Assembly: GCA_951813045.1 (NCBI GenBank)
Contig: CATOTF010000002.1
Location: 3,286,001 to 3,350,000 of the forward strand
Direction of reading: 5' to 3'
From: an uncultured Rhizobiaceae bacterium
GTDB taxonomy: Bacteria > Pseudomonadota > Alphaproteobacteria > Rhizobiales > Rhizobiaceae
DNA: 64,000 nucleotides
Below the pieces are notes generated by a model, which saw nothing but the letters and a program-made list of their open reading frames with translations, made no database searches and was not told the DNA's origin. How positions within the stretch are numbered: position 1 is the stretch's first letter; each line of letters begins with the position of its first letter. A program made the translations under genes and the position numbers. This document shows, in pieces, positions 1 to 64,000 of the stretch.

Positions 1-2
1 AC

Positions 3-317
3 AAGAAATCTCTGACTTACCTGCAATCCACCCATTACCATCGCGCAATTGAATTCTCGGACGAGATGACAGCACTTTTTGCAAAAGGGTCTCAATTTTC
101 CGAAAGCCTTCTGGCCAACGGTAATTGTGTGTTGGAATTTTCTCAATTCAACCAGACGTATAAAATCCCCTGCAATATCAGGGAATTGAATTCAGTAGAG
201 CCAGCTTACCAGGCAACCTTGTGGCATAATCGGGTCTTCAACCCATCGCTCAGTGACGAGGTCAGCATTCTTGGGTTTCAACCAGATTGGGACGAGGCGA
301 AATTATCCACAAGCTAA
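3..317 (+). CDS. Hypothetical protein, 3' part only
   Basis: The reading frame is open from the left edge of the window and ends at a TAA at 315-317, so about 104 C-terminal residues are visible and the start lies outside. An internal ATG sits at 66. I recognise no family: the sequence is mixed hydrophilic/aromatic, with no membrane segment and no cysteine cluster. The next gene (332-1205) converges on it with a 14-base gap. Function unknown. Confidence 0.4.
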   Translation, partial: KKSLTYLQSTHYHRAIEFSDEMTALFAKGSQFSESLLANGNCVLEFSQFNQTYKIPCNIRELNSVEPAYQATLWHNRVFNPSLSDEVSILGFQPDWDEAKLSTS

Positions 318-331
318 CAATGATCAGCTAA

Positions 332-1205
332 TTATTCGCCATTCCCGTCCAAGGTTGTCAGCGCTCCGTACAACTCCGGACGGCGGTCGCGGAATACGCA
401 CCAATAGTCACGATCCTTCGCGACCTCGTCGAGGTCAAACGTATGCGTCAGAATTGTCTGGCCGCTACGGTCGGCCTCTTCGACCTTTTCGCCAAATTGG
501 TCTGCTACAAATGATGAACCGTAGAAGGTGATCTCACTGCCGTTTTGCCCCGGTTCCAGCCCAATCCGGTTCGAAGCAATAAGCGGCACCAGGCTTGCTG
601 CCGCGTGGCCTTGCTGAATGCGCTGCCAATGGGGTGCGGAATCATATTCATCGTTGCCGACTTCCGATCCGATTGCGGTCGAGTAGAACAGATTTCCCCC
701 CCATCAACACCATGGAACAGGCACATTCCGGGAACCATTGGTCCCAGCAAATACCAACGCCAATACGGCCAAACTTGGTGCCCCAGATATTGAACCCACT
801 GTCTCCAGGAGAGAAATAGAACTTCTCCTGATAACCAGTATCCTGGGGAATGTGGGACTTGCGATTGGCCCCAACATTCTTACCATCTGCATCAAGTATC
901 GCAATCGAATTAAATCGCGATTGTCCGGCAAGTTCATAAATCGAAATGGGCAGCACAACGCTCAATTCAGCAGCCAGCACTTGAAAAAACTCTATAACCG
1001 GATGGTTTTCGGTCGGACGAGCGCGTGCAAGATTTTCAGCAAGTACATCCTGGCAAAAATAGGGTCCGCTGAATAATTCCTGCAAGAGAATGATATTCGC
1101 ACCCTGCCCGACGGCATCCCGAACTAGTTTTTCTGCGATAGCAAGACAATCGTTCTCACTGTCGGTACAGGCCATCTGTATCGCAGCAACGGTAACGTTT
1201 CTCAT
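332..1205 (-). pseudogene. aguB: N-carbamoylputrescine amidase-like nitrilase, frameshifted
   Basis: Nitrilase-superfamily amidohydrolase, best matching N-carbamoylputrescine amidase, which releases putrescine, CO2 and ammonia. The catalytic triad is visible: Glu in LLQELFSGPYF, Lys in RKSHIPQDTGY and Cys in GVGICWDQWFPE. The frame breaks at a run of seven G (minus strand, about 697-703). Removing one G restores an uninterrupted protein of about 290 residues, the normal family length, continuing FYSTAIGSE and HWQRIQQGHAAA and ending near 332. It is therefore either a recent pseudogene or a homopolymer sequencing error. It is the last gene of the minus-strand amine cluster, 27 bases after folD. 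Relatives hydrolyse other carbamoyl or amide substrates, so the true substrate in this cluster may differ. Confidence 0.75.
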
Positions 1206-1232
1206 GTATTGTCCTCGAAACTAGGTTGGGTA

Positions 1233-2108
1233 TTACACCCAGCCTTGCTCAAATTGCCGCTGACGGGCCATCAAGGCATTTCTCATCAATATTGCAACTG
1301 TCACCGGGCCGACGCCTCCGGGCACAGGAGTGATCCAGCTGGCAACTTCTTTTACGGCATCTGTATCCACATCGCCAACAATCCGCGTTCCACTTGCCCC
1401 ATCATCAATCTGGTTGATACCGATATCGATCACCGCTGCACCGGGCCGCACCATTTCTGGCCCAATCAGATGCGCTTTGCCGACAGCCACCACGATCACA
1501 TCAGCCCGCCGCGAATGCATGGCAACCGAACGGGTCATATGATGACAAACGGTTACGGTGGCCCCCTCCGCCATCAACATCATGGCAACAGGTTTACCGA
1601 CAATCTCGGAATGGCCGATCATGACGACCTCAAGGCCTTCCATTTTCAGGCCCGTTTCACGAATGAGTTCCACTGCCGCCGCCGCGGTACAGGGGGCGAG
1701 CGCCACATCATTATAGATGATATTACCGATAGAGGCCGGGTTCATCCCCTCAACATCCTTGAGCGGATGAATGGCTCCCTGAAGGCTGCGCAGGTTGATA
1801 TGATCCGGCACCGGCCTTTGCAATATCACCCCCAATACATCCGGATCGTCATTCATGGCGGTCAACGCGGCCTTGGCATCGGCCTGACTCATATCCGCTG
1901 ACCAGTTAACTTCACGAAACGGAATGCCAGCCTTTACCGCTGCACGCGCCTGATTTCGAATATAAACTGCGACTTCCGGCACGTTGCCGATACTGATTGA
2001 AACAAGCTGGCCAAGGCTGCTATCAGCCTGAAGTTTTTTCGCACCCGCTGGCACTTCACCAAGAATACGCGTGGCGACTGCACGGCCATCAATCAGGCGG
2101 TTATCCAT
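1233..2108 (-). CDS. folD: FolD-like methylene-THF dehydrogenase/cyclohydrolase with altered active site
   Basis: Member of the FolD family, which oxidises 5,10-methylene-THF and hydrolyses methenyl-THF to 10-formyl-THF in the cytosol. Family signatures are clear: VILQRPVPDHIN, HPLKDVEGMNP, the dinucleotide-binding GHSEIVGKP and the C-terminal TPVPGGVGPVT. Length is 291 residues, typical. I start at the ATG at 2108; a TTG at 2129 would add seven residues and overlap the cupin gene. Oddly, the Y-x-x-x-K motif reads YIRNQ, so the catalytic lysine is Gln (residue 53), and KDVDG reads KDVEG. By family knowledge the lysine is needed for cyclohydrolase activity. This copy may be dehydrogenase-only, or a paralogue devoted to the adjacent amine/C1 pathway. 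Confidence 0.85.
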   Translation of the reverse strand: MDNRLIDGRAVATRILGEVPAGAKKLQADSSLGQLVSISIGNVPEVAVYIRNQARAAVKAGIPFREVNWSADMSQADAKAALTAMNDDPDVLGVILQRPVPDHINLRSLQGAIHPLKDVEGMNPASIGNIIYNDVALAPCTAAAAVELIRETGLKMEGLEVVMIGHSEIVGKPVAMMLMAEGATVTVCHHMTRSVAMHSRRADVIVVAVGKAHLIGPEMVRPGAAVIDIGINQIDDGASGTRIVGDVDTDAVKEVASWITPVPGGVGPVTVAILMRNALMARQRQFEQGWV

Positions 2109-2115
2109 CAGCGTT

Positions 2116-2490
2116 TCATTCACCGCCAAAACCTTCGCCCGGTTTTAAATATTCCTCGCGGGCGGGCGCAAATATATCGAGAACCTTTATTCCGTCAGGC
2201 CCGCCTTTCATCGTATGTTTTGCGTGAGGCGGTGTACGATAAAAATCGCCTTTTTGAATGTCGAATTCGACATCATCCTGATATCGAGTAGCTGACCCTT
2301 CGAGAACCAACCCCCATTGTTCCTCCGGGTGCGCATGCATCACGCCCATTGCACCCGGCTCGACAGTCACAACGGACAGCATCGCCTTTTCGCCGGGAAA
2401 TATTCGGGTCGACAGACCATCCGCCAATTGTCGGAAGATACCGCCACTCAGATCATCCAGATTATAAAGTTCGATATCATCAGCAGCCAT
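2116..2490 (-). CDS. Small cupin-domain protein
   Basis: Single-domain cupin of 124 residues. The two cupin motifs are visible: a G-x-H-x-H-type first motif (GVMHAHPEEQWG) and a second motif with GDFYRTPPHAKH. The conserved histidines, with Glu/Gln, would bind a metal. No signal peptide, so cytosolic. I choose the ATG at 2490 over an in-frame TTG at 2502. The folD frame follows within a few bases, so the two are almost certainly co-transcribed. Cupins of this kind can be enzymes or sensors of small ligands; no reaction can be assigned from sequence. Confidence 0.75.
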   Translation of the reverse strand: MAADDIELYNLDDLSGGIFRQLADGLSTRIFPGEKAMLSVVTVEPGAMGVMHAHPEEQWGLVLEGSATRYQDDVEFDIQKGDFYRTPPHAKHTMKGGPDGIKVLDIFAPAREEYLKPGEGFGGE

Positions 2491-2562
2491 TTTCGGCCTC
2501 AATCAAAAAACGAAGCCCGCCAGTTGTAACACTGACAGGCTCCAAAATAACAATATTCAGTT

Positions 2563-2973
2563 TCAGAATTTGCGGTAGGCATTGTTCAGCGTAACCATGG
2601 GATGGTCCGGTGACATCTGAAACTTGATCAGCAGCTCACGGGCAATCATGTCACGGTCTTGCTGGTTGTCCGGCAGGTCGTAACTATCGGGAATAGCGAC
2701 CCAACCGTTGATATTGCGGTCGAACACGGCGGGCTTACCGTCGTCATATCCCATGTGCACATCTTCAAGCCAGTTGAGGTCTTCCCAACCCATGAAATCG
2801 ATATAACCCTGCAAAAATTCTGTTATCCGGTCATAGTCCGGCAACAGGTTCACATCATAGCGATAGCCGATGTGCTGACCGATTGTCTGTTCGCGCTCGG
2901 AGTCGATACCGCCACCTTTGAGGAAGTGGTCGACGTCACCGATTTCAGCGCCTTTATAGCTTGTTCCAGCCAT
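2563..2973 (-). CDS. Conserved 136-residue protein of unknown function in the glx-like cluster
   Basis: Acidic soluble protein with no signal peptide, membrane segment or cysteine. Notable features are an N-terminal YKGAEIGDVDHFLKGGG stretch, many Asp residues and aromatic patches (MGWEDLNWLEDVHMGYDDG). The ATG at 2973 has a good ribosome site (GGGAG, six bases away). It sits 11 bases after the FMN glutamate-synthase-like gene and before the cupin, inside the operon, so it probably is a subunit, chaperone or small enzyme of that pathway. I recognise no named family. Confidence 0.7.
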   Translation of the reverse strand: MAGTSYKGAEIGDVDHFLKGGGIDSEREQTIGQHIGYRYDVNLLPDYDRITEFLQGYIDFMGWEDLNWLEDVHMGYDDGKPAVFDRNINGWVAIPDSYDLPDNQQDRDMIARELLIKFQMSPDHPMVTLNNAYRKF

Positions 2974-2984
2974 TGCAGTCTCCC

Positions 2985-4358
2985 TTAAATGTGGTGGTAG
3001 TCGTCAACGCCGACAGTATATTCGGTACCCGCCAATGGAACCTGCGCGATGGCAGACGCTTCCATTGTCAATGCGGCCAAATCTTCCGGCTCAAGACTGT
3101 GAATATTGGTTTTACCGCATGCGCGAGCCATCATCTGTGCTTCCATCGTCAATGTGTGAAGGAAGTTGTAGACGCGTTCGGCAGCTTCATCCGGGTCAAG
3201 ACGTTTGCGCAATTCCGGGTCCTGCGTCGCAACGCCGACCGGGCAACGGCCCGTGTGGCAGTGGTAACAATCACCGGCTTCAACACCCATTTCCGACGGA
3301 TAATCGGCTTCGGGAATATCCTTGTTGCAGTTCAACGCCATCATGGCTGAGTGGCCGATCGCAATGGCATCAGCGCCAAGCGCCAGAGCCTTGGCAACAT
3401 CACCACCGTTACGGATACCACCGGCATAGACCAGTGAAATCTCGCCGCGTTTTCCGATATCATCGATGGCGCGGCGCGCCTGACGAATAGCGGCCATGCC
3501 GGGCACTCCGGTTTCTTCCGTCGCAAGGTGCGGACCAGCGCCTGTGCCCCCTTCCATACCATCGATATAGATGGAATCAGGGTCGCATTTTGCTGCCATG
3601 CGCACGTCATCATAAACCCGTGCCGCACCAAGTTTGAGCTGAATTGGTATCTGCCAATCGGTCGCCTCACGAATTTCCTGAATTTTCAGCGCCAGGTCAT
3701 CCGGTCCGAGCCAGTCCGGGTGACGGGCGGGGGAACGCTGGTCAATACCGGCGGGCAATGAGCGCATTTCAGCAACCTGATCGGTTACTTTTTGACCCAT
3801 TAGGTGGCCGCCGAGGCCAACCTTACACCCTTGTCCGATAAAAAACTCGCAACCGTCCGCAAGTTGCAGGTGGTGCGGGTTAAACCCGTAACGGGACTGG
3901 ATGCACTGGTAGAACCATTTCGATGAATACCTCCGCTCGTCGGGGATCATGCCCCCTTCACCGGAGCATGTTGCCGTACCCGCCATTGTGGCACCGCGGG
4001 CCAGAGCGACTTTCGATTCAAACGACAGAGCACCGAAGCTCATGCCGGTAATATAGATTGGAATATCAAGTTCAATCGGGCGTTTGGCGCGGGGGCCGAT
4101 AACCGTTTTGGTCAGGCATTTTTCGCGGTATCCTTCAATCACGAAACGCGTCAGCGTGCCGGGCATGAACGTCAGATCATCCCAATGGGGGATTTTCTTG
4201 AACAGCGAGAACCCGCGCATCCGGTAGCGACCGAGTTCTGACTTGATATGGATGTCATTTACAACTTCCGGCGGGAAGATGAATGATTTGCCGAGGCTGT
4301 ATTTTTTCTCGACTTCTAGTTTGGAATGGCCGGTATCCTGTTTGGCTTTGTCCAACAT
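2985..4358 (-). CDS. glxD: FMN-binding glutamate synthase-family protein (GlxD/MgsC-like)
   Basis: Corresponds to the central and FMN domains of glutamate synthase as a free-standing subunit. Visible: the FMN/phosphate-binding region around SIYIDGMEGGTGAGP, the barrel strand LVYAGGIRNGGDVAKALALGA, and the cysteine cluster CYHCHTGRCPVGVATQ, which binds a [3Fe-4S] cluster in this family. About 457 residues from the ATG at 4358; a GTG at 4367 is the alternative. With the GlxC-like and GlxB-like genes upstream it forms a three-part synthase. Known relatives (MgsC) make N-methylglutamate from methylamine and glutamate. Which amine is used here is not shown by the sequence. Confidence 0.85.
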   Translation of the reverse strand: MLDKAKQDTGHSKLEVEKKYSLGKSFIFPPEVVNDIHIKSELGRYRMRGFSLFKKIPHWDDLTFMPGTLTRFVIEGYREKCLTKTVIGPRAKRPIELDIPIYITGMSFGALSFESKVALARGATMAGTATCSGEGGMIPDERRYSSKWFYQCIQSRYGFNPHHLQLADGCEFFIGQGCKVGLGGHLMGQKVTDQVAEMRSLPAGIDQRSPARHPDWLGPDDLALKIQEIREATDWQIPIQLKLGAARVYDDVRMAAKCDPDSIYIDGMEGGTGAGPHLATEETGVPGMAAIRQARRAIDDIGKRGEISLVYAGGIRNGGDVAKALALGADAIAIGHSAMMALNCNKDIPEADYPSEMGVEAGDCYHCHTGRCPVGVATQDPELRKRLDPDEAAERVYNFLHTLTMEAQMMARACGKTNIHSLEPEDLAALTMEASAIAQVPLAGTEYTVGVDDYHHI

Positions 4359-4399
4359 TGATTTCACTTTCTGTCTTTGAGGTTGGAGAGATTGGCGGT

Positions 4400-5236
4400 C
4401 TAAAGGACCAGCTTTTTCTCCGACGGCTCAAGGTTGTCATAGCTCCACAACTGCTTGCCGGCGACAATCTTGGTGAAATGATCGACGCCTTTTTCAGGCA
4501 TCATTTCATATTGTGTGAGCTTGCGGGTGAGCCATGCTTTGTCGAGATCAGTGAGATCTGCGGGAACCGCATCAACACCCAGATCCTTGATTTCGCCACC
4601 GATATAGATGGTACCATCATACATGGAATCCCCAAGGTTCTTACCGGCATTGCCGCAAACAACCATACGTCCACGTTGCATCATGAAGCCGGAAAACGCA
4701 CCTGTGTCGCCCCCGACCAGAATGGTGCCGCCTTTCTGATCGATACCGGTGCGTGAACCAACAGAGCCCTTGCAAACAAGGTCACCCCCCCTGATTGCAG
4801 CACCGAAGGTAGAACCGGCATTCTTTTCAACAACGCAAACACCGGCCATCATGTTTTCACCAAATGACCAGCCGACACGACCGGAAATACGGACCATTGG
4901 TCCGTCCAGCAGGCCGCATCCGAAATAACCCAGTGAACCGTTCACGATGAAGTTCGCCCGATGCAGAATTCCAACGATGATCGAATGTTTGGCCCCTGGA
5001 TTTTCCAAAACGATGGAACCGTGGCCCGACTTAATCAATTCGCGAATTTCGCCGTTGATTTCGGTGGCTTCTTTGCCCTCGCAATCAACAGAACCGCGTT
5101 TGTTAAAGTCCACGTCTGGAGCGAACACATAGGCATAACCGCCCTCGTTTTCCAACGAGAACATGGTTTTGATATCGCGTCCTTTTAGAGGCTCAACATG
5201 GAGCCCCATATCATGAGAAGAGCTTACGCCTGCCAT
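4400..5236 (-). CDS. glxC: GXGXG-domain protein (GlxC/MgsB-like)
   Basis: Matches the C-terminal beta-helix domain of glutamate synthase (GXGXG repeats) as a separate 278-residue protein. Repeats are visible at GSLGYFGCGLLDGP, GSTFGAAIRGGDLVCKGSVG and GGTILVGGDTGAFSGFMMQRG, typical of this structural subunit. The ATG at 5236 lies behind a very strong ribosome site (GAGGAGG) and overlaps the end of the upstream amidotransferase gene by 13 bases, so the two are translationally coupled. Its role is to assemble the amidotransferase and FMN subunits; no catalysis of its own is expected. Confidence 0.85.
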   Translation of the reverse strand: MAGVSSSHDMGLHVEPLKGRDIKTMFSLENEGGYAYVFAPDVDFNKRGSVDCEGKEATEINGEIRELIKSGHGSIVLENPGAKHSIIVGILHRANFIVNGSLGYFGCGLLDGPMVRISGRVGWSFGENMMAGVCVVEKNAGSTFGAAIRGGDLVCKGSVGSRTGIDQKGGTILVGGDTGAFSGFMMQRGRMVVCGNAGKNLGDSMYDGTIYIGGEIKDLGVDAVPADLTDLDKAWLTRKLTQYEMMPEKGVDHFTKIVAGKQLWSYDNLEPSEKKLVL

Positions 5237-6159
5237 ACTCTTACCTCCTCGTCATAGGGGTCCCAGGTGTCAATTTCGTGTGGAATAATCGCGCGAATGG
5301 CGACTTCTTCGGAAGCCAGTGCCACCATATCGTCGCTCTCATAGAGAACCATAGGCTTGGCGGCCATGGAATCTTTCGCCATGCCCAACTGGTCTTTTGT
5401 CGTGACCAGATAGGTGAACACACCATCGATCTCTTCGATCGATTTTTTCAATGTGTCTTCAAGTGTCATGCCTTTTTCCAGGCTGGTCGCAACGTAAACT
5501 GCAAGCAATTCTGAATCGCAGTTGGAAACAAATCGTTGACCTTCACGTTCTAGCTGACGCCGCATCAACCAGTAATTGGTAATCTGCCCGTTATGGACAA
5601 CTGCGATGTCACTGTATGGGTAGGCCCAGTAAGGGTGAGCAGAACGAATATCGACATCAGACTCGGTCGCCATACGCGTATGACCAATACCGTGCGTACC
5701 AGTAAAATCGTCCAACCCATAAGCTTTAGATACAACCGAAGCGTCCCCAAGGTCTTTGATCAATTCGAGCGACGCACCAATGGAGAGGATTTCCGCCCCC
5801 TGAATATCTTCGATATGATCGGCCAGCTTTTGCATATCGCCATCATATTGAATTTCGTAGCGGAATGCGTATTCGGTGGCATCCTCAAGTTCGGAAACTG
5901 TTACTCCCAAATCCTTGAGCGTTTCATCCACTCGATCTTTGCGGCGCTTGATTTCGTCACTCATCTTGAGCGATTTATCGAGGTCTTCCTGTTCGGCAAC
6001 CTTGAAGCGCAAGACGTAGGTATTTTTCTCCGGCTCACCGTAAATCGCGTAGCCGGTTGAATCCGGTCCACGATGTTTAAGAGCCTGTAACATGTTGGTC
6101 ATTTCCTGACCCACATTGCTTGTACCCTTCCGGTGTATCAGCCCTGCAATTCCGCACAT
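5224..6159 (-). CDS. glxB: Class II glutamine amidotransferase (GlxB/MgsA-like)
   Basis: N-terminal nucleophile amidotransferase that liberates or transfers ammonia (or an amine) from a glutamyl amide. I start at the ATG at 6159 so that Cys2 (MCGIAGLIHRKG) becomes the N-terminal nucleophile; AGGAG lies nine bases ahead, while an ATG six bases further upstream is too close to it. Glutamine-site motifs HTRMATES, HNGQITN and SNCDSELLA are present. A charged, probably helical insertion (about residues 60-120) separates the N-terminal part from the rest. At 311 residues it matches GlxB/MgsA rather than full glutamate synthase. Second gene of the minus-strand operon. Confidence 0.85.
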   Translation of the reverse strand: MCGIAGLIHRKGTSNVGQEMTNMLQALKHRGPDSTGYAIYGEPEKNTYVLRFKVAEQEDLDKSLKMSDEIKRRKDRVDETLKDLGVTVSELEDATEYAFRYEIQYDGDMQKLADHIEDIQGAEILSIGASLELIKDLGDASVVSKAYGLDDFTGTHGIGHTRMATESDVDIRSAHPYWAYPYSDIAVVHNGQITNYWLMRRQLEREGQRFVSNCDSELLAVYVATSLEKGMTLEDTLKKSIEEIDGVFTYLVTTKDQLGMAKDSMAAKPMVLYESDDMVALASEEVAIRAIIPHEIDTWDPYDEEVRVWQA

Positions 6160-6236
6160 GGGCATAGTCTCCTGTAATCGAGAGGTTAATCGACAGGCAA
6201 ACCCACCGAATATTATTTTGGTTCGAAAGCCCAAAC

Positions 6237-7712
6237 TTACGGCAGGCATTCCATATAAGTGTCGTTGTCCCAATCGGTGACTGTCGACATGAAGCGCGCG
6301 TATTCGTCGTGCTTGTATTCGTGGAAGAGACGGTACATTTCGCCCGGCATTCCGCGACGCACAACATCGCTGTTTTCAAGATGAACAAGCGCTTCACCCA
6401 GAGACATGGGAAGTTTTTTAACTTCCTTACCCTCTTTGATCGCGTCGTAAATATTACGCTCTTCCGGCGCTCCAGGATCCAACTTGTTGTCGATCCCGTC
6501 ATCCATGGCGGCTAGCAACGTGGTGCCCATCAGATACGGGTTCACCATGGAATCCACCGATCGGTACTCGAAACGACCGGGTGCTGAGACCCGCAAACCG
6601 GTTGTGCGGTTCTGGAAACCCCAGTCGGCGAAGACCGGCGCCCAAAAGCCCGTATCCCACAACCGGCGATAGGAGTTCACAGTCGAGCAGCCTACAGCTG
6701 TTAGAGCCTGCAGATGGTGAACAACGCCACCGATGGCTTCAAGGCCTTCTTTACCCGGCATTTGTGGATCATCATCATCCGGCATAAAAGTATTCTCGCC
6801 ACCTTTGACATACATATAGTTGTCAGCCATGCCCGGCAGATTGTCGGGATCATTACCAGTGCGAACAAACTCATCCTCGCCACCGCGCCACAGGGACATA
6901 TTGTGGTGACACCCCGAAGCGGAAACGCCCATGAACGGTTTTGTCATGAAGCAGGCGAAAATGCCGTTCTCGCGGGCGACCTGAGCACAAATCTGACGAT
7001 AGGTAGTCAAGCGGTCTGCATTGCGCAGCACATCGTCGAACATCCAGTTCAATTCCAGCTGGCCCGGTGCATCCTCATGGTCACCCTGAATCATATCAAG
7101 ACCCATTTTCCGCGCATAGCGGATCACCTGCATTGAGACAGGGCGCAGGCTTTCAAACTGGTCGATGTGATAGCAATAGGGTTTGGAATAGCCATCCTTC
7201 GGCTTGCCATTCTCATCGAATTTCAGCCACATCATTTCCGGCTCGGTACCAATGCGCAGGCTGCGACCGTGTTTCTTATTAAATTCTTCGTGCATCCGAC
7301 GCAGGTTACCACGCGAATCTGCGGTCAGATAGCCGCCCGGGTTTTCCTTTTCCTCGCGGTTGCGAAACAGAGTGCAATAGAAGCGCCCGATCTCCGGTGC
7401 CCAAGGCAATTGCATGAATGTTTCAGGCTCGGGAATTCCAACCAGTTCGGCGGCCTCCGGGCCGTAACCCATGTAATTGCCCGCGCGGTCGGTAAACAGG
7501 TTCATCGTCGCGCCGTAAACCAGCTGGAAGCCCTTCTGAGCGATTTGCTCCCAATGGTCGGACGGAATGCCCTTACCCATGATCTTGCCGGTAACGGAAA
7601 CGAACTGCAGATACAGGTATTCAATTCCCAGTTCGTCAATCTTGGCGCGAACCTGTTTGACCTTTTCGGCCCGTCCCTCTTGCTCGACGAACTTTTCTAA
7701 ATCCATAGCCAC
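6237..7712 (-). CDS. Glutamine synthetase-family ligase, candidate gamma-glutamyl-amide synthetase
   Basis: ATP-dependent ligase of the glutamine synthetase superfamily, 491 residues. Active-site segments: GTEPEMMW, QGDHEDAPGQLELN, SASGCHHNMSLW, CSTVNSYRRLW and RFEYRSVDSMVNPYL. The adenylylation-loop tyrosine of classical GlnA is not evident. GTG at 7712 is favoured because AGGAG lies seven bases before it; an ATG follows two codons later. It heads the operon with GlxB/C/D-like subunits, the arrangement of gamma-glutamylmethylamide synthetase next to N-methylglutamate synthase. It is longer than the roughly 435-residue GlnT/GmaS proteins I know, so a different amine substrate is possible. Confidence 0.8.
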   Translation of the reverse strand: MAMDLEKFVEQEGRAEKVKQVRAKIDELGIEYLYLQFVSVTGKIMGKGIPSDHWEQIAQKGFQLVYGATMNLFTDRAGNYMGYGPEAAELVGIPEPETFMQLPWAPEIGRFYCTLFRNREEKENPGGYLTADSRGNLRRMHEEFNKKHGRSLRIGTEPEMMWLKFDENGKPKDGYSKPYCYHIDQFESLRPVSMQVIRYARKMGLDMIQGDHEDAPGQLELNWMFDDVLRNADRLTTYRQICAQVARENGIFACFMTKPFMGVSASGCHHNMSLWRGGEDEFVRTGNDPDNLPGMADNYMYVKGGENTFMPDDDDPQMPGKEGLEAIGGVVHHLQALTAVGCSTVNSYRRLWDTGFWAPVFADWGFQNRTTGLRVSAPGRFEYRSVDSMVNPYLMGTTLLAAMDDGIDNKLDPGAPEERNIYDAIKEGKEVKKLPMSLGEALVHLENSDVVRRGMPGEMYRLFHEYKHDEYARFMSTVTDWDNDTYMECLP

Positions 7713-8023
7713 TGAGCCACTCCTGATGCATCAATCCATGTTGAACCATTAGCCTACCAATGACGGACCAATTTTGACAAGCGGGAAATTTGGTTTACCT
7801 GCATTTTTTCCGCCAATCAGGTAATTTGGCGCAAAACCTGGCGCAAAATAATGTGTGACATCCCGTTATCGCGCGGCACACCATTGCAAACAAACGGGGT
7901 AGCGACTAACTCAGGGACGAGCAATTCATGTGAACCAACCAAAGCGTCTACAATCAATAGACTTTGATGCTTGAGTCATTTCAACAGGGTAATCCAATTT
8001 CCCACGGGGGAATAATTCAACAT
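7713..8023. promoter_or_regulatory. Divergent promoter region with a 12-base direct repeat
   Basis: Gene-free stretch between the amine operon (leftward) and the GntR regulator (rightward). It contains two copies of TGGCGCAAAA at 7827-7836 and 7839-7848, spaced with a 12-base period. They could be an operator for the adjacent GntR-type protein; this is inference from position only. No other strong signal was seen. Confidence 0.4.
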
Positions 8024-8725
8024 ATGTCTCCATTGGAAAACAGAGCCAGTAAGGGTGCGCGGGCGATTACGGCCGAATTGAAACGGGCTATTAGGTCTGG
8101 TGCGCTATCCCATGGTGATCAATTGCCACCGGAGCGGGAACTTTCAGAATCCTATTCAGCATCCCGAAGCACGATTCGAAAAGCCCTTAATTTACTGGAA
8201 TCGGAAGGATTGGTACATCGGAAAATTGGAAGCGGAACATTCGTCGACTATTCCGGCCCAGGTGAAATCGATGTGGGGAGCGTTATTGATCAGATCAGCC
8301 CATTGCAACTTGTTGACGCCCGTATCGGATTTGAACGTCAGATGGCAAGACTGGCCGTTGTCCATGCCACCGCCCGCGATATTGAGCGAATGGAAGCGGT
8401 TCTGGTGCAGCTGGACACCTGCGAAAACGACAAGGGACGTTTTACCCAATTGGACAGCGAATTCCACATGCAATTGGCCAAAGCTTCGGGAAACCCGTTG
8501 ATCGTCCAGCTTTACGATCAGATAAACGAAGTGCGCACCCACTCCCAATGGCAGGTCGCCCGCGAGCTGGTTTTGAATTCAAACAAAATTCGCGAGTACA
8601 ACCGCCATCACCATAGCATTCTGCAAGGGGTGAAAAACCGCGACACTGCCGCAACAATCGATGCATTGAACGATCATATGGCACTGGCTCAGACTGATCT
8701 CATCGGCACGCCATCTGACGATTAG
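8024..8725 (+). CDS. GntR-family transcriptional regulator, FadR/FCD subfamily
   Basis: Winged-helix N-terminus (RAIRSGALSHGDQLPPEREL, then SRSTIRKALNLLESEGLVHRKIGSGTFV) followed by an all-helical FCD ligand domain (about residues 85-225) with metal/ligand histidines in EFHMQLAKASGNP and HHHSILQGV. I start at the ATG at 8024 (MSPLENRAS), 233 residues; an ATG 60 bases upstream is in frame but less likely. It is divergent from the amine cluster and is the obvious candidate for its regulator, probably sensing a pathway carboxylate or amine. Confidence 0.85.
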   Translation: MSPLENRASKGARAITAELKRAIRSGALSHGDQLPPERELSESYSASRSTIRKALNLLESEGLVHRKIGSGTFVDYSGPGEIDVGSVIDQISPLQLVDARIGFERQMARLAVVHATARDIERMEAVLVQLDTCENDKGRFTQLDSEFHMQLAKASGNPLIVQLYDQINEVRTHSQWQVARELVLNSNKIREYNRHHHSILQGVKNRDTAATIDALNDHMALAQTDLIGTPSDD

Positions 8726-8761
8726 ACAGTTTCCAAACTTAACGCGCTAAAAAGTTTCAAC

Positions 8762-9685
8762 CTACTCAACTTCATTAAGCCAAGGCGGATTGGCACCATC
8801 TCTTGAAGCTGTAATCGCCGCCGACTTATTGGCAAATGTGAGCGCAGCCGCGATAGCATCGTCATCCAGACCGGAGATTGTCGATTTGCTGAGGCCCACC
8901 TGTTTACTCAAGGACGCCAGGAAACCCGCGCTAAATGTATCTCCCGCCCCTACGGTATCAGCCACTTCGATCTCAATTGCTGCCGCGCTGACTACACCGT
9001 CTTTTGTATAGGCCTGCGATCCTTCGCCACCACGGCTGAGCAGAACTATTGACGTCCCGTCGTCCAGCCAAGCCTGTATTGCGTCTTCGGGGTCTACACC
9101 TGGTTCAATCCATTCCAGATCATCGGTCGAAACTTTAACAACATCGCTGAGCTTTCTCATGCGCCGAATACGAGCCCGATGTTTGTCCTGTTCATCAATA
9201 AAATTGGGTCGGATGTTTGGGTCAAGATAAACTAGATGATTCTTCGCGTTTTGCGCCATGAGAGCCTCATACGCGCCGCCACAAGGTTCCGGAATCAAAC
9301 ATATGCCTCCAAACATCAATGTGGACACGCTATCAGGGATTACCAGTATGTCATCCGTTTCGATAAGACGTCCGGCGGAACCTTCGTCGTAAAATGTATA
9401 GGTCGCTTCTCCATCGCTAAGGTCGACCACTGCCAGCGTTGTCGGACGGCCGGATCGGACACACAGGCTATGGTCGACAGACGCGTCTTCCAGGTCTTTA
9501 ATCAAACTGCGCCCAAATCCGTCAGTGGAAATACCGCACAGAAATCCGGTATTTTCCTTCAGACGTCCAAGCGCGATTGCAGTGTTAAACACGGAACCGC
9601 CTGTGACCGGTCTTAAGACGGGCTCTTCATCAACATTCGCGTCAGGTAACATGTCGATTAGCGCTTCACCGCAACATAAGATCAT
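8762..9685 (-). CDS. PfkB-family sugar kinase (fructokinase-like)
   Basis: Ribokinase-fold kinase of 307 residues. Both PfkB signatures are visible: GGSVFNTAIALGRLKENTGF near the N-terminus and VADTVGAGDTFSAGFL near the C-terminus, with the catalytic Asp in GAGDTF. The N-terminal MILCCGEALIDMLP is typical of fructokinases/KdgK. ATG at 9685. It converges on the GntR gene and has no obvious pathway partners here, so the sugar cannot be fixed; fructokinase is the most likely call. Confidence 0.8.
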   Translation of the reverse strand: MILCCGEALIDMLPDANVDEEPVLRPVTGGSVFNTAIALGRLKENTGFLCGISTDGFGRSLIKDLEDASVDHSLCVRSGRPTTLAVVDLSDGEATYTFYDEGSAGRLIETDDILVIPDSVSTLMFGGICLIPEPCGGAYEALMAQNAKNHLVYLDPNIRPNFIDEQDKHRARIRRMRKLSDVVKVSTDDLEWIEPGVDPEDAIQAWLDDGTSIVLLSRGGEGSQAYTKDGVVSAAAIEIEVADTVGAGDTFSAGFLASLSKQVGLSKSTISGLDDDAIAAALTFANKSAAITASRDGANPPWLNEVE

Positions 9686-10147
9686 GGCTGATTGTTCTCC
9701 AGATTTTCGCCCACGGGCTCATTGATTCAAAGCGGAATGGAGCCGCCGAAGAAGCGTTCCTATGCCCGAAGATTGCCGGGTTTTCAATACACCGGAGCGT
9801 CTGAAGCAATGCAGGCAACCAGCACCCTCTATTCTGAATCGGAGCCACTTTAGACTAGGATAGAGACGCGGCCTCAGGACGCATGGGGCGCAATGTCCAA
9901 CACCTTTGAGGTAGAACGTAAGGATGACTGGCTAACGTGCCAAAATTTGGATACGCTCCGCAATTCGGGTGCCGATGGAAAATTGAACTAAATCCAAGGC
10001 CATCCTGAATTTTCCGGATGTTATATTGGAGTCGTAAAAAACGGTAATTGTGTTGAATAACCTCAACCAATAGGCAGTTCAAACTTGTTGTAGACCGCTC
10101 TCCAATACAGGTTGGTGAAGAGCAGCGTACTCGTGGGACGTGATTTT
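9686..10147. other. Intergenic region, no recognised gene
   Basis: About 460 bases between the sugar kinase and fnrL. I see no convincing coding frame, RNA gene or strong repeat. It should hold the divergent promoters of both genes. Confidence 0.5.
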
Positions 10148-10888
10148 ATGGAGACTATCATTCGAAAAGATATTCATAATTCAGGCATTCCTGCAGTGTG
10201 CCAGTCATGCGAAGCGCGACATAAGGGTGTTTGCGGGGCCCTTTCACCTGAGCAACTACAACGCTTGAGCAAACACACGTCAAAGAGTGTGCATGAGCCA
10301 AATACCGACCTTTCTACTGAAGCTGCTACCGCGGGGCGGTATGCCAATATATTGAGCGGTGTGGTTAAGCTCACAAAGATGTCGCGAGACGGGCGTCAGC
10401 AGATTGTTGGCCTGCAGTTTGCTCCAGATTTCATGGGCCGCCCTTTTGCCCAGAACACCGATGTTGAAGCTGTTGCATCAACTAACGTGAGGCTTTGTTC
10501 TTTTCCGGTTTCAGTTTTAGAAGAACTGCTGGAGGAAACGCCTGCCATGGAACGACGGATCAACCAACAGACCATGGCTGAGTTGGATGAAGCCCGTGAC
10601 TGGCTGTTTGCACTTGGTCGCAAGTCGGCGCAGGAGAAAGTTGCCAGCTTCATTTTGCTTATCGCAACGCATGCTGACCCGGAAAGGGTGGTGGATCAGG
10701 CATTAGTCATTGAACTGCCGTTGAAACGGGCTGACATCGCTGATTTTCTCGGCCTTACTATTGAAACAGTAAGCCGTCAGATCACCAATCTTCGCAAGGC
10801 CGAGGTCTTGGAAGTCATTGACCGATATCGTATGCGTATCCCAAATTTGATCGTGTTGCGTAAAGCCGCGTCCGCTGGGAATGGTTGA
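10148..10888 (+). CDS. fnrL: FnrL-type oxygen-responsive Crp/Fnr regulator
   Basis: Crp/Fnr protein with an N-terminal cysteine cluster CQSCEARHKGVCG and a downstream HTH (LKRADIADFLGLTIETVSRQ). FNR proteins use these N-terminal cysteines plus one central cysteine (candidate in NVRLCSFPVS) to bind an oxygen-labile [4Fe-4S] cluster. The recognition helix E-T-V-S-R is the standard FNR reading of TTGAT half-sites. I start at ATG 10148 (246 residues); a TTG at 10112 would extend it. A matching site lies at 11440-11457 before ccoN, so this protein most likely induces the cbb3 oxidase when oxygen falls. Confidence 0.9.
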   Translation: METIIRKDIHNSGIPAVCQSCEARHKGVCGALSPEQLQRLSKHTSKSVHEPNTDLSTEAATAGRYANILSGVVKLTKMSRDGRQQIVGLQFAPDFMGRPFAQNTDVEAVASTNVRLCSFPVSVLEELLEETPAMERRINQQTMAELDEARDWLFALGRKSAQEKVASFILLIATHADPERVVDQALVIELPLKRADIADFLGLTIETVSRQITNLRKAEVLEVIDRYRMRIPNLIVLRKAASAGNG

Positions 10889-10895
10889 GGTTCAT

Positions 10896-11354
10896 TCAAG
10901 TGTTGGCTAGTTTTGAGCTGATCAAAGAGTTTACAATCGGCAACAGATGCTCGGCCTCAAACGCCATATGACGGCGCAAACCGTCGAAAAACCCGCGCAG
11001 CATCCAACAGATTTTCTCAGCGTCCAAAACCGGTTCACCACGTCCAATTCGGCTTAAGGTGTCGCTGATTTCTTCAGCATAAGCTTCATCTTCCCAATGT
11101 TCAAAACGTAGCCTTTCAAGGCCTTCCAGAAGGGGCTTGCTACTGTCGTGTCGTTTTATAAAGGGGAACAATTCACGCTCTTCAAATCCATGAGCCTCTT
11201 TGATCAAGGGGTAAATATCACGCGCAAGAACCAGACATTCCTGTCGATCTACTCGACCCGGTAATCCATCGGCAATCGCCTCCAAACGGGCACACAAGAA
11301 ATGTTGTCGACGGTGATGAGAAAGGGTTTGTTTAAGAATTCTGCTCCTGGACAT
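10896..11354 (-). CDS. Hemerythrin HHE cation-binding protein
   Basis: Four-helix HHE protein of 152 residues. Metal ligands are seen in order: SHHRRQHFLC, EAHGFEERELFPFI, RFEHWEDEAY and HMAFEAEHLLPIV, giving the H...HxxxE...H...HxxxE pattern of a di-iron site. The ATG at 11354 has a strong GAGGAGGAG ribosome site. It lies between fnrL and ccoN, in the divergent position relative to the FNR box, so it is probably also low-oxygen controlled. Likely roles are binding of oxygen or NO, or iron-sulfur cluster repair; sequence alone does not decide. Confidence 0.8.
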   Translation of the reverse strand: MSRSRILKQTLSHHRRQHFLCARLEAIADGLPGRVDRQECLVLARDIYPLIKEAHGFEERELFPFIKRHDSSKPLLEGLERLRFEHWEDEAYAEEISDTLSRIGRGEPVLDAEKICWMLRGFFDGLRRHMAFEAEHLLPIVNSLISSKLANT

Positions 11355-11439
11355 GGGTTCTGGCTCCTCCTCTCAAACTGTCCTGCGATGGATATGATCA
11401 CTGGTACGTGATATGATTGTCCCGTCCGCCAAACAAATT

Positions 11440-11457
11440 CCTTGATCTAGATCAAGG
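11440..11457. promoter_or_regulatory. FNR box upstream of ccoN
   Basis: Perfect 18-base palindrome CCTTGATCTAGATCAAGG containing the exact FNR consensus TTGAT-N4-ATCAA (11442-11455). It lies about 75 bases before the ccoN start and about 85 bases before the divergent hemerythrin start, next to the FnrL gene that should bind it. Confidence 0.9.
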
Positions 11458-11531
11458 AAACCTCGCGTGATTTTGCCAATAACTGCCGAGTTACGTCTCT
11501 GTAGTTGGACGATGTGAGAAGGAAGTACCGG

Positions 11532-13160
11532 ATGAAGAACGGAACAGAGGCCATCATATTGGCTGCAGCAACATTTCTTGCATTTCTGGCTGCGGCAGGT
11601 GCATCGGATGATTTATTCAAGGCCCATGCATGGGTATTATTTTTTATCCTCGCCGCGACAACTGTTGTTCTTTTCAGGAGGGTTGAATTTGCACCCGCAG
11701 GTGAAACTTTCCCACCCAAAGACACATCCGGTTACATGGATGATGTAATCCGCTATGGTGCGATCGCGACAATGCTCTGGGGCATTGTCGGTTTCCTTGT
11801 TGGTGTCGTCATAGCGGCACAACTCGCCTGGCCATGGCTGAACATTGAACCATGGTTCAATTTCGGCAGGCTGCGCCCGGTACACACATCAGGCGTGATT
11901 TTCGCATTCGGTGGCAACGCTCTTATTTGCACGTCGCTTTACGTGGTCCAAAGAACCTGCAGGGCACGCCTGTTCGGCGGTAACCTGGCATGGTTTGTAT
12001 TCTGGGGCTACCAACTCTTCATCGTGATGGCCGCCACTGGCTACCTTTTGGGGTCAACACAATCGAGAGAATATGCCGAACCGGAATGGTATGTCGATCT
12101 GTGGCTGACGATTGTTTGGGTCGCCTATCTAATTGTTTTTGTGGGCACAATTGTGAAGCGCAAGGAACCGCATATCTATGTTGCGAACTGGTTCTATCTG
12201 AGTTTCATAATCACAGTGGCAATGTTGCATCTCGTCAACAACGCCGCAGTACCCGTGTCACTGACCAGCGGTAAAAGTTACTCCGCTTTCGCGGGCGTTC
12301 AAGATGCCCTGACGCAGTGGTGGTACGGCCATAATGCGGTTGGGTTTTTCCTCACCGCCGGGTTTCTCGGTATGATGTATTATTTCGTACCTAAACAAGC
12401 CAACCGTCCGGTCTTTTCATATCGGTTATCGATCATCCACTTCTGGGCACTGATATTTCTCTATATCTGGGCAGGCCCACACCACCTTCATTATACTGCC
12501 CTGCCCGATTGGGCGCAGACACTTGGCATGGTATTTTCAATCATGCTGTGGATGCCTTCCTGGGGCGGCATGATCAACGGGTTGATGACACTTCAAGGGG
12601 CCTGGGACAAACTGCGCACCGACCCGGTCTTGCGCATGTTCGTTATCTCACTGGCATTCTACGGCATGTCTACCTTTGAAGGCCCTATGATGTCGATCAA
12701 GTCGATTAATTCCCTGTCTCATTACACCGACTGGACCATTGGGCATGTTCATTCGGGGGCCCTTGGCTGGAATGGGATGGTAACATTCGGGGCGCTTTAT
12801 TATCTGGTTCCAAAACTATGGAATCGCGAGCGGCTTTATTCATTGCGGCTGGTCAATTGGCACCTTTGGCTGGCGGCCATCGGTATCGTCATCTACGCCG
12901 CTGTCATGTGGGTCGCCGGTATTACGCAAGGCTTGATGTGGCGCGAGTACGATGATCAGGGTTTCCTCGTGAACTCCTTCATCGAAACCGTGTCGGCGAT
13001 CCATCCCGAATACGTCATGCGCATGATTGGTGGGTTGATCTACCTCTCCGGTGCGCTGGTCATGGGCTACAATATCTGGCGCACAATCCGCGGTGATCTA
13101 CGCGAGGAAGTGCCCATGGGCAGCGTTGCTTCCGTAACCCGTATTGTTCCTGCAGAATAG
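11532..13160 (+). CDS. ccoN: cbb3-type cytochrome c oxidase subunit I
   Basis: Catalytic haem-copper subunit of the high-affinity cbb3 oxidase, which reduces oxygen and pumps protons across the inner membrane. Multiple membrane helices; metal-ligand segments include [43 protein letters not shown] and [14 protein letters not shown]. 542 residues from the ATG at 11532, which follows GAAGGAAG; a TTG 27 bases upstream is less likely. The N-terminal extension with two extra helices before the core is common in alphaproteobacterial CcoN. First gene of ccoNOQP behind an FNR box. Confidence 0.95.
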
Positions 13161-13172
13161 AGGAGAGAAGTC

Positions 13173-13904
13173 ATGGCATTTCTCGATCAACACAAGAAGC
13201 TGGAACGCAATGTATCACTCTTATTTGTGTTTTCACTCATCGCTGTTTTAATTGGTGGGATCATTGAGATCGTTCCGCTTTTCTATGTCAAGAACACGAT
13301 CGAAAAAGTGGAGGGTATGCGCCCATATACACCACTCGAATTGGCGGGTCGCAATATTTATGTCCGGGAAGGCTGTTATCTGTGCCACAGTCAGATGATC
13401 CGACCCTTCCGCGATGAAGTTGAGCGGTACGGACATTACTCGCTAGCGGCGGAGAGCATGTACGATCATCCGTTCCAGTGGGGGTCGAAGCGTACGGGTC
13501 CAGACCTGGCGCGGGTGGGAGGGCGTTATAGCGATGAGTGGCATGTTCAACATCTGGCCCATCCACAATCCGTGGTGCCGGAATCGATCATGCCAAGCTA
13601 CTCATTTCTCAAAAACGCTGTTGTCGATACAAAGCACTTCGCAGACCACCTGAAAGCAAACCGTGCAGTTGGCGTGCCCTATAGCGACGCAATGATTGAA
13701 AATGCATCAGCCGATATCAATGCGCAGGCCAATCCTGACGTCGATGCAGGCGGCCTGGAAGAGCGTTACGCAAAAATATCGGTGCGGGATTTTGACGGAA
13801 ATCCCGAGCAAGTTACGGAAATGGACGCGCTTGTCGCCTATCTCCAGATGCTGGGAACATTGGTCGACCTTGAAGCCTACAAACAAAATGAAAATTTAAG
13901 ATGA
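13173..13904 (+). CDS. ccoO: cbb3-type cytochrome c oxidase subunit II (monohaem cytochrome c)
   Basis: 243 residues: an N-terminal membrane anchor ([22 protein letters not shown]) and a periplasmic cytochrome c domain with the haem motif CYLCH in [17 protein letters not shown]. Met ligand candidates lie in SIMPSYSFL. It transfers electrons from CcoP toward CcoN. It follows ccoN by 12 bases. Confidence 0.95.
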
Positions 13905-13914
13905 GGAACATTTG

Positions 13915-14082
13915 ATGGATTACTCACTGCTGAGACAATTCGCTGACTCATGGGGGCTTCTCTACATGTTTGTCCTGTTCGTCGGCATAATATTTTTCAC
14001 CTTCCGTCCGGGTTCGAAGGAAAAAGCCGAGAAAATCGCGCAAATCCCGCTTAACGAGGATCGCAACAATGGCGGAAAATGA
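13915..14082 (+). CDS. ccoQ: cbb3-type oxidase subunit IV
   Basis: Short 55-residue protein with one membrane helix (WGLLYMFVLFVGIIFFTFRP) and a charged cytosolic tail. CcoQ stabilises the assembled cbb3 complex. It begins ten bases after ccoO and its end overlaps the ccoP start by 14 bases. Confidence 0.9.
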   Translation: MDYSLLRQFADSWGLLYMFVLFVGIIFFTFRPGSKEKAEKIAQIPLNEDRNNGGK

Positions 14083-14671
14083 AGTTGACGAAACAACTGG
14101 AGTTGAAACGACCGGTCACGAATGGGACGGCATCAAAGAATTAGACAATCCCATGCCCCGCTGGTGGCTTTGGACCTTCTACGCGACCATTGTTTTCTCA
14201 ATTGGATATGTGATCTGGTACCCGGCAATCCCTCTTTGGAATGGATCAACTATGGGCATATCCGGACAAACCAATCGCCTGCAGTTGAAGCAGAATATGC
14301 TTAGTGTAGAGGCGGTAAGGCGCGACAAAATAGCCACACTGGCGGCAACTGATATCAAAGCCATCCGAGAGGATAATGACCTGCTGCGGTTTGCTACCGC
14401 AGGCGGAGAGTCGCTGTTCAAGAGCTATTGCTCACAATGTCACGGTTCCGGTGCGCAAGGGGGGCCGGGATATCCCAACCTGAACGACGATGACTGGTTA
14501 TGGGGCGGCGACCTTGAAACCATATACACAACCATTGCCCACGGTGTGCGCAACGACGATAATGAAGATGCCCGTGATTCACAAATGCCAGCTTTCGGCG
14601 CGGATAACATACTTGATCGCGAGCAGATTGTGAATCCCGGAGACAAAATGACCACAGAAATGGTTGGGTAA
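14069..14671 (+). pseudogene. ccoP: ccoP cut by IS21 copy A
   Basis: Dihaem subunit of the cbb3 oxidase. The N-terminal membrane helix (WWLWTFYATIVFSIGYVIW) and the first haem motif CSQCH are intact, and the native sequence runs to about residue 186 (DREQI, 14628). There the IS begins and adds an in-frame tail NPGDKMTTEMVG before a stop at 14671. CcoP is normally about 290-300 residues with two haem domains, so the second haem domain is missing. The rest of the gene is not found on the other side of the IS, so this is not a simple insertion. The enzyme made from this operon is probably defective unless the intact 3' part exists elsewhere. Confidence 0.9.
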
Positions 14672-14737
14672 TCTGACCGTCGCGGAGTAAAATTCCGCAC
14701 TCTGACACCTTGTGCTTGTGAGTATTAGGTGGGGAAG

Positions 14738-16237
14738 ATGTATTCTGTGGATTTGTATAGTCGGGTGCGTCGAGCGTGCCATGTGGATGGGAAGAACAAT
14801 AGCGAGGTGGCCCGTTTGTTCGGGATTGATCGCAAAACCGTGGCGAAGATCCTGAAGCACTCGGTTCCGCCCGGTTATCAAAGAACGACCGCGCCTGTTC
14901 GCCCGAAGTTGGATCCGTTTGTTGGGATAATTGATCAGATCCTGAAAGACGACAAAAAGGTCATCAAAAAGCAACGGCACACAGCCAAGCGTATTCATGC
15001 GCGGTTACGGGATGAGCACGGGTTCACTGGCGGGATCACCATTGTCACTGATTATGTGCGTGAGAAGCAAAGACGAACCCAGGAGGTGTTTGTTCCTCTG
15101 GTTCACGCGCCCGGCCATGCTCAGGTCGATTTTGGTGAGACGTTCGGCGTGATCGACGGTGTCGAACGCAAGCTGCATTACATCGCTATATCGTTGCCGC
15201 ATTCGGATGCGTTCTTCATGAAGGCGTATCCGGCGGAAACAACAGAAGCCTTCTGTGACGGTCACAATGCTGCGTTTGCTTTCTTCGGCGGTGTGCCGTT
15301 GTCGATGCTCTACGACAACACCGTGATTGCAGTTGCAAAGATCCTGGGCGGTGGCAAACGGATACGCACGAGAACTTTCTCAGAGCTACAATCGCACTAT
15401 CTGTTTGAGGATAAGTTTGGTCGCCCTGGCAAAGGCAATGATAAAGGGAATGTCGAAGGCGTCATTGGTTACGGTCGCAGGAACTTTCTCATCCCAGCCC
15501 CACGGTTCGACAGCTTTGATGCCTTGAACGCCTGGTTGGAAGAATGCTGCCTGAAGCGTCAGGATGATGTTGTTCGCGGACATGGTGAGAGTATTGGTGA
15601 ACGATTGCTGAGAGACCTGGACGCGCTGATGGCATTGCCCCCAACGCCATACGACGCGTGTGAAAAGTTTAGCACGCGGGCAACGTCAATCTCGATGATC
15701 CGCTACCGCAATAATGATTACTCCGTTCCTGTCGCCTTTGCCCATCATGAGGTTCAGGTTCGCGGTTACATCCATGAGGTTGTGATTGGCAGTGGAACCG
15801 AGATTATTGCCCGCCATCGTCGGTCTTATGAGAAGGCAGACATGATCTTCGACCCGCTTCACTATCTGCCCTTGCTGGAACAAAAGGTAGGTGCTCTCGA
15901 TCAGGCGGCACCATTGCAAGGCTGGGGTTTACCCGATGCATTTGCGATCCTTCATCGTTTATTAGAAGCCCGCATGGGTAAGGCGGGAAAACGCGAGTAT
16001 GTTCAGATCCTGCGTCTGCTGGAAACTTTTGAGCTGGAGCACGTTCACGCCGCAATCCAACAAGCTTTGGATCTGGGTGCCATTGGCTATGATGCGATCA
16101 AGCACCTTATTCTGTGCCGGATCGAGCGGCGACCGCCCAGGCTTGATCTCGACATCTACCCCTATTTGCCCAAAGCGGTGGTCGAGACGACAAAACCTGC
16201 CAGCTATGCCGTGCTGTTGTCGGAGGCGGCAGCATGA
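14738..16237 (+). CDS. istA: IS21-family transposase IstA (copy A)
   Basis: About 499 residues from the ATG at 14738; a GTG nine bases upstream is possible. N-terminal HTH (SEVARLFGIDRKTVAKILK) then an rve-type integrase core with DDE residues in HAQVDFGE, LYDNTVIA and GNDKGNVEGVIGY. It catalyses the strand transfer, assisted by IstB. Its sequence is identical to copies B and C over the visible parts. Confidence 0.95.
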   Translation: MYSVDLYSRVRRACHVDGKNNSEVARLFGIDRKTVAKILKHSVPPGYQRTTAPVRPKLDPFVGIIDQILKDDKKVIKKQRHTAKRIHARLRDEHGFTGGITIVTDYVREKQRRTQEVFVPLVHAPGHAQVDFGETFGVIDGVERKLHYIAISLPHSDAFFMKAYPAETTEAFCDGHNAAFAFFGGVPLSMLYDNTVIAVAKILGGGKRIRTRTFSELQSHYLFEDKFGRPGKGNDKGNVEGVIGYGRRNFLIPAPRFDSFDALNAWLEECCLKRQDDVVRGHGESIGERLLRDLDALMALPPTPYDACEKFSTRATSISMIRYRNNDYSVPVAFAHHEVQVRGYIHEVVIGSGTEIIARHRRSYEKADMIFDPLHYLPLLEQKVGALDQAAPLQGWGLPDAFAILHRLLEARMGKAGKREYVQILRLLETFELEHVHAAIQQALDLGAIGYDAIKHLILCRIERRPPRLDLDIYPYLPKAVVETTKPASYAVLLSEAAA

Positions 16238-17010
16238 ACGACACTGTTACCGATACACCGCAAGTTCTACTCAAACATCATCTGACCAAACTTCGGCTGC
16301 CAACCTTCCAGAGTGAATATACCAAACAGGCCCAACAATGTGCCGCTGAGAATAAGGATCATGTCCAATATCTCCTGCGGTTATGTGAGTTGGAGCTGAT
16401 TGAACGTGAGCGCCGAATGGTGGAGCGACGCATCAAAGCTGCGAAGTTCCCGGCAACCAAGAGCCTCGACAGCTTTGACTTCAAAACGATCCCGTCAGTG
16501 AACAAGGTGCTCGTGATGGAACTGGCCCGTTGCGAGTACGCTGCGAAACGCCAAAACATCATCGCGTTAGGACCAAGTGGAACCGGCAAAACCCATGTTG
16601 CCCTCGGCCTTGGACTGGCTGCCTGCCAAAAGGGGATGAAAGTCCGCTTCACCACGGCTGCTGCACTGGTTCATGAGATGATCGAGGCCGTTGATGAACG
16701 TCGCTTGCAACGGCATCAAAAACAACTGGCAGCTCAAGACCTGCTGATCATTGACGAACTGGGCTTCGTCCCTCTCTCCAAAACCGGGGCGGAGTTGCTG
16801 TTCGAAGTAATCAGCCAACGGTATGAACGCGGTTCCATCATCATCACATCCAATCTACCATTCGACGAATGGACAGAGGTCTTCGGATCAGAACGCCTAA
16901 CGGGCGCAATACTCGACCGGCTGACACACCACGTCCACATCCTGGAGATGAATGGTGAAAGCTACAGGTTGCACCAGAGCCGAAAACAAAAATCTGTTCA
17001 AATCAACTGA
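16234..17010 (+). CDS. istB: IS21-family helper ATPase IstB (copy A)
   Basis: 258-residue AAA+ ATPase: Walker A in ALGPSGTGKTHVALGLG, Walker B in LLIIDELGFVPL, and sensor-like IIITSNLPFDEW. It selects and remodels target DNA for IstA. Its ATG overlaps the istA stop (ATGA), so it is translationally coupled. Confidence 0.95.
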   Translation: MNDTVTDTPQVLLKHHLTKLRLPTFQSEYTKQAQQCAAENKDHVQYLLRLCELELIERERRMVERRIKAAKFPATKSLDSFDFKTIPSVNKVLVMELARCEYAAKRQNIIALGPSGTGKTHVALGLGLAACQKGMKVRFTTAAALVHEMIEAVDERRLQRHQKQLAAQDLLIIDELGFVPLSKTGAELLFEVISQRYERGSIIITSNLPFDEWTEVFGSERLTGAILDRLTHHVHILEMNGESYRLHQSRKQKSVQIN

Positions 17011-17289
17011 CACTAAACCAGATCAAAAACACAAACGTCCCAAAATCTGGCCAATTTTACTCCGGGATCAAGACCCATTTTAGGCTGGGATTGACAACTG
17101 ATTGCATAACAGGGTAATTTCATTTCATCTTCACCATCTTGGGCCGAAGATGAAGCATTTCAAACACAAGAGAACTAATGGGGAATAGTCAGGATACAAA
17201 ATGAATAGGGTCGCACTTAATTGCGCTTGCTTTCATTTCCAAGGCTGCGGCGTTACAACAAGCGTCATCATCCGTCTTATGATTTTCCA

Positions 17290-18063
17290 ATGACTCTGCC
17301 GATCTCCGTTTTTATCATTACACGCAATGAGCAAGCCCGCATCGGCAAGACTATTGAAGCCGTGCGCGGATGGGTAACCGAAGTGATTGTCGTTGATTCA
17401 GGATCAATCGACGACACTGTCTCGATTGCCAAGGCGTTGGGAGCTAAAACATTTCACCACGATTGGGCAGGGTATGGCGCACAAAAACGTTTTGCTGAAG
17501 ACCAGTGTTCGTGTAACTGGTGGTTTAATGTTGATGCGGATGAAGTTGTCACTGCGCAATTGCGCAGTGAGTTGGAAAGCTTATTTCGCGATGGAGATCC
17601 AGCGCCATGCGCGTTTAAAATCCGCATTCCCTATGTTTATCCAGGTGAAGAAACACCCCGCCGTTGGTTTCAGGACTACAATGTCGAACGGCTATATCAT
17701 CGGTCGGTTGGGCGCTATAGGGACCATCCTGTCTATGACAGGGTTGTGCTGGAAGAAGGGGTGCGGGTGCGGCAATTGACGGCACCACTCGCCCATTTTG
17801 CCGTGCTTGATTGGTCTTCCATGATGGCCAAAGCCAATGCCAATTCAGGTAGCAATATTGAGAAGCTCGCGCTGAAACCGATCTGGCAGCTGAAACTCAG
17901 GCTGTTATTCGGGTTTCCGCTCAATTTCATTCGAAATTACGTATTTCGCGCGCATATACTGGGGGGCAGCAAAGGGTTTATTTTTGCGCTCAACACTGCC
18001 TACACACGTACAATGCGCATTGCCAAGGCACTGGAATTGAAACAGAACCGTGATGCGCGGTGA
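17290..18063 (+). CDS. Family 2 glycosyltransferase, LPS core (WaaE-like)
   Basis: GT-A fold transferase of 257 residues starting at ATG 17290 (MTLPISVFIITRNEQARIGK). Nucleotide-sugar and metal motifs: VVDSGSIDDTVSIA and NWWFNVDADEVV. The C-terminal part (RWFQDYNVERLYHR, HPVYDRVV) matches the lipopolysaccharide core glucosyltransferase group. Cytosolic, membrane-associated by basic residues. It stands alone between IS21 copy A and the tRNA; upstream sequence 17097-17289 shows nothing recognisable. The exact sugar is not determined. Confidence 0.8.
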   Translation: MTLPISVFIITRNEQARIGKTIEAVRGWVTEVIVVDSGSIDDTVSIAKALGAKTFHHDWAGYGAQKRFAEDQCSCNWWFNVDADEVVTAQLRSELESLFRDGDPAPCAFKIRIPYVYPGEETPRRWFQDYNVERLYHRSVGRYRDHPVYDRVVLEEGVRVRQLTAPLAHFAVLDWSSMMAKANANSGSNIEKLALKPIWQLKLRLLFGFPLNFIRNYVFRAHILGGSKGFIFALNTAYTRTMRIAKALELKQNRDAR

Positions 18064-18217
18064 AGATGCCTAGCGTTTATTAGCTGGGAAAATCGACATA
18101 AAAATAATTGTCAAAAATTTGGTATTTTTTGTCCGCGATGGGGTTACATATAATATCATTCCGCTCTATATCCACCAAGTCGTCTGGTAGCAGGATTATC
18201 CGCTCCACCGACAGTGT

Positions 18218-18294
<77 letters not shown>

Positions 18295-18404
18295 AAAATT
18301 CAATAAAATCAATAAATTAGAAATTGATTTGATTTTACGATTCTCTCGATATAGCCTTACCCAACCCTTACCCAAATTACCCAAGAGGCTCTGGAGGTGT
18401 TGGA

Positions 18405-19544
18405 ATGAGAGAAAAACACACAATTCTGGGTGGTAAAGTGTATCTTTATCATCGGGAAACTGGTGATTCGTGGTATTGCTCAACTTATCTTGAGGGAAAA
18501 AATCGGCGAGCGACCACCAAAGAAACAAGTCTCAGCAAAGCCAAGGATTTTGCTGAGGACTGGTATCTGGGTTTGCGTGGCAAGCTAGTGGCGGGTGAAA
18601 TCACCAACGAAAAAACATTCAAACAGGCTGCTGCAAAATTTGAGGTAGAATACGAAGTCATAACCGAAGGAGAGCGCAGTACCAAATGGGTACAGGGTCA
18701 CAAGGATCGCATACGACTGCACCTCAATCCATTTTTTGGCAGCAAGGGCTTGTCAGAAATAACCGCCGGGCTAGTGCAAGAGTATCGCGCCCATCGAATT
18801 TCGAATGGAAGGAATGGTAAGGCCCCAGCTCGTAGCACAATCCACGATGAAATCGTTACACTTCGGCAGGTTTTAAAGACTGCCCTGAGACACCAATGGC
18901 TAGCAGGTCTGCCAGACCTTTCCACACCATACCGCGCTTCAGGTAAAGTATCTCATCGGGCATGGTTTTCACCGAAAGAATACAAACAACTGTACGAGGC
19001 GACTCGTCAAAATGTCCGTGATGCAAAAGGGAGTGCTCACGAAAAGGTTGCCGCGCAGCTGCACGACAAAATATTGTTCATGGCAAACACAGGTATTCGT
19101 CCTGACGAAGCCAACTGGCTTGAATACCGGGACGTCGAGATCGTTGAAGATAACGCCACCGGCGAAACGATCCTCGAAATTGAAGTGCGCGGTAAACGTG
19201 GAGTGGGATATTGCAAAAGCACAACCGGTGCTGTTCGACCATTTGAAAGAATGAAAGAGCGCAATCAACCGACACCGACCGACCGTCTCTTTCCGGTAGA
19301 TCACAAAAAACAGTTTAATCGGATTTTGTCAGAACAAGGTTTAAAAATTGACCGTGAGGGCAATCGGAGAACGTTGTACAGCCTTAGGCATAGCTATATT
19401 TCATTTAGGCTACTTGAAGGTGCTGATATCTATCAGATCGCCAAGAACTGCCGTACCAGTGTCGAGATGATTGAGAAGCACTATGCGGCTCACCTCAAGA
19501 ATAGTTTGGATGCAGCGGCAATCAATGTACGGAAACCGAGATAA
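18405..19544 (+). CDS. Tyrosine recombinase (island integrase)
   Basis: 379-residue phage-type integrase. N-terminal arm-binding and SAM-like core-binding parts precede the catalytic domain, with Arg in ANTGIRPDEANWL, the H-x-x-R region in LYSLRHSYISFRLLEG and the nucleophile Tyr in MIEKHYAAHL. ATG at 18405 follows TGGAGGTGTTGGA. Position directly downstream of the fMet tRNA in the same direction marks the left end of an integrated island. The matching right attachment site is not in the window. Confidence 0.92.
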   Translation: MREKHTILGGKVYLYHRETGDSWYCSTYLEGKNRRATTKETSLSKAKDFAEDWYLGLRGKLVAGEITNEKTFKQAAAKFEVEYEVITEGERSTKWVQGHKDRIRLHLNPFFGSKGLSEITAGLVQEYRAHRISNGRNGKAPARSTIHDEIVTLRQVLKTALRHQWLAGLPDLSTPYRASGKVSHRAWFSPKEYKQLYEATRQNVRDAKGSAHEKVAAQLHDKILFMANTGIRPDEANWLEYRDVEIVEDNATGETILEIEVRGKRGVGYCKSTTGAVRPFERMKERNQPTPTDRLFPVDHKKQFNRILSEQGLKIDREGNRRTLYSLRHSYISFRLLEGADIYQIAKNCRTSVEMIEKHYAAHLKNSLDAAAINVRKPR

Positions 19545-19656
19545 AACAACATATGCTCCGAGCTGAAGCATATGCCCCCAAGCCGCGAAATATAGTCACG
19601 CAAACTTAACGACATTAGATTTTACACAACATTAGGACGACGTTGGTATTTAGGCA

Positions 19657-20193
19657 TTACCGTTCCCAATCCTTATTGATCATGATTTTTTCCAGATCAT
19701 CGACAGTTGGTGGCGTTTCTCGCCTCGATAATCGACCAAGTTGATACAATTTCCCTTCCTCCTCGAAAAGACTCCAGTAACAATTCTGCCCAACCACCAT
19801 GAAATCAATCATCTGAATGTCGTGAAACTGAGCCAACACTCGAACCTTATCAATTACGCTGCGGTCTGCATCAGACGGAAACGCTTCACCAGATGGGTGA
19901 TTGTGAACCAGTACAAATCCGCTGGCGAGTGTAAGGAGAGCCTGCCGCATCAAATACTTCAGATCAACGATGGCAGAATCGGCTGCACCCAAAGCTAGGT
20001 GTTGAAATACAGGCTCATCGAGTTGGTCGGACACGAAGATGCCAAGTACCTTTTCCTGAGTGGCATCTTCCAGGGATTTAACCGCTTCATACACTTGCCG
20101 GGGTTCACGGATTTGCTCTCGCAGGAGATTTTTGTATTCACTTTCTTTGAAGCGGATATCGAGTTCTTTGAGGTAACCATTATCTGGTTGCAT
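19657..20193 (-). CDS. RadC-like JAB-domain protein
   Basis: 178 residues with a JAMM/MPN metalloprotease-like core: VLVHNHPSGEAFPSDAD gives the H-x-H...S-x-x-D zinc signature. It lacks the N-terminal HhH part of housekeeping RadC and resembles the short RadC-like proteins of mobile islands, whose biochemical role is unsettled. It converges on the integrase with about 110 bases between them. Confidence 0.8.
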   Translation of the reverse strand: MQPDNGYLKELDIRFKESEYKNLLREQIREPRQVYEAVKSLEDATQEKVLGIFVSDQLDEPVFQHLALGAADSAIVDLKYLMRQALLTLASGFVLVHNHPSGEAFPSDADRSVIDKVRVLAQFHDIQMIDFMVVGQNCYWSLFEEEGKLYQLGRLSRRETPPTVDDLEKIMINKDWER

Positions 20194-20649
20194 AGACGCT
20201 CATTGTATCACAAACAGTAGCTCTTGCGTCGCCTTTGGCGAGCTATTTCTGACGTGGGCGGATTGCCTGCAAAATTAGGCACAAGCCAACCAACTTCGTG
20301 ATCAAGGCCCAAGCCTGACCTTGGTGCTACGTCCCCAAATTTTGATCGATTTCGCCAAAGCCGCCATTCAACTCTGGACCGAGATTGGCGAGCTGGAGGT
20401 CAGCACTGGAGACCTTTCGACATTTCCTTGTTTGGCACATGGTCTTTCTGCGACACATTAGATGACATCGCGATATATCAAAATCGAGTACTCGATGATT
20501 ATTGCGATCACCGAATCTAGCGCATTCGGGTCGTTCATTTATCGTTGTAATTCAGACGGTTCAAGCGCGTCGCGCAATGCGAATGTCGATATGCGGAACT
20601 CCGACGCGATTGTGTATGGACAAAGTTCGGACTTGGACAGCCCTGTAAC
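20194..20649. other. Intergenic region in island, no clear gene
   Basis: About 455 bases. A plus-strand open stretch near 20333-20461 reads PQILIDFAKAAIQLW and stops at a TAG, possibly a decayed gene end, but no start or family is recognisable. Otherwise nothing seen. Confidence 0.4.
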
Positions 20650-22305
20650 TCACCCATCGGTTTCGGATTTCACCACAACTGGAATTTTGTTTTTGTCACC
20701 CATTGGAACCCCAGCCATTGCAGCGTATTTCATCAGCCGCACGATGTTGGGGTTGATCGGGAAATTAATATCGCCGGCGAGCGTATAATCTGGAAAATTC
20801 TTACGCAGAGTTTCCGCCGCAGCGCGCGCTTTCTTCTCGTTGCCGAGAATCATATGAGTTGCAGCCAAATAGTTGAATTTCTTATGGTGCGGAGGCGCGT
20901 TTTCCAAAGCCACAATTGTCGCCATGTAATCGCCCGCCCCAAATGCGGCAGTCGCCAGGCCAAGTTTATGCCAGGGCGGCCCTTTGGGGTTGAGATCAAT
21001 CGCTTTTTTTCCCCAGGCTACTGGCTGTTTGCCGGTTATCCCAACAGCCATGCTTTGCCATGCAGCCATAGCGAGGATATCCGGATTGTTTGGGGAGTAC
21101 TCCACGGCTGTAAAAACTGATCTACGGGCCGCTTCAACCCGCCCTTCCGTCAGATGGACAGATGACATCATAAATACGATGAAGGCATCGTGCGGTTCAA
21201 GTAGATAGGCTTTGCGGACGGCTATTCGGCTCTCGTTGTTCAGCCTAGCTTGAACCTCATCTTTGCTGACATCAGCAATCCAGATTTTCATCGCACCGAT
21301 CATTCCCCAGGCACGGGCATAACTCGGATCTATTTCTACGGCATTGTAGAAATGTTGAAGAGCCTTGCCATAGTCCGCCTTGGACCACATAATTGAGCTT
21401 ACTCCAAGGAGGTATTGTTCATAGGCCGTCAGGCTCGGCCCAGGTTTCCCCCTTGCATTTTCGGCGATTGCGCGGTTAAGGCCACCAAACCAGAAATGAG
21501 CAACTAGGCTGGCATTAGCCCGGGTGACGATATCGTCCTGTATGATCAGATAATCTTCAGACTTACGATGCCATTTTTCAGACCAAACTACATTTCCGTC
21601 TTCCACATCCAGAAGACGAGCAGAAATGCGCAAATGGTCGTGATCAGCTTCAACTTCGCCTTTCAAAACAAAAGTTGCGTTGAGCTTTTTCCCTGCTTCA
21701 AACGCTTCAAGTTTAGAGACGTCATAGGTCGTTTCAGCACCGATAACCCCGAATTCCTGATTTTTCGCAAGTTCATTGGCAATGTCGATAGAAAGCCCTC
21801 GCCCAAGCCTCTTCCACCGGTCGCTACCAGTTAGGTTATCAAACGGCAACACGGCAATTGTTGGCTGGTGCGAGTTTTTGATGATGCCTGAGAATACACC
21901 CCACGCACCGACAAGAAATGCCAGTAGCAGAACCACTACGGCAATAAACGGTCGTGGCAAAATCGACAACATTCGAGCACTGGGACTATTAGGTGTGGCT
22001 AATGCCAGCTTATACCCCTTCTTCGGTACTGTTTGAACAATACGGTGATCCTTGTCTCCAACTGTACGCCGAATATCTGCAATACACTGAAACAAGCTAT
22101 CGTCGGTCACATTCAGGTCGGCCCACACGGTTTCAACCAAATGATCCCGCCCCACAACCTGGCCCCGTTGTTTGACAAGTTGCTGCAACACCTGAAGGGA
22201 CTGGGGGCGTAGGGAAATACTCTCTCCATTCTCACTCAACAACCGGCAATCTGCAGAATCAAATCGAATGGATCCAATTTTAATGTTGGCCTCTATTTGT
22301 TCCAT
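20650..22305 (-). CDS. ToxR/CadC-type membrane transcriptional regulator with TPR sensor
   Basis: 551 residues. N-terminal OmpR-like winged helix (about 5-95: LRPQSLQVLQQLVKQRGQVV, IVQTVPKKGYKL), one membrane helix (about 112-135, FIAVVVLLLAFLVGAWGVF), then a FlgO/TolB-like domain (PTIAVLPFDNLTG ... LKGEVEADHDHLRISARLLD) and C-terminal TPR-like helices (YGKALQHFYNAVEIDPSYARAW). This is the CadC/adenylate-cyclase-accessory architecture, binding DNA from the membrane. Start taken at ATG 22305 rather than the TTG at 22380. It is divergent from the two paralogous unknown genes and is their likely regulator. Confidence 0.85.
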   Translation of the reverse strand: MEQIEANIKIGSIRFDSADCRLLSENGESISLRPQSLQVLQQLVKQRGQVVGRDHLVETVWADLNVTDDSLFQCIADIRRTVGDKDHRIVQTVPKKGYKLALATPNSPSARMLSILPRPFIAVVVLLLAFLVGAWGVFSGIIKNSHQPTIAVLPFDNLTGSDRWKRLGRGLSIDIANELAKNQEFGVIGAETTYDVSKLEAFEAGKKLNATFVLKGEVEADHDHLRISARLLDVEDGNVVWSEKWHRKSEDYLIIQDDIVTRANASLVAHFWFGGLNRAIAENARGKPGPSLTAYEQYLLGVSSIMWSKADYGKALQHFYNAVEIDPSYARAWGMIGAMKIWIADVSKDEVQARLNNESRIAVRKAYLLEPHDAFIVFMMSSVHLTEGRVEAARRSVFTAVEYSPNNPDILAMAAWQSMAVGITGKQPVAWGKKAIDLNPKGPPWHKLGLATAAFGAGDYMATIVALENAPPHHKKFNYLAATHMILGNEKKARAAAETLRKNFPDYTLAGDINFPINPNIVRLMKYAAMAGVPMGDKNKIPVVVKSETDG

Positions 22306-22390
22306 ATTTTGAATGCCCTTTATGGATGCTTGGGTAATCAGCAGAGTATTCTCTCGAGAGAAGCATGTAAACTTATCCAATTTTCAAGTA

Positions 22391-22414
22391 ATTTCAGGAA
22401 ATTTCAGGTGAAAT
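22391..22414. promoter_or_regulatory. Repeated operator-like motif in the CadC-type divergent promoter
   Basis: ATTTCAGGAA at 22391 is followed at once by ATTTCAGGTGAAAT at 22401-22414. This is a tandem 10-base repeat whose second copy is a perfect palindrome (ATTTCA-GG-TGAAAT). It lies between the regulator start and gene 22564, a natural place for the regulator to bind. Assignment is by position only. Confidence 0.5.
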
Positions 22415-22563
22415 ATCAAGACAATCAGATGTTCTTGTGAATACGATTAACTCCAATTTCAAACCACTTGAGCGCAGAATATTGAACCAGGAGGGAGGAG
22501 AAAAAAGCGCTTTAGTCTGACTGCCTTTGAATAATCCCACAACTGTGAATTGGAGACATAGTC

Positions 22564-23439
22564 ATGAATATTGAAGTACCAGCCTCCCCGTTTGTGAGCA
22601 GTTACCAAGGTGTGGACGACGTTGTCCTGTCCTTAACTGGTGTTGCTCCACCAGCGAACATCAGATTGACTTCACAAATACCGAAAACGCCAGAATATCA
22701 AACCGGCGGCGGTCGAACGACGAAAACCACATTACAGATAATGCTGGAGTTAGGGTTCTCCAGCTTCATCGAGATTGCGGCGAAAACAAATCTGGAAGCA
22801 TATTTTTTTCTATCAGACACCGGTGCTTATTTCGAGCTTGAAAACCCAGACAAGGACAGCATCATTACCTCGGCCAAATATGGTGTTGCTGTCCGAGTTG
22901 GAATTGCCGCGTTCAATCTGGACGCAAGTGTAAGTGTAAGCGCTCCCTCGGTAGCCGCGGCTGCGACACTTAAACTGGCCAGCACAACCTATGAGGTAAT
23001 GACCTTGGGTATAGGGCTTGACGCCCTGCACGCAACAACCCCACTCATCAACAACACCACCGGACCCTATGACCTTAGCACGTTGGATACGATTGCGCTG
23101 GTTCAATCTGCAATCGATGACATCATATTCGAACAGACGAACAGCCTGGTTCCGATTCTTATGAGCGTCAATGTGGACACAAATCGTTTGGCAAGGGTCC
23201 TGTCAAACGATGCGACTTCAGATTATTCCGAATTTGTCCGGTCACAAATCTACGGAGTTAAACAAGCTTGGTATTACAACAGTTTGGAGGATGCCATCGC
23301 CGATATTAAGCCGGATATTAATCCAGAAGTACTTCGCACGATTTATTCCGACGTTTTGAATCTGGCTCCAGGTGTCAAACCAGAGCCAGGTTCCGAAGCA
23401 TTCAGAAAAGCTGAAGAATTGGTCTTCGCAGGCCGCTAA
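22564..23439 (+). CDS. Unknown protein A of a paralogous pair
   Basis: 291 residues with no signal peptide and no cysteines. A central hydrophobic, beta-prone stretch alternates small residues (YGVAVRVGIAAFNLDASVSV, then SVAAAATLKLAS), and the C-terminal part is helical, with AWYYNSLEDAIADI. The following gene has the same layout: MxLGF(S/T)F(I/V), then GV..RV.(I/L)A..N(I/L)D, V-A-A-A-A, and W-Y-x-x-SLE(D/E)A. ATG at 22564 with GGAG nine bases ahead. No known family recognised; an interaction, pore-like or structural role is only a guess. Confidence 0.75.
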   Translation: MNIEVPASPFVSSYQGVDDVVLSLTGVAPPANIRLTSQIPKTPEYQTGGGRTTKTTLQIMLELGFSSFIEIAAKTNLEAYFFLSDTGAYFELENPDKDSIITSAKYGVAVRVGIAAFNLDASVSVSAPSVAAAATLKLASTTYEVMTLGIGLDALHATTPLINNTTGPYDLSTLDTIALVQSAIDDIIFEQTNSLVPILMSVNVDTNRLARVLSNDATSDYSEFVRSQIYGVKQAWYYNSLEDAIADIKPDINPEVLRTIYSDVLNLAPGVKPEPGSEAFRKAEELVFAGR

Positions 23440-23469
23440 AAATCAATCGACACAGTTAAGGAGAAGAAA

Positions 23470-24306
23470 ATGGCTTTAAAATGGGAAATGGTTGATCCGG
23501 ATTTGTACAGACCCACAAAGGAGAGTGCTAAGTATTTAACAAGAGTCCCGCTCAAAGTTGGCGATGAAAATATTCCATACTCTTCGGCAACAATCAGCGG
23601 ATTTGTATTTTCCGCAGAAGCAATGATTTCGTTGGGGTTTGGAACATTTGTCCAATCAAATCTGGAAGTCGGTGTACTGTTCCACGTTCTTGAGGTTGCC
23701 GCCTACAAAAATGTCGTCAAGGTCGTGGATCAAAACAAGTCGGAGATCAGGCTTGAGCAAACTGGCGTTGGTTTCCGGGTGGCCCTCGCCGTTTCAAACA
23801 TTGACTTTGATCTTGCTGTCAATGTGGGACAAGTGGCGGCGGCGGCCGAAATCAAGAATGCCAATGTAAATATTGACGTCAAAGTATATGGCGCTGCACT
23901 TGAGCAATTGGGCTTCCTGAAGAAACTGACTCAGCTGCAAAAGTTTGACTCCAATTATCTTCAGTTGGTCAGCACCTCAGCGGCTAATTTGACAAAATAC
24001 TTGGCAAAAAACGGCGATAATATTAGTCCGGATACGATGAAAATTTCACCGCTGGCGGTCCCTAACCAGTCTCCTTTTAATTCCTCGTATTCCATCGACG
24101 AAGGAATTAACAGTATTTGGTACGGTCGATCACTCGAAGAAGCGCTGAAATGGGCATCAACCGAACCCCGTCGTTGGGAAAAAGTCGACGCACTGACGGT
24201 AGAGGCTACTTACAGATCATTCGGGATACTGAGTGACATTCAAAAACCGAGCGAACGCCAAAGAGACGATGCATATCAGGCGCTTGTCGCCGGGGACTTC
24301 TACTGA
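23470..24306 (+). CDS. Unknown protein B of a paralogous pair
   Basis: 278 residues, paralogous to the preceding protein along its length: MISLGFGTFVQSNLEV, GVGFRVALAVSNIDFDLAV, VAAAAEIKNAN and SIWYGRSLEEALKW align in order. No signal peptide. Strong ribosome site AAGGAGAAGAAA before ATG 23470, 30 bases after its partner, so the two form an operon. Divergence between the two is large, which suggests old duplication and distinct roles, for example two subunits of one assembly. Family unknown. Confidence 0.75.
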   Translation: MALKWEMVDPDLYRPTKESAKYLTRVPLKVGDENIPYSSATISGFVFSAEAMISLGFGTFVQSNLEVGVLFHVLEVAAYKNVVKVVDQNKSEIRLEQTGVGFRVALAVSNIDFDLAVNVGQVAAAAEIKNANVNIDVKVYGAALEQLGFLKKLTQLQKFDSNYLQLVSTSAANLTKYLAKNGDNISPDTMKISPLAVPNQSPFNSSYSIDEGINSIWYGRSLEEALKWASTEPRRWEKVDALTVEATYRSFGILSDIQKPSERQRDDAYQALVAGDFY

Positions 24307-24340
24307 ATAAATGCAGGCCGTGGGTTCGCCGCGATTTATT
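24306..24340 (+). terminator. Possible hairpin terminator after the paralogous pair
   Basis: Outer stem AATAAAT/ATTTATT encloses an inner CGTGG/CCGCG stem with loop GTTCG. It begins at the stop codon of the second gene. No long T run follows, so efficiency is uncertain. Confidence 0.35.
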
Positions 24341-24551
24341 TATGTCGTGCTGAAGAGATTATGTTTCACTAACCTTGCTTTTTTTCATCAGCCATCTGCT
24401 GAAGACCAACCGGGCATGCGATTAATTTTTGTCATTACGACAGACATCTCATGTCCGGGAGATATGCACATATATTGTTTCTGTGTTTTACGAATTGATC
24501 TGCCGCGGCACTTCGCAGTACTGACAACTGTGTTGTTCTTTCCTGTTCACT

Positions 24552-24773
24552 TTGCGACCGGATAAGTTTCACACTGTTGAGCGATTGCTGACGTTCGAAT
24601 CCTATCGTTTTGACTGGCTCAAAGTCGCAAGTAGAGAGTCCAATCTCGTTCTCAATGGGGGCGGCAAAGGACACCACGACGACCGCGCCGTTGCGCTTGC
24701 GCTCGGTTATTTGTCGACAACCCACCTGCAACAGCAATCAATTCGGGTCAGCAAACTTGAAGGCTGGTACTGA
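24552..24773 (+). pseudogene. Phage terminase-like C-terminal remnant 1
   Basis: The frame reads FESYRFDWLKVASRESNLVL followed by NGGGKGHHDDRAVALALG and stops at 24773. The G-x-x-HDD-RAVALAL pattern is the end of the RNase H-like nuclease domain of large terminases. Only this piece survives; no ATPase part is found. A second remnant with the same local sequence lies at 26065. Homology call is by motif and moderate. Confidence 0.45.
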
Positions 24774-24860
24774 TCAACGACGATCCGCACGCTCCTCAAC
24801 GAGAGACGTCGTTATTCCTCAAACACCCGACCGCCAGAGAGCGTCATAGCGAGGCATTTT

Positions 24861-24905
24861 TGTTTGCGGGCATGATTGGTCATCGAACCTGCTGACCCGC
24901 ACAGC
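24861..24905. repeat. 45-base hairpin repeat, copy 1
   Basis: Begins TGTTTGCGGGCATGATTGGT and ends GACCCGCACAGC. TGCGGG pairs with CCCGCA and an inner GGT pairs with ACC. Copy 2 at 25980-26024 has the same length with about seven differences, and its inner stem is changed on both sides (GGGT/ACCC), consistent with a conserved fold. The pair flanks the gene at 25022-25771. Confidence 0.6.
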
Positions 24906-25021
24906 ACGGCGATCTGGCTGAGAGCGGGCGGCATTGCGACACTGAAGGCTGCTCAGAACGCCGAACACAAAAAGGACCTCGACGAAGCGAAGCCCTCTCG
25001 TTGTTTAAACGTCGCGCATGA

Positions 25022-25771
25022 TCATTTGCGAGTGTCGAGCACGACACCCCCATTTTCCCACGCTCCTTCGGCACGTATCGGGAACGCGACATAGTCAGAA
25101 CGTACCATCGCCCCGAACGAGTTTTGCGAGTCCAAATATCCCGAAACCGTGTAAACGCATTTTTGGGTTTTGTCGTTGAATTTTGCGCTGACTATCGGCC
25201 GATCCCAGAACGGGAAATCAGCCGAGGACGGTGACTTCAATTGCATTTTGATTATCAATTCAGCTTTCGATTGAGCATAAGCTTTTTCATTGTCCGACCC
25301 ACAAGCGAGTTTGCGAGGATTTGAAGGCGTCGCGACGACGGGCGCTACCACAGGTTTGGGATTAAGCTTTTCAGTCGCCGCGCGTTCCGCAAGCTCGACC
25401 TTTCGTTTTTCGCGCGTCGCGGCTCGTTCTGCCTCGGCTCGTTCGATTGCAGCCTGACGACCAGCCGCCGCACGTTTGGCCTCCTCGAGCTCCTTTTGAA
25501 GCACAAGCGATCGGGCGGCGACGCGAGCAGCTGACTCCTCTTCCTCGGCACGTTTAAGCACAGCCAATTTGCGACGGTGTTCGATGGCTGCATTGTGTGC
25601 TTCCGCGGTTTCAATTTGCGTCGGCGTCATATCGGTCGTGATCACAGTCGGAATGTCGCGATTTGGGTCGTTGCTGTACATTGCAAAGCCGACACCGAAT
25701 GAAACAAAACAGCCAGAGACGATGGCACTCCATTTTACGAGTTTCCAAATTTTCAGGATTAGAGTTTTCAT
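25022..25771 (-). CDS. Envelope-anchored coiled-coil protein with C-terminal NsFGA-type domain
   Basis: 249 residues. N-terminal uncleaved signal/membrane anchor (LVKWSAIVSGCFVSFGVGFAMY), then a long Glu/Ala/Arg-rich coiled coil (about 60-135, including AERAATREKRKVELAERAAT), a proline linker, and a compact domain (about 155-249) with LKSPSSADFPFW, CVYTVSGYLDSQNSFGAMVR. That last pattern recurs in small bacterial exported proteins of unknown role. ATG at 25771 behind AAGGAAAG. It sits between the two hairpin repeats, suggesting it arrived as a cassette. Function unknown. Confidence 0.7.
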   Translation of the reverse strand: MKTLILKIWKLVKWSAIVSGCFVSFGVGFAMYSNDPNRDIPTVITTDMTPTQIETAEAHNAAIEHRRKLAVLKRAEEEESAARVAARSLVLQKELEEAKRAAAGRQAAIERAEAERAATREKRKVELAERAATEKLNPKPVVAPVVATPSNPRKLACGSDNEKAYAQSKAELIIKMQLKSPSSADFPFWDRPIVSAKFNDKTQKCVYTVSGYLDSQNSFGAMVRSDYVAFPIRAEGAWENGGVVLDTRK

Positions 25772-25786
25772 AATGGTGCTTTCCTT

Positions 25787-25888
25787 CTAAAGGATTGTTG
25801 CGGCGATCAAAGTGCCCAACACAAAAGCGAGGGTGATCAGCAAAATGATTTTGACCGTGTCGACCAATAATCGACACGCAAGTTCCAC
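25787..25888 (-). CDS. Possible 33-residue membrane peptide
   Basis: GTG-initiated frame ending 15 bases before the start of the coiled-coil gene. It encodes one strongly hydrophobic helix (VKIILLITLAFVLGTLIAA) after a short polar N-terminus. Its position and pure membrane-helix composition suggest a real leader or partner peptide, but no start signal is compelling. Confidence 0.3.
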   Translation of the reverse strand: MELACRLLVDTVKIILLITLAFVLGTLIAATIL

Positions 25889-25979
25889 AGATAAGCGTCA
25901 CGGGACGCGGTTCAAAAAATTAAAACGTTGTCATTGTCCTGCATGGAAGTTTCCATTTGGTTTATGGCAGCGGACGATG

Positions 25980-26024
25980 TGTTTGCGGGCACATAGGGTC
26001 GTCGAACCCGCTGACCCGCACAGC
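25980..26024. repeat. 45-base hairpin repeat, copy 2
   Basis: Begins TGTTTGCGGGCACATAGGGT and ends GACCCGCACAGC, in the same orientation as copy 1. Nested stems TGCGGG/CCCGCA and GGGT/ACCC. About 84 percent identical to copy 1. Confidence 0.6.
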
Positions 26025-26064
26025 GCATCAATTTGACTGTGAGCTGGCACGTTGCTCATGCCGA

Positions 26065-26163
26065 ACACTGACGTATCCGAACCTGCTGAACGAAATCGCA
26101 TCATTCGAATTGAAAGCGACGTCTGCTGGCAACCTTGTGCTTGATGGCGGCGGTATCCGATGA
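26065..26163 (+). pseudogene. Phage terminase-like remnant 2
   Basis: Reads LTYPNLLNEIASFELKATSA then GNLVLDGGG before a stop at 26161-26163. It matches the same terminase region as remnant 1 (LL..E..SF...GNLVL.GGG) but lacks the HDD part. It lies just after hairpin copy 2. Gene decay after duplication or two separate phage relics are both possible. Confidence 0.4.
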
Positions 26164-26167
26164 GTAT

Positions 26168-26638
26168 TCACGCTGGAAGCTTGGACCAATCATTTAGGGC
26201 GGCATTGGGCACTTGCCATCGGCGAATATCTCCATTGCTTGGATTCCGCTTATTCCAGTCGGATGCATCCCATAAGTTGCGGATTTCATGTGAAGTAAGC
26301 ACATACATCTCCACTTGGTGAGGATCCGGAAGCCCGGTTGGCTCTCTCGGTGCTGAGATTAGAACCCAAATTGCGCTAATCTCTGTATCTGGTCGGGTAC
26401 GAACGAACCAAGTTGGTCTTTTTTGACGGTCGGCTTTTACTTCCACACCAAAGGAAGTGCCGTTTGGACTGTGGGCTATCAGATCGCATTGACGACTGTT
26501 GTTGTTTGTTGGCTCAACCTGATAACCAAGTTCACCAAGCCTGTCGGCCACAAGTACTTCACCGATAGCGCCGGTCGACTTGGCCAAAATTTTTTCCAAC
26601 AGCTTTGGGTGTTGCCGCGCAATTTGTTGAATATCCAA
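26168..26638 (-). CDS. PD-(D/E)XK nuclease-like protein
   Basis: 156 residues. The restriction-endonuclease-like core is visible: Glu in GAIGEVLVADRLGELGY, then Asp in NSRQCDLIAHS and the E-x-K in FGVEVKADRQKRPTW. Such proteins cut or bind DNA; island copies often belong to defence or mobile-element functions. The apparent start is TTG at 26638; no better start is visible. It is followed upstream by a uracil-glycosylase-like gene in the same direction. Could also be an uncharacterised DUF4365-type protein. Confidence 0.65.
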   Translation of the reverse strand: MDIQQIARQHPKLLEKILAKSTGAIGEVLVADRLGELGYQVEPTNNNSRQCDLIAHSPNGTSFGVEVKADRQKRPTWFVRTRPDTEISAIWVLISAPREPTGLPDPHQVEMYVLTSHEIRNLWDASDWNKRNPSNGDIRRWQVPNAALNDWSKLPA

Positions 26639-26821
26639 AGGCTACATCCCTATACTCAGCACCCGATTTTAACGTTGGGCGGTTTCAGAAATTTATCACA
26701 ACTAATCACGCAGTTGATTCAACAAGTACTGTATTTCCCACATCGCAAAATCAATCCGGGTGCTACTTTCCACGTTTTGATTGGCTCGGGAAATATTGCC
26801 TCGACGGGCAGGCCAGCGATC

Positions 26822-27478
26822 TCATCTTCGCATCGACTGAGCGAGTCGATCCCAATCACGGTCAACCCGTCCGGCAACCCTATTTCTATTGTTAGTTCCA
26901 AGTACGCCCGGGTGAGCAACGCAGTGGATCATAGTGTTTGTAAACTTAAATGAGGAGGCGATAGCATCATCCATTTTTGGTGAACCTCTCAATCCCACTG
27001 CGCGCATTAAGGCTTTGAATGTTTGAAGTCCGAGACAAACCGCAATTTTTGGACACACAATCTCGATCTCCTTGAGTGTGAAACGTTTTGCACAATCGAC
27101 CATATCGTTCATCTGAATATTAGCAGACGCGTTGCCGGATTTCACGTATGGGAACAGGTTTGTTAGGTAACATTCTGATCGAGTCACTCCCAAATGTCGC
27201 TCCAGCAATTGGTTAAGATTCTGATTGGTCGGCAGGTTCGGATTGAATCCCAAATGAGCCGTAGTTTGATCGGGAGGGTTTTGGCTCAGGTGGTCACAGC
27301 TCGACCAGTCCTGCCCGATAATCATAATGTCTGTATCTATGTTACAGCCTGACTTGGTCCAAGGACTAATGTGGTCGCATTCATATAAACCATTGTGAAA
27401 GTCGCCAATGCAGGCATAACCTTCAATTCTGGTGTACCGACGCTGCAGGGCGAGCGCTTTCAAGGATTCCTGTTTCAT
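26822..27478 (-). CDS. Uracil-DNA glycosylase superfamily protein
   Basis: 218 residues. Motifs of the UDG fold in order: DIMIIGQDWSS (water-activating loop), ECYLTNLFPYVKSG, VCPKIAVCLGLQTFK and the C-terminal HCVAHPGVLGTNNRNR (H-P-x DNA-intercalation loop). An N-terminal cysteine/histidine stretch (CIGDFHNGLYECDHISPW) precedes it. The start at 27478 places AGGAG six bases ahead. The active-site loop (GQDW) differs from Family 1 GQDPY, so substrate may be another base or modified DNA. Neighbour of a nuclease-like protein in a genomic island. Confidence 0.7.
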   Translation of the reverse strand: MKQESLKALALQRRYTRIEGYACIGDFHNGLYECDHISPWTKSGCNIDTDIMIIGQDWSSCDHLSQNPPDQTTAHLGFNPNLPTNQNLNQLLERHLGVTRSECYLTNLFPYVKSGNASANIQMNDMVDCAKRFTLKEIEIVCPKIAVCLGLQTFKALMRAVGLRGSPKMDDAIASSFKFTNTMIHCVAHPGVLGTNNRNRVAGRVDRDWDRLAQSMRR

Positions 27479-27730
27479 GCCCATCTCCTACACATTGGGG
27501 GTAGATAGAACCTTAACGAGCGTTCAGATGTGTTTGTTCGACACTCTGACAAATCACAGTTTTGGCACTTGGCAGCTATTCATCGAACGACATACTTATG
27601 GGCGACGTAGAGTGCCAATACGGGCAGTTCAGTTATGGTCGGATTGTCAATCCCAGCCTAAAATGGGTCTTGATCCCGGAGTAAAATTGGCCAGATTTTG
27701 GGACGTTTGTGTTTTTGATCTGGTTTAGTG

Positions 27731-28507
27731 TCAGTTGATTTGAACAGATTTTTGTTTTCGGCTCTGGTGCAACCTGTAGCTTTCACCATTCATCTCCAGG
27801 ATGTGGACGTGGTGTGTCAGCCGGTCGAGTATTGCGCCCGTTAGGCGTTCTGATCCGAAGACCTCTGTCCATTCGTCGAATGGTAGATTGGATGTGATGA
27901 TGATGGAACCGCGTTCATACCGTTGGCTGATTACTTCGAACAGCAACTCCGCCCCGGTTTTGGAGAGAGGGACGAAGCCCAGTTCGTCAATGATCAGCAG
28001 GTCTTGAGCTGCCAGTTGTTTTTGATGCCGTTGCAAGCGACGTTCATCAACGGCCTCGATCATCTCATGAACCAGTGCAGCAGCCGTGGTGAAGCGGACT
28101 TTCATCCCCTTTTGGCAGGCAGCCAGTCCAAGGCCGAGGGCAACATGGGTTTTGCCGGTTCCACTTGGTCCTAACGCGATGATGTTTTGGCGTTTCGCAG
28201 CGTACTCGCAACGGGCCAGTTCCATCACGAGCACCTTGTTCACTGACGGGATCGTTTTGAAGTCAAAGCTGTCGAGGCTCTTGGTTGCCGGGAACTTCGC
28301 AGCTTTGATGCGTCGCTCCACCATTCGGCGCTCACGTTCAATCAGCTCCAACTCACATAACCGCAGGAGATATTGGACATGATCCTTATTCTCAGCGGCA
28401 CATTGTTGGGCCTGTTTGGTATATTCACTCTGGAAGGTTGGCAGCCGAAGTTTGGTCAGATGATGTTTGAGTAGAACTTGCGGTGTATCGGTAACAGTGT
28501 CGTTCAT
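27731..28507 (-). CDS. istB: IS21-family helper ATPase IstB (copy B)
   Basis: 258 residues, identical to copy A: Walker A ALGPSGTGKTH, Walker B LLIIDELGF. Overlaps istA by four bases. Confidence 0.95.
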   Translation of the reverse strand: MNDTVTDTPQVLLKHHLTKLRLPTFQSEYTKQAQQCAAENKDHVQYLLRLCELELIERERRMVERRIKAAKFPATKSLDSFDFKTIPSVNKVLVMELARCEYAAKRQNIIALGPSGTGKTHVALGLGLAACQKGMKVRFTTAAALVHEMIEAVDERRLQRHQKQLAAQDLLIIDELGFVPLSKTGAELLFEVISQRYERGSIIITSNLPFDEWTEVFGSERLTGAILDRLTHHVHILEMNGESYRLHQSRKQKSVQIN

Positions 28508-30003
28508 GCTGCCGCCTCCGACAACAGCACGGCATAGCTGGCAGGTTTTGTCGTCTCGACCACCGCTTTGGGCAAATAGGGGTAGATGTCGAGATCAAGC
28601 CTGGGCGGTCGCCGCTCGATCCGGCACAGAATAAGGTGCTTGATCGCATCATAGCCAATGGCACCCAGATCCAAAGCTTGTTGGATTGCGGCGTGAACGT
28701 GCTCCAGCTCAAAAGTTTCCAGCAGACGCAGGATCTGAACATACTCGCGTTTTCCCGCCTTACCCATGCGGGCTTCTAATAAACGATGAAGGATCGCAAA
28801 TGCATCGGGTAAACCCCAGCCTTGCAATGGTGCCGCCTGATCGAGAGCACCTACCTTTTGTTCCAGCAAGGGCAGATAGTGAAGCGGGTCGAAGATCATG
28901 TCTGCCTTCTCATAAGACCGACGATGGCGGGCAATAATCTCGGTTCCACTGCCAATCACAACCTCATGGATGTAACCGCGAACCTGAACCTCATGATGGG
29001 CAAAGGCGACAGGAACGGAGTAATCATTATTGCGGTAGCGGATCATCGAGATTGACGTTGCCCGCGTGCTAAACTTTTCACACGCGTCGTATGGCGTTGG
29101 GGGCAATGCCATCAGCGCGTCCAGGTCTCTCAGCAATCGTTCACCAATACTCTCACCATGTCCGCGAACAACATCATCCTGACGCTTCAGGCAGCATTCT
29201 TCCAACCAGGCGTTCAAGGCATCAAAGCTGTCGAACCGTGGGGCTGGGATGAGAAAGTTCCTGCGACCGTAACCAATGACGCCTTCGACATTCCCTTTAT
29301 CATTGCCTTTGCCAGGGCGACCAAACTTATCCTCAAACAGATAGTGCGATTGTAGCTCTGAGAAAGTTCTCGTGCGTATCCGTTTGCCACCGCCCAGGAT
29401 CTTTGCAACTGCAATCACGGTGTTGTCGTAGAGCATCGACAACGGCACACCGCCGAAGAAAGCAAACGCAGCATTGTGACCGTCACAGAAGGCTTCTGTT
29501 GTTTCCGCCGGATACGCCTTCATGAAGAACGCATCCGAATGCGGCAACGATATAGCGATGTAATGCAGCTTGCGTTCGACACCGTCGATCACGCCGAACG
29601 TCTCACCAAAATCGACCTGAGCATGGCCGGGCGCGTGAACCAGAGGAACAAACACCTCCTGGGTTCGTCTTTGCTTCTCACGCACATAATCAGTGACAAT
29701 GGTGATCCCGCCAGTGAACCCGTGCTCATCCCGTAACCGCGCATGAATACGCTTGGCTGTGTGCCGTTGCTTTTTGATGACCTTTTTGTCGTCTTTCAGG
29801 ATCTGATCAATTATCCCAACAAACGGATCCAACTTCGGGCGAACAGGCGCGGTCGTTCTTTGATAACCGGGCGGAACCGAGTGCTTCAGGATCTTCGCCA
29901 CGGTTTTGCGATCAATCCCGAACAAACGGGCCACCTCGCTATTGTTCTTCCCATCCACATGGCACGCTCGACGCACCCGACTATACAAATCCACAGAATA
30001 CAT
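28504..30003 (-). CDS. istA: IS21-family transposase IstA (copy B)
   Basis: Identical protein to copy A, with HTH and DDE core intact (HAQVDFGE, LYDNTVIA, NDKGNVEG). Start at ATG 30003; GTG at 30012 is the alternative. The element appears fully functional. Confidence 0.95.
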   Translation of the reverse strand: MYSVDLYSRVRRACHVDGKNNSEVARLFGIDRKTVAKILKHSVPPGYQRTTAPVRPKLDPFVGIIDQILKDDKKVIKKQRHTAKRIHARLRDEHGFTGGITIVTDYVREKQRRTQEVFVPLVHAPGHAQVDFGETFGVIDGVERKLHYIAISLPHSDAFFMKAYPAETTEAFCDGHNAAFAFFGGVPLSMLYDNTVIAVAKILGGGKRIRTRTFSELQSHYLFEDKFGRPGKGNDKGNVEGVIGYGRRNFLIPAPRFDSFDALNAWLEECCLKRQDDVVRGHGESIGERLLRDLDALMALPPTPYDACEKFSTRATSISMIRYRNNDYSVPVAFAHHEVQVRGYIHEVVIGSGTEIIARHRRSYEKADMIFDPLHYLPLLEQKVGALDQAAPLQGWGLPDAFAILHRLLEARMGKAGKREYVQILRLLETFELEHVHAAIQQALDLGAIGYDAIKHLILCRIERRPPRLDLDIYPYLPKAVVETTKPASYAVLLSEAAA

Positions 30004-30112
30004 CTTCCCCACCTAATACTCACAAGCACAAGGTGTCAGAGTGCGGAATTTTACTCCGCGACGGTCAGATTACCCAACCATTTCTGTGGTCATTTTGTCT
30101 CCGGGATTCACA

Positions 30113-30449
30113 CCAGGGCCTTGAGCAGTCGGTACACTGAGCTTTCCGATACAAAATAGGCCTTCGTGTCTGTGAATGTCACAGCCAGTTCACGAGGAGA
30201 CAGTTCCGGTTGATCAAGGGCCAGATCAATGATCTGTGCCCGTATATTTTCTGGCACGCGGTTCCAGGCTCTGTTGGGACCAGAACGTTTGTCTTCCAAT
30301 CCTGTCTCACCCAATCGCTGATACAAATCATACCAGCGATAAAAAGTTGGCCGTGAGACGCCAAGCTTATCAAGTGTCACCTTGGCTGGCAGATGTGATT
30401 GTTCAACAATTCGGATGATTTCCAGTTTCTCAGATGCTGGGTATCTCAT
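30113..30449 (-). pseudogene. IS3-family OrfB, N-terminal fragment
   Basis: About 112 N-terminal residues (HTH-like: KLEIIRIVEQSHLPAKVTLD, GVSRPTFYRWYDLY) up to YRLLKAL, then IS21 sequence. The DDE catalytic domain is missing, so the fragment is inactive. Confidence 0.9.
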
Positions 30450-30820
30450 TCGATATCCTCCCCATCCGCGATCATGCTTTTTTTAAGAAGACGGTTTTCC
30501 AGCGTGAGATCTGCCACGCATTCCTTCAGATCACGGGCTTCACGGCGCAGACCTTTGACCTCATCGGTGGAAGCCTCACGCACTATATCGCCTGACAGAC
30601 GCTTTTTACCGGCCTCCATAAACTCCTTCGACCATTTGTAGTACATGCTTTCAGCAAGACCTTCACGGCGGCACAGTTCAGCTATGCTGTCTTCACCGCG
30701 CAAGCCATCAAGCACAATGCGGATCTTTTCCTCCGCACTATACTGACGGCGGGTCTTGCGTTTGATGGTTCGGATCAATTTCTCTGAACCTGATCCTTGG
30801 GTTCCTGATTTATGTCTCAT
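30446..30820 (-). CDS. IS3-family OrfA (fragment copy)
   Basis: About 124 residues, starting at ATG 30820 with GGAG five bases ahead. HTH (SAEEKIRIVLDGLRGEDSIAE) and a C-terminal coiled region (GLRREARDLKECVADLTLEN). It differs from the other copy by one visible change, Arg for His, in KTRRQYSAEEK. It overlaps orfB by four bases. Without OrfB it can only act as a regulator. Confidence 0.9.
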   Translation of the reverse strand: MRHKSGTQGSGSEKLIRTIKRKTRRQYSAEEKIRIVLDGLRGEDSIAELCRREGLAESMYYKWSKEFMEAGKKRLSGDIVREASTDEVKGLRREARDLKECVADLTLENRLLKKSMIADGEDIE

Positions 30821-30904
30821 CTTCGCTCCATAAGGGCTACGATGAACCAAAATCATCTCTTAAGAAAAATCAAACCTCTGTCTCATGAATGCTGACGGGG
30901 AACA

Positions 30905-31311
30905 CCCTTGCCACGCAATAATGAATGGCCGCAATTGAGAAATCCTCCGAGTACCGATCCATTTGGCGAACGGCCGCTTCTCTAATTGAGTGTTCAGGTC
31001 AAGCTCTTTTCCTTCGTTTTTCTTTAGGGTCTTGTACTCATCCGGGTCACGCTTCTCTTCGCAGTCTTTTTGATGCGCTTATGGCACCGCTGCACGCATG
31101 TGTCGGATTGGTAGTGGAGAGCCCCGCTTACCCACGCGCTTCAAGTTGCGCAGCAGCCATATTCGGCTTCATCCACGAACCTCGTCCGGTGAGGACGACC
31201 CCGTTCAGAACTGTGTTGGTCGTTTAAATCATGCATTGACCTCCACTTTGTCTGAACGGAATTCTGTTCCATCTGCCCACATACGGTGCAGCAGAACGGC
31301 TAACTTATCAC
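30905..31311. other. IS debris between the IS3 fragment and the HupE-like gene
   Basis: About 400 bases with no intact gene. The right end carries an IS110-like transposase remnant (31229-31305). The preceding sequence is GC-mixed with broken frames and is probably more transposon debris. Confidence 0.45.
31229..31305 (-). pseudogene. IS110-like transposase C-terminal remnant
   Basis: Minus frame reads KLAVLLHRMWADGTEFRSDK and ends in a stop at 31229. LAVLLHRMW.DGTEF is a typical C-terminal end of IS110/IS1111 transposases. The upstream rest is replaced by the HupE-like gene fragment, marking another junction. Confidence 0.55.
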
Positions 31312-31794
31312 ATGAGGGACGTCGCCCTCTATGTAAGCCTCTTTGCCATCGGCCATTCCATTACCATTCTCTTGGGCGTTTGGTACGGCTGGGGCATCAA
31401 CGCCTATATTATTGACGCGATCATCGGGCTTTCGGTGGTATACAAAGCGCTTGATAACCTCGGCGCATTTCAAAAATGGTTCGGGTTCCAGCCCAACACC
31501 AAAGCTGCGACGCTGATCTTCGGCCTGTTCCATGGCACAGGTTTGGCGTCCAAAATCCTTGAATACAAGATCGCCGACGACGGCCTGATGACCAACCTTC
31601 TAGCCTTCAACGTTGGCGTCGAATTTGGACAACTTCTCGCGCTTTTCGTGATCTTGATAGTCATGGGGTATTGGCGTCGAAGCCCTAACTTTATGCGTCA
31701 AGCCAACTACGCAAACATCATCATGGTCTTTCTTGGCCTCTTGCTGACATACCAACAAATCACCGGCTATCTTGGCCTACATGCTCACGCCTAA
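31312..31794 (+). pseudogene. HupE/UreJ-2 family membrane protein, 5' truncated
   Basis: 160 visible residues with about four membrane helices (SLFAIGHSITILLGVWYG, LIFGLFHGTGLASKIL, FVILIVMGYW, NIIMVFLGLLLTYQQ). The H-S-I-T and G-x-x-H-G-x-G patterns fit HupE/UreJ-type metal permease-like proteins. Full members begin with a further helix carrying G-x-D-H; that part is missing because the gene starts at the IS debris. It is followed 16 bases later by the membrane-anchor gene. It may still be translated from ATG 31312, but likely non-functional. Confidence 0.7.
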
Positions 31795-31810
31795 AGGATT
31801 GGAAAAAACA

Positions 31811-32416
31811 ATGAACAACGCACCAAAGCCCAATATCGAAGACTTACCTTCCAAGGCACAATTAGGCCGTTCAACAATCATCGCGGGCATCGGAGCCGTA
31901 GCCATTGGCGTCATGGTTTACCTGCCGGCCGAATACGGAAAGGACCCCACAGGCGTAGGTAGTGTGCTTGGTCTAACGCAGATGGGTGTAATCAAACAAC
32001 AGCTTGCAGCGGAAGACGAGATACAGCATGGCTCGGACAAATCTTCATCGCTGATTGACAGTGTCCTTGGCATTTTTACCTCTGCTGCTCATGCGCAGGA
32101 AGCATGGAAGGACGAGACTACCTTCACTCTTGAACCGGGTGCCTCCTTCGAAATCAAAGCCACCATGGAAAAGGGGGCCACGCTCAACTACGTATGGGTG
32201 GCAACGGGAGGTCGCATCAACTTCGATCTCCATGCCCATTCTGGCAGTGAAAAGGTGACCTACGAAAAGGGGCGCGGAAAGACATCTGGTAAAGGAAGTT
32301 TTGAAACACCTTTCGCCGGAGATCACGGCTGGTTCTGGCGCAATCGAGATAATGTTGACGTGACTGTTAAACTGCAACTGCTCGGCGACTACAGCGAGAT
32401 TGTTCGAAGCAAGTGA
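31811..32416 (+). CDS. Transmembrane anchor protein of metal islands
   Basis: 201 residues from ATG 31811 (MNNAPKPNIEDLPSKAQLGR). One N-terminal helix (STIIAGIGAVAIGVMVYLPA) anchors a periplasmic domain with FTLEPGASFEIKATMEKGAT, NFDLHAHSGSEKVTY and GDHGWFWRN. Proteins of this type accompany HupE/UreJ-like genes in metal-resistance regions; their biochemical role is not established. Ends before a strong hairpin. Confidence 0.7.
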   Translation: MNNAPKPNIEDLPSKAQLGRSTIIAGIGAVAIGVMVYLPAEYGKDPTGVGSVLGLTQMGVIKQQLAAEDEIQHGSDKSSSLIDSVLGIFTSAAHAQEAWKDETTFTLEPGASFEIKATMEKGATLNYVWVATGGRINFDLHAHSGSEKVTYEKGRGKTSGKGSFETPFAGDHGWFWRNRDNVDVTVKLQLLGDYSEIVRSK

Positions 32417-32424
32417 CAGTATTA

Positions 32425-32460
32425 TTTGGCCACCCGTGCATAAAGTTGCGGGCGGCCAAA
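32425..32460 (+). terminator. Hairpin terminator
   Basis: Stem TTTGGCC-a-CCCG pairs with CGGG-c-GGCCAAA around a 12-base loop, eight bases after the preceding stop codon. No long T run follows, so it may act with flanking sequence. Confidence 0.55.
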
Positions 32461-32545
32461 TGAGCAACCGGCTGAGTCTAAAGCTGACATTCGTGGACAA
32501 CAGAAAGTCGGTTGTTACGAGCTCTGGGCCGACTTCGTCCATTGG

Positions 32546-32697
32546 CTAACTAAGTTTCGCCTTATCAGCCAAACCCTTCAAATTTGCATCGATGATTTTG
32601 CCCATCATCATTTTCATCAAAGTTTTCCCCATCAGCCATCCAAGGGGGCCGTATTTGACACGGCAGTCAACGGTCCATGTGACCAACGAGCCTCTCG
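32546..32697 (-). pseudogene. SRPBCC-family protein, C-terminal fragment
   Basis: Minus frame reads GSLVTWTVDCRVKYGPLGWL then MGKTLMKMMMGKI and ANLKGLADKAKLS before a stop at 32546. VTW...KYGPLGWL is the end of an SRPBCC (START-like) domain. The N-terminal two thirds are missing; the sequence passes into a WYL fragment on the other strand. Confidence 0.6.
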
Positions 32698-32852
32698 CTT
32701 TGGTCGCATGGTGCGAGAAGAAAGAGGACTATCGGCACTTCAAGACTGAAAGGGTTCAGGAGTTGAAAGTGCTAGGGAAAAAATATCCAGGTCGACGGGC
32801 TGCGTTGCTAAAAGGATGGGACGAGGCCACAACGCGGAGTGATCGAAGCTGA
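32677..32852 (+). pseudogene. WYL-domain regulator, C-terminal fragment
   Basis: Plus frame reads LALVAWCEKKEDYRHFKTER then VQELKVLGKKYPGRR, stopping at 32852. L.AWCE...DYRHF..ER is the C-terminal WYL-domain signature of YafY/DeoR-like regulators. The HTH half is absent. It meets the oppositely oriented SRPBCC fragment head to head, so a breakpoint lies near 32680-32700. Confidence 0.55.
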
Positions 32853-33002
32853 CATTGGTTTAGCAGCACCGCCATATCAGAAGGGCTGATTCCCGACCTG
32901 AGAAACTCGTAGGGCAAATTCCAGTAGAGGTTGGCATGGCGGACATACTTACTTTGCAGGCAAATTCAACTGTCCTCGTTGCGACGAGTTAAGTTGCCAT
33001 GT
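32853..33002. other. Short non-coding stretch
   Basis: 150 bases between the WYL fragment and the next gene; nothing recognisable. Confidence 0.4.
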
Positions 33003-33572
33003 TCAATGCATCGGATTGCCGGATGCAATTGCCAAATGATGAGCCTGATGGTGAGCTCCAGTAGCCATTAATCCAAAAAAGCCGAGTCCTAGAATTTTGC
33101 TCCCTGCACGATCATCAACGGGTAAAATAGTGAGCTCTGCTCCATCGTTCAGCACACGACCACTCGCAGACCATTGAGCCATCTTGTTTAGCTCGCGAGC
33201 ATGTGCGGGCACCATACTTTGTAGCGCACGAACGGTTTCGCCCATGCCGGTTGCTACAAATCGGATGCTTTGTTCCACCTGCATCACTTTAACTTTCGCT
33301 GAAAGCGTCAGTGCATTCATGTCCACGAGATGATTGCGAAGGGCTTTGATGTTTACCTTCGACCAATCGGTGTTGGGGTCGGCTTCGAGCAGACGTACGA
33401 TCTCAGCAATTGCAGCGAAGGCTGCCTGACCGTTTTCTACAGGCATTGAACCAGACGAGTGCGACCCATGAACTTTCCCTGCTGAATGGTTCCCGGATTG
33501 GGCGAAAACAGTGCCGACGATGAATCCCACTGAAAGCAGGATCAATGAGACCAAGATGTTTCGAAAATTCAT
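33003..33572 (-). CDS. Exported His/Met-rich protein of the copper island
   Basis: 189 residues from ATG 33572 (AGGAGG ten bases ahead). N-terminal signal/anchor (ILVSLILLSVGFIVGTVFAQ), then a His/Ser segment (SGNHSAGKVHGSHSSGSM) and a mostly helical domain with DMNALTLSAKVKVMQVEQSI. The C-terminus is His-rich (GAHHQAHHLAIASGNPMH), suited to metal binding. No named family recognised. Divergent from a Crp/Fnr-type regulator with a palindrome between them, so probably controlled by it. Confidence 0.7.
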   Translation of the reverse strand: MNFRNILVSLILLSVGFIVGTVFAQSGNHSAGKVHGSHSSGSMPVENGQAAFAAIAEIVRLLEADPNTDWSKVNIKALRNHLVDMNALTLSAKVKVMQVEQSIRFVATGMGETVRALQSMVPAHARELNKMAQWSASGRVLNDGAELTILPVDDRAGSKILGLGFFGLMATGAHHQAHHLAIASGNPMH

Positions 33573-33620
33573 GATGAAGTATCCTCCTGACGATCTCATA
33601 GGACAAGTGCGGTTGTTTAA

Positions 33621-33638
33621 ATATGATTTCAATCATAT
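33621..33638. promoter_or_regulatory. 18-base palindrome resembling an FNR/CRP-type site
   Basis: ATATGATTTCAATCATAT is a perfect dyad with core TGAT-N4-ATCA, matching the Crp/Fnr half-site pattern. It lies ten bases before the start of the Crp/Fnr-type gene and 49 bases before the divergent exported protein, suggesting autorepression and control of both. Confidence 0.6.
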
Positions 33639-33647
33639 AAATTGCAC

Positions 33648-34220
33648 ATGTTACCCTCTCCATTTTCAAAGCTACCTGACAACGCAATCTCACAACTGGA
33701 AATCAGTTCAGGAGACGTATTATTCCGAGTTGGTGAAACGCCAACTGGGTTCTATTTTTTGTCGAGTGGCGAGATGCACCTGCTTCGCTACACGGAGATC
33801 GGAGATGCAATTCCAATTCATCGCGCATTTTCAGGTCAATGCTTCGCCGAGGCGTCATTGTTCTCAAAGGCATACCATTGTGATGCAGTGGCCCAGCGCG
33901 ATTGTGAGCTGGCCAGAATGGATCGTATTCAAACGTTGAAGTTTATGGAGGCTGACTCTCTTTTTGCACGTAATGTCTCAGCTTATCTCGCCCAGCAGGT
34001 GCAGGACTATCGAAGAATTTTGGAGTTACGCTCTATCCGCTCAGCTCAAGAAAGGGTTCTTGCTGCAATCGCGGAGGGTTGGATGAAGGGCAACATCATG
34101 TCATTTGCAGGACAAATTGGACTGACGCATGAAGCTGCCTATCGAGCGCTTTCAGCATTGGTGAAAACCGGTAAACTGGTGAAACCAAGAAGAGGGCAAT
34201 ATCAATTATCAAAACCTTGA
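33648..34220 (+). CDS. Crp/Fnr-family regulator without FNR cysteine cluster
   Basis: 190 residues from ATG 33648. Cyclic-nucleotide-binding-like beta domain (ISSGDVLFRVGETPTGFYFL, AFSGQCFAEASLF) followed by a long helix and a winged HTH (MSFAGQIGLTHEAAYRALSA). It lacks an N-terminal cysteine cluster and the E-T-V-S-R recognition helix of FNR. The signal is unknown; by context, copper or redox. Likely regulates the divergent exported protein through the palindrome at 33621. Confidence 0.8.
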   Translation: MLPSPFSKLPDNAISQLEISSGDVLFRVGETPTGFYFLSSGEMHLLRYTEIGDAIPIHRAFSGQCFAEASLFSKAYHCDAVAQRDCELARMDRIQTLKFMEADSLFARNVSAYLAQQVQDYRRILELRSIRSAQERVLAAIAEGWMKGNIMSFAGQIGLTHEAAYRALSALVKTGKLVKPRRGQYQLSKP

Positions 34221-34302
34221 GCAGCCAGTGGCTTACTAAAACGAGTTTGAATTGCGAGTTATCAAACAAACCATCATGTTATTGAAAATGGAGGCATTAC
34301 CA

Positions 34303-34659
34303 ATGTTCGAAACTATCCGAAGATCATTGTTTATGGTCTTGTGGTTAGGGTTGATGACCATCGGCGCGCATGCAGGCAGCGGATCTTTCGTGGGAGTGGA
34401 AGGCGAAAGTGTCCGCGGAATAGCGACGGTGACATCAAGTTCCGTGAAACTCTCTTCGAATTTCAAATCGAGCAGCGGTCCGGACCTGTATGTTTATCTC
34501 GGCAACAAGCGACCATCAAAAATCATCGCTCGACTTCGAAGGCTTTCCGGCAGTCAAACTTATGCACTTCCCAAGGGCGTCGATATTTCAAAATACTCAG
34601 CCGTTTATATTCACTGCAAACGCTATAACCACACCTATGGGAGAGCCCGGCTACGCTGA
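34303..34659 (+). CDS. Exported DM13-domain protein
   Basis: 118 residues from ATG 34303 behind GGAGG. A signal peptide (LFMVLWLGLMTIGAHA) precedes a DM13-like domain: GSFVGVEGESVRGIATV, SSGPDLYVYLGN, and a C-terminal YSAVYIHCKRYNHTYGRARL with a single Cys. DM13 domains are proposed to take part in extracytoplasmic redox chemistry. Periplasmic; in the copper island this fits a redox or metal role. Function not proven. Confidence 0.7.
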   Translation: MFETIRRSLFMVLWLGLMTIGAHAGSGSFVGVEGESVRGIATVTSSSVKLSSNFKSSSGPDLYVYLGNKRPSKIIARLRRLSGSQTYALPKGVDISKYSAVYIHCKRYNHTYGRARLR

Positions 34660-34660
34660 G

Positions 34661-34816
34661 TTATCGGAGCGTCCAAATTATCCAGATTCCGACCCCCGCA
34701 AGAATGTCGTAGGCTGCGCAAAATGGAATATACCAATTTGGCATCTTCAGTTTGAACGGATGACGAGCGACAAAGTTTACGCCTGACTCAGCGTTCTGAC
34801 CTGAAGCATCAGTCAT
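34661..34816 (-). CDS. 51-residue membrane protein coupled to the glutaredoxin-MauE gene
   Basis: The ATG at 34816 overlaps the stop of the upstream gene as ATGA, a classic coupling arrangement. The polar N-terminus (MTDASGQNAES) is followed by RHPFKLKMPNWYIPFCAAYD and one hydrophobic C-terminal helix (ILAGVGIWIIWTL). It has a single Cys. It may be a partner of the MauE-like protein. No family recognised. Confidence 0.5.
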   Translation of the reverse strand: MTDASGQNAESGVNFVARHPFKLKMPNWYIPFCAAYDILAGVGIWIIWTLR

Positions 34817-35547
34817 TTTAGGAGCATCCAAACAGCCATAGCGAGCATCATCAGGTTTTCTGTGAGCGACACAAAACCGAGAGGCACATTTGAATTTCCC
34901 CCAACACAAGCACAGCGAAGTTCGCGTTTGTCGATATAAACGGCTTTGAACACCGATACCGCGCCAATTCCCCCGATAAACAGGGCTACTGGAATTGAGA
35001 TAATGCCAAGGGCTCCGGCGATCATCAAAATACCGGCACCACCTTCGGCAAAAGGATATACTTTTGCGTAGGGCAGCCAGCGCATGGCTAGTAGATCATA
35101 GGTAATAAACTGATCGGCAAACGCCTCCATATCACGAAGTTTTTGCAAGGCCAGCGCGCACATGGAAAATGCGATGAACCATTCTGCGGCCAATATTGTG
35201 AAAGCTGACCCAAGCGATGCGTAACTTGCGGCCATTGCCATCAATGCTGTTATTGCAAACAAGGCAATGACCGGTTGATAGGTGGTTGCATTTTTGTCAG
35301 CGACGGATTCCCCAAGATGGGTTTGAAGATCGGTAAACCCGCCAATGCGTTTGCCATCAAGCCAAATCTGCGGTGTGGTTTCAACACCGTGCTCAGCCTT
35401 GAAAACATCTACCTGTTGCCTATCAGTGAACTTGTGATCATTGAAAGAAATACCGTGCTTTTCAAGGAGTGCTTTTGCCTTGAGCCCGGAAGGGCAAATA
35501 TGTTCGGACATTTCCATTCGGTAGAGTTGAGCATTCTGCGAAGTCAT
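34813..35547 (-). CDS. Glutaredoxin-MauE fusion membrane protein
   Basis: About 244 residues from ATG 35547 (MTSQNAQLYRMEMSEHICPS); upstream ATGs to 35613 are in frame. Residues 1-80 are glutaredoxin-like with a single-cysteine CPSG site and TTPQIWLDGKRIGGFTDL (glutathione site). From about 90 on there are four or five membrane helices of the MauE/DoxX type (AVSVFKAVYIDKRELRCACV). Family knowledge: MauE is needed for disulfide formation in methylamine dehydrogenase. Here it stands in a copper island and divergent to the CueR operon, so it more likely maintains thiols of copper proteins. Confidence 0.8.
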   Translation of the reverse strand: MTSQNAQLYRMEMSEHICPSGLKAKALLEKHGISFNDHKFTDRQQVDVFKAEHGVETTPQIWLDGKRIGGFTDLQTHLGESVADKNATTYQPVIALFAITALMAMAASYASLGSAFTILAAEWFIAFSMCALALQKLRDMEAFADQFITYDLLAMRWLPYAKVYPFAEGGAGILMIAGALGIISIPVALFIGGIGAVSVFKAVYIDKRELRCACVGGNSNVPLGFVSLTENLMMLAMAVWMLLK

Positions 35548-35636
35548 AATCATTGTCCCAAAAGTGTCGTTGAAATACACAATAGGGCTTCCAGTGGCCG
35601 GAAGCTCAAGCATTAAAATCAGAATATGATTTCCAC

Positions 35637-35667
35637 TTGACCTTCCAGTTGGTGGAACCTCTATAGT
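35637..35667 (+). promoter_or_regulatory. CueR/MerR-type promoter with 19-base spacer
   Basis: TTGACC (-35, 35637-35642) and TATAGT (-10, 35662-35667) are separated by exactly 19 bases, the over-long spacer that MerR proteins untwist. The spacer carries the dyad TTCCA-GTTGG-TGGAA. It drives rightward into the operon starting at 35720 that includes the CueR-like gene itself. Confidence 0.85.
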
Positions 35668-35719
35668 CTGTTCAACTACGAAGCGTGGTCACAAACCAGC
35701 AAAATCATGGAGCCCCGAT

Positions 35720-35854
35720 ATGCGGATTGACGATGGATACGGATCAATGATGACAATGCCTTTCAGTCATATGGGATCGTGGATGTTGCTTGCAATCGCC
35801 GTCTTATTGGCAATTGGTTTCGGTGTTGGTTATGCGGTAGGGCGCACTCGATGA
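35720..35854 (+). CDS. 44-residue membrane protein heading the copper operon
   Basis: ATG at 35720 lies 53 bases after the MerR-type -10. The N-terminus has several Met and His (MRIDDGYGSMMTMPFSHMGS), then one helix (WMLLAIAVLLAIGFGVGYAV). Its TGA overlaps the cueR start (ATGA), so translation is coupled. The Met-rich head suggests copper contact. No family recognised. Confidence 0.6.
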   Translation: MRIDDGYGSMMTMPFSHMGSWMLLAIAVLLAIGFGVGYAVGRTR

Positions 35855-36246
35855 ATATCGGAGAGGCGGCCAAACAAAGCGAACTCCCGCCGAAGACAAT
35901 TCGGTTTTATGAAGAAATCGATTTGGTGAAGCCCTCTCGGTTAGGAAACGGTTATCGCGATTATTCTCCAAGCGATGTGCATACATTACGTTTTCTGCAG
36001 CGGTCTCGGAGCCTTGGTTTCACCATTGAAGAATGCCGGTTGCTCTTGTCGCTTTACGCAGATGATAGACGGGCAAGTGCTGACGTGAAGGCCCTTGCAA
36101 ACCAGAAAGTCGCGGAAATAGATCGTAAAATCAAAGAACTGCGCTCACTTAGAAAAACTCTTTCGACGTTGGCTGAAAACTGCCATGGAAACGACAAACC
36201 CGATTGCCCAATTATCGATGATTTAGCGGGAGAACACCGTCAATGA
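35851..36246 (+). CDS. cueR: CueR-like copper-responsive MerR regulator
   Basis: 131 residues from ATG 35851 (MNIGEAAKQSELPPKTIRFY). MerR winged helix (AAKQSELPPKTIRFYEEIDL, NGYRDYSPSDVHTLRFLQR), a dimerisation helix and the metal loop C-H-G-N-D-K-P-D-C-P: two Cys eight residues apart as in Cu(I)-sensing CueR. It should activate the promoter at 35637-35667. It overlaps its neighbours by ATGA on both sides. Confidence 0.9.
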   Translation: MNIGEAAKQSELPPKTIRFYEEIDLVKPSRLGNGYRDYSPSDVHTLRFLQRSRSLGFTIEECRLLLSLYADDRRASADVKALANQKVAEIDRKIKELRSLRKTLSTLAENCHGNDKPDCPIIDDLAGEHRQ

Positions 36247-36656
36247 GCCGACTTAAGGTTATCATATTAGCAGCTTGTCTTGTGCTAGTTGCAGGTTACT
36301 TTTGGTTCAAGTTCGATAAATCAAATGGCACTGAGGGCCTTGCGATGGTAAAGGTAGCGATCCCAGCGCTCACAGGCGCTGTGCTAAAGGGTGAAGCCGC
36401 GTTTAATGAAAACTGCTCTTCGTGCCATGGCAAGAATGCTGCTGGAAAAAGCGGTGTAGCTCCGCCCCTGATCCATAAGATCTACGAACCAAATCATCAT
36501 GGAGATATGGCGTTCGTACTTGCTGCAAAGCAGGGTGTTCGCGCTCATCATTGGCAGTTTGGCAATATGCCACCCGTTCCCGATGTTTCGGATCAACAAA
36601 TTACAGACATCATCACCTACGTGCGCACGCTTCAACGTGCCAACAATATCCATTGA
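36243..36656 (+). CDS. Cytochrome c, membrane-anchored, copper operon
   Basis: 137 residues. N-terminal uncleaved helix (LKVIILAACLVLVAGYFWFK) anchors a class I cytochrome with haem motif CSSCH in FNENCSSCHGKNAAGKSG and axial Met in HWQFGNMPPVPDVS. Periplasmic electron carrier. In this operon it could accept electrons from the multicopper oxidase chemistry or pass them to the respiratory chain. ATG overlaps the cueR stop. Confidence 0.85.
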   Translation: MSRLKVIILAACLVLVAGYFWFKFDKSNGTEGLAMVKVAIPALTGAVLKGEAAFNENCSSCHGKNAAGKSGVAPPLIHKIYEPNHHGDMAFVLAAKQGVRAHHWQFGNMPPVPDVSDQQITDIITYVRTLQRANNIH

Positions 36657-36666
36657 GGAATTGAAG

Positions 36667-37020
36667 ATGAAGAAGACCATAATCGCTTTTGCACTGACAA
36701 TATTGCTGCCGTTTTCTGCGATGGCGCATTCTCCGCTAAAATCCACCTCACCGGCTGACAAGGCGGAATTGAAATCAATTCCCCCGGGCATAACAATGAT
36801 ATTTGGCAAGGCTGCACGTATCACCAAGGTTACACTCACCCACGCTTCCGGCGACAATAGCCATACTGACAAACTGGATCTGCCTTCAAAGAAGTTCGAG
36901 GAGAAGTTCGAACTCATGCCACAGTTTCGCGGGAATGGCAGCTATAAGGTCGACTGGCGGGCTCTGAGCAAAGACGGACATCCGTTGAAGGGCTCATTTT
37001 CGTTTTCCGTTACAGAGTAA
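36667..37020 (+). CDS. copC: Periplasmic copper-binding protein CopC
   Basis: 117 residues. Signal peptide (IIAFALTILLPFSAMA) leaves a mature N-terminal His (HSPLKSTSPADKAELKS), the Cu(II)-binding amino terminus of CopC. C-terminal DGHPLKGSFSFSV is the second family signature. It lacks the Met-rich Cu(I) loop of Pseudomonas CopC. Followed after six bases by copD. Confidence 0.9.
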   Translation: MKKTIIAFALTILLPFSAMAHSPLKSTSPADKAELKSIPPGITMIFGKAARITKVTLTHASGDNSHTDKLDLPSKKFEEKFELMPQFRGNGSYKVDWRALSKDGHPLKGSFSFSVTE

Positions 37021-37026
37021 CTGACT

Positions 37027-37929
37027 TTGTTTACCGAGCTTACAGCCTGGGACGTTTGGGCACTTCTCAGTAAACTGATCGCCTATTTGGGTTGTTTCAT
37101 AGCCATCGGATCCACGTTGTACACGATTGCTACACCTGAACTTCAAAATGAATATCGGCAACGCATGCGCCGGATCATTCTTGCGATGGTTGTGTTCGGT
37201 GCAGTGGGCTCTCTCGCGCAGATTGTTGTGCAGGCCGGGCGACTGCTGGACGAAGGCATCGCCGGAATGTTGGACACCGATATGCTCATGCTGGTGGGAG
37301 AAGCGCCGCTTGGAAACTCTGTTTTCATCCGTCTGCTTGGCCTGACAGTCCTTGCTGCCTTTGCGCTGCAAATTCCCGTTGCAAGTCTATTCGGAATTCT
37401 TGGAGCAGCTCTGACAGCGTCATCATTTTCGCTTGTTGGTCATGGTACCGGCGAACCAGGAATCATCTTGGAAACCCTGGTAACGCTGCATTTACTCGGT
37501 ATCAGTTTTTGGATCGGAGCACTGTGGCCTTTGCGTAAAGCGGCGTTGAAAGTAACCGATCTGGATACTGTCGCAAGTCTTGCTCACAGATTTGGAACAC
37601 AGGCAACCTGGATCGTTGGGGGATTGATATTGGCTGGCGTTGTTCTCGCAATCTTAATCACAGGATCGCCATTTGCGATTTTCACCACCCAATACGGGTT
37701 GACCTTGATCGCGAAAATAACGGTCGTCGGCGCACTTCTCACCCTGGCTGCAGTTAACAAACTTCGCCTTGTTCCGGCGATTCAACGGGGCGAACTATCT
37801 GCAGCGATCCACCTTCGTCGGTCGATTGCATGGGAAATGCTGACAGTCTTAGTAATCCTCACTATCACAGCCGTTCTTACGACAATAACGCCGCTCCCTG
37901 AACCAATGGACCCGAACCGATGGGAATGA
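37027..37929 (+). CDS. copD: Copper transport membrane protein CopD
   Basis: 300 residues starting at TTG 37027 (FTELTAWDVWALLSKLIAYL). About eight membrane helices, including GISFWIGALWPLRKAAL and ILTITAVLTTITPLPE; His residues in SLVGHGTGEPGI and VTLHLLGI are probable copper contacts. CopC-CopD pairs import copper across the inner membrane. Its stop is three bases before the oxidase gene. Confidence 0.9.
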   Translation: MFTELTAWDVWALLSKLIAYLGCFIAIGSTLYTIATPELQNEYRQRMRRIILAMVVFGAVGSLAQIVVQAGRLLDEGIAGMLDTDMLMLVGEAPLGNSVFIRLLGLTVLAAFALQIPVASLFGILGAALTASSFSLVGHGTGEPGIILETLVTLHLLGISFWIGALWPLRKAALKVTDLDTVASLAHRFGTQATWIVGGLILAGVVLAILITGSPFAIFTTQYGLTLIAKITVVGALLTLAAVNKLRLVPAIQRGELSAAIHLRRSIAWEMLTVLVILTITAVLTTITPLPEPMDPNRWE

Positions 37930-37932
37930 CAA

Positions 37933-39372
37933 ATGGCTAAACTTCACCCATTCAATCGACGTGATTTTCTTAAGGTCGCAGGTGCCGGACTTAGTGTTTT
38001 CACCCTCCCAGCTCTTGTTGCTGCGAAGACTGCGGATGGTTTCATTGACCTGCGGGCAACCAAAACGCCGCAACGGCTCGCGGGAGAGAATTACGCCGCA
38101 TCAAATCTTTGGCTCTACAACGACCAATCTCCCGGTCCGGAACTTCGTGTGAAACAAGGCGGTATCGTCCGTGTGCGATTTACGAATGAACTGGATGAGC
38201 CAACATCTATCCATTGGCATGGTATTCGCATTGTCAATTCAATGGACGGTGTTTCTGGCTTGACCCAAGAACCTGTTAAGCCCGGAGAGGCTTTCGACTA
38301 TGTCTTCGAGGTCCACGACGCGGGAACGTTTTGGTATCACGCTCACAACAAAAGCTGGGAGCAGGTGGCTCGTGGGCTCTATGGGTCCCTGATTGTCGAG
38401 GAGCCACAACCCCTTGTTGATCGTGAACACGACATAACTCTGGTCATTGATGATTGGCGGCTTGGCGATGACGGCACAATCGATCTGGCAAGTTTGGGAA
38501 ATCTTGGAGATTGGAGTCATGCGGGACGGTTGGGCAATTGGCTGACAGTCAATGGTAAATCTCAACCCACGTTCAAATTGGTGAAAGGCGAGACCTATCG
38601 CCTCCGTCTGATCAACGCTGCAAACGCTCGAATACTCCAGATTGATCCCAGCGCCTTTGGAGCGAAGGTTATCGGATATGACGGATTTTTGTTTGCCGAA
38701 CCAAGAGAAACGCAGGGAGAAGTGCTCGCCGTAACGTCGGCACAGCGCGTCGATCTACTTTTAACCCCGGATGATGCATCTGTGAAAATGCTCAACGACG
38801 TCGGAGACTTTGCTTTGCAAGAAATCTCAAGTCGAGAGGCTTTGAGTATTGCCTTGTTTGAAGTTAAGGAACGCAAATCTACAGCTGCACCGTCATTAAA
38901 GCTGACTTTGCATCAAAATGAGATTGCCGAACCAGATATGGGTTCAGCCAAGGCAGTCTCTCTCAACATGGCGGGCGGTGCGATGGGCCGTATGGGGCAA
39001 ATGATGTATCGCGGCAAGAAAATGAAACGGGGCGACTTTGAACGTACCGGACAGATGTGGTCGTTCAACGGAATTGCAAACCTGGGAGAAGAACCGTTAT
39101 TTCGGGCAAACAAGGGCGAAACTATTGTTCTCACGACAGACAATCAAACAGGTTGGCCCCACGGCATTCATCTCCACGGCCATCATTTTCAAGTACTAGA
39201 GCTCAACGGGAAACCTCTAAAGCACAGGGATTGGCGCGATACCTTTACAATTGACCGAGACGAGACTGTGAAGATTGCATTTGTTGCAGATAATCCAGGA
39301 AAGTGGCTTCTCCATTGCCACATGCTGGAACACGCAGCGGCAGGTATGAACACATGGTTTGAAGTAAGTTAA
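37933..39372 (+). CDS. Tat-exported multicopper oxidase (CueO/CopA-like)
   Basis: 479 residues. Tat signal NRRDFLKVAGAGLSVF, then three cupredoxin domains. Copper motifs: SIHWHGIR (type 2/3), FWYHAHNKS, C-terminal HGIHLHGHHFQVL and LLHCHMLEHAAAGM (type 1 Cys plus His). A Met-rich segment (MAGGAMGRMGQMMYRGKKM, residues about 345-363) lies near the substrate site as in cuprous oxidases. It oxidises periplasmic Cu(I) to Cu(II). Immediately followed by a cytochrome c gene. Confidence 0.9.
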   Translation: MAKLHPFNRRDFLKVAGAGLSVFTLPALVAAKTADGFIDLRATKTPQRLAGENYAASNLWLYNDQSPGPELRVKQGGIVRVRFTNELDEPTSIHWHGIRIVNSMDGVSGLTQEPVKPGEAFDYVFEVHDAGTFWYHAHNKSWEQVARGLYGSLIVEEPQPLVDREHDITLVIDDWRLGDDGTIDLASLGNLGDWSHAGRLGNWLTVNGKSQPTFKLVKGETYRLRLINAANARILQIDPSAFGAKVIGYDGFLFAEPRETQGEVLAVTSAQRVDLLLTPDDASVKMLNDVGDFALQEISSREALSIALFEVKERKSTAAPSLKLTLHQNEIAEPDMGSAKAVSLNMAGGAMGRMGQMMYRGKKMKRGDFERTGQMWSFNGIANLGEEPLFRANKGETIVLTTDNQTGWPHGIHLHGHHFQVLELNGKPLKHRDWRDTFTIDRDETVKIAFVADNPGKWLLHCHMLEHAAAGMNTWFEVS

Positions 39373-39840
39373 ATGATCCGCTCAAGACGTTTTTCACTTC
39401 ATTTGGCTGCTTGCATGATAATGCTGATCGCAGCGCAAGACCGGACGCTGGCGAAAGAATTGTTTTCTCCTGATGATAAGGCAATCGTTGCCGAAGGTCG
39501 TGTCCTCTATCAGCAGAATTGTGCATCATGTCACGGTAACAGATTGGAGGGCGAGCCAAATTGGCGAAGCCCAAAGGCTGATTTAACTATGCTGGCCCCA
39601 CCGCATGACGATACAGGCCACACTTGGCATCATACTGACGCAGTCTTGTTCAAACTCACGAAGTTTGGCCTCGCAAAATATCTCAATCAACCAGATTACA
39701 AATCAAATATGCCTGCCTATGAGAACGTGCTGACGGACGAAGAGATCAAAGCCGTGTTGTCGTTCATCAAAAGCAATTGGTCTACAGAAATGCGTAAGCA
39801 TCAAGGCAGCTTGAACTCTCAATCATCGGACCTGAACTGA
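39373..39840 (+). CDS. Exported cytochrome c after the multicopper oxidase
   Basis: 155 residues. Signal peptide (HLAACMIMLIAAQDRTLA) and haem motif CASCH in YQQNCASCHGNRLEGEPNWR; axial Met candidate in YKSNMPAYENVLTDEE. Its ATG directly follows the oxidase stop, so the two are co-translated. It may carry electrons released in copper oxidation. Last gene of the copper operon. Confidence 0.85.
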   Translation: MIRSRRFSLHLAACMIMLIAAQDRTLAKELFSPDDKAIVAEGRVLYQQNCASCHGNRLEGEPNWRSPKADLTMLAPPHDDTGHTWHHTDAVLFKLTKFGLAKYLNQPDYKSNMPAYENVLTDEEIKAVLSFIKSNWSTEMRKHQGSLNSQSSDLN

Positions 39841-39938
39841 AATTTCTTAACACTGTTTAAGTGATCAATTTGCGACAACCCAATAAACGTCAAAGAGGGC
39901 TGATTTTGATGAAAAAGTCGGCCTTAAAGTAATCACCA

Positions 39939-40229
39939 TTGGCTGATTCAGTTTACCCATTGATTTGGGAGATTGATGCGATGCTGGGACCACGCCAGGA
40001 ATTTCAATCGGCTTTGTTTTACGAGTTCAATCTCGAAGACCACGTGCCTGATGATCATCTATTGCGGTCAATTGACCGGTTTGTTGATCTTGGCGATATG
40101 CGGTCGCACCTGCGCCCATTTTACAGCGACATTGGCCGCCCTTCGGTTGATCCTGAACTGATGATCCGCATGTTGCTGGTCGGATACATCATGGGCAACG
40201 TCGGTTCCACATCCACGATAATCGCGTGA
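39939..40229 (+). pseudogene. IS1182-like transposase N-terminal fragment (left arm)
   Basis: 96-residue frame: MLGPRQEFQSALFYEFNLED ... RPSVDPELMIRMLLVGYIMG, then unrelated residues where it crosses into the reversed central part. Inactive duplicate of the right-arm copy. Confidence 0.8.
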
Positions 40230-40966
40230 TCTGTGTCGATCAGGTAATTGTCTGAGTAAGCGAAGAAAGCTGGGCCCTTGAGCGCACCGGTCCATTGGGA
40301 AGCAGGGTCAGAACGTGAAGTGAACTTAGGTTCGACCTCACTGGCGGCACCGAATGCTGCGTCATCCAGCACCTCTAGATATTCCTTCACAGCCCGAGGC
40401 ACAGTTGCTGGATCGAGTGATGATGCGTCCCATTCCTCCTTTGGTGTCGATTTCTGCTTGTTGGCATCTGCCCGAATAATGCTGGCATCAGTCGCAAACA
40501 CCTCTCCACCAACTAAACCTTCAGCAATGCAACGAGTAACAACGCTCTCAAACAATTGCCGGAACAGATCGCTCTCTCGAAACCGGCCATGGCGGTTCTT
40601 GGAAAAGGTCGATTGATCAGGCACGGGGTCGCCTAGATCAAGACGGCAGAACCATCTGTAGGCAAGATTCACATGGACCTCATCGCACAACCGTCGCTCA
40701 GATCGGATGCCCATGATGTATCCGACCAGCAACATGCGGATCATCAGTTCAGGATCAACCGAAGGGCGGCCAATGTCGCTGTAAAATGGGCGCAGGTGCG
40801 ACCGCATATCGCCAAGATCAACAAACCGGTCAATTGACCGCAATAGATGATCATCAGGCACGTGGTCTTCGAGATTGAACTCGTAAAACAAAGCCGATTG
40901 AAATTCCTGGCGTGGTCCCAGCATCGCATCAATCTCCCAAATCAATGGGTAAACTGAATCAGCCAA
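40121..40966 (-). pseudogene. IS1182-like transposase, C-terminally truncated (right arm)
   Basis: About 255 native residues (GIRSERRLCDEVHVNLAYRW, STFSKNRHGRFRES, GEVFATDASIIRADANKQ with the first catalytic Asp) before the frame runs into the antisense of the left arm. The normal family length is roughly 450, so the later DDE residues are missing. Confidence 0.85.
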
Positions 40967-41179
40967 TGGTGATTACTTTAAGGCCGACTTTTTCATCAAA
41001 ATCAGCCCTCTTTTACAAATTTGACATTGTCGCTATTGAAGCAGTTATGAAAGGCCTCACTCGTGGTTCGAGGCCCCAAGTAGAGTTTCGGCTGAATTCC
41101 GCAAAAGGCAACAGTGCGGACTAGTTTGCTTTGCCACGGACAATTGAGCATTCCGACTACGACTTCGCACAATTGGCCG

Positions 41180-41917
41180 CTATTCATCCATCTCATAAGA
41201 AGGAAGTGATCTGAAAGCGATTCGCAATGCATCTCCCCAACCGCTGGAAATGGATTGATAGTATTCATTGTCGGCATCAATTCGCGTTTCGCTTCCAATG
41301 TCGAACGCATCTGTTTTGTAAGTTTGTACATCCAGTGGCATTCCCACAGATAGATTTGCCTTAATGGTTGAATCGAACGACACCATCAGAAGTTTGACGG
41401 CGTCAGCGAAACTCATCTCTGACTCATACGCTCTGACCAGTATCGGCTTTCCATATTTGGATTCACCAATCTGAAAGAATGGTGTTTCCTCTGTCACTTC
41501 AACAAAATTGCCTTCCGGGTAAATCATGAAGAGCGTTGGATCGCTGCCCTTTATCTGGCCGCCCAATATGACCGACGCACGGAACTTTGAACTACCTTCT
41601 TGGCCACCAGACGAGCTGTTTTCGATTACTTCCTTCAAGGTTGCGCCAACCAAACGTGCAACCTGGAACATGGAAGGTTCATGTAAAATCGTCGGACTGC
41701 GTTCAGCCACGGCCTTTGACCGCTCATCGATGAGGCTGACCAGAGACTGGGTTGTGGCCAGATTTCCTGCCGTCATCAACGTGATGACACGCTCTCCCTT
41801 AACGTACCAAGTGAACATTTTCCGGGTTTTTGAAAAATTATCGACGCCTGCATTCGTGCGGGTGTCAGACATGAATACGAGGCCTTTGTTCAGGCGAAGG
41901 CCGACGCAATAGGTCAT
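41180..41917 (-). CDS. Anbu (proteasome-related peptidase)
   Basis: 245 residues of the Ntn-hydrolase proteasome-beta fold. N-terminal MTYCVGLRLNKGLVFMSDTR places Thr2 as the nucleophile after Met removal, with Asp in SDTRTNAG and Lys in RVITLMTAGNL region. Anbu (ancestral beta subunit) assembles into a helical or open ring and occurs with transglutaminase, alpha-E and ATP-grasp genes, as here. Substrates unknown. Last gene of the minus operon. Confidence 0.9.
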   Translation of the reverse strand: MTYCVGLRLNKGLVFMSDTRTNAGVDNFSKTRKMFTWYVKGERVITLMTAGNLATTQSLVSLIDERSKAVAERSPTILHEPSMFQVARLVGATLKEVIENSSSGGQEGSSKFRASVILGGQIKGSDPTLFMIYPEGNFVEVTEETPFFQIGESKYGKPILVRAYESEMSFADAVKLLMVSFDSTIKANLSVGMPLDVQTYKTDAFDIGSETRIDADNEYYQSISSGWGDALRIAFRSLPSYEMDE

Positions 41918-41963
41918 TGGAGTGTCCAGGATGAGAAACGGAGGTATAAATTATAAGTCGGGT

Positions 41964-42761
41964 TTACTGTTGTATTTGAAGGGACACAATCATCGATTCA
42001 TTGGATGAGCCCAATCTCATACCAGTAATAGGTGCCGCATCGCGGGAATCAAGTCCCGTGGCTATTTTGACATATCGTTCATCAGGCGAGATTCCATTGG
42101 AGACGTCAAAGCCGACCCAGCCGAGGTCATCGAGATGGGCCTCGACCCAGGCGTGACTGGCTTCCTGATCAATTCGATCATCCATCATTAAATAACCACT
42201 GACGTATCGTGCTGGAACGCCCGCGTGTCGGGCGGCTGATACAAATATCTGAGCGTGGTCCTGACACACACCACCCCCCGTCTTCAACGCTTCCTCCGCT
42301 GTCGTGCCATAAAATGTTTGGTCTGTTTGATAGGGAACCATATCCAAAATACTTTTTGACAACGCGTGTAGGCCGCCAAGTATGCTTTCATTTTTACCAA
42401 TCGTTTTGGAGAGCAGGCGAACGTTTTTTCCGGCTTCTGTTCGAGGTGACGATTGTTTGAAATGCCACAACGGCGCAATACCATACACTTTACCGAGAAT
42501 TCCAGACGTATCGTGAGTATCCACTTCACCGGTGGAGATGAAGCGCAATTCTGTTTGACCGGCGTCGGCCAACACCAGAATCGTTTGATTGTTGTATTGA
42601 TCGCGAAATGATAATTCCTGGGAGCCGCCTTCAATATCGACAGACCAATTGCGGACGGTTTGTTGCGGATTATCGGTTGGTGTCAAACGCACCTGCTGCA
42701 ATGCATAACGAACCGGCTGGTCATAAGAATAGTGCGTCGTGTGGGTGATTTTGAGTTTCAT
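41964..42761 (-). CDS. Transglutaminase-family protein of the Anbu operon
   Basis: 265 residues: N-terminal beta domain (MKLKITHTTHYSYDQPVRYA) and a papain-like core with catalytic Cys in GGGVCQDHAQIFV, His in EASHAWVEAHL and Asp in VGFDVSNGISPDERY. Cytosolic cysteine peptidase or transglutaminase by family. It lies two bases after the alpha-E gene. Part of the conserved Anbu set; substrate unknown. Confidence 0.88.
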   Translation of the reverse strand: MKLKITHTTHYSYDQPVRYALQQVRLTPTDNPQQTVRNWSVDIEGGSQELSFRDQYNNQTILVLADAGQTELRFISTGEVDTHDTSGILGKVYGIAPLWHFKQSSPRTEAGKNVRLLSKTIGKNESILGGLHALSKSILDMVPYQTDQTFYGTTAEEALKTGGGVCQDHAQIFVSAARHAGVPARYVSGYLMMDDRIDQEASHAWVEAHLDDLGWVGFDVSNGISPDERYVKIATGLDSRDAAPITGMRLGSSNESMIVSLQIQQ

Positions 42762-42763
42762 AC

Positions 42764-43705
42764 CTAGCCGTTAAACCTGTAGTCCCGCTCAATTTGCACC
42801 CCAATAGCATTATTGCTCTGGATAAAATCACTGATAAATTGGTGCAGACCCAATTCAAAAATGGATTGGATGTCCCGCTTCTTGAGGCTTTCCAAAAGGT
42901 CATCAGCCATATCATGACACTGCGTTCGAGAGCCATAATCTTTCGCAAGAAAATCAAGGTTCGCGACAAGGTTCTTTCCGGAATATGCCAGAGAACGGGG
43001 GAATCGCGCATCCAATATTAGAAAGTCTGCAATGGTGGCAGATGTCATTTCGCTATCGTTCATCCAGCGGAATGAACGGTGCGCCGATACCGACCTCAGT
43101 ATCGTTTCCCACTGGACATTGTCCAATCTGGAACCAACAAAGCTGGCCGATGGCAAAAGCGTATAATATTTCACATCTATAATGCGGGCAGTATTATCAG
43201 AGCGTTCCAGCGCTGTTCCAATTTGTGCAAAGTCATAAATATCATTGCGCATCATAGTCCCGTGCAAAGCACCTCTAACCAACGCACTTTGTCGTCGAAT
43301 AATTCCCAGTACAGCCGGGAGGTCTGTTTCCTTAATCGGGCGCTTTAGCGAATTTTTTAACGTCATCCAGGTCTCATTGACCGCTTCCCAAACTTCAGTC
43401 GTAAGGGCTGTGCGAACCATACGTGCATTTGTGCGTGCGTTCTCGATGACAGAGATAACGCTGGAAGGGTTGGTGGGATCGCGCAAAAGGAAATCGACAA
43501 CATTAGCACCGTTAAAGACATCGTATTTTGCTTTAAATTGCCGTTTAACCCCCGCGGTTGTCACAACAGACTTCCACTCAGATTCACTATCGGTTGAGCG
43601 GGTCAACGCAATCCGAAATCCCGCTTCAATCAACCGTGCGGTATTTTCGCTGCGTTCCAGAAAACGGAACATCCAATATAAGCCACCTGCGGTTTTTCCG
43701 AGCAC
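42764..43705 (-). CDS. Alpha-E domain protein (COG2307 type)
   Basis: 313 residues starting at GTG 43705 (LGKTAGGLYWMFRFLERSEN); it starts close after the ATP-grasp stop. The twin signatures GLYWMFRFLERSENTARLIE and ALERSDNTARIIDVKYY mark the helical alpha-E repeats. Always found with the circularly permuted ATP-grasp and transglutaminase, probably acting in a peptide ligation system. Mechanism not shown. Confidence 0.88.
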   Translation of the reverse strand: MLGKTAGGLYWMFRFLERSENTARLIEAGFRIALTRSTDSESEWKSVVTTAGVKRQFKAKYDVFNGANVVDFLLRDPTNPSSVISVIENARTNARMVRTALTTEVWEAVNETWMTLKNSLKRPIKETDLPAVLGIIRRQSALVRGALHGTMMRNDIYDFAQIGTALERSDNTARIIDVKYYTLLPSASFVGSRLDNVQWETILRSVSAHRSFRWMNDSEMTSATIADFLILDARFPRSLAYSGKNLVANLDFLAKDYGSRTQCHDMADDLLESLKKRDIQSIFELGLHQFISDFIQSNNAIGVQIERDYRFNG

Positions 43706-43709
43706 CCGT

Positions 43710-45134
43710 CTAGTCCTCCAAAACCCAAGTATCTTTTGTGCCACCCCCTTGGCTGGAATTCACAACCAAAGAACCCGCCTTTAGGGCAACCCGCGTCAAC
43801 CCGCCGGGCGTGATATCAATGCCTTTGGGTGAAACCAGCACAAATGGTCGTAAATCAACATGGCGGGGAGCTAGTTCCTTCTTTGTGAAAATCGGTACGG
43901 TTGAAAGAGATAAAGTTGGTTGCGCGATGTAATTGCTCGGATTGGTTTTCAATTTTGCTGCAAAAGCTGATAAATCTTTTCTGCTTGCAGCGGGGCCAAC
44001 AAGCATGCCGTAGCCTCCAGAACCGTGAACTTCTTTCACAACGAGCTCGGCCAAATGTTCTTGAACGTATTTAAGAGAGTCGGGTTCTGAACAACGCCAT
44101 GTTTCAACGTTTTTCAAAATTGCTTTCTCACCGGTATAAAACTCTATGATATCAGGCATGTAAGAGTAAATTGCTTTGTCATCGGCAATTCCTGTGCCCG
44201 GCGCATTGGCGATTGTGATATTGCCCGCCCGGTAAACATCCATAATGCCTGGAACACCGAGCATTGACTCCGGCTTGAAGTTTAACGGATCAAGATATTC
44301 ATCATCGACGCGCCGGTACAACACATCGATAGCTTGATAGCCTTGTGTGGTCCGCATTGCGATATGGCCATCGATAACCCGTAAATCGTGGCCCTCAACA
44401 AGTTCCACCCCCATTTGATCAGCCAAAAAGGAATGCTCAAAATAGGCTGAATTGTGAATTCCGGGTGTTAGGATGGCGACGGTTGGTTTTTCCCCGCTGG
44501 ATATTGGAGCACAAGCAGCCAAAGATTTACGGAGATTTTTGGGATAATCGCTGACCCGCTGAACCCTGTTCTGGCTGAAAAGCTCTGGAAACATTTGCAG
44601 CATCGTTTCCCGATTCTCCAACATGTAGGACACGCCTGAGGGAGTTCGCGCGTTGTCTTCGAGGACAAAGAAATCATCTTCGCCGGTGCGCACGATGTCT
44701 GTACCAACAATATGGGTGTAGACATTTCCAGGCGGTGTCATACCCATCATCTGAGGCAAAAATGCTTCGTTCTTAGCGATCAGTTCTACAGGAACACGTT
44801 TTGCACGGAGAATTTCCTGACGGTTATAAATATCGTGCAGAAAAGCGTTTATGGCTCGCACACGCTGCTCAATGCCTTTGGAAAGCCTGCCCCACTCGCG
44901 GTTTGAAACAATACGGGGCACAAGGTCAAACGGGACCAGACGTTCTTGTGCTGCCGCTTGGCCATAAACATTGAACGTAATTCCCGTACGACGAAAAAAG
45001 GCCTCTGCTTCCTTAGACTTTTTAGTCAATCTGGTGGGGTCTTGGTTACTGAACCAACTGTCATAGTTGGTATATGGGGAACGAACGTCGCCATCGTTGA
45101 GCATTTCGTCGAAGTGTTTTATATCCATCCCCAT
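43710..45134 (-). CDS. Circularly permuted type 2 ATP-grasp protein (COG2308 type)
   Basis: About 474 residues from ATG 45134. Signatures: ERLVPFDLVPRIVS, AFLPQMMGMTPPGN, FFVLEDNARTPSGVSYMLEN (ATP/Mg site), LVVKEVHGSGGYGMLVGP and DLRPFVLVSPKGIDITPGGL. Predicted to ligate amino acids or peptides with ATP. In this operon its product may be cut by Anbu or the transglutaminase-like peptidases. Confidence 0.9.
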   Translation of the reverse strand: MGMDIKHFDEMLNDGDVRSPYTNYDSWFSNQDPTRLTKKSKEAEAFFRRTGITFNVYGQAAAQERLVPFDLVPRIVSNREWGRLSKGIEQRVRAINAFLHDIYNRQEILRAKRVPVELIAKNEAFLPQMMGMTPPGNVYTHIVGTDIVRTGEDDFFVLEDNARTPSGVSYMLENRETMLQMFPELFSQNRVQRVSDYPKNLRKSLAACAPISSGEKPTVAILTPGIHNSAYFEHSFLADQMGVELVEGHDLRVIDGHIAMRTTQGYQAIDVLYRRVDDEYLDPLNFKPESMLGVPGIMDVYRAGNITIANAPGTGIADDKAIYSYMPDIIEFYTGEKAILKNVETWRCSEPDSLKYVQEHLAELVVKEVHGSGGYGMLVGPAASRKDLSAFAAKLKTNPSNYIAQPTLSLSTVPIFTKKELAPRHVDLRPFVLVSPKGIDITPGGLTRVALKAGSLVVNSSQGGGTKDTWVLED

Positions 45135-45192
45135 CACTTAACTGTAGTCGATTCAATGCCTTCCACAAGAGGGATGTGACTTTCTCTGAATT

Positions 45193-45700
45193 TTATTGGC
45201 GGGTTACCTGCACCGACTGCGTTTTTAGGTCCAGCCAACCGTAAGATGTCATGAACGCAACATCTGCTGCATCCCGCCCAACACCAACGCGAACGATCTC
45301 TTCAGGCTTGGCCATTCCGGTTGGATCAACAAGATGCCAGCGGCCATCTAGATAAACTTCTACTACTGCATGAAAATCCTGAGGTGCAACGTCCGGTCCA
45401 TAGGCACTGACGATACGTGCAGGAATGGCAACTGAGCGCGCCAATGAAATCATGACATGCGCGTAATCTCTGCACACACCCTTGCGAGTTCTAAAACTAT
45501 CGTATGACGTCGTATGACCATCGCTTGCATCATTGGCATAGGTGAAATTGGATTTAATCCAGTCACTTGCAGCCACGACAAATGCTCCGCCTTCAAGACC
45601 ATCAAATTGTTGAGCAACAAATTCTTGAAAATGATCAAGATAGCAATATCGGGAAGCCATGAGATATTTAACCACATCACCGGGAAGAGTGGTCTGGACT
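45193..45700 (-). pseudogene. Second transglutaminase of the Anbu operon, C-terminal part, split by IS
   Basis: About 165 residues: TTLPGDVVKYLMASRYCYLD, catalytic Cys in TRKGVCRDYAHVMISL, His in DFHAVVEVYL and Asp in WHLVDPTGMA. The N-terminal domain is across the IS at 46920-47215. The ends fit one original gene of about 270 residues. An internal ATG (45675) could give a truncated product holding all catalytic residues. Confidence 0.85.
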
Positions 45701-45732
45701 TGTCCCGTATTAATTCCGCATCCTGTTCTCGT

Positions 45733-46590
45733 TTAACTCGTTTTTCGTTCAAATTTGATGGGCGACATTCCTCCTATTGCTGAGTGTCTTCTGCGGCTGT
45801 TGTAAAAGCCGTTGATGTATTGGAACAGGGCGTCGGTTGCTTGCTGTCGTGTTTGCCATGTGCCGCGCCAGATGAGTTCGGCTTTGAGTGTTTTGAAGAA
45901 CGTCTCGACCACGGCGTTGTCCCAGCAATTGCCTTTTCGGCTCATGGACACTTTAAACTTCAGTTCACGCATTCGTTTTTGATAATCATGAGAGCAGTAT
46001 TGACTGCCACGGTCCGTATGATGAATGCAGCCCGGCGGTGGGTTTCGAAGGGCCAAAGCCCGGTTGAGAGCCTGCAATGCCAAGTCTTTCTTCAACCGGT
46101 TGCTGACAGCCCAACCCACCACACGGCGTGAATGTAGATCGATCATCACTGCCAGATACAGCCAGCCCTCACGGGTCCAGATGTAGCTGATGTCACCTGC
46201 CCATTTCTGGTTGGGTTTATCCGCTTGGAAGTTCCGCCCCAGCAAGTTAGGCGCAATGTTGAAGCGGTGATTGCTATCGGTCGTAGCTTTGTATTTGCGT
46301 GTTCTGACCACTCGAATGCCGTTGTCGCGCATCAGGCGGCCAACACGGCGGTGACCAATAGCAAGGCCGGCTTCCTTCAACTCCTGCGTCATTCTCGGGC
46401 GACCATAACTGCCAAGGCTCAAGTGATGCTGTTCACGGATGTGCGCCAGAACCACCATGTCATCGCGCTGCCGTTGACTAACAGGGCGGTTGTGCCAGGC
46501 ACGATAACCACGCGATGTAACATTCAGAATATGGCAAAGCCGATCCACCGGAACGTGTTTCCTGTGTTCTTCGACAAACGCAAATCTCAC
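45733..46590 (-). CDS. IS3-family transposase OrfB
   Basis: 285 residues: HTH-21 region (LGSYGRPRMTQELKEAGLAI) and rve core with DDE residues in WAGDISYIWTREGW, HHTDRGSQYCS and NAVVETFFKTLKAEL. Intact. It is produced with OrfA by frameshifting in this family. Confidence 0.93.
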   Translation of the reverse strand: MRFAFVEEHRKHVPVDRLCHILNVTSRGYRAWHNRPVSQRQRDDMVVLAHIREQHHLSLGSYGRPRMTQELKEAGLAIGHRRVGRLMRDNGIRVVRTRKYKATTDSNHRFNIAPNLLGRNFQADKPNQKWAGDISYIWTREGWLYLAVMIDLHSRRVVGWAVSNRLKKDLALQALNRALALRNPPPGCIHHTDRGSQYCSHDYQKRMRELKFKVSMSRKGNCWDNAVVETFFKTLKAELIWRGTWQTRQQATDALFQYINGFYNSRRRHSAIGGMSPIKFERKTS

Positions 46591-46862
46591 TTGCTTTGAC
46601 CCGCGAAGAACACTGTTGCCTTCTTTAATATCTCCCTCTCCTCCGTGAGGAGACGAACCTCTCTGCGAAGCCGCTCATTCTCTTTGGCCAGATCAATATC
46701 AACCGATGGTGGAAGGTCATCAGGCCGGGATTGTTGTATCCATTTCGATAACGTCGAAAAGCCGACCCCCAAATCTGATGCCACTTGTTTCCGGGTAAGT
46801 CCGCTGGTCAGCGCAATACGCACCGCTTCACGCTTGAATTCGTCTGTGTGGCCTCGTGCCAT
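46587..46862 (-). CDS. IS3-family OrfA
   Basis: 91 residues: HTH (SGLTRKQVASDLGVGFSTLS) and a leucine-zipper-like tail (ENERLRREVRLLTEEREIL). Overlaps orfB. Confidence 0.92.
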   Translation of the reverse strand: MARGHTDEFKREAVRIALTSGLTRKQVASDLGVGFSTLSKWIQQSRPDDLPPSVDIDLAKENERLRREVRLLTEEREILKKATVFFAGQSK

Positions 46863-46919
46863 AATAGTTCTCCTTGATGGGATTAATCCAATTCAAGGAC
46901 ACGGAACTAAACCGTGACA

Positions 46920-47215
46920 AGTCCAGTCAGAGGAGATTGTGGTAGTTTTCCGACATCCGCAATTTTGCGGTTTACCGCGACCTTCGTGGTGTAAGCACAT
47001 TCGATTTCGGAACTCACCGACAACCAGAGCCGCTCACCAATTCCCTCTTCAGCGGCAATATGAACGGGAATTGCTTCTGGGCCGAAGGTCAGCTTTCGGG
47101 ACATTATCCGTTGATCAACGGTTGGTGCCGCTTCAATTTGCAGGAGCAGCGCGCAAGGCTGCAATACCTGATAGTGAAGTCGAACTGAAATTTCGAATTC
47201 TAACTGATTTTCCAA
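46920..47215 (-). pseudogene. Second transglutaminase of the Anbu operon, N-terminal part
   Basis: About 97 residues (EFEISVRLHYQVLQPCALLL, AAPTVDQRIMSRKLTFGPEA) forming the N-terminal beta domain of transglutaminase-like proteins, ending VGKLPQSPLTG at the IS boundary. The apparent start is TTG 47215. It continues in the fragment at 45193-45700. Confidence 0.8.
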
Positions 47216-47366
47216 AGCGATGCATCTAGCCTGTTTGATTGAGTGATACGGTGATTCAGTGCCGAAAACATCACCAACATGTGCAATAGACTCTTATGAT
47301 TTTGTACTTGAACTTCTAATAATGCGTTTCGGGCTTTCGATAAACGATAGGTTTGAAAAAACGGTC

Positions 47367-47461
47367 TTACGCAAACCACGCAAATGTTGGGGCAATACCA
47401 GAGATAACTGCTGCAACCTGTTTCAGGCTTTCCTCATCCATGGTTTTGGCGAGGATGGCGT
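47367..47461 (-). pseudogene. Unknown gene, C-terminal fragment cut by IS
   Basis: Minus frame reads NAILAKTMDEESLKQVAAVI then SGIAPTFAWFA and stops at 47367. Coding-like and ends cleanly, but its start is replaced by the IS3 element beginning at 47462. Family not recognised. Confidence 0.4.
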
Positions 47462-47534
47462 TGTTCGTAGTCAGGGTATTTGAGACAGATGGTGGTCTGA
47501 TTTAAGAGAGACTCTAGCTCATCTGTTGTTTGTA

Positions 47535-48515
47535 TTATGCGGCTTGTTTGCGGTGTTGCAAGCGCCGCGTTTCGATGGTTTTTTGTTTGATCCTTTCTCT
47601 TCGCTTCAATATCTCATTTTTGCGCCCGAAGTAGACGTCCGCAGGCGTGAGATTACTCAGGCTCTCGTGGTATCTGTGATGATTATAATGTTCGATGAAA
47701 GCTTCGATCTGCCGGTTTAAGTCACTTGGTATGAAGTAGTGTTCCAGCAAGATGCGGTTCTTCAGGGTTTGATGCCAGCGTTCAATCTTGCCTTGGGTTT
47801 GCGGGTGATAAGGCGCACCGCGAACATGACCCATGCCTTTGCCATCCAACCACTCTGCCAGATCACTGGATATGTAGCAGGGGCCATTATCAGATAGTAG
47901 CCGGGGTTTATGCGCAACGTTGGCCCTGTCGCAGCCTGAGGCCTGAAGCGCCATTTCCAATGTATCGGTCACATCCGATGTGTTCATGGTGGTACACAGC
48001 TTCCAGGCAATGATGTATCGCGAATAATCATCAAGGATCGTACTGAGATAGAACCAACCCCAGCCAATGACCTTCAGATAGGTGAAGTCTGTTTGCCACA
48101 GCTGGTTGATGGCTGTGGTCTTGTCGCGGAACTCACTGGCAGCTTTCATGACGATAAATGCCGGGCTGGTGATCAGGTCCAGGGCCTTGAGCAGTCGGTA
48201 CACTGAGCTTTCCGATACAAAATAGGCCTTCGTGTCTGTGAATGTCACAGCCAGTTCACGAGGAGACAGTTCCGGTTGATCAAGGGCCAGATCAATGATC
48301 TGTGCCCGTATATTTTCTGGCACGCGGTTCCAGGCTCTGTTGGGACCAGAACGTTTGTCTTCCAATCCTGTCTCACCCAATCGCTGATACAAATCATACC
48401 AGCGATAAAAAGTTGGCCGTGAGACGCCAAGCTTATCAAGTGTCACCTTGGCTGGCAGATGTGATTGTTCAACAATTCGGATGATTTCCAGTTTCTCAGA
48501 TGCTGGGTATCTCAT
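47535..48515 (-). CDS. IS3-family transposase OrfB (complete copy)
   Basis: 326 residues. N-terminal HTH (VSRPTFYRWYDLYQRLGETG) and rve domain: LWQTDFTYLKVIGWGWFYL, RLLSDNGPCYIS and HPQTQGKIERWHQTLKNRIL provide the DDE triad. Intact. Confidence 0.93.
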   Translation of the reverse strand: MRYPASEKLEIIRIVEQSHLPAKVTLDKLGVSRPTFYRWYDLYQRLGETGLEDKRSGPNRAWNRVPENIRAQIIDLALDQPELSPRELAVTFTDTKAYFVSESSVYRLLKALDLITSPAFIVMKAASEFRDKTTAINQLWQTDFTYLKVIGWGWFYLSTILDDYSRYIIAWKLCTTMNTSDVTDTLEMALQASGCDRANVAHKPRLLSDNGPCYISSDLAEWLDGKGMGHVRGAPYHPQTQGKIERWHQTLKNRILLEHYFIPSDLNRQIEAFIEHYNHHRYHESLSNLTPADVYFGRKNEILKRRERIKQKTIETRRLQHRKQAA

Positions 48516-48886
48516 TCGATATCCTCCCCATCCGCGATCATGCTTTTTTTAAGAAGACGGTTTTCCAGCGTGAGATCTGCCACGCATTCCTTCAGATCAC
48601 GGGCTTCACGGCGCAGACCTTTGACCTCATCGGTGGAAGCCTCACGCACTATATCGCCTGACAGACGCTTTTTACCGGCCTCCATAAACTCCTTCGACCA
48701 TTTGTAGTACATGCTTTCAGCAAGACCTTCACGGCGGCACAGTTCAGCTATGCTGTCTTCACCGCGCAAGCCATCAAGCACAATGCGGATCTTTTCCTCC
48801 GCACTATACTGACGGTGGGTCTTGCGTTTGATGGTTCGGATCAATTTCTCTGAACCTGATCCTTGGGTTCCTGATTTATGTCTCAT
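48512..48886 (-). CDS. IS3-family OrfA (complete copy)
   Basis: About 124 residues from ATG 48886 with GGAG five bases ahead. HTH (QYSAEEKIRIVLDGLRGEDS) and coiled tail (DLKECVADLTLENRLLKKSM). Overlaps orfB by four bases. Confidence 0.92.
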   Translation of the reverse strand: MRHKSGTQGSGSEKLIRTIKRKTHRQYSAEEKIRIVLDGLRGEDSIAELCRREGLAESMYYKWSKEFMEAGKKRLSGDIVREASTDEVKGLRREARDLKECVADLTLENRLLKKSMIADGEDIE

Positions 48887-49027
48887 CTTCGCTCCATAAG
48901 GGCTACGATGAACCAAAATCATCTCTTAAGAAAAATCAAACCTCTGTCTCATGAATGCTGACGGGGAACAAACAAACCCGAGGGCTTTGCCGCCTATGTT
49001 GCAGTCACTGCGGCTTACTGGGCTTTC

Positions 49028-50236
49028 ATGCTTACGGATGGCGCACTGCGCATGCTGGTGCTTTTGCATTTCAACACACTCGGTTTCTCACCGATCCAAC
49101 TGGCCTATCTTTTTGTGCTCTACGAGGTCGCCGGCGTGGTCACCAACCTTTCCGCCGGTTGGATCGCGGCCCGCTTTGGCCTGACAAGCACTCTGTACGG
49201 TGGTCTTGCTCTCCAAGTGATAGCCCTTGTGGCGCTGTCACAACTCGATCCGTCTTGGACACTCGTGATGTCGGTGACATTCGTGATGCTCGTTCAGGGA
49301 TTGTCCGGCGTGGCCAAGGATCTTGCCAAGATGAGCTCCAAAAGTGCTGTCAAATTGCTCACGCCGGACAAGGATGGAGCCTTGTTTCGATGGGTCGCAG
49401 TTCTTACCGGTTCGAAAAATGCTGTGAAGGGCATCGGCTTTTTTCTGGGTGCCGGTGCATTGGGCCTCTTCGGCTTTGTGCCGTCGGTGTTGGGTATGGC
49501 GGCGGTTTTGGCCATCATATTGCTTGCCGTGTACTTCCAGATGCCCGCAGGTCTGCCGACCGGGCGGAAGGATGCAAAGTTCCGGGAAGTATTTTCAAAC
49601 AACCGCAATATCAATTGGCTGAGCCTCGCGCGCTTGTTCCTGTTTGGTGCAGGTGATGTCTGGTTTGTGGTCGGTATACCGATCTATTTTTACTCGGTCC
49701 TCTCGGATGGAAGCGCGGACTCCAATCGCAGCGCATTTTTTCTGATCGGTGTTTTCATGGCAGGCTGGATCATCCTTTATGGGGTCGTCCAGGCTAACGC
49801 TCCGCGGTTGTTGCGGGCAAAGGACCGGCCTGTATCGGACATTGCAGGCATAGCTCGCTTTTGGGTGGGCACTCTGTTTTTTGTGCCTGCGGCACTCGCG
49901 ATCGCAGTTTATTTGACTGCCGAACCCACCACTTGGCTGACATCGCTTGTGGTTGTGGGCCTGCTGATATTTGGTGCCTTGTTCGCCATCAACTCGTCGC
50001 TTCATTCATATCTCATTCTTGCGTTCACCAATCCGGATCGAGTGACAATGGATGTCGGATTCTACTATATGGCAAATGCAGCCGGGCGGCTTGTCGGAAC
50101 GATCATGTCCGGATTGAGCTTCCAAATTGGCGGTTTGCCGCTCTGCCTGAGTTACGCAGCAATTATGATCGCGGTCAGCTGGATCAGTATCTCCAACCTC
50201 AGTGCTCAAGATAATCCCGGTCACCAACCAACGTGA
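49028..50236 (+). CDS. arsJ: ArsJ-like MFS transporter, 5' end removed by IS
   Basis: MFS permease of the ArsJ type, which exports the organoarsenical 1-arseno-3-phosphoglycerate. Family signatures: LTDGALRMLVLLHFNTLGFS, GVAKDLAKMSSKSAVKLL and TGSKNAVKGIGFFLGAGALG. The same frame is open from the IS boundary (48971), encoding GFAAYVAVTAAYWAFM, the start of helix 1; an in-frame stop lies just inside the IS. So the native start is gone and the first available ATG is 49028, which lacks most of helix 1. The usual GAPDH partner gene is not here. Probably impaired. Confidence 0.8.
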   Translation: MLTDGALRMLVLLHFNTLGFSPIQLAYLFVLYEVAGVVTNLSAGWIAARFGLTSTLYGGLALQVIALVALSQLDPSWTLVMSVTFVMLVQGLSGVAKDLAKMSSKSAVKLLTPDKDGALFRWVAVLTGSKNAVKGIGFFLGAGALGLFGFVPSVLGMAAVLAIILLAVYFQMPAGLPTGRKDAKFREVFSNNRNINWLSLARLFLFGAGDVWFVVGIPIYFYSVLSDGSADSNRSAFFLIGVFMAGWIILYGVVQANAPRLLRAKDRPVSDIAGIARFWVGTLFFVPAALAIAVYLTAEPTTWLTSLVVVGLLIFGALFAINSSLHSYLILAFTNPDRVTMDVGFYYMANAAGRLVGTIMSGLSFQIGGLPLCLSYAAIMIAVSWISISNLSAQDNPGHQPT

Positions 50237-50544
50237 CAATGGGTGACTTACTCTGCCAGCGGTCAATTTGGTCCCATTGCCGCCCGTGTTTCGCGTGGTT
50301 GGGTTTCCGCAAGTTCGCTCCATCGGTAGCACCGAACTGAGGTGTCGTTATGGACCTCCTCTCGAGTCGGTGGATAAAGGACCGCGTAATCGGTGGTTGC
50401 TGGGTTGGCCGTATGAAAAACTGATGGGTGTGCGAGTTTGATCCTGGACGGACACTGCGGCTCCTCAAAGAAATTCGAATGCCACTCTTTCGTCTTTTAG
50501 TATGTCCAACACTCAAAGTTTCCATGTCAATTCTATGACAGTTT
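50237..50544. other. Intergenic region, nothing recognised
   Basis: 308 bases between arsJ and the phnX 3' end. No coding frame of quality. A weak Pho-box-like string (50524-50541) is discussed under rejected items. Confidence 0.4.
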
Positions 50545-51375
50545 TCACCCCATAGGAGGCCTTTCGCCGCTGGCGATGCGTTCCGCGATGGTGTCCAGAA
50601 TGGATGGCAGATCGGCGACCGTATCGATGACATAGTCACTGCCTGCATCAAGCAGTTTGCTGCGGGACCGTTTGTTAGCCTGGTTCAACGCCTCAGTATC
50701 TGCACTTTCCATTTCGTCAAACGACAGGCCCACTTCGTTACCGCTCAACGAAATGCCAACGGTCCATGTACCGGCTGCTTTAGCCTCATAGATGCCCGGT
50801 GTCGTGTCATCCACTTTGACAACGCGCCACGGTTCATGAACTCCTAGATCAACGAAACATTTATACATCATCATCGCAGTCGGTCGACCGACAGGAACAT
50901 CATCCGCACAAACGAGATTGTCCGGGCTATATCCCTGCGCTGCAGCAACCGGCAGGATACGCTCCATAATTGAACGTACATAACCCGTATTGGAGCCGAC
51001 TGCGATATCGTGCTGGCGGAGGAGTTTCACCAGATCCGCAACGCCGGGAATAAGATCGGCATGGCGCGCCGCAACATCTTCATTGAGCGGCACGAAAACA
51101 TCATAGAGTGCATCGACATCTTGCTCCGTTGGCGCATTGCCCCGAGCCAGTTTCCATCTTGCTGCAATGTCCGCATCATCCAACATTGCGCGAATATGAT
51201 CCCGCTTTGACAAGCCCATGGGTTTTCGAGCGTCCTCAACTGAGACACTCACCTGAAACCGGCCAAACGCGTCGACAAATGCCTCCATCGGTGCGCGGGA
51301 GCCAAAGTCGACCATTGTACCCGCCCAGTCAAAAATCACCGCACGAAGTTCGTTCAGACTTGTATTTTGCGTCAT
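50545..51375 (-). CDS. phnX: Phosphonoacetaldehyde hydrolase
   Basis: HAD-superfamily enzyme that cleaves phosphonoacetaldehyde to acetaldehyde and phosphate, the second step of 2-aminoethylphosphonate breakdown. Catalytic Asp in AVIFDWAGTMVDFGS, Schiff-base Lys in MGLSKRDHIRAML, and motif IV in RVVKVDDTTPGI. 276 residues from ATG 51375 (MTQNTSLNELR); an ATG seven codons upstream is possible. No phnW transaminase is adjacent. It faces away from phnG across a 396-base regulatory region. Confidence 0.92.
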   Translation of the reverse strand: MTQNTSLNELRAVIFDWAGTMVDFGSRAPMEAFVDAFGRFQVSVSVEDARKPMGLSKRDHIRAMLDDADIAARWKLARGNAPTEQDVDALYDVFVPLNEDVAARHADLIPGVADLVKLLRQHDIAVGSNTGYVRSIMERILPVAAAQGYSPDNLVCADDVPVGRPTAMMMYKCFVDLGVHEPWRVVKVDDTTPGIYEAKAAGTWTVGISLSGNEVGLSFDEMESADTEALNQANKRSRSKLLDAGSDYVIDTVADLPSILDTIAERIASGERPPMG

Positions 51376-51771
51376 TCCATCAATCTCCAGTGTCATGTTG
51401 CTGTAGCAAACATGGTGTTGGGTTTCCTCAAGCTTGATCTCTCAATGGCCTTAAAATCATGTCTTTCAAAAAGATATCCGTCTGGGAAAATCTACCCAAA
51501 CTCTTCCCCCTGCGCTTCTCGTCAAAATGGTGGCGTCGCGAAAAGAGACGCGATGGCGATCAGGAATTTTGGGAAAGCCTCATTGATCTTCCATGAACCG
51601 CTGTTCTCTGTGCATAATGCTACAGTGATGTGACGTTTGTTGCCGAAATCGACAGCTGCCCACTTGGATTTGTCAAAGCACCCACAAAATAATCGGCACC
51701 TGTCACAGCAATGTCATACACAGATGGTCTGGCAAGACTCGATCTTGTGAGGTTGAAATCTAGAAATCTAT
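51376..51771. promoter_or_regulatory. Divergent phnX/phnG control region
   Basis: 396 bases without a gene. A good Pho box sits at 51702-51719. The remainder is AT-rich with no further clear element. Confidence 0.6.
51702..51719 (+). promoter_or_regulatory. Pho box upstream of phnG
   Basis: CTGTCAC-AGCA-ATGTCAT fits the alphaproteobacterial PhoB site (two CTGTCAT heptamers spaced by four) at 12 of 14 positions. It ends about 52 bases before phnG, suited to PhoB activation of the C-P lyase operon under phosphate starvation. Confidence 0.75.
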
Positions 51772-52233
51772 ATGTCCAAGCAGCTAATTCCTTCTCCAGC
51801 AGAACAGCAACGCGTGATCGGTATTCTTTCGCACGCAAAGGCAGAAGAGCTGGAAAAACACTACGCCGATTTGACCAATGTTCCCGATTGGCAATTTGTG
51901 CGCAAGCCTGAAACCGGCCTTTTGATGGTGCGGGGCCGCATTGCCGCAGAAGGCGCTCCCTTCAACTTTGGGGAAACGACGGTTACCCGGGCGGTTGTGT
52001 CTCTTCAGACCGGTGAGACTGGTTTTTCCTATGCCCTCGGTCGCAACCACAAAAAGGCTGAAACCTCGGCGATAATTCATGCTCTTTGGAAAAATGACAC
52101 ACGGCGAGCTGTGGTCGAAGACAAAGTTCTTAAGCCATTAGAAGAGGCCGCAAAAGCCGATGACGACAAAACACGCGGTGAGGTCGCATCAACGAAGGTC
52201 GACTTCTTTACGATGGTAAGGGGCGACGATTGA
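51772..52233 (+). CDS. phnG: C-P lyase subunit PhnG
   Basis: 153 residues: QQRVIGILSHAKAEELEKHY, PETGLLMVRGRIAAEGAPFN, FNFGETTVTRAVVSL and YALGRNHKKAETSAIIHAL are PhnG signatures. PhnG is part of the PhnGHIJ core that attaches phosphonate to ATP and then breaks the C-P bond. First gene of the operon behind a Pho box. Confidence 0.95.
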   Translation: MSKQLIPSPAEQQRVIGILSHAKAEELEKHYADLTNVPDWQFVRKPETGLLMVRGRIAAEGAPFNFGETTVTRAVVSLQTGETGFSYALGRNHKKAETSAIIHALWKNDTRRAVVEDKVLKPLEEAAKADDDKTRGEVASTKVDFFTMVRGDD

Positions 52234-52877
52234 TGGAGCAGAGTGTCGATGCAGGTGGGGCAACACCCGGCGCAATAACACCCGGCTTCAATGATGCGGT
52301 ACACGACGCGCAACGCATGTTTTCCGGCATCATGCACGCGATGGCGCGCCCGGGCAGAGCTTATGTGCCGACAAATCTGCCCTCCACCCCTGCGCCATTG
52401 TATGACACAGTCGGCGCGGTTTTGTTGACGCTGGCAGACTACGACACATCGTTGTTTTACGACCAAGTATTTCAGCGCGACTACGAAGAAGCCGATCTGA
52501 GTGCCGGAGAGTGGGTTGCTTTTCATACCGGAGCTCCGGTGTCAAAAACCCAGTCCAAAGCGGATTTGGTTATTACGTCTAACGCCAACCCGGGGTTTGA
52601 TTTTGAAGAATTGGCATTGGGATCAATGGAATTTCCCGACCGCTCAGCCACACTCATATGGCAAGTGGAGTCAATTTCCGGTGAGCCGCAGTGGGTGCTA
52701 CGCGGTCCCGGTATTGAGCACGAACATAACCTCAATGTTGAAGGCTTGCCGGAAGATTTTCTCGTGCAATGGACAAACAACAGTCTTCAATTTCCTTGCG
52801 GAATTGACATCATACTGTGCTCTCCCGATCAGATTGTTTGTTTGCCCCGTACCGTCTCAATTGAGGAAGTTGTCTGA
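52233..52877 (+). CDS. phnH: C-P lyase subunit PhnH
   Basis: 214 residues. PhnH features: FNDAVHDAQRMFSGIMHAMA, VGAVLLTLADYDTSLFYD and C-terminal FPCGIDIILCSPDQIVCLPR. It is a pyridoxal-transferase-fold structural subunit that bridges the complex. ATG overlaps the phnG stop by one base. Confidence 0.95.
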   Translation: MEQSVDAGGATPGAITPGFNDAVHDAQRMFSGIMHAMARPGRAYVPTNLPSTPAPLYDTVGAVLLTLADYDTSLFYDQVFQRDYEEADLSAGEWVAFHTGAPVSKTQSKADLVITSNANPGFDFEELALGSMEFPDRSATLIWQVESISGEPQWVLRGPGIEHEHNLNVEGLPEDFLVQWTNNSLQFPCGIDIILCSPDQIVCLPRTVSIEEVV

Positions 52878-53986
52878 TGTATGTTGCCGTCAAAGGTGGC
52901 GAGCGGGCCATTGAAAATGCGCACAGACTATTTGCGGACCGCAGGCGGGGTGACCGATCTGTTCCATCACTTACGCTGGAAAAAATCGCACAGCAGTTGG
53001 CGTTTTCCGTAGACCGCGTAATGAGTGAAGGCTCGTTGTACGACCGGGAACTTGCAGCTCTTGCCGTCAAACAATCAGCTGGCGATTTAATCGAGGCCAT
53101 ATTCCTCATCCGGGCTTATCGCACAACGCTGCCGCGTTTTGGAGCATCGCGACCCATCGAAACGGGCAGCATGCTTGTGGAGCGACGTATATCAGCAACT
53201 TACAAGGATATGCCCGGTGGTCAGGTACTTGGACCGACATTCGACTATTCTCACCGGCTCTTGGATTTTATGTTGGCGGCTGAAGGTGAAGTGCCTGAGC
53301 CATCACGTTTGGAGAACATTCCTGACCAACCTACGCCTGGGGTTGCCACAATCCTGGATCGCGAGGGCCTGATCGAACCGCATGCGGAGTTTGATGAGCA
53401 CGCGCCGGTGGAAGACCTCACCCGAGAACCGCTCGACTTCCCCGCCAGCCGCGCGCTTCGTCTGCAGAACCTTGCACGAGGAGACGAGGGTTTTTTGCTG
53501 GGTATGGGCTACTCCTCACAGCGCGGTTACGCGCGTGGTCACGCCTTTGCTGGTGAAATTCGGATGGGTGAAGTTGAAGTGGAATTTTTTGCGGAGGAAC
53601 TCGGCTTCGATATTCCTCTCGGCCGTATCAAAGTGACTGAATGCCAAATGGTAACGCAGTTCAAAGGCTCAGCTAAAGTTCCACCGCAATTCACGCGGGG
53701 GTATGGCCTCACCTTTGGACAAAACGAACGCAAGGCCATGTCAATGGCGCTGGTTGACCGGGCCCTTCGTTGGGAAGAATTGGGCGAAGAGTTTATGGCT
53801 CCAGCACAAGATGAAGAGTTCATCATGTCCCATTCCGACAACATTCAGGCAACTGGGTTTGTCGAGCATCTCAAATTGCCGCACTACGTTGATTTTCAGG
53901 CAGAACTGGATTTGGTGCGTCGCATGCGTGCCGAGGCTGCGGCTCATCAAAACCAAGATGCATCATATAATGAGGCTGCAGAATGA
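52877..53986 (+). CDS. phnI: C-P lyase subunit PhnI
   Basis: 369 residues. Family signatures: MYVAVKGGERAIENAHRLF, FGASRPIETGSMLVERRISA, FLLGMGYSSQRGYARGHAFA and MSHSDNIQATGFVEHLKLPH. PhnI is the nucleosidase/transferase that joins phosphonate to ribose. One-base overlap with phnH and a four-base overlap with the mini-HAD gene. Confidence 0.95.
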   Translation: MYVAVKGGERAIENAHRLFADRRRGDRSVPSLTLEKIAQQLAFSVDRVMSEGSLYDRELAALAVKQSAGDLIEAIFLIRAYRTTLPRFGASRPIETGSMLVERRISATYKDMPGGQVLGPTFDYSHRLLDFMLAAEGEVPEPSRLENIPDQPTPGVATILDREGLIEPHAEFDEHAPVEDLTREPLDFPASRALRLQNLARGDEGFLLGMGYSSQRGYARGHAFAGEIRMGEVEVEFFAEELGFDIPLGRIKVTECQMVTQFKGSAKVPPQFTRGYGLTFGQNERKAMSMALVDRALRWEELGEEFMAPAQDEEFIMSHSDNIQATGFVEHLKLPHYVDFQAELDLVRRMRAEAAAHQNQDASYNEAAE

Positions 53987-54210
53987 ACGTGGTCTTCGAT
54001 CTTGGAAACGTGGTGATTTCTGCAGAACACGGTGTCTTGAAACCTGAGCCAGAGATTTTCGAGATCCTGTGCATGCGCAACCAGTTAGAGCCACAGGACT
54101 GCGTTTTCATCGATGACAGTGCATCCAATGTCGAGGGGGCAACGGCTTTTGGAATGGATGCAATACGCTTTTCCACGCCAGAAAGGCTTTCTTTGCGGGG
54201 GTTATTATGA
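53983..54210 (+). CDS. Mini HAD-like protein lacking its cap domain
   Basis: 75 residues: motif I (VVFDLGNVV) leads straight into ISAEHGVLKPEPEIFEILCM (motif III Lys) and QDCVFIDDSASNVEGA (motif IV). Normal YihX-like HAD phosphatases are about 200 residues; the cap domain and motif II (Ser/Thr) are missing. The frame is preserved and start and stop overlap phnI and phnJ by ATGA. Either a decayed phosphatase kept for translational coupling or a small scaffold. Activity is unlikely. Confidence 0.75.
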   Translation: MNVVFDLGNVVISAEHGVLKPEPEIFEILCMRNQLEPQDCVFIDDSASNVEGATAFGMDAIRFSTPERLSLRGLL

Positions 54211-55082
54211 GCGGCCACTACAACTTCGCCTACCTCGATGAGCAAACAAAACGGATGATACGCCGCGCTATCCTGAAGGCGATTGCTATTCCCGGCTATC
54301 AAGTACCGTTCGCCAGTCGTGAAATGCCCATGCCTTATGGATGGGGAACGGGAGGCGTGCAGGTCACAGCTGCGATTTTGGGTGCCAATGATGTGCTCAA
54401 AATGATCGATCAAGGGTCGGATGATACAACAAACGCAGTCGCTTTGCGCGGCTTCTTTGAAAAAACGGCAGGCGTTGCAACGACAACCAGAACGGAAGAC
54501 GCCACCGTTATTCAAACGCGCCACCGCATTCCAGAAATGACGCTCCAAGAGCATCAGGTACTGGTTTATCAAGTACCCATTCCTGAGCCCTTGCGCTTTC
54601 TCGAACCGCGCGAAACCGAAACACGCAAAATGCATGCCATGGAAGAATATGGTCTTATGCATGTGAAACTCTATGAGGATATTGCAACCCATGGGCATAT
54701 CGCCACTACATATGCCTACCCCGTAAAAGTGATGGGGCGTTACGTGATGGACCCGTCTCCAACGCCCAAATTTGACAATCCGAAGATGGACCGCATGGCG
54801 GCGCTGCAATTGTATGGTGCCGGCCGTGAAAAGCGCATATATGCGATCCCGCCTTTTACCGACGTGGTGAGTCTCGACTTTGAGGACCACCCCTTTGATG
54901 TGCAGGAATGGCCGGATACTGCGTGCGCCCTTTGCGGAGCCGAAGGTGTTTATTTCGATGAGGTTATCACCGATGATCACGGGGGGCGAATGTTCTGTTG
55001 TTCAGACAGCGACTATTGTGAAATGCGAAGGGCCGCCGGTCATATCGGGGATCAGACCCGGTTCACCGAGGCAGCGGAATGA
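54207..55082 (+). CDS. phnJ: C-P lyase radical SAM subunit PhnJ
   Basis: 291 residues. Breaks the C-P bond using S-adenosylmethionine and a [4Fe-4S] cluster. The cysteine set is in the C-terminal CALCGAEGVYF and FCCSDSDYCEMRR. N-terminal GYQVPFASREMPMPYGWGTG is typical. Length normal. Overlaps the upstream mini-HAD and the downstream GNAT by ATGA. Confidence 0.95.
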   Translation: MSGHYNFAYLDEQTKRMIRRAILKAIAIPGYQVPFASREMPMPYGWGTGGVQVTAAILGANDVLKMIDQGSDDTTNAVALRGFFEKTAGVATTTRTEDATVIQTRHRIPEMTLQEHQVLVYQVPIPEPLRFLEPRETETRKMHAMEEYGLMHVKLYEDIATHGHIATTYAYPVKVMGRYVMDPSPTPKFDNPKMDRMAALQLYGAGREKRIYAIPPFTDVVSLDFEDHPFDVQEWPDTACALCGAEGVYFDEVITDDHGGRMFCCSDSDYCEMRRAAGHIGDQTRFTEAAE

Positions 55083-55549
55083 CTATCGTACAAACGCTGA
55101 CAATACGGCTAGCGCGTGAGGATGATCTTGCAAGCGTTCTTGGGCTTTACGCGCAGGACGATTTCAACGGTGATGCCATTGGCTTGGCGCAAGCTCAAGC
55201 GCTCTATCGACGTAACTTTCAAACACCAGGCTACCAAATGTGGTTGGTCGAGGGGGATGGCAAAATCATTGGTACCGCATGTTTAATGATCGTGGAAAAT
55301 ATTGCTGCGATGGGAAGACACTCAGCCTTCATAGAAAGTGTTGTGATCGACCAGAGTGCGCGAAGTCTGGGTATTGGGCAAGCTTTGATGAAACGGTTGT
55401 GCGAAGAAGCCGCAGGCGTTGGCGCATACAAGATTTGTCTCTTCACCAGCTCGACGTCAAACTACGTGCATAAGTTCTATGAAGATCTGGGTTTCGAACG
55501 TCACGGTATCAGCTATCAACTTGTCGCCAAATTGCCGGAGGCAGCCTGA
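55079..55549 (+). CDS. GNAT acetyltransferase in the phn operon
   Basis: 156 residues. GNAT fold: acetyl-CoA loop around IDQSARSLGIGQALMKRLCE, C-terminal NYVHKFYEDLGFERHG. Its place between phnJ and phnK suggests a PhnO-like N-acetyltransferase for aminoalkylphosphonates, relieving toxicity or aiding breakdown, but PhnO identity is not certain. Confidence 0.8.
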   Translation: MTIVQTLTIRLAREDDLASVLGLYAQDDFNGDAIGLAQAQALYRRNFQTPGYQMWLVEGDGKIIGTACLMIVENIAAMGRHSAFIESVVIDQSARSLGIGQALMKRLCEEAAGVGAYKICLFTSSTSNYVHKFYEDLGFERHGISYQLVAKLPEAA

Positions 55550-56325
55550 TGGACGACCAACCACTATTAAGTGTCACCGGCGTCTCGAAATTTTACGGCG
55601 GTCAAATTGGGTGCAATGACGTTTCTTTCGACCTTTACCCTGGAGAAGTGCTGGCGATTGTTGGTGAGAGTGGGTCGGGCAAAACCACCTTGCTGAATTG
55701 TATTTCGACTCGTCTGGAACCCACTGCTGGAACCGTAGAATATGCGATGCGGGATGGTAGAATGTCCGATCTTTATCAGATGGGCGAGGCCGAGCGCCGT
55801 TTTCTCATGCGAACCGACTGGGGTTTTGTTCACCAAAACCCCGCCGATGGTTTACGGATGGGCGTATCCGCAGGGGCAAATGTTGGCGAACGTTTGATGG
55901 CAATCGGCCAACGCCACTATGGCAACATACGTTCTGAAGCGGCAGACTGGATGGAGCGCGTCGAAATCGCTGTCGGACGTATCGATGATCGCCCTTCGCA
56001 ATTTTCCGGTGGAATGCGCCAACGCCTTCAGATTGCCCGTAATCTCGTCACCGCGCCAAGGCTTGTTTTTATGGACGAACCAACGGGCGGTTTGGATGTT
56101 TCCGTTCAGGCACGTCTGCTTGATCTGGTTCGTGGTCTCGTGGCGGACCTTGGTTTGTCGATCATCGTTGTAACCCACGATCTGGCGGTAGCGCGACTGT
56201 TGTCTCATCGCATGATGGTCATGAAATCTGGGCACGTGATTGAATCCGGGTTGACCGATCAGGTTTTGGATGACCCCCGTGAGCCCTACACCCAGCTTCT
56301 CGTTTCTTCCATTTTACAGGTATAG
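55549..56325 (+). CDS. phnK: C-P lyase-associated ABC protein PhnK
   Basis: 258-residue ATPase: Walker A GESGSGKTTLLN, signature FSGGMRQRLQIARNL, Walker B LVFMDEPTGGLD, H-loop VVTHDLAVARLL. PhnK docks on the PhnGHIJ complex rather than on a transporter. One-base overlap with the GNAT gene. Confidence 0.93.
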   Translation: MDDQPLLSVTGVSKFYGGQIGCNDVSFDLYPGEVLAIVGESGSGKTTLLNCISTRLEPTAGTVEYAMRDGRMSDLYQMGEAERRFLMRTDWGFVHQNPADGLRMGVSAGANVGERLMAIGQRHYGNIRSEAADWMERVEIAVGRIDDRPSQFSGGMRQRLQIARNLVTAPRLVFMDEPTGGLDVSVQARLLDLVRGLVADLGLSIIVVTHDLAVARLLSHRMMVMKSGHVIESGLTDQVLDDPREPYTQLLVSSILQV

Positions 56326-56340
56326 CGGAAAGGTTCTCTT

Positions 56341-57075
56341 ATGCATGAAAGCGCCATGCTATCCTTAAAGGACGTCACCAAGACATTTACCATGCATCTG
56401 CGCGGTGGCGTTGATCTGCCCGTCTTTGCTGATGTTTCTTTCGATGTCGCCATGGGCGAGTGTGCCGTTCTTGCCGGCCCCTCTGGCATCGGCAAAAGCT
56501 CAATTTTGAAAATGATCTACGCAAATTACCGCACAGAAGGGGGGGCAATCTTCGTGCGGGACAATTTGGACGGGGCCGAATCGGTAGTGGAAATCGCGAA
56601 GGCCAGTCCGCGCCATATCATTGGCATTCGACACCGCACGATTGGTTACATCAGTCAGTTCTTGCGGGTTATTCCGCGTGTAAGCGCCCTGGATGTCGTC
56701 GCCGAGGCTGCTACCGCACAAGGGCGTCCGGTTGAAATGGCACAGGCGGACGCGGGCGAACTTCTGACGCGCCTCAATGTTCCGGAAAAACTCTGGGATC
56801 TGCCGCCAGCCACGTTTTCTGGCGGGGAACAGCAACGTGTCAACATTGCACGTGGGTTCATCGCAGATTATCCGATTTTATTGCTGGATGAACCCACAGC
56901 GTCTCTCGATACCGCCAACGCGGGTGTGGTTGCGGATTTGATTGAGGTCAAAAAAGCGGCCGGTGTTGCAATGTTAGGCATTTTTCATGACGCCGACATT
57001 CGCGAACGGGTGGCCGATCGCCTTATTGATGTGTCGGAATTTTCTGCCGTTACCAAATCGGAAACCGCGGCATGA
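56341..57075 (+). CDS. phnL: C-P lyase-associated ABC protein PhnL
   Basis: 244 residues: Walker A AGPSGIGKSSILKM, signature FSGGEQQRVNIARGF, Walker B LLLDEPTASLD. Forms a dimer with PhnK on the C-P lyase core. Lies 15 bases after phnK. Confidence 0.93.
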   Translation: MHESAMLSLKDVTKTFTMHLRGGVDLPVFADVSFDVAMGECAVLAGPSGIGKSSILKMIYANYRTEGGAIFVRDNLDGAESVVEIAKASPRHIIGIRHRTIGYISQFLRVIPRVSALDVVAEAATAQGRPVEMAQADAGELLTRLNVPEKLWDLPPATFSGGEQQRVNIARGFIADYPILLLDEPTASLDTANAGVVADLIEVKKAAGVAMLGIFHDADIRERVADRLIDVSEFSAVTKSETAA

Positions 57076-57686
57076 CAAAACTTGGTCTCGAGCCAATGAT
57101 CCATCCGACCGCCAAAGTCGTGGAAACCGAGGTTGGCATCTACACAGAAATCGCCGAGCACTGCCAAGTAAGAGAAAGTACGGTGGGCGACTACTCCTAT
57201 ATGATGGAGCACTGTGATATCTACAACGCGCAGATCGGCAAGTTTGCCAATATTGCTTCTTATGCGCGGCTCAATGCGACCAACCATCCGGTTGAGCGAG
57301 CGACGCTCCATCACTTTACTTATCGTTCCGCTGACTACTGGCCGGATGCCGAACTTGACACCGCCTTTTTTCAACGCCGCAAAGATCGTGTGGTCGCCAT
57401 CGGCCATGATACATGGATTGGACATGGCGCGACAATTTTGCCCGGCGTAAAAGTTGGCAACGGTGCTGTTGTTGGTGCCGGCGCCGTCGTCACAAAAGAT
57501 GTGGAACCCTTCACAATAGTAGGCGGCATAGCGGCACAAGTCATCCGTCGTCGGTTCCAGGTAGCCATAACAGAACGCCTGGAAGCATTGGCCTGGTGGG
57601 AATGGAATCATGCTCGCCTAGGCCAGGCGCTGCCTGATTTTCGCAACCTTGAAATAGAAGCCTTTCTGGAAAAATACGAAGTATAA
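57072..57686 (+). CDS. Phosphonate-cluster hexapeptide (LbH) acetyltransferase-like protein
   Basis: 204 residues with left-handed beta-helix repeats: IHPTAKVVETEVGIYTEIAE, MEHCDIYNAQIGKFANIAS, GHDTWIGHGATILPGVKVGN and GAVVGAGAVVTKDVEPFTIV. This is the DapH/DapD/GlmU-related protein that recurs in alphaproteobacterial phn operons; substrate unknown. ATG overlaps phnL by four bases. Last gene of the first phn unit. Confidence 0.85.
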   Translation: MTKLGLEPMIHPTAKVVETEVGIYTEIAEHCQVRESTVGDYSYMMEHCDIYNAQIGKFANIASYARLNATNHPVERATLHHFTYRSADYWPDAELDTAFFQRRKDRVVAIGHDTWIGHGATILPGVKVGNGAVVGAGAVVTKDVEPFTIVGGIAAQVIRRRFQVAITERLEALAWWEWNHARLGQALPDFRNLEIEAFLEKYEV

Positions 57687-57714
57687 ATTTCCTTCTAAGA
57701 ATCGAAGCTGTCCA

Positions 57715-57754
57715 CAGTCATAAATCTGCAGCAAAACTGACACGAAACTTTCGT
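57715..57754. promoter_or_regulatory. Possible Pho box and palindrome upstream of phnC
   Basis: CAGTCAT-AAAT-CTGCAGC (57715-57732) is a weak match to the Pho box. It is followed by a 13-base palindrome ACGAAA-C-TTTCGT (57742-57754). Both lie in the 106-base gap before phnC. Candidate separate promoter of phnCDEE. Confidence 0.4.
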
Positions 57755-57792
57755 TAGGTGCTTCTACACCCGCGTTAACGAAAGGTTTATTC

Positions 57793-58692
57793 ATGCTACA
57801 GTTCAAAGGCGTCACGCGCCGGTTCGGTTCCAACACGGCCGTTGATTCAGTCGACCTGTCCATTCCTTCAGGACAGATGGTGGGCATCATCGGCTCATCC
57901 GGTGCGGGCAAGTCAACTCTGTTGCGAATGATCAACCGTTTGATTGGCACAAGCGAAGGGCAGATTTTTCATGATGGTGTAGAAGTCTCTGCTCTGAAGG
58001 GATCCGAATTGCGCCGCTGGCACCGCGATTGTGCGATGATTTTCCAACAATTCAATTTGGTGCCGCGCATTGACGTTTTAACCAACGTCCTGCTTGGACG
58101 TCTCAACCATCGGTCGAGCATCAAAAGCCTATTGAACATCTATTCCGATGAAGAGCGTGCCATGGCGCTCGCCGCACTTGAGCGTCTTGATATTGTTCAA
58201 ACCGCATTGCAGCAGGCCGGCACTTTGTCAGGCGGACAACAGCAACGTGTTGCGATTGCACGGGCCCTGATGCAGAGCCCCAAAATGATTTTGGCAGATG
58301 AGCCAATAGCATCACTGGATCCGCGAAACGCGCAAGTAGTGATGGAGAGCCTGCGGGATATCAATCGCCGTGAGAATATCACGGTCATTACCAACCTCCA
58401 CACACTGGATACAGCCCGTGCGTTTTGTGAGCGCATCATCGGTATGTCAAAAGGTAGGGTTGTCTTTGATGGCACGCCAGACGAACTAACGATGGATGCA
58501 GCTCGTGCAATCTATGGCGTTGAGGGAATGAAAGATGCCTTCTCCGAGGCTGTGACTTCCACCACTATCGCCGCCGCAATTATGCCGGAAGAGGCAGCGC
58601 TGGCGAAGCCCAAGCGCAAAAACAAAACCAAAATTCAGCCTGTTGTAACGGCTCCTGACGGAGCGGCTCCACAAGCGGCGGCGCTCAACTAA
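57793..58692 (+). CDS. phnC: Phosphonate ABC transporter ATP-binding protein
   Basis: 299 residues: Walker [14 protein letters not shown], signature [15 protein letters not shown], Walker [13 protein letters not shown]-loop [11 protein letters not shown]. The C-terminal 45 residues are a basic/Ala extension ([13 protein letters not shown]) beyond the usual PhnC end. Energises PhnE. Confidence 0.93.
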
Positions 58693-58726
58693 TCAACAAC
58701 TCAAACAACCCTCAAAGGACAAGACA

Positions 58727-59626
58727 ATGTTGAAAAGACTCCTCCTGACCACAGTTGCGGCCGTTGCGCTGACAACTTCTGCAATTGCCCAAGACGTTTT
58801 CCGCGTAGGCATTCTGGGCGGCGAAAACGAAGCTGACCGCTTGCGCAACAACCAATGCCTTATCGACCTGTTGCCAGATGCAATCGGCGTTAAGGAAGTC
58901 AAGCTTTTCCCGGCCGCGGATTATGATGGTGTTGTCCAAGGCCTCCTGGGCGGAACACTCGATTATGCCGAGCTTGGCGCATCTGCCTATGCAAAAGTTT
59001 ATCTAACAGACCCAAAGGCAACCGATCCCGTACTGACAACGCAGCAAACCGATGGTGCCACTGGCTACTATTCGATCATGCTGGCCAAGAAAGACAGCGG
59101 CATCAAGACAATCGAAGATATGAAGGGCAAGAAACTTGGTTTCGCTGATCCGGATTCCACGTCTGGTTACCTCGTTCCTTCTGTTGCACTTCCAGCGCAA
59201 CTGGGTATGCCACTCGATCAATATTTCTCCGGCACAGGCTTCGGCGGTGGTCATGAGAATGGTGTTCTTGAAATGCTTAAAGGCAACTTTGACGGACAGG
59301 TCACATGGTCTTCCGGCGTTGGCAAATATGACGACGGATACACATCCGGCAACATCCGCAAGATGGTCGACAAAGGTCTGCTGGACATGGCTGACGTGAA
59401 CGAAGTATGGCGTTCGCCCCTCATTCCAAACGGACCAATTGTTGTTTCCAACAAACTTGACAAGAAAGTCCGCGCGAAGTTCATCACTTTCATGAAGGCG
59501 TTGCCAGCGTCCAACCCGAAGTGTTTCTCGGCTATCCAGGGCGGAACATACAAGGGTTTCGTGGATGTTGATCATTCGTTTTATGATACAATTGTGGCTG
59601 CCCGCAAAGCTAAGATTGGCTCTTAA
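58727..59626 (+). CDS. phnD: Periplasmic phosphonate-binding protein
   Basis: 299 residues. Signal peptide LLLTTVAAVALTTSAIAQ, then a class II binding protein with FRVGILGGENEADRLRNNQC, LGGTLDYAELGASAYAKVYL and KLGFADPDSTSGYLVPSVAL (ligand loop). Binds phosphonates for PhnCE. Followed by a strong hairpin. Confidence 0.93.
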   Translation: MLKRLLLTTVAAVALTTSAIAQDVFRVGILGGENEADRLRNNQCLIDLLPDAIGVKEVKLFPAADYDGVVQGLLGGTLDYAELGASAYAKVYLTDPKATDPVLTTQQTDGATGYYSIMLAKKDSGIKTIEDMKGKKLGFADPDSTSGYLVPSVALPAQLGMPLDQYFSGTGFGGGHENGVLEMLKGNFDGQVTWSSGVGKYDDGYTSGNIRKMVDKGLLDMADVNEVWRSPLIPNGPIVVSNKLDKKVRAKFITFMKALPASNPKCFSAIQGGTYKGFVDVDHSFYDTIVAARKAKIGS

Positions 59627-59648
59627 ACCTAAGATCTGATCTTTTAAA

Positions 59649-59680
59649 CGCCGCTCTGCCCCGCCCCAAGCAGAGCGGCG
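59649..59680 (+). terminator. Strong hairpin between phnD and phnE
   Basis: Perfect 11-base stem CGCCGCTCTGC/GCAGAGCGGCG with a ten-base loop, 22 bases after phnD, followed by CCCCTAGTTTT. Likely an attenuator that gives more binding protein than permease. Confidence 0.75.
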
Positions 59681-59740
59681 CCCCTAGTTTTGGTCAACTG
59701 GCTTTCGCCTCTCATGAGCTTGTCAGCTTGCCCGTGTTAT

Positions 59741-59788
59741 TGCCTAAATCTGTGCCTAAATCTGTGCCTAAATCTGTGCCTAATTCTT
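59741..59788 (+). repeat. 12-base tandem repeat, four units
   Basis: Unit TGCCTAAATCTG repeated three times exactly, then TGCCTAATTCTT. It lies between the phnD hairpin and phnE. No function known; repeat-number changes would alter the leader. Confidence 0.8.
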
Positions 59789-59802
59789 TGTCTCAATCTT
59801 GA

Positions 59803-60822
59803 TTGTGTTTTTCCGTGTCTGTCACCCACTCGTCTCCACCCCCAGTAGGATTTTCAGCGTCGAAAGGCGATGAAGTGGTAGTCGCGTCCTCTGAGATGGC
59901 CACAGTTGAGGCTCATTTCCGTGAGTTGCGCAGCCGCAAGCGCCTGTACACATGGGGCAGTGTTTTCGGCTTGGCCGTCGCGCTTATCGCATCTTTGTGG
60001 TTTGCCAACGAGACGAATTCCGGAAAGTTCATTGACCGCCTTCCACATATTTTTGATTTTTTCGGTGACATGGTTCCCCGTGATTGGGTCGAGCCGTTTC
60101 GCGCTTTGCTGGATCTTCCGTCTCCCTACGACGACGGCAGTCTGAAGTTCAACTATCCCGATGGACGTGTCTATTTCACGGAATCTATTTACGTGCCTGA
60201 GTATTTTTACAAGATGCTAGAGACGCTCAATATTGCCATCCTTGCCACTCTCATCGGTTTCACATTTGGTATTGCGCTTTGCTTTTTAGCCGCGAAGAAC
60301 GTGACAACAAGCCGTTGGCTCCGCTTTTGTGTGCGCCGCTTTATGGAGTTCCTCCGCGCGTTTCCTGAAATCGTTATTGCGGGCTTCTTCCTGGCGATCT
60401 TTTCGCTCGGGCCCATCGCGGCCATTATCGCCGTCTCAATCCATACGATTGGCGCTCTCGGAAAAATGTATTTCGAAGTTGTTGAAAACGCCGATATGAA
60501 ACCCGATGAGGGCTTACGCGCATCGGGTGCGAATTGGTTTGAACGTGTGCGATTTGGCATCGTGCCGCAGGTCATGCCGAACTTTATCAGCTACGGGCTT
60601 CTGCGCTTTGAAATCAACGTCCGCGCATCCACGATCATCGGCGCCGTCGGTGGTGGCGGGATCGGCGAAGTCCTTCGTCTTTCCATTTCGCGCGGTCATG
60701 AAGCCAAGACGATCGCCATCATTGCCCTCTTGTTCTGCACCATTGTTACTGTTGACCAATTCTCAGCCTGGTTGCGCGCAAAACTTGTGGGTCAGCAAGC
60801 TTTTGATTTCGGGAGGGGCTAA
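59803..60822 (+). CDS. phnE: Phosphonate ABC transporter permease PhnE (first)
   Basis: 339 residues from TTG 59803; GTG 59815 or ATG 59896 are alternatives and the true start is uncertain. Membrane helices include LYTWGSVFGLAVALIASLWF and IALCFLAAKNV, and the permease EAA-type loop is ASGANWFERVRFGIVPQVMP. One-base overlap with the second phnE. Confidence 0.88.
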   Translation: MCFSVSVTHSSPPPVGFSASKGDEVVVASSEMATVEAHFRELRSRKRLYTWGSVFGLAVALIASLWFANETNSGKFIDRLPHIFDFFGDMVPRDWVEPFRALLDLPSPYDDGSLKFNYPDGRVYFTESIYVPEYFYKMLETLNIAILATLIGFTFGIALCFLAAKNVTTSRWLRFCVRRFMEFLRAFPEIVIAGFFLAIFSLGPIAAIIAVSIHTIGALGKMYFEVVENADMKPDEGLRASGANWFERVRFGIVPQVMPNFISYGLLRFEINVRASTIIGAVGGGGIGEVLRLSISRGHEAKTIAIIALLFCTIVTVDQFSAWLRAKLVGQQAFDFGRG

Positions 60823-62372
60823 TGGCCGACCTGCTCACCACATCCCCGGCGCCATCGAGCTCAATCGCTTTGTCTTCCGTCGATGTTGAAAGTTTTAAGC
60901 AACGGCATCGTGAGGTATTCCAACCACCGCTTTTAAAGCGATACGGTTTATTAATTACGTTCATCCTATGCGTCGTTTACTCGCTCTATTGCTGGTGGTT
61001 TTTCGCAATCGGGAAAACCCTGGAACAAGCGAACTGGCATATAGCAGGAAGCTATCTCGCAGACTGGGTTTCCTATGAGGCCCGTCCGGATGTTGAATTT
61101 GAAGGTGGGTACTTTGAAATTACATACCCCCGATTTTCACCGCTCGGAGATAACCCAAAACCCGAATGGATCAAAACCCGGGTCTCGACAGTCACCATCA
61201 AAGACGAACAATCCAAAACAGCGACAAGTGTCGCTGAGCCCCAGGCCGGCATCAGTTTCATGGCGCCTAAAAAGCCTGCTCAAAAACCCACGACTGAACC
61301 CGTGTTAAATTTCATGGCTCCGGCTTCGTCCGCAACACAAGACAGTGGTTCTGACAATAGTGCGGAAACAATCCGGCCGCCGGTCGCTCGACAGGAAGAG
61401 AAAATCACCGAAGTGGTTTTAACCGTTGGCGATGCCACGATTAAAGTTGAAGGTGATCGCGTGGAAGTTGCCTATCAGGGCGATTCGCTAGTCGCAAATA
61501 TTCAACGAGAGCAAGCCGTCATTCCAGCGACATCTCTACCAGCATGGGCTGTTCAAAAGCGACCTGGAGAAAAAATTAAAATGAGTTTCGGATGGGCTGG
61601 TCGCGCAGAAATTCAAAACGATGAGGTAAAAATCAACAAACGGTTTTTTGGCTGGGAGAACTTTTGGTTCGATACTAACTCAAAGCTCTGGCCTCTGTCT
61701 GGAGGTGACCGCATAGCGGCCATTTTTGGTGGTGAACGTTTGGAACCGACACGATCAAATCTCTCGCTGGCTTGGGAGGATTTTCTCTACAACCCCTCCT
61801 GGCAGCATTACGATGTATGGCTGAAACTGCTGCAAACAATCGTGATGGCGTTTGTTGGTACACTTTTCGCCACTTTTGTCGCATTCCCCTTGGCGTTTTT
61901 CGCGGCTCGAAACATCACACCAAATCGCTTCCTCAATCATACGCTCAAACGCTTGTTTGATTATTTTCGTTCGGTAGACATGTTGATTTGGGCCTTGTTT
62001 TTCACACGCGGCTTCGGTCCGGGGCCACTGGCCGGTATTTCAGCTATATTTCTCACCGATACAGGTACACTCGGCAAACTGTATTCCGAGGCTTTAGAAA
62101 ACATCGATGACAGGCAGCGTGAAGGCGTAAAGTCGGTGGGAGCGAATACAACATTGATTCAACGCTATGGGGTCGTTCCTCAAGTGTTGCCGGTGTTTCT
62201 TTCGCAATCTCTTTATTTCTGGGAGTCGAACACACGGTCTGCAACAATCATCGGTGCTGTCGGAGCGGGTGGCATCGGCTTGAAACTGTGGGAGGCCATG
62301 CGCACCAACCAAGATTGGGAAAATGTGGCTGTGAATCCCGGAGACAAAATGACCACAGAAATGGTTGGGTAA
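60822..62372 (+). pseudogene. phnE: Second PhnE permease, 3' end cut by IS21 copy C
   Basis: About 502 native residues, then the IS-encoded tail NPGDKMTTEMVG. The permease core is in the C-terminal half (VKSVGANTTLIQRYGVVPQV, STRSATIIGAVGAGGIGLKL-like). A long extracytoplasmic insertion (about residues 85-300) holds Pro/Gln/Ser-rich sequence with two FMAP motifs and basic stretches. Normal PhnE proteins end some 25-30 residues later with a last helix, so the final helix is lost. It may be non-functional. Confidence 0.85.
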
Positions 62373-62438
62373 TCTGACCGTCGCGGAGTAAAATTCCGCA
62401 CTCTGACACCTTGTGCTTGTGAGTATTAGGTGGGGAAG

Positions 62439-63938
62439 ATGTATTCTGTGGATTTGTATAGTCGGGTGCGTCGAGCGTGCCATGTGGATGGGAAGAACAA
62501 TAGCGAGGTGGCCCGTTTGTTCGGGATTGATCGCAAAACCGTGGCGAAGATCCTGAAGCACTCGGTTCCGCCCGGTTATCAAAGAACGACCGCGCCTGTT
62601 CGCCCGAAGTTGGATCCGTTTGTTGGGATAATTGATCAGATCCTGAAAGACGACAAAAAGGTCATCAAAAAGCAACGGCACACAGCCAAGCGTATTCATG
62701 CGCGGTTACGGGATGAGCACGGGTTCACTGGCGGGATCACCATTGTCACTGATTATGTGCGTGAGAAGCAAAGACGAACCCAGGAGGTGTTTGTTCCTCT
62801 GGTTCACGCGCCCGGCCATGCTCAGGTCGATTTTGGTGAGACGTTCGGCGTGATCGACGGTGTCGAACGCAAGCTGCATTACATCGCTATATCGTTGCCG
62901 CATTCGGATGCGTTCTTCATGAAGGCGTATCCGGCGGAAACAACAGAAGCCTTCTGTGACGGTCACAATGCTGCGTTTGCTTTCTTCGGCGGTGTGCCGT
63001 TGTCGATGCTCTACGACAACACCGTGATTGCAGTTGCAAAGATCCTGGGCGGTGGCAAACGGATACGCACGAGAACTTTCTCAGAGCTACAATCGCACTA
63101 TCTGTTTGAGGATAAGTTTGGTCGCCCTGGCAAAGGCAATGATAAAGGGAATGTCGAAGGCGTCATTGGTTACGGTCGCAGGAACTTTCTCATCCCAGCC
63201 CCACGGTTCGACAGCTTTGATGCCTTGAACGCCTGGTTGGAAGAATGCTGCCTGAAGCGTCAGGATGATGTTGTTCGCGGACATGGTGAGAGTATTGGTG
63301 AACGATTGCTGAGAGACCTGGACGCGCTGATGGCATTGCCCCCAACGCCATACGACGCGTGTGAAAAGTTTAGCACGCGGGCAACGTCAATCTCGATGAT
63401 CCGCTACCGCAATAATGATTACTCCGTTCCTGTCGCCTTTGCCCATCATGAGGTTCAGGTTCGCGGTTACATCCATGAGGTTGTGATTGGCAGTGGAACC
63501 GAGATTATTGCCCGCCATCGTCGGTCTTATGAGAAGGCAGACATGATCTTCGACCCGCTTCACTATCTGCCCTTGCTGGAACAAAAGGTAGGTGCTCTCG
63601 ATCAGGCGGCACCATTGCAAGGCTGGGGTTTACCCGATGCATTTGCGATCCTTCATCGTTTATTAGAAGCCCGCATGGGTAAGGCGGGAAAACGCGAGTA
63701 TGTTCAGATCCTGCGTCTGCTGGAAACTTTTGAGCTGGAGCACGTTCACGCCGCAATCCAACAAGCTTTGGATCTGGGTGCCATTGGCTATGATGCGATC
63801 AAGCACCTTATTCTGTGCCGGATCGAGCGGCGACCGCCCAGGCTTGATCTCGACATCTACCCCTATTTGCCCAAAGCGGTGGTCGAGACGACAAAACCTG
63901 CCAGCTATGCCGTGCTGTTGTCGGAGGCGGCAGCATGA
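62439..63938 (+). CDS. istA: IS21-family transposase IstA (copy C)
   Basis: Same protein as copies A and B with HTH and DDE core. ATG 62439; GTG at 62430 possible. Confidence 0.95.
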   Translation: MYSVDLYSRVRRACHVDGKNNSEVARLFGIDRKTVAKILKHSVPPGYQRTTAPVRPKLDPFVGIIDQILKDDKKVIKKQRHTAKRIHARLRDEHGFTGGITIVTDYVREKQRRTQEVFVPLVHAPGHAQVDFGETFGVIDGVERKLHYIAISLPHSDAFFMKAYPAETTEAFCDGHNAAFAFFGGVPLSMLYDNTVIAVAKILGGGKRIRTRTFSELQSHYLFEDKFGRPGKGNDKGNVEGVIGYGRRNFLIPAPRFDSFDALNAWLEECCLKRQDDVVRGHGESIGERLLRDLDALMALPPTPYDACEKFSTRATSISMIRYRNNDYSVPVAFAHHEVQVRGYIHEVVIGSGTEIIARHRRSYEKADMIFDPLHYLPLLEQKVGALDQAAPLQGWGLPDAFAILHRLLEARMGKAGKREYVQILRLLETFELEHVHAAIQQALDLGAIGYDAIKHLILCRIERRPPRLDLDIYPYLPKAVVETTKPASYAVLLSEAAA

Positions 63939-64000
63939 ACGACACTGTTACCGATACACCGCAAGTTCTACTCAAACATCATCTGACCAAACTTCGGCTG
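63935..64000 (+). CDS. istB: IS21-family IstB (copy C), 5' part
   Basis: First 22 codons only (MNDTVTDTPQVLLKHHLTKL); continues beyond the window. ATG overlaps the istA stop. Confidence 0.9.
   Translation, partial: MNDTVTDTPQVLLKHHLTKLRL

What the first reader, a model, noticed from the sequence alone, without database searches (positions are those of the whole stretch)
20650..24306. CadC-type regulator facing two paralogous proteins of unknown family: candidate new system
Seen: membrane regulator with TPR sensor, an operator-like repeat, then two co-directional genes that align along their length but match no family I know. Both have a beta-prone alternating hydrophobic core without signal peptide and a shared C-terminal W-Y-x-x-SLE(D/E)A motif. 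Inference: a two-component structural assembly switched by a membrane sensor, carried as island cargo.
Basis: partly seen in the sequence, partly recalled or inferred. Interest (0 to 1): 0.7.

Follow-up and report, generated by a model that had tools for sequence, protein, structure and literature searches.

The report
Orphan protein pair beside membrane regulator
Two related bacterial genes of no recognised family sit next to a common type of membrane-bound gene switch beside an integrase; the pair is real, but no relatives turned up in the collections searched and what it does is unknown.

Summary
The observation largely holds. A divergent regulator (20650-22305, minus strand) has an OmpR-type DNA-binding domain, one transmembrane stretch and TPRs. 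Facing it are two co-directional genes, A (22564-23439) and B (23470-24306). A and B are paralogs: 24% identity, E 4e-9; Smith-Waterman 126 against at most 64 in 1000 shuffles. The signal lies in a central core, weakly in the C-terminus, not in the N-termini. Neither has a convincing match in Pfam, NCBIfam, PADLOC, PHROGs or PDB sequences. No relative was found in the plasmid, phage (B only), viral and genome collections, nor by profile in any of 15 genus, 384 family, 385 class and 398 phylum genomes (overlapping sets) beyond the own genome. So co-occurrence with the regulator cannot be tested. The 10-bp tandem triplet between the genes is real. Best reading: an orphan two-gene operon in an integrase-bearing, IS21-rich segment at tRNA-Met, probably controlled by the adjacent regulator. 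That A and B assemble is plausible but untested; AlphaFold2 gave no usable model (pLDDT 32 and 39). Interest is modest.

The parts
22564..23439 (+). gene A, 291 aa, orphan protein, paralog of B
   Evidence: ORF; GGAG upstream of the ATG; paralogy; no convincing family
23470..24306 (+). gene B, 278 aa, orphan protein, paralog of A; AAGGAG just upstream of the ATG, 30 bp after A
20650..22305 (-). transmembrane one-component regulator: Trans_reg_C, single TM stretch, LpoB/FlgO-like stretch (below Pfam cut-offs), TPRs; 551 aa from the ATG (a TTG extension to 22380 is possible)
22380..22409 (.). three head-to-tail 10-bp units ATTTTCAAGT/AATTTCAGGA/AATTTCAGGT, candidate operator
22412..22441 (-). 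weak sigma-70-like match (9 of 12) that could serve the regulator; such matches are not above chance in the region
   Evidence: 2 found, 3.5 expected
24319..24333 (+). terminator-like stem-loop after B (weak evidence)
   Evidence: 5 found in 2.5 kb, 2.9 (sd 1.7) expected
18218..18294 (+). tRNA-Met(CAT), candidate integration site
18405..19544 (+). tyrosine recombinase/integrase beside the tRNA
   Evidence: phrog_1 E 1.7e-27; relatives on alphaproteobacterial plasmids
19657..20193 (-). RadC-like JAB protein between integrase and regulator
   Evidence: PF04002 E 2.3e-22

Best explanation
A two-gene operon confined to this genome among those searched, probably horizontally acquired. An ancestral gene duplicated in tandem and the copies diverged to about 25% identity, keeping a common, probably beta-rich core and a C-terminal motif while the N-termini became unrelated. 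The products are cytosolic or leave without a classical signal. The divergent membrane regulator most likely senses an envelope signal through its periplasmic part and binds the 10-bp tandem repeats to control its own gene and A-B. The shared core in two adjacent genes makes a heteromer of A and B the likeliest product. Shown: genes, paralogy, layout, repeats, lack of relatives in the sets searched, integrase and tRNA beside them. Inferred: regulation, heteromer, transfer, any function.
For: Paralogy and shared motif; 30 bp between A and B and ribosome-binding-like sequences; Trans_reg_C, TM and TPR regulator; repeat array, the only one of its kind in the window, its exact two-unit form found once in the genome; pair found only in the own genome: 1 of 15 genus, 1 of 384 family, 1 of 151 family with A alone as query, 1 of 398 phylum, and 1 true of 2 hits in 385 class genomes; tRNA and integrase; the six sister loci fetched at the same tRNA carry different genes on its 3' side, apart from one ABC-transporter relative at about 30%.
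Against: No direct evidence that the regulator acts on A-B. No attR: the 25-base tRNA end occurs once in the genome within 3 mismatches. Relatives of the regulator have other neighbours. The two-unit repeat pattern has 12 looser matches (2-3 mismatches) elsewhere in the genome, so it is not exclusive to this site. Without relatives, neither co-inheritance nor selection on the pair can be tested. Structure prediction failed.
Confidence: 0.4

Rival explanations
1. A and B are very diverged members of a known beta-rich fold or family (for example a lipid-binding, phage structural or pore-forming fold) that sequence profiles cannot reach; the novelty is only apparent.
For: B has weak PHROGs matches of unknown function: phrog_36080 E 0.005 (core 0.002, about 100 residues) and phrog_29820 E 0.006 (core 0.003, 32 residues). 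Only two sequences were available, so profiles and AlphaFold2 had little to work with.
Against: A is not listed for either cluster (the program's filters drop most matches above about 0.1). The phrog_36080 profile scores an ATP synthase gamma-like gene almost as well, E 0.008. No Pfam or NCBIfam match above cut-off. PDB sequence hits are at chance level, best E 0.073.
Confidence: 0.35
2. The regulator and the A-B pair are merely neighbours that arrived or rearranged separately; the regulator controls itself or distant genes.
For: In the 10 regulator loci inspected (28-34% identity) no A or B homolog is present. The repeats lie nearer to the regulator's ATG (about 74 bp) than to A's (about 154 bp). 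Identical IS21 copies lie on both sides.
Against: Divergent layout with a single 258-bp intergenic stretch and a repeat array inside it.
Confidence: 0.25
3. A and B are non-functional remnants on a decaying segment.
For: No relatives; 24307-25021 holds no ORF over 100 aa and matched nothing in plasmids; insertion sequences on both sides.
Against: Both frames are intact with ribosome-binding-like sequences, a lower GC at codon position 2 as in the other genes compared, though position 1 is lower than theirs, and a conserved shared core.
Confidence: 0.1

Closest known systems
ToxR/CadC-type transmembrane transcription regulators (TTRs; PMC10269533, abstract and part 1 of 2 of the Results read)
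   Same: N-terminal OmpR-type winged helix (Trans_reg_C), single TM stretch, C-terminal sensor part; that paper reports about 56% of TTRs as single-pass
   Different: Not a CadC ortholog by score (65.4 bits against 400) nor HilA/EilA (55.6 against 589); sensor part is LpoB/FlgO-like (sub-threshold) plus TPR; candidate operator is a head-to-tail 10-bp triplet, whereas E. coli CadC is described with two head-to-head AT-rich sites (PMC5430869, passages only)
phrog_36080 (phage protein cluster of unknown function)
   Same: weak profile match over about 100 residues of the B core (E 0.002-0.005)
   Different: A is not listed; an ATP synthase gamma-like gene scores nearly as well; unproven
tRNA-associated genomic islands with a phage-type tyrosine integrase
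   Same: integrase directly beside a tRNA-Met gene
   Different: no second attachment site found; island end not defined

Membership tests
CadC (NF007540 equivalog) | whole-protein score above NCBI's cut-off (400 bits) | tested here: not met
   65.4 bits
ToxR/CadC-like transmembrane one-component regulators | Trans_reg_C winged helix at the N-terminus | tested here: met
   PF00486 51.7 bits, cut-off 26.2
ToxR/CadC-like transmembrane one-component regulators | transmembrane segment between DNA-binding and sensor parts | tested here: met
   19-residue hydropathy mean peaks at 2.78 (window starting at residue 120), the only stretch above 1.6; hydropathy only, no dedicated predictor
ToxR/CadC-like transmembrane one-component regulators | control of the adjacent operon | not testable with these tools
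   needs expression or binding data
CadC sensor domain (PF18500 CadC_C1) | score above gathering threshold | tested here: not met
   14.6 bits, cut-off 25
phrog_36080 | both paralogs match the profile | tested here: inconclusive
   B E 0.002-0.005; A not listed, but filters drop most weak matches
tRNA-associated genomic island | integrase adjacent to a tRNA gene | tested here: met
tRNA-associated genomic island | duplicated tRNA 3' end as second attachment site | tested here: not met
   one genome match for the 25-base end within 3 mismatches; no repeated exact 14-20-mer from that end in the window; shorter repeats not tested

The most novel reading that the evidence does not exclude
A and B are the two subunits of a new protein family with a new fold that assembles into a hetero-oligomer, switched by a membrane sensor, and moves as a self-contained cassette between alphaproteobacteria.
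Probability: 0.1. Interest if true: 0.6.

Novelty: new member of a known kind. Interest (0 to 1): 0.3.

Why it matters
If true, two interacting paralogs under one membrane switch, with no relatives in the genomes sampled, would be a small self-contained system for studying how new protein families arise by duplication on mobile segments. As it stands it is a singleton orphan operon; such orphans are common in island cargo (recalled), and it becomes interesting only with relatives or a structure.

Tried and rejected
Homolog searches that found nothing real beyond the own genome: A in 151 family genomes; A1 in 385 class, 398 phylum, 15 genus and 384 family genomes, sets overlapping; A3 (core) in 143 genomes of another class; tblastn of B and A in plasmids and of B only in phages; viral-contig scans with A, B, A1 and A3 (130, 3, 122 and 122 pattern matches, none confirmed); genome-contig scans with A and A1 (133 and 97 pattern matches, none confirmed). 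The contig scans work from short patterns (two patterns only) and reach close relatives. The regulator in viral contigs: 6 pattern matches, none confirmed. Other phyla were not sampled by profile; E. coli genomes were not searched.

Hits examined and dropped: G183 (in frame in what reads as ribosomal protein L10); G193 for phrog_36080 (in frame in what reads as ATP synthase gamma); G1007 and G1102 (minus-strand frames with 3 and 1 stops, opposite what read as a TonB-receptor and flagellar genes). These gene names are my reading.

Pfam PCuAC on A (E 0.19; A core 0.092), NCBIfam TrsD on A (E 0.029, 14.2 bits against 200), PDB hits (best E 0.073, glycine-betaine-binding protein): rejected as chance. 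AlphaFold2 on both proteins: pLDDT 32.0 and 38.6, so no fold search was run. Bicomponent pore-forming toxin and phage tail readings were considered and left as unsupported. Paper searches looked for regulator and island background; none searched for A or B, so no claim is made about print.

Full report
Observation. The regulator, A and B lie where stated. The regulator has Trans_reg_C and TPR domains and a single TM stretch by hydropathy. A and B are 24% identical over 192 residues, E 4e-9; their Smith-Waterman score is 126 against a shuffle mean of 36 and a maximum of 64 in 1000. The similarity is carried by the core (0 of 1000 shuffles reach it) and weakly by the C-terminal part (14 of 1000); the N-termini show none (994 of 1000). 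Both have the W-Y-x-x-SLE(D/E)A motif. Neither has a TM stretch, and I see no signal peptide by eye. Beta-like alternation in the core is moderate: lag-2 z 3.2 and 1.8; the hydrophobic-moment test was weaker, with 57 and 26 of 500 shuffles as high.

Intergenic region. 258 bp separate the regulator's ATG from A's ATG. At 22380-22409 lie three head-to-tail 10-bp units, the only period-10 triple at that identity in 64 kb (a post hoc test, and arrays of other periods exist, for instance 12 bp at 59741). In the whole genome the two-unit pattern occurs once exactly; within 3 mismatches there are 14 sites, two of them this array, against 2 for the reversed control. The excess may partly reflect the palindrome GAAATTTC inside the pattern (inference). 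OmpR-type winged helices often bind direct repeats of about 10-11 bp (recalled). E. coli CadC is described with two head-to-head AT-rich sites (PMC5430869, passages). A reference title shown in PMC8517210 says that ToxR recognises a direct repeat; I did not read that cited paper.

Families. A and B have no assignment above cut-off in Pfam or NCBIfam and none at E 0.1 in PADLOC. PHROGs gives B weak matches to phrog_36080 (E 0.005; core 0.002), phrog_29820 (E 0.006; core 0.003) and lesser ones, none shared by A. The phrog_36080 profile was run over 249 phylum genomes and 14 controls: B and an ATP synthase gamma-like gene (E 0.008) were the only matches, and no control matched. I treat this as an unproven lead. 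PDB sequence searches are at chance.

Distribution. In the genome search the only real matches are the window's own two genes: 1 of 151, 1 of 398, 1 of 15, 1 of 384; 2 of 385 in the class, the second a ribosomal protein L10-like false positive; 2 of 143 in another class, both frames with stops. The sets overlap, so these numbers must not be added. Plasmids, phages (B only), viral contigs and genome contigs gave nothing, but the contig scans see close relatives only.

Regulator relatives. 17 of 247 family genomes, the own one included, have a match at E 1e-40 or better; at most five candidates per genome were scored. Of the 25 hits listed, one is the window's own gene. I fetched 10 loci covering 11 of the other 24; blastp of A and B against their ORFs of at least 90 aa gave nothing better than E 0.34.

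Context. tRNA-Met is followed by an integrase (phrog_1, E 1.7e-27). Its relatives were found in 25 plasmid records; four listed near-full-length ones are 52-62% identical, in Rhizobium, Novosphingobium and Asticcacaulis, and the two inspected carry other genes nearby. Then come a RadC-like gene, the regulator, A and B. The tRNA is found in 11 of 15 genus genomes, own included. Of these I fetched six sister loci: a relative of the window's glycosyltransferase (37-44%) lies beside the tRNA in three, in the window's orientation in only one; on the tRNA's 3' side, about 4.5 to 10 kb held, the only matches to window ORFs are an ABC-transporter relative (30-32%) in one locus. No second copy of the tRNA end was found. 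Identical IS21-type gene pairs in inverted orientation bracket 17011-27730. The host is placed near Rhizobiaceae by PhnI similarity of about 70%, a rough placement.

Structure. AlphaFold2 with two sequences failed (pLDDT 32.0 and 38.6), so the fold is open and the assembly idea untested.

Conclusion. This is a true orphan gene pair with an ordinary, distantly CadC-like regulator. Regulation and assembly are reasonable inferences. The novelty is the absence of relatives in the sets searched, which is also what prevents a functional conclusion.

Noticed in passing
14729-17010 (+), 27731-30012 (-), 62430-63938 (+): IS21-type istAB ORFs, the first two identical over 2282 bases and inverted, bracketing the tRNA, integrase, regulator and A-B; the third has an istA ORF identical over 1509 bases. 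IstB is 96% identical to one on a Sulfitobacter plasmid. Element ends were not mapped.
   Followed up: partly
59741-59799: Tandem array of 4.9 copies of the 12-bp unit TGCCTAAATCTG.
   Followed up: no
31312-39369: Genes with HupE/UreJ, cNMP-binding, MauE/glutaredoxin, CopD and multicopper oxidase domains: looks copper-related.
   Followed up: no
41180-45137: Proteasome-like protein near a circularly permuted ATP-grasp protein.
   Followed up: no
25022-27484: Three minus-strand ORFs beyond A-B: a 249-aa protein matching PHROGs of unknown function, a 156-aa protein that reads like a PD-(D/E)XK nuclease (my reading), and a uracil-DNA-glycosylase superfamily protein.
   Followed up: partly
L035 6430-7842 and 10604-12016: A second regulator of the same kind in the same genome is flanked by two ORFs of equal length (471 aa) whose first 60 residues are the same, perhaps an insertion sequence.
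   Followed up: no
whole genome, 12 sites outside the array: Loose matches (2-3 mismatches) to the two-unit repeat exceed the reversed control (14 with the array's two, against 2); several keep a GAAATTTC core. Could be a regulon or a palindrome effect.
   Followed up: no
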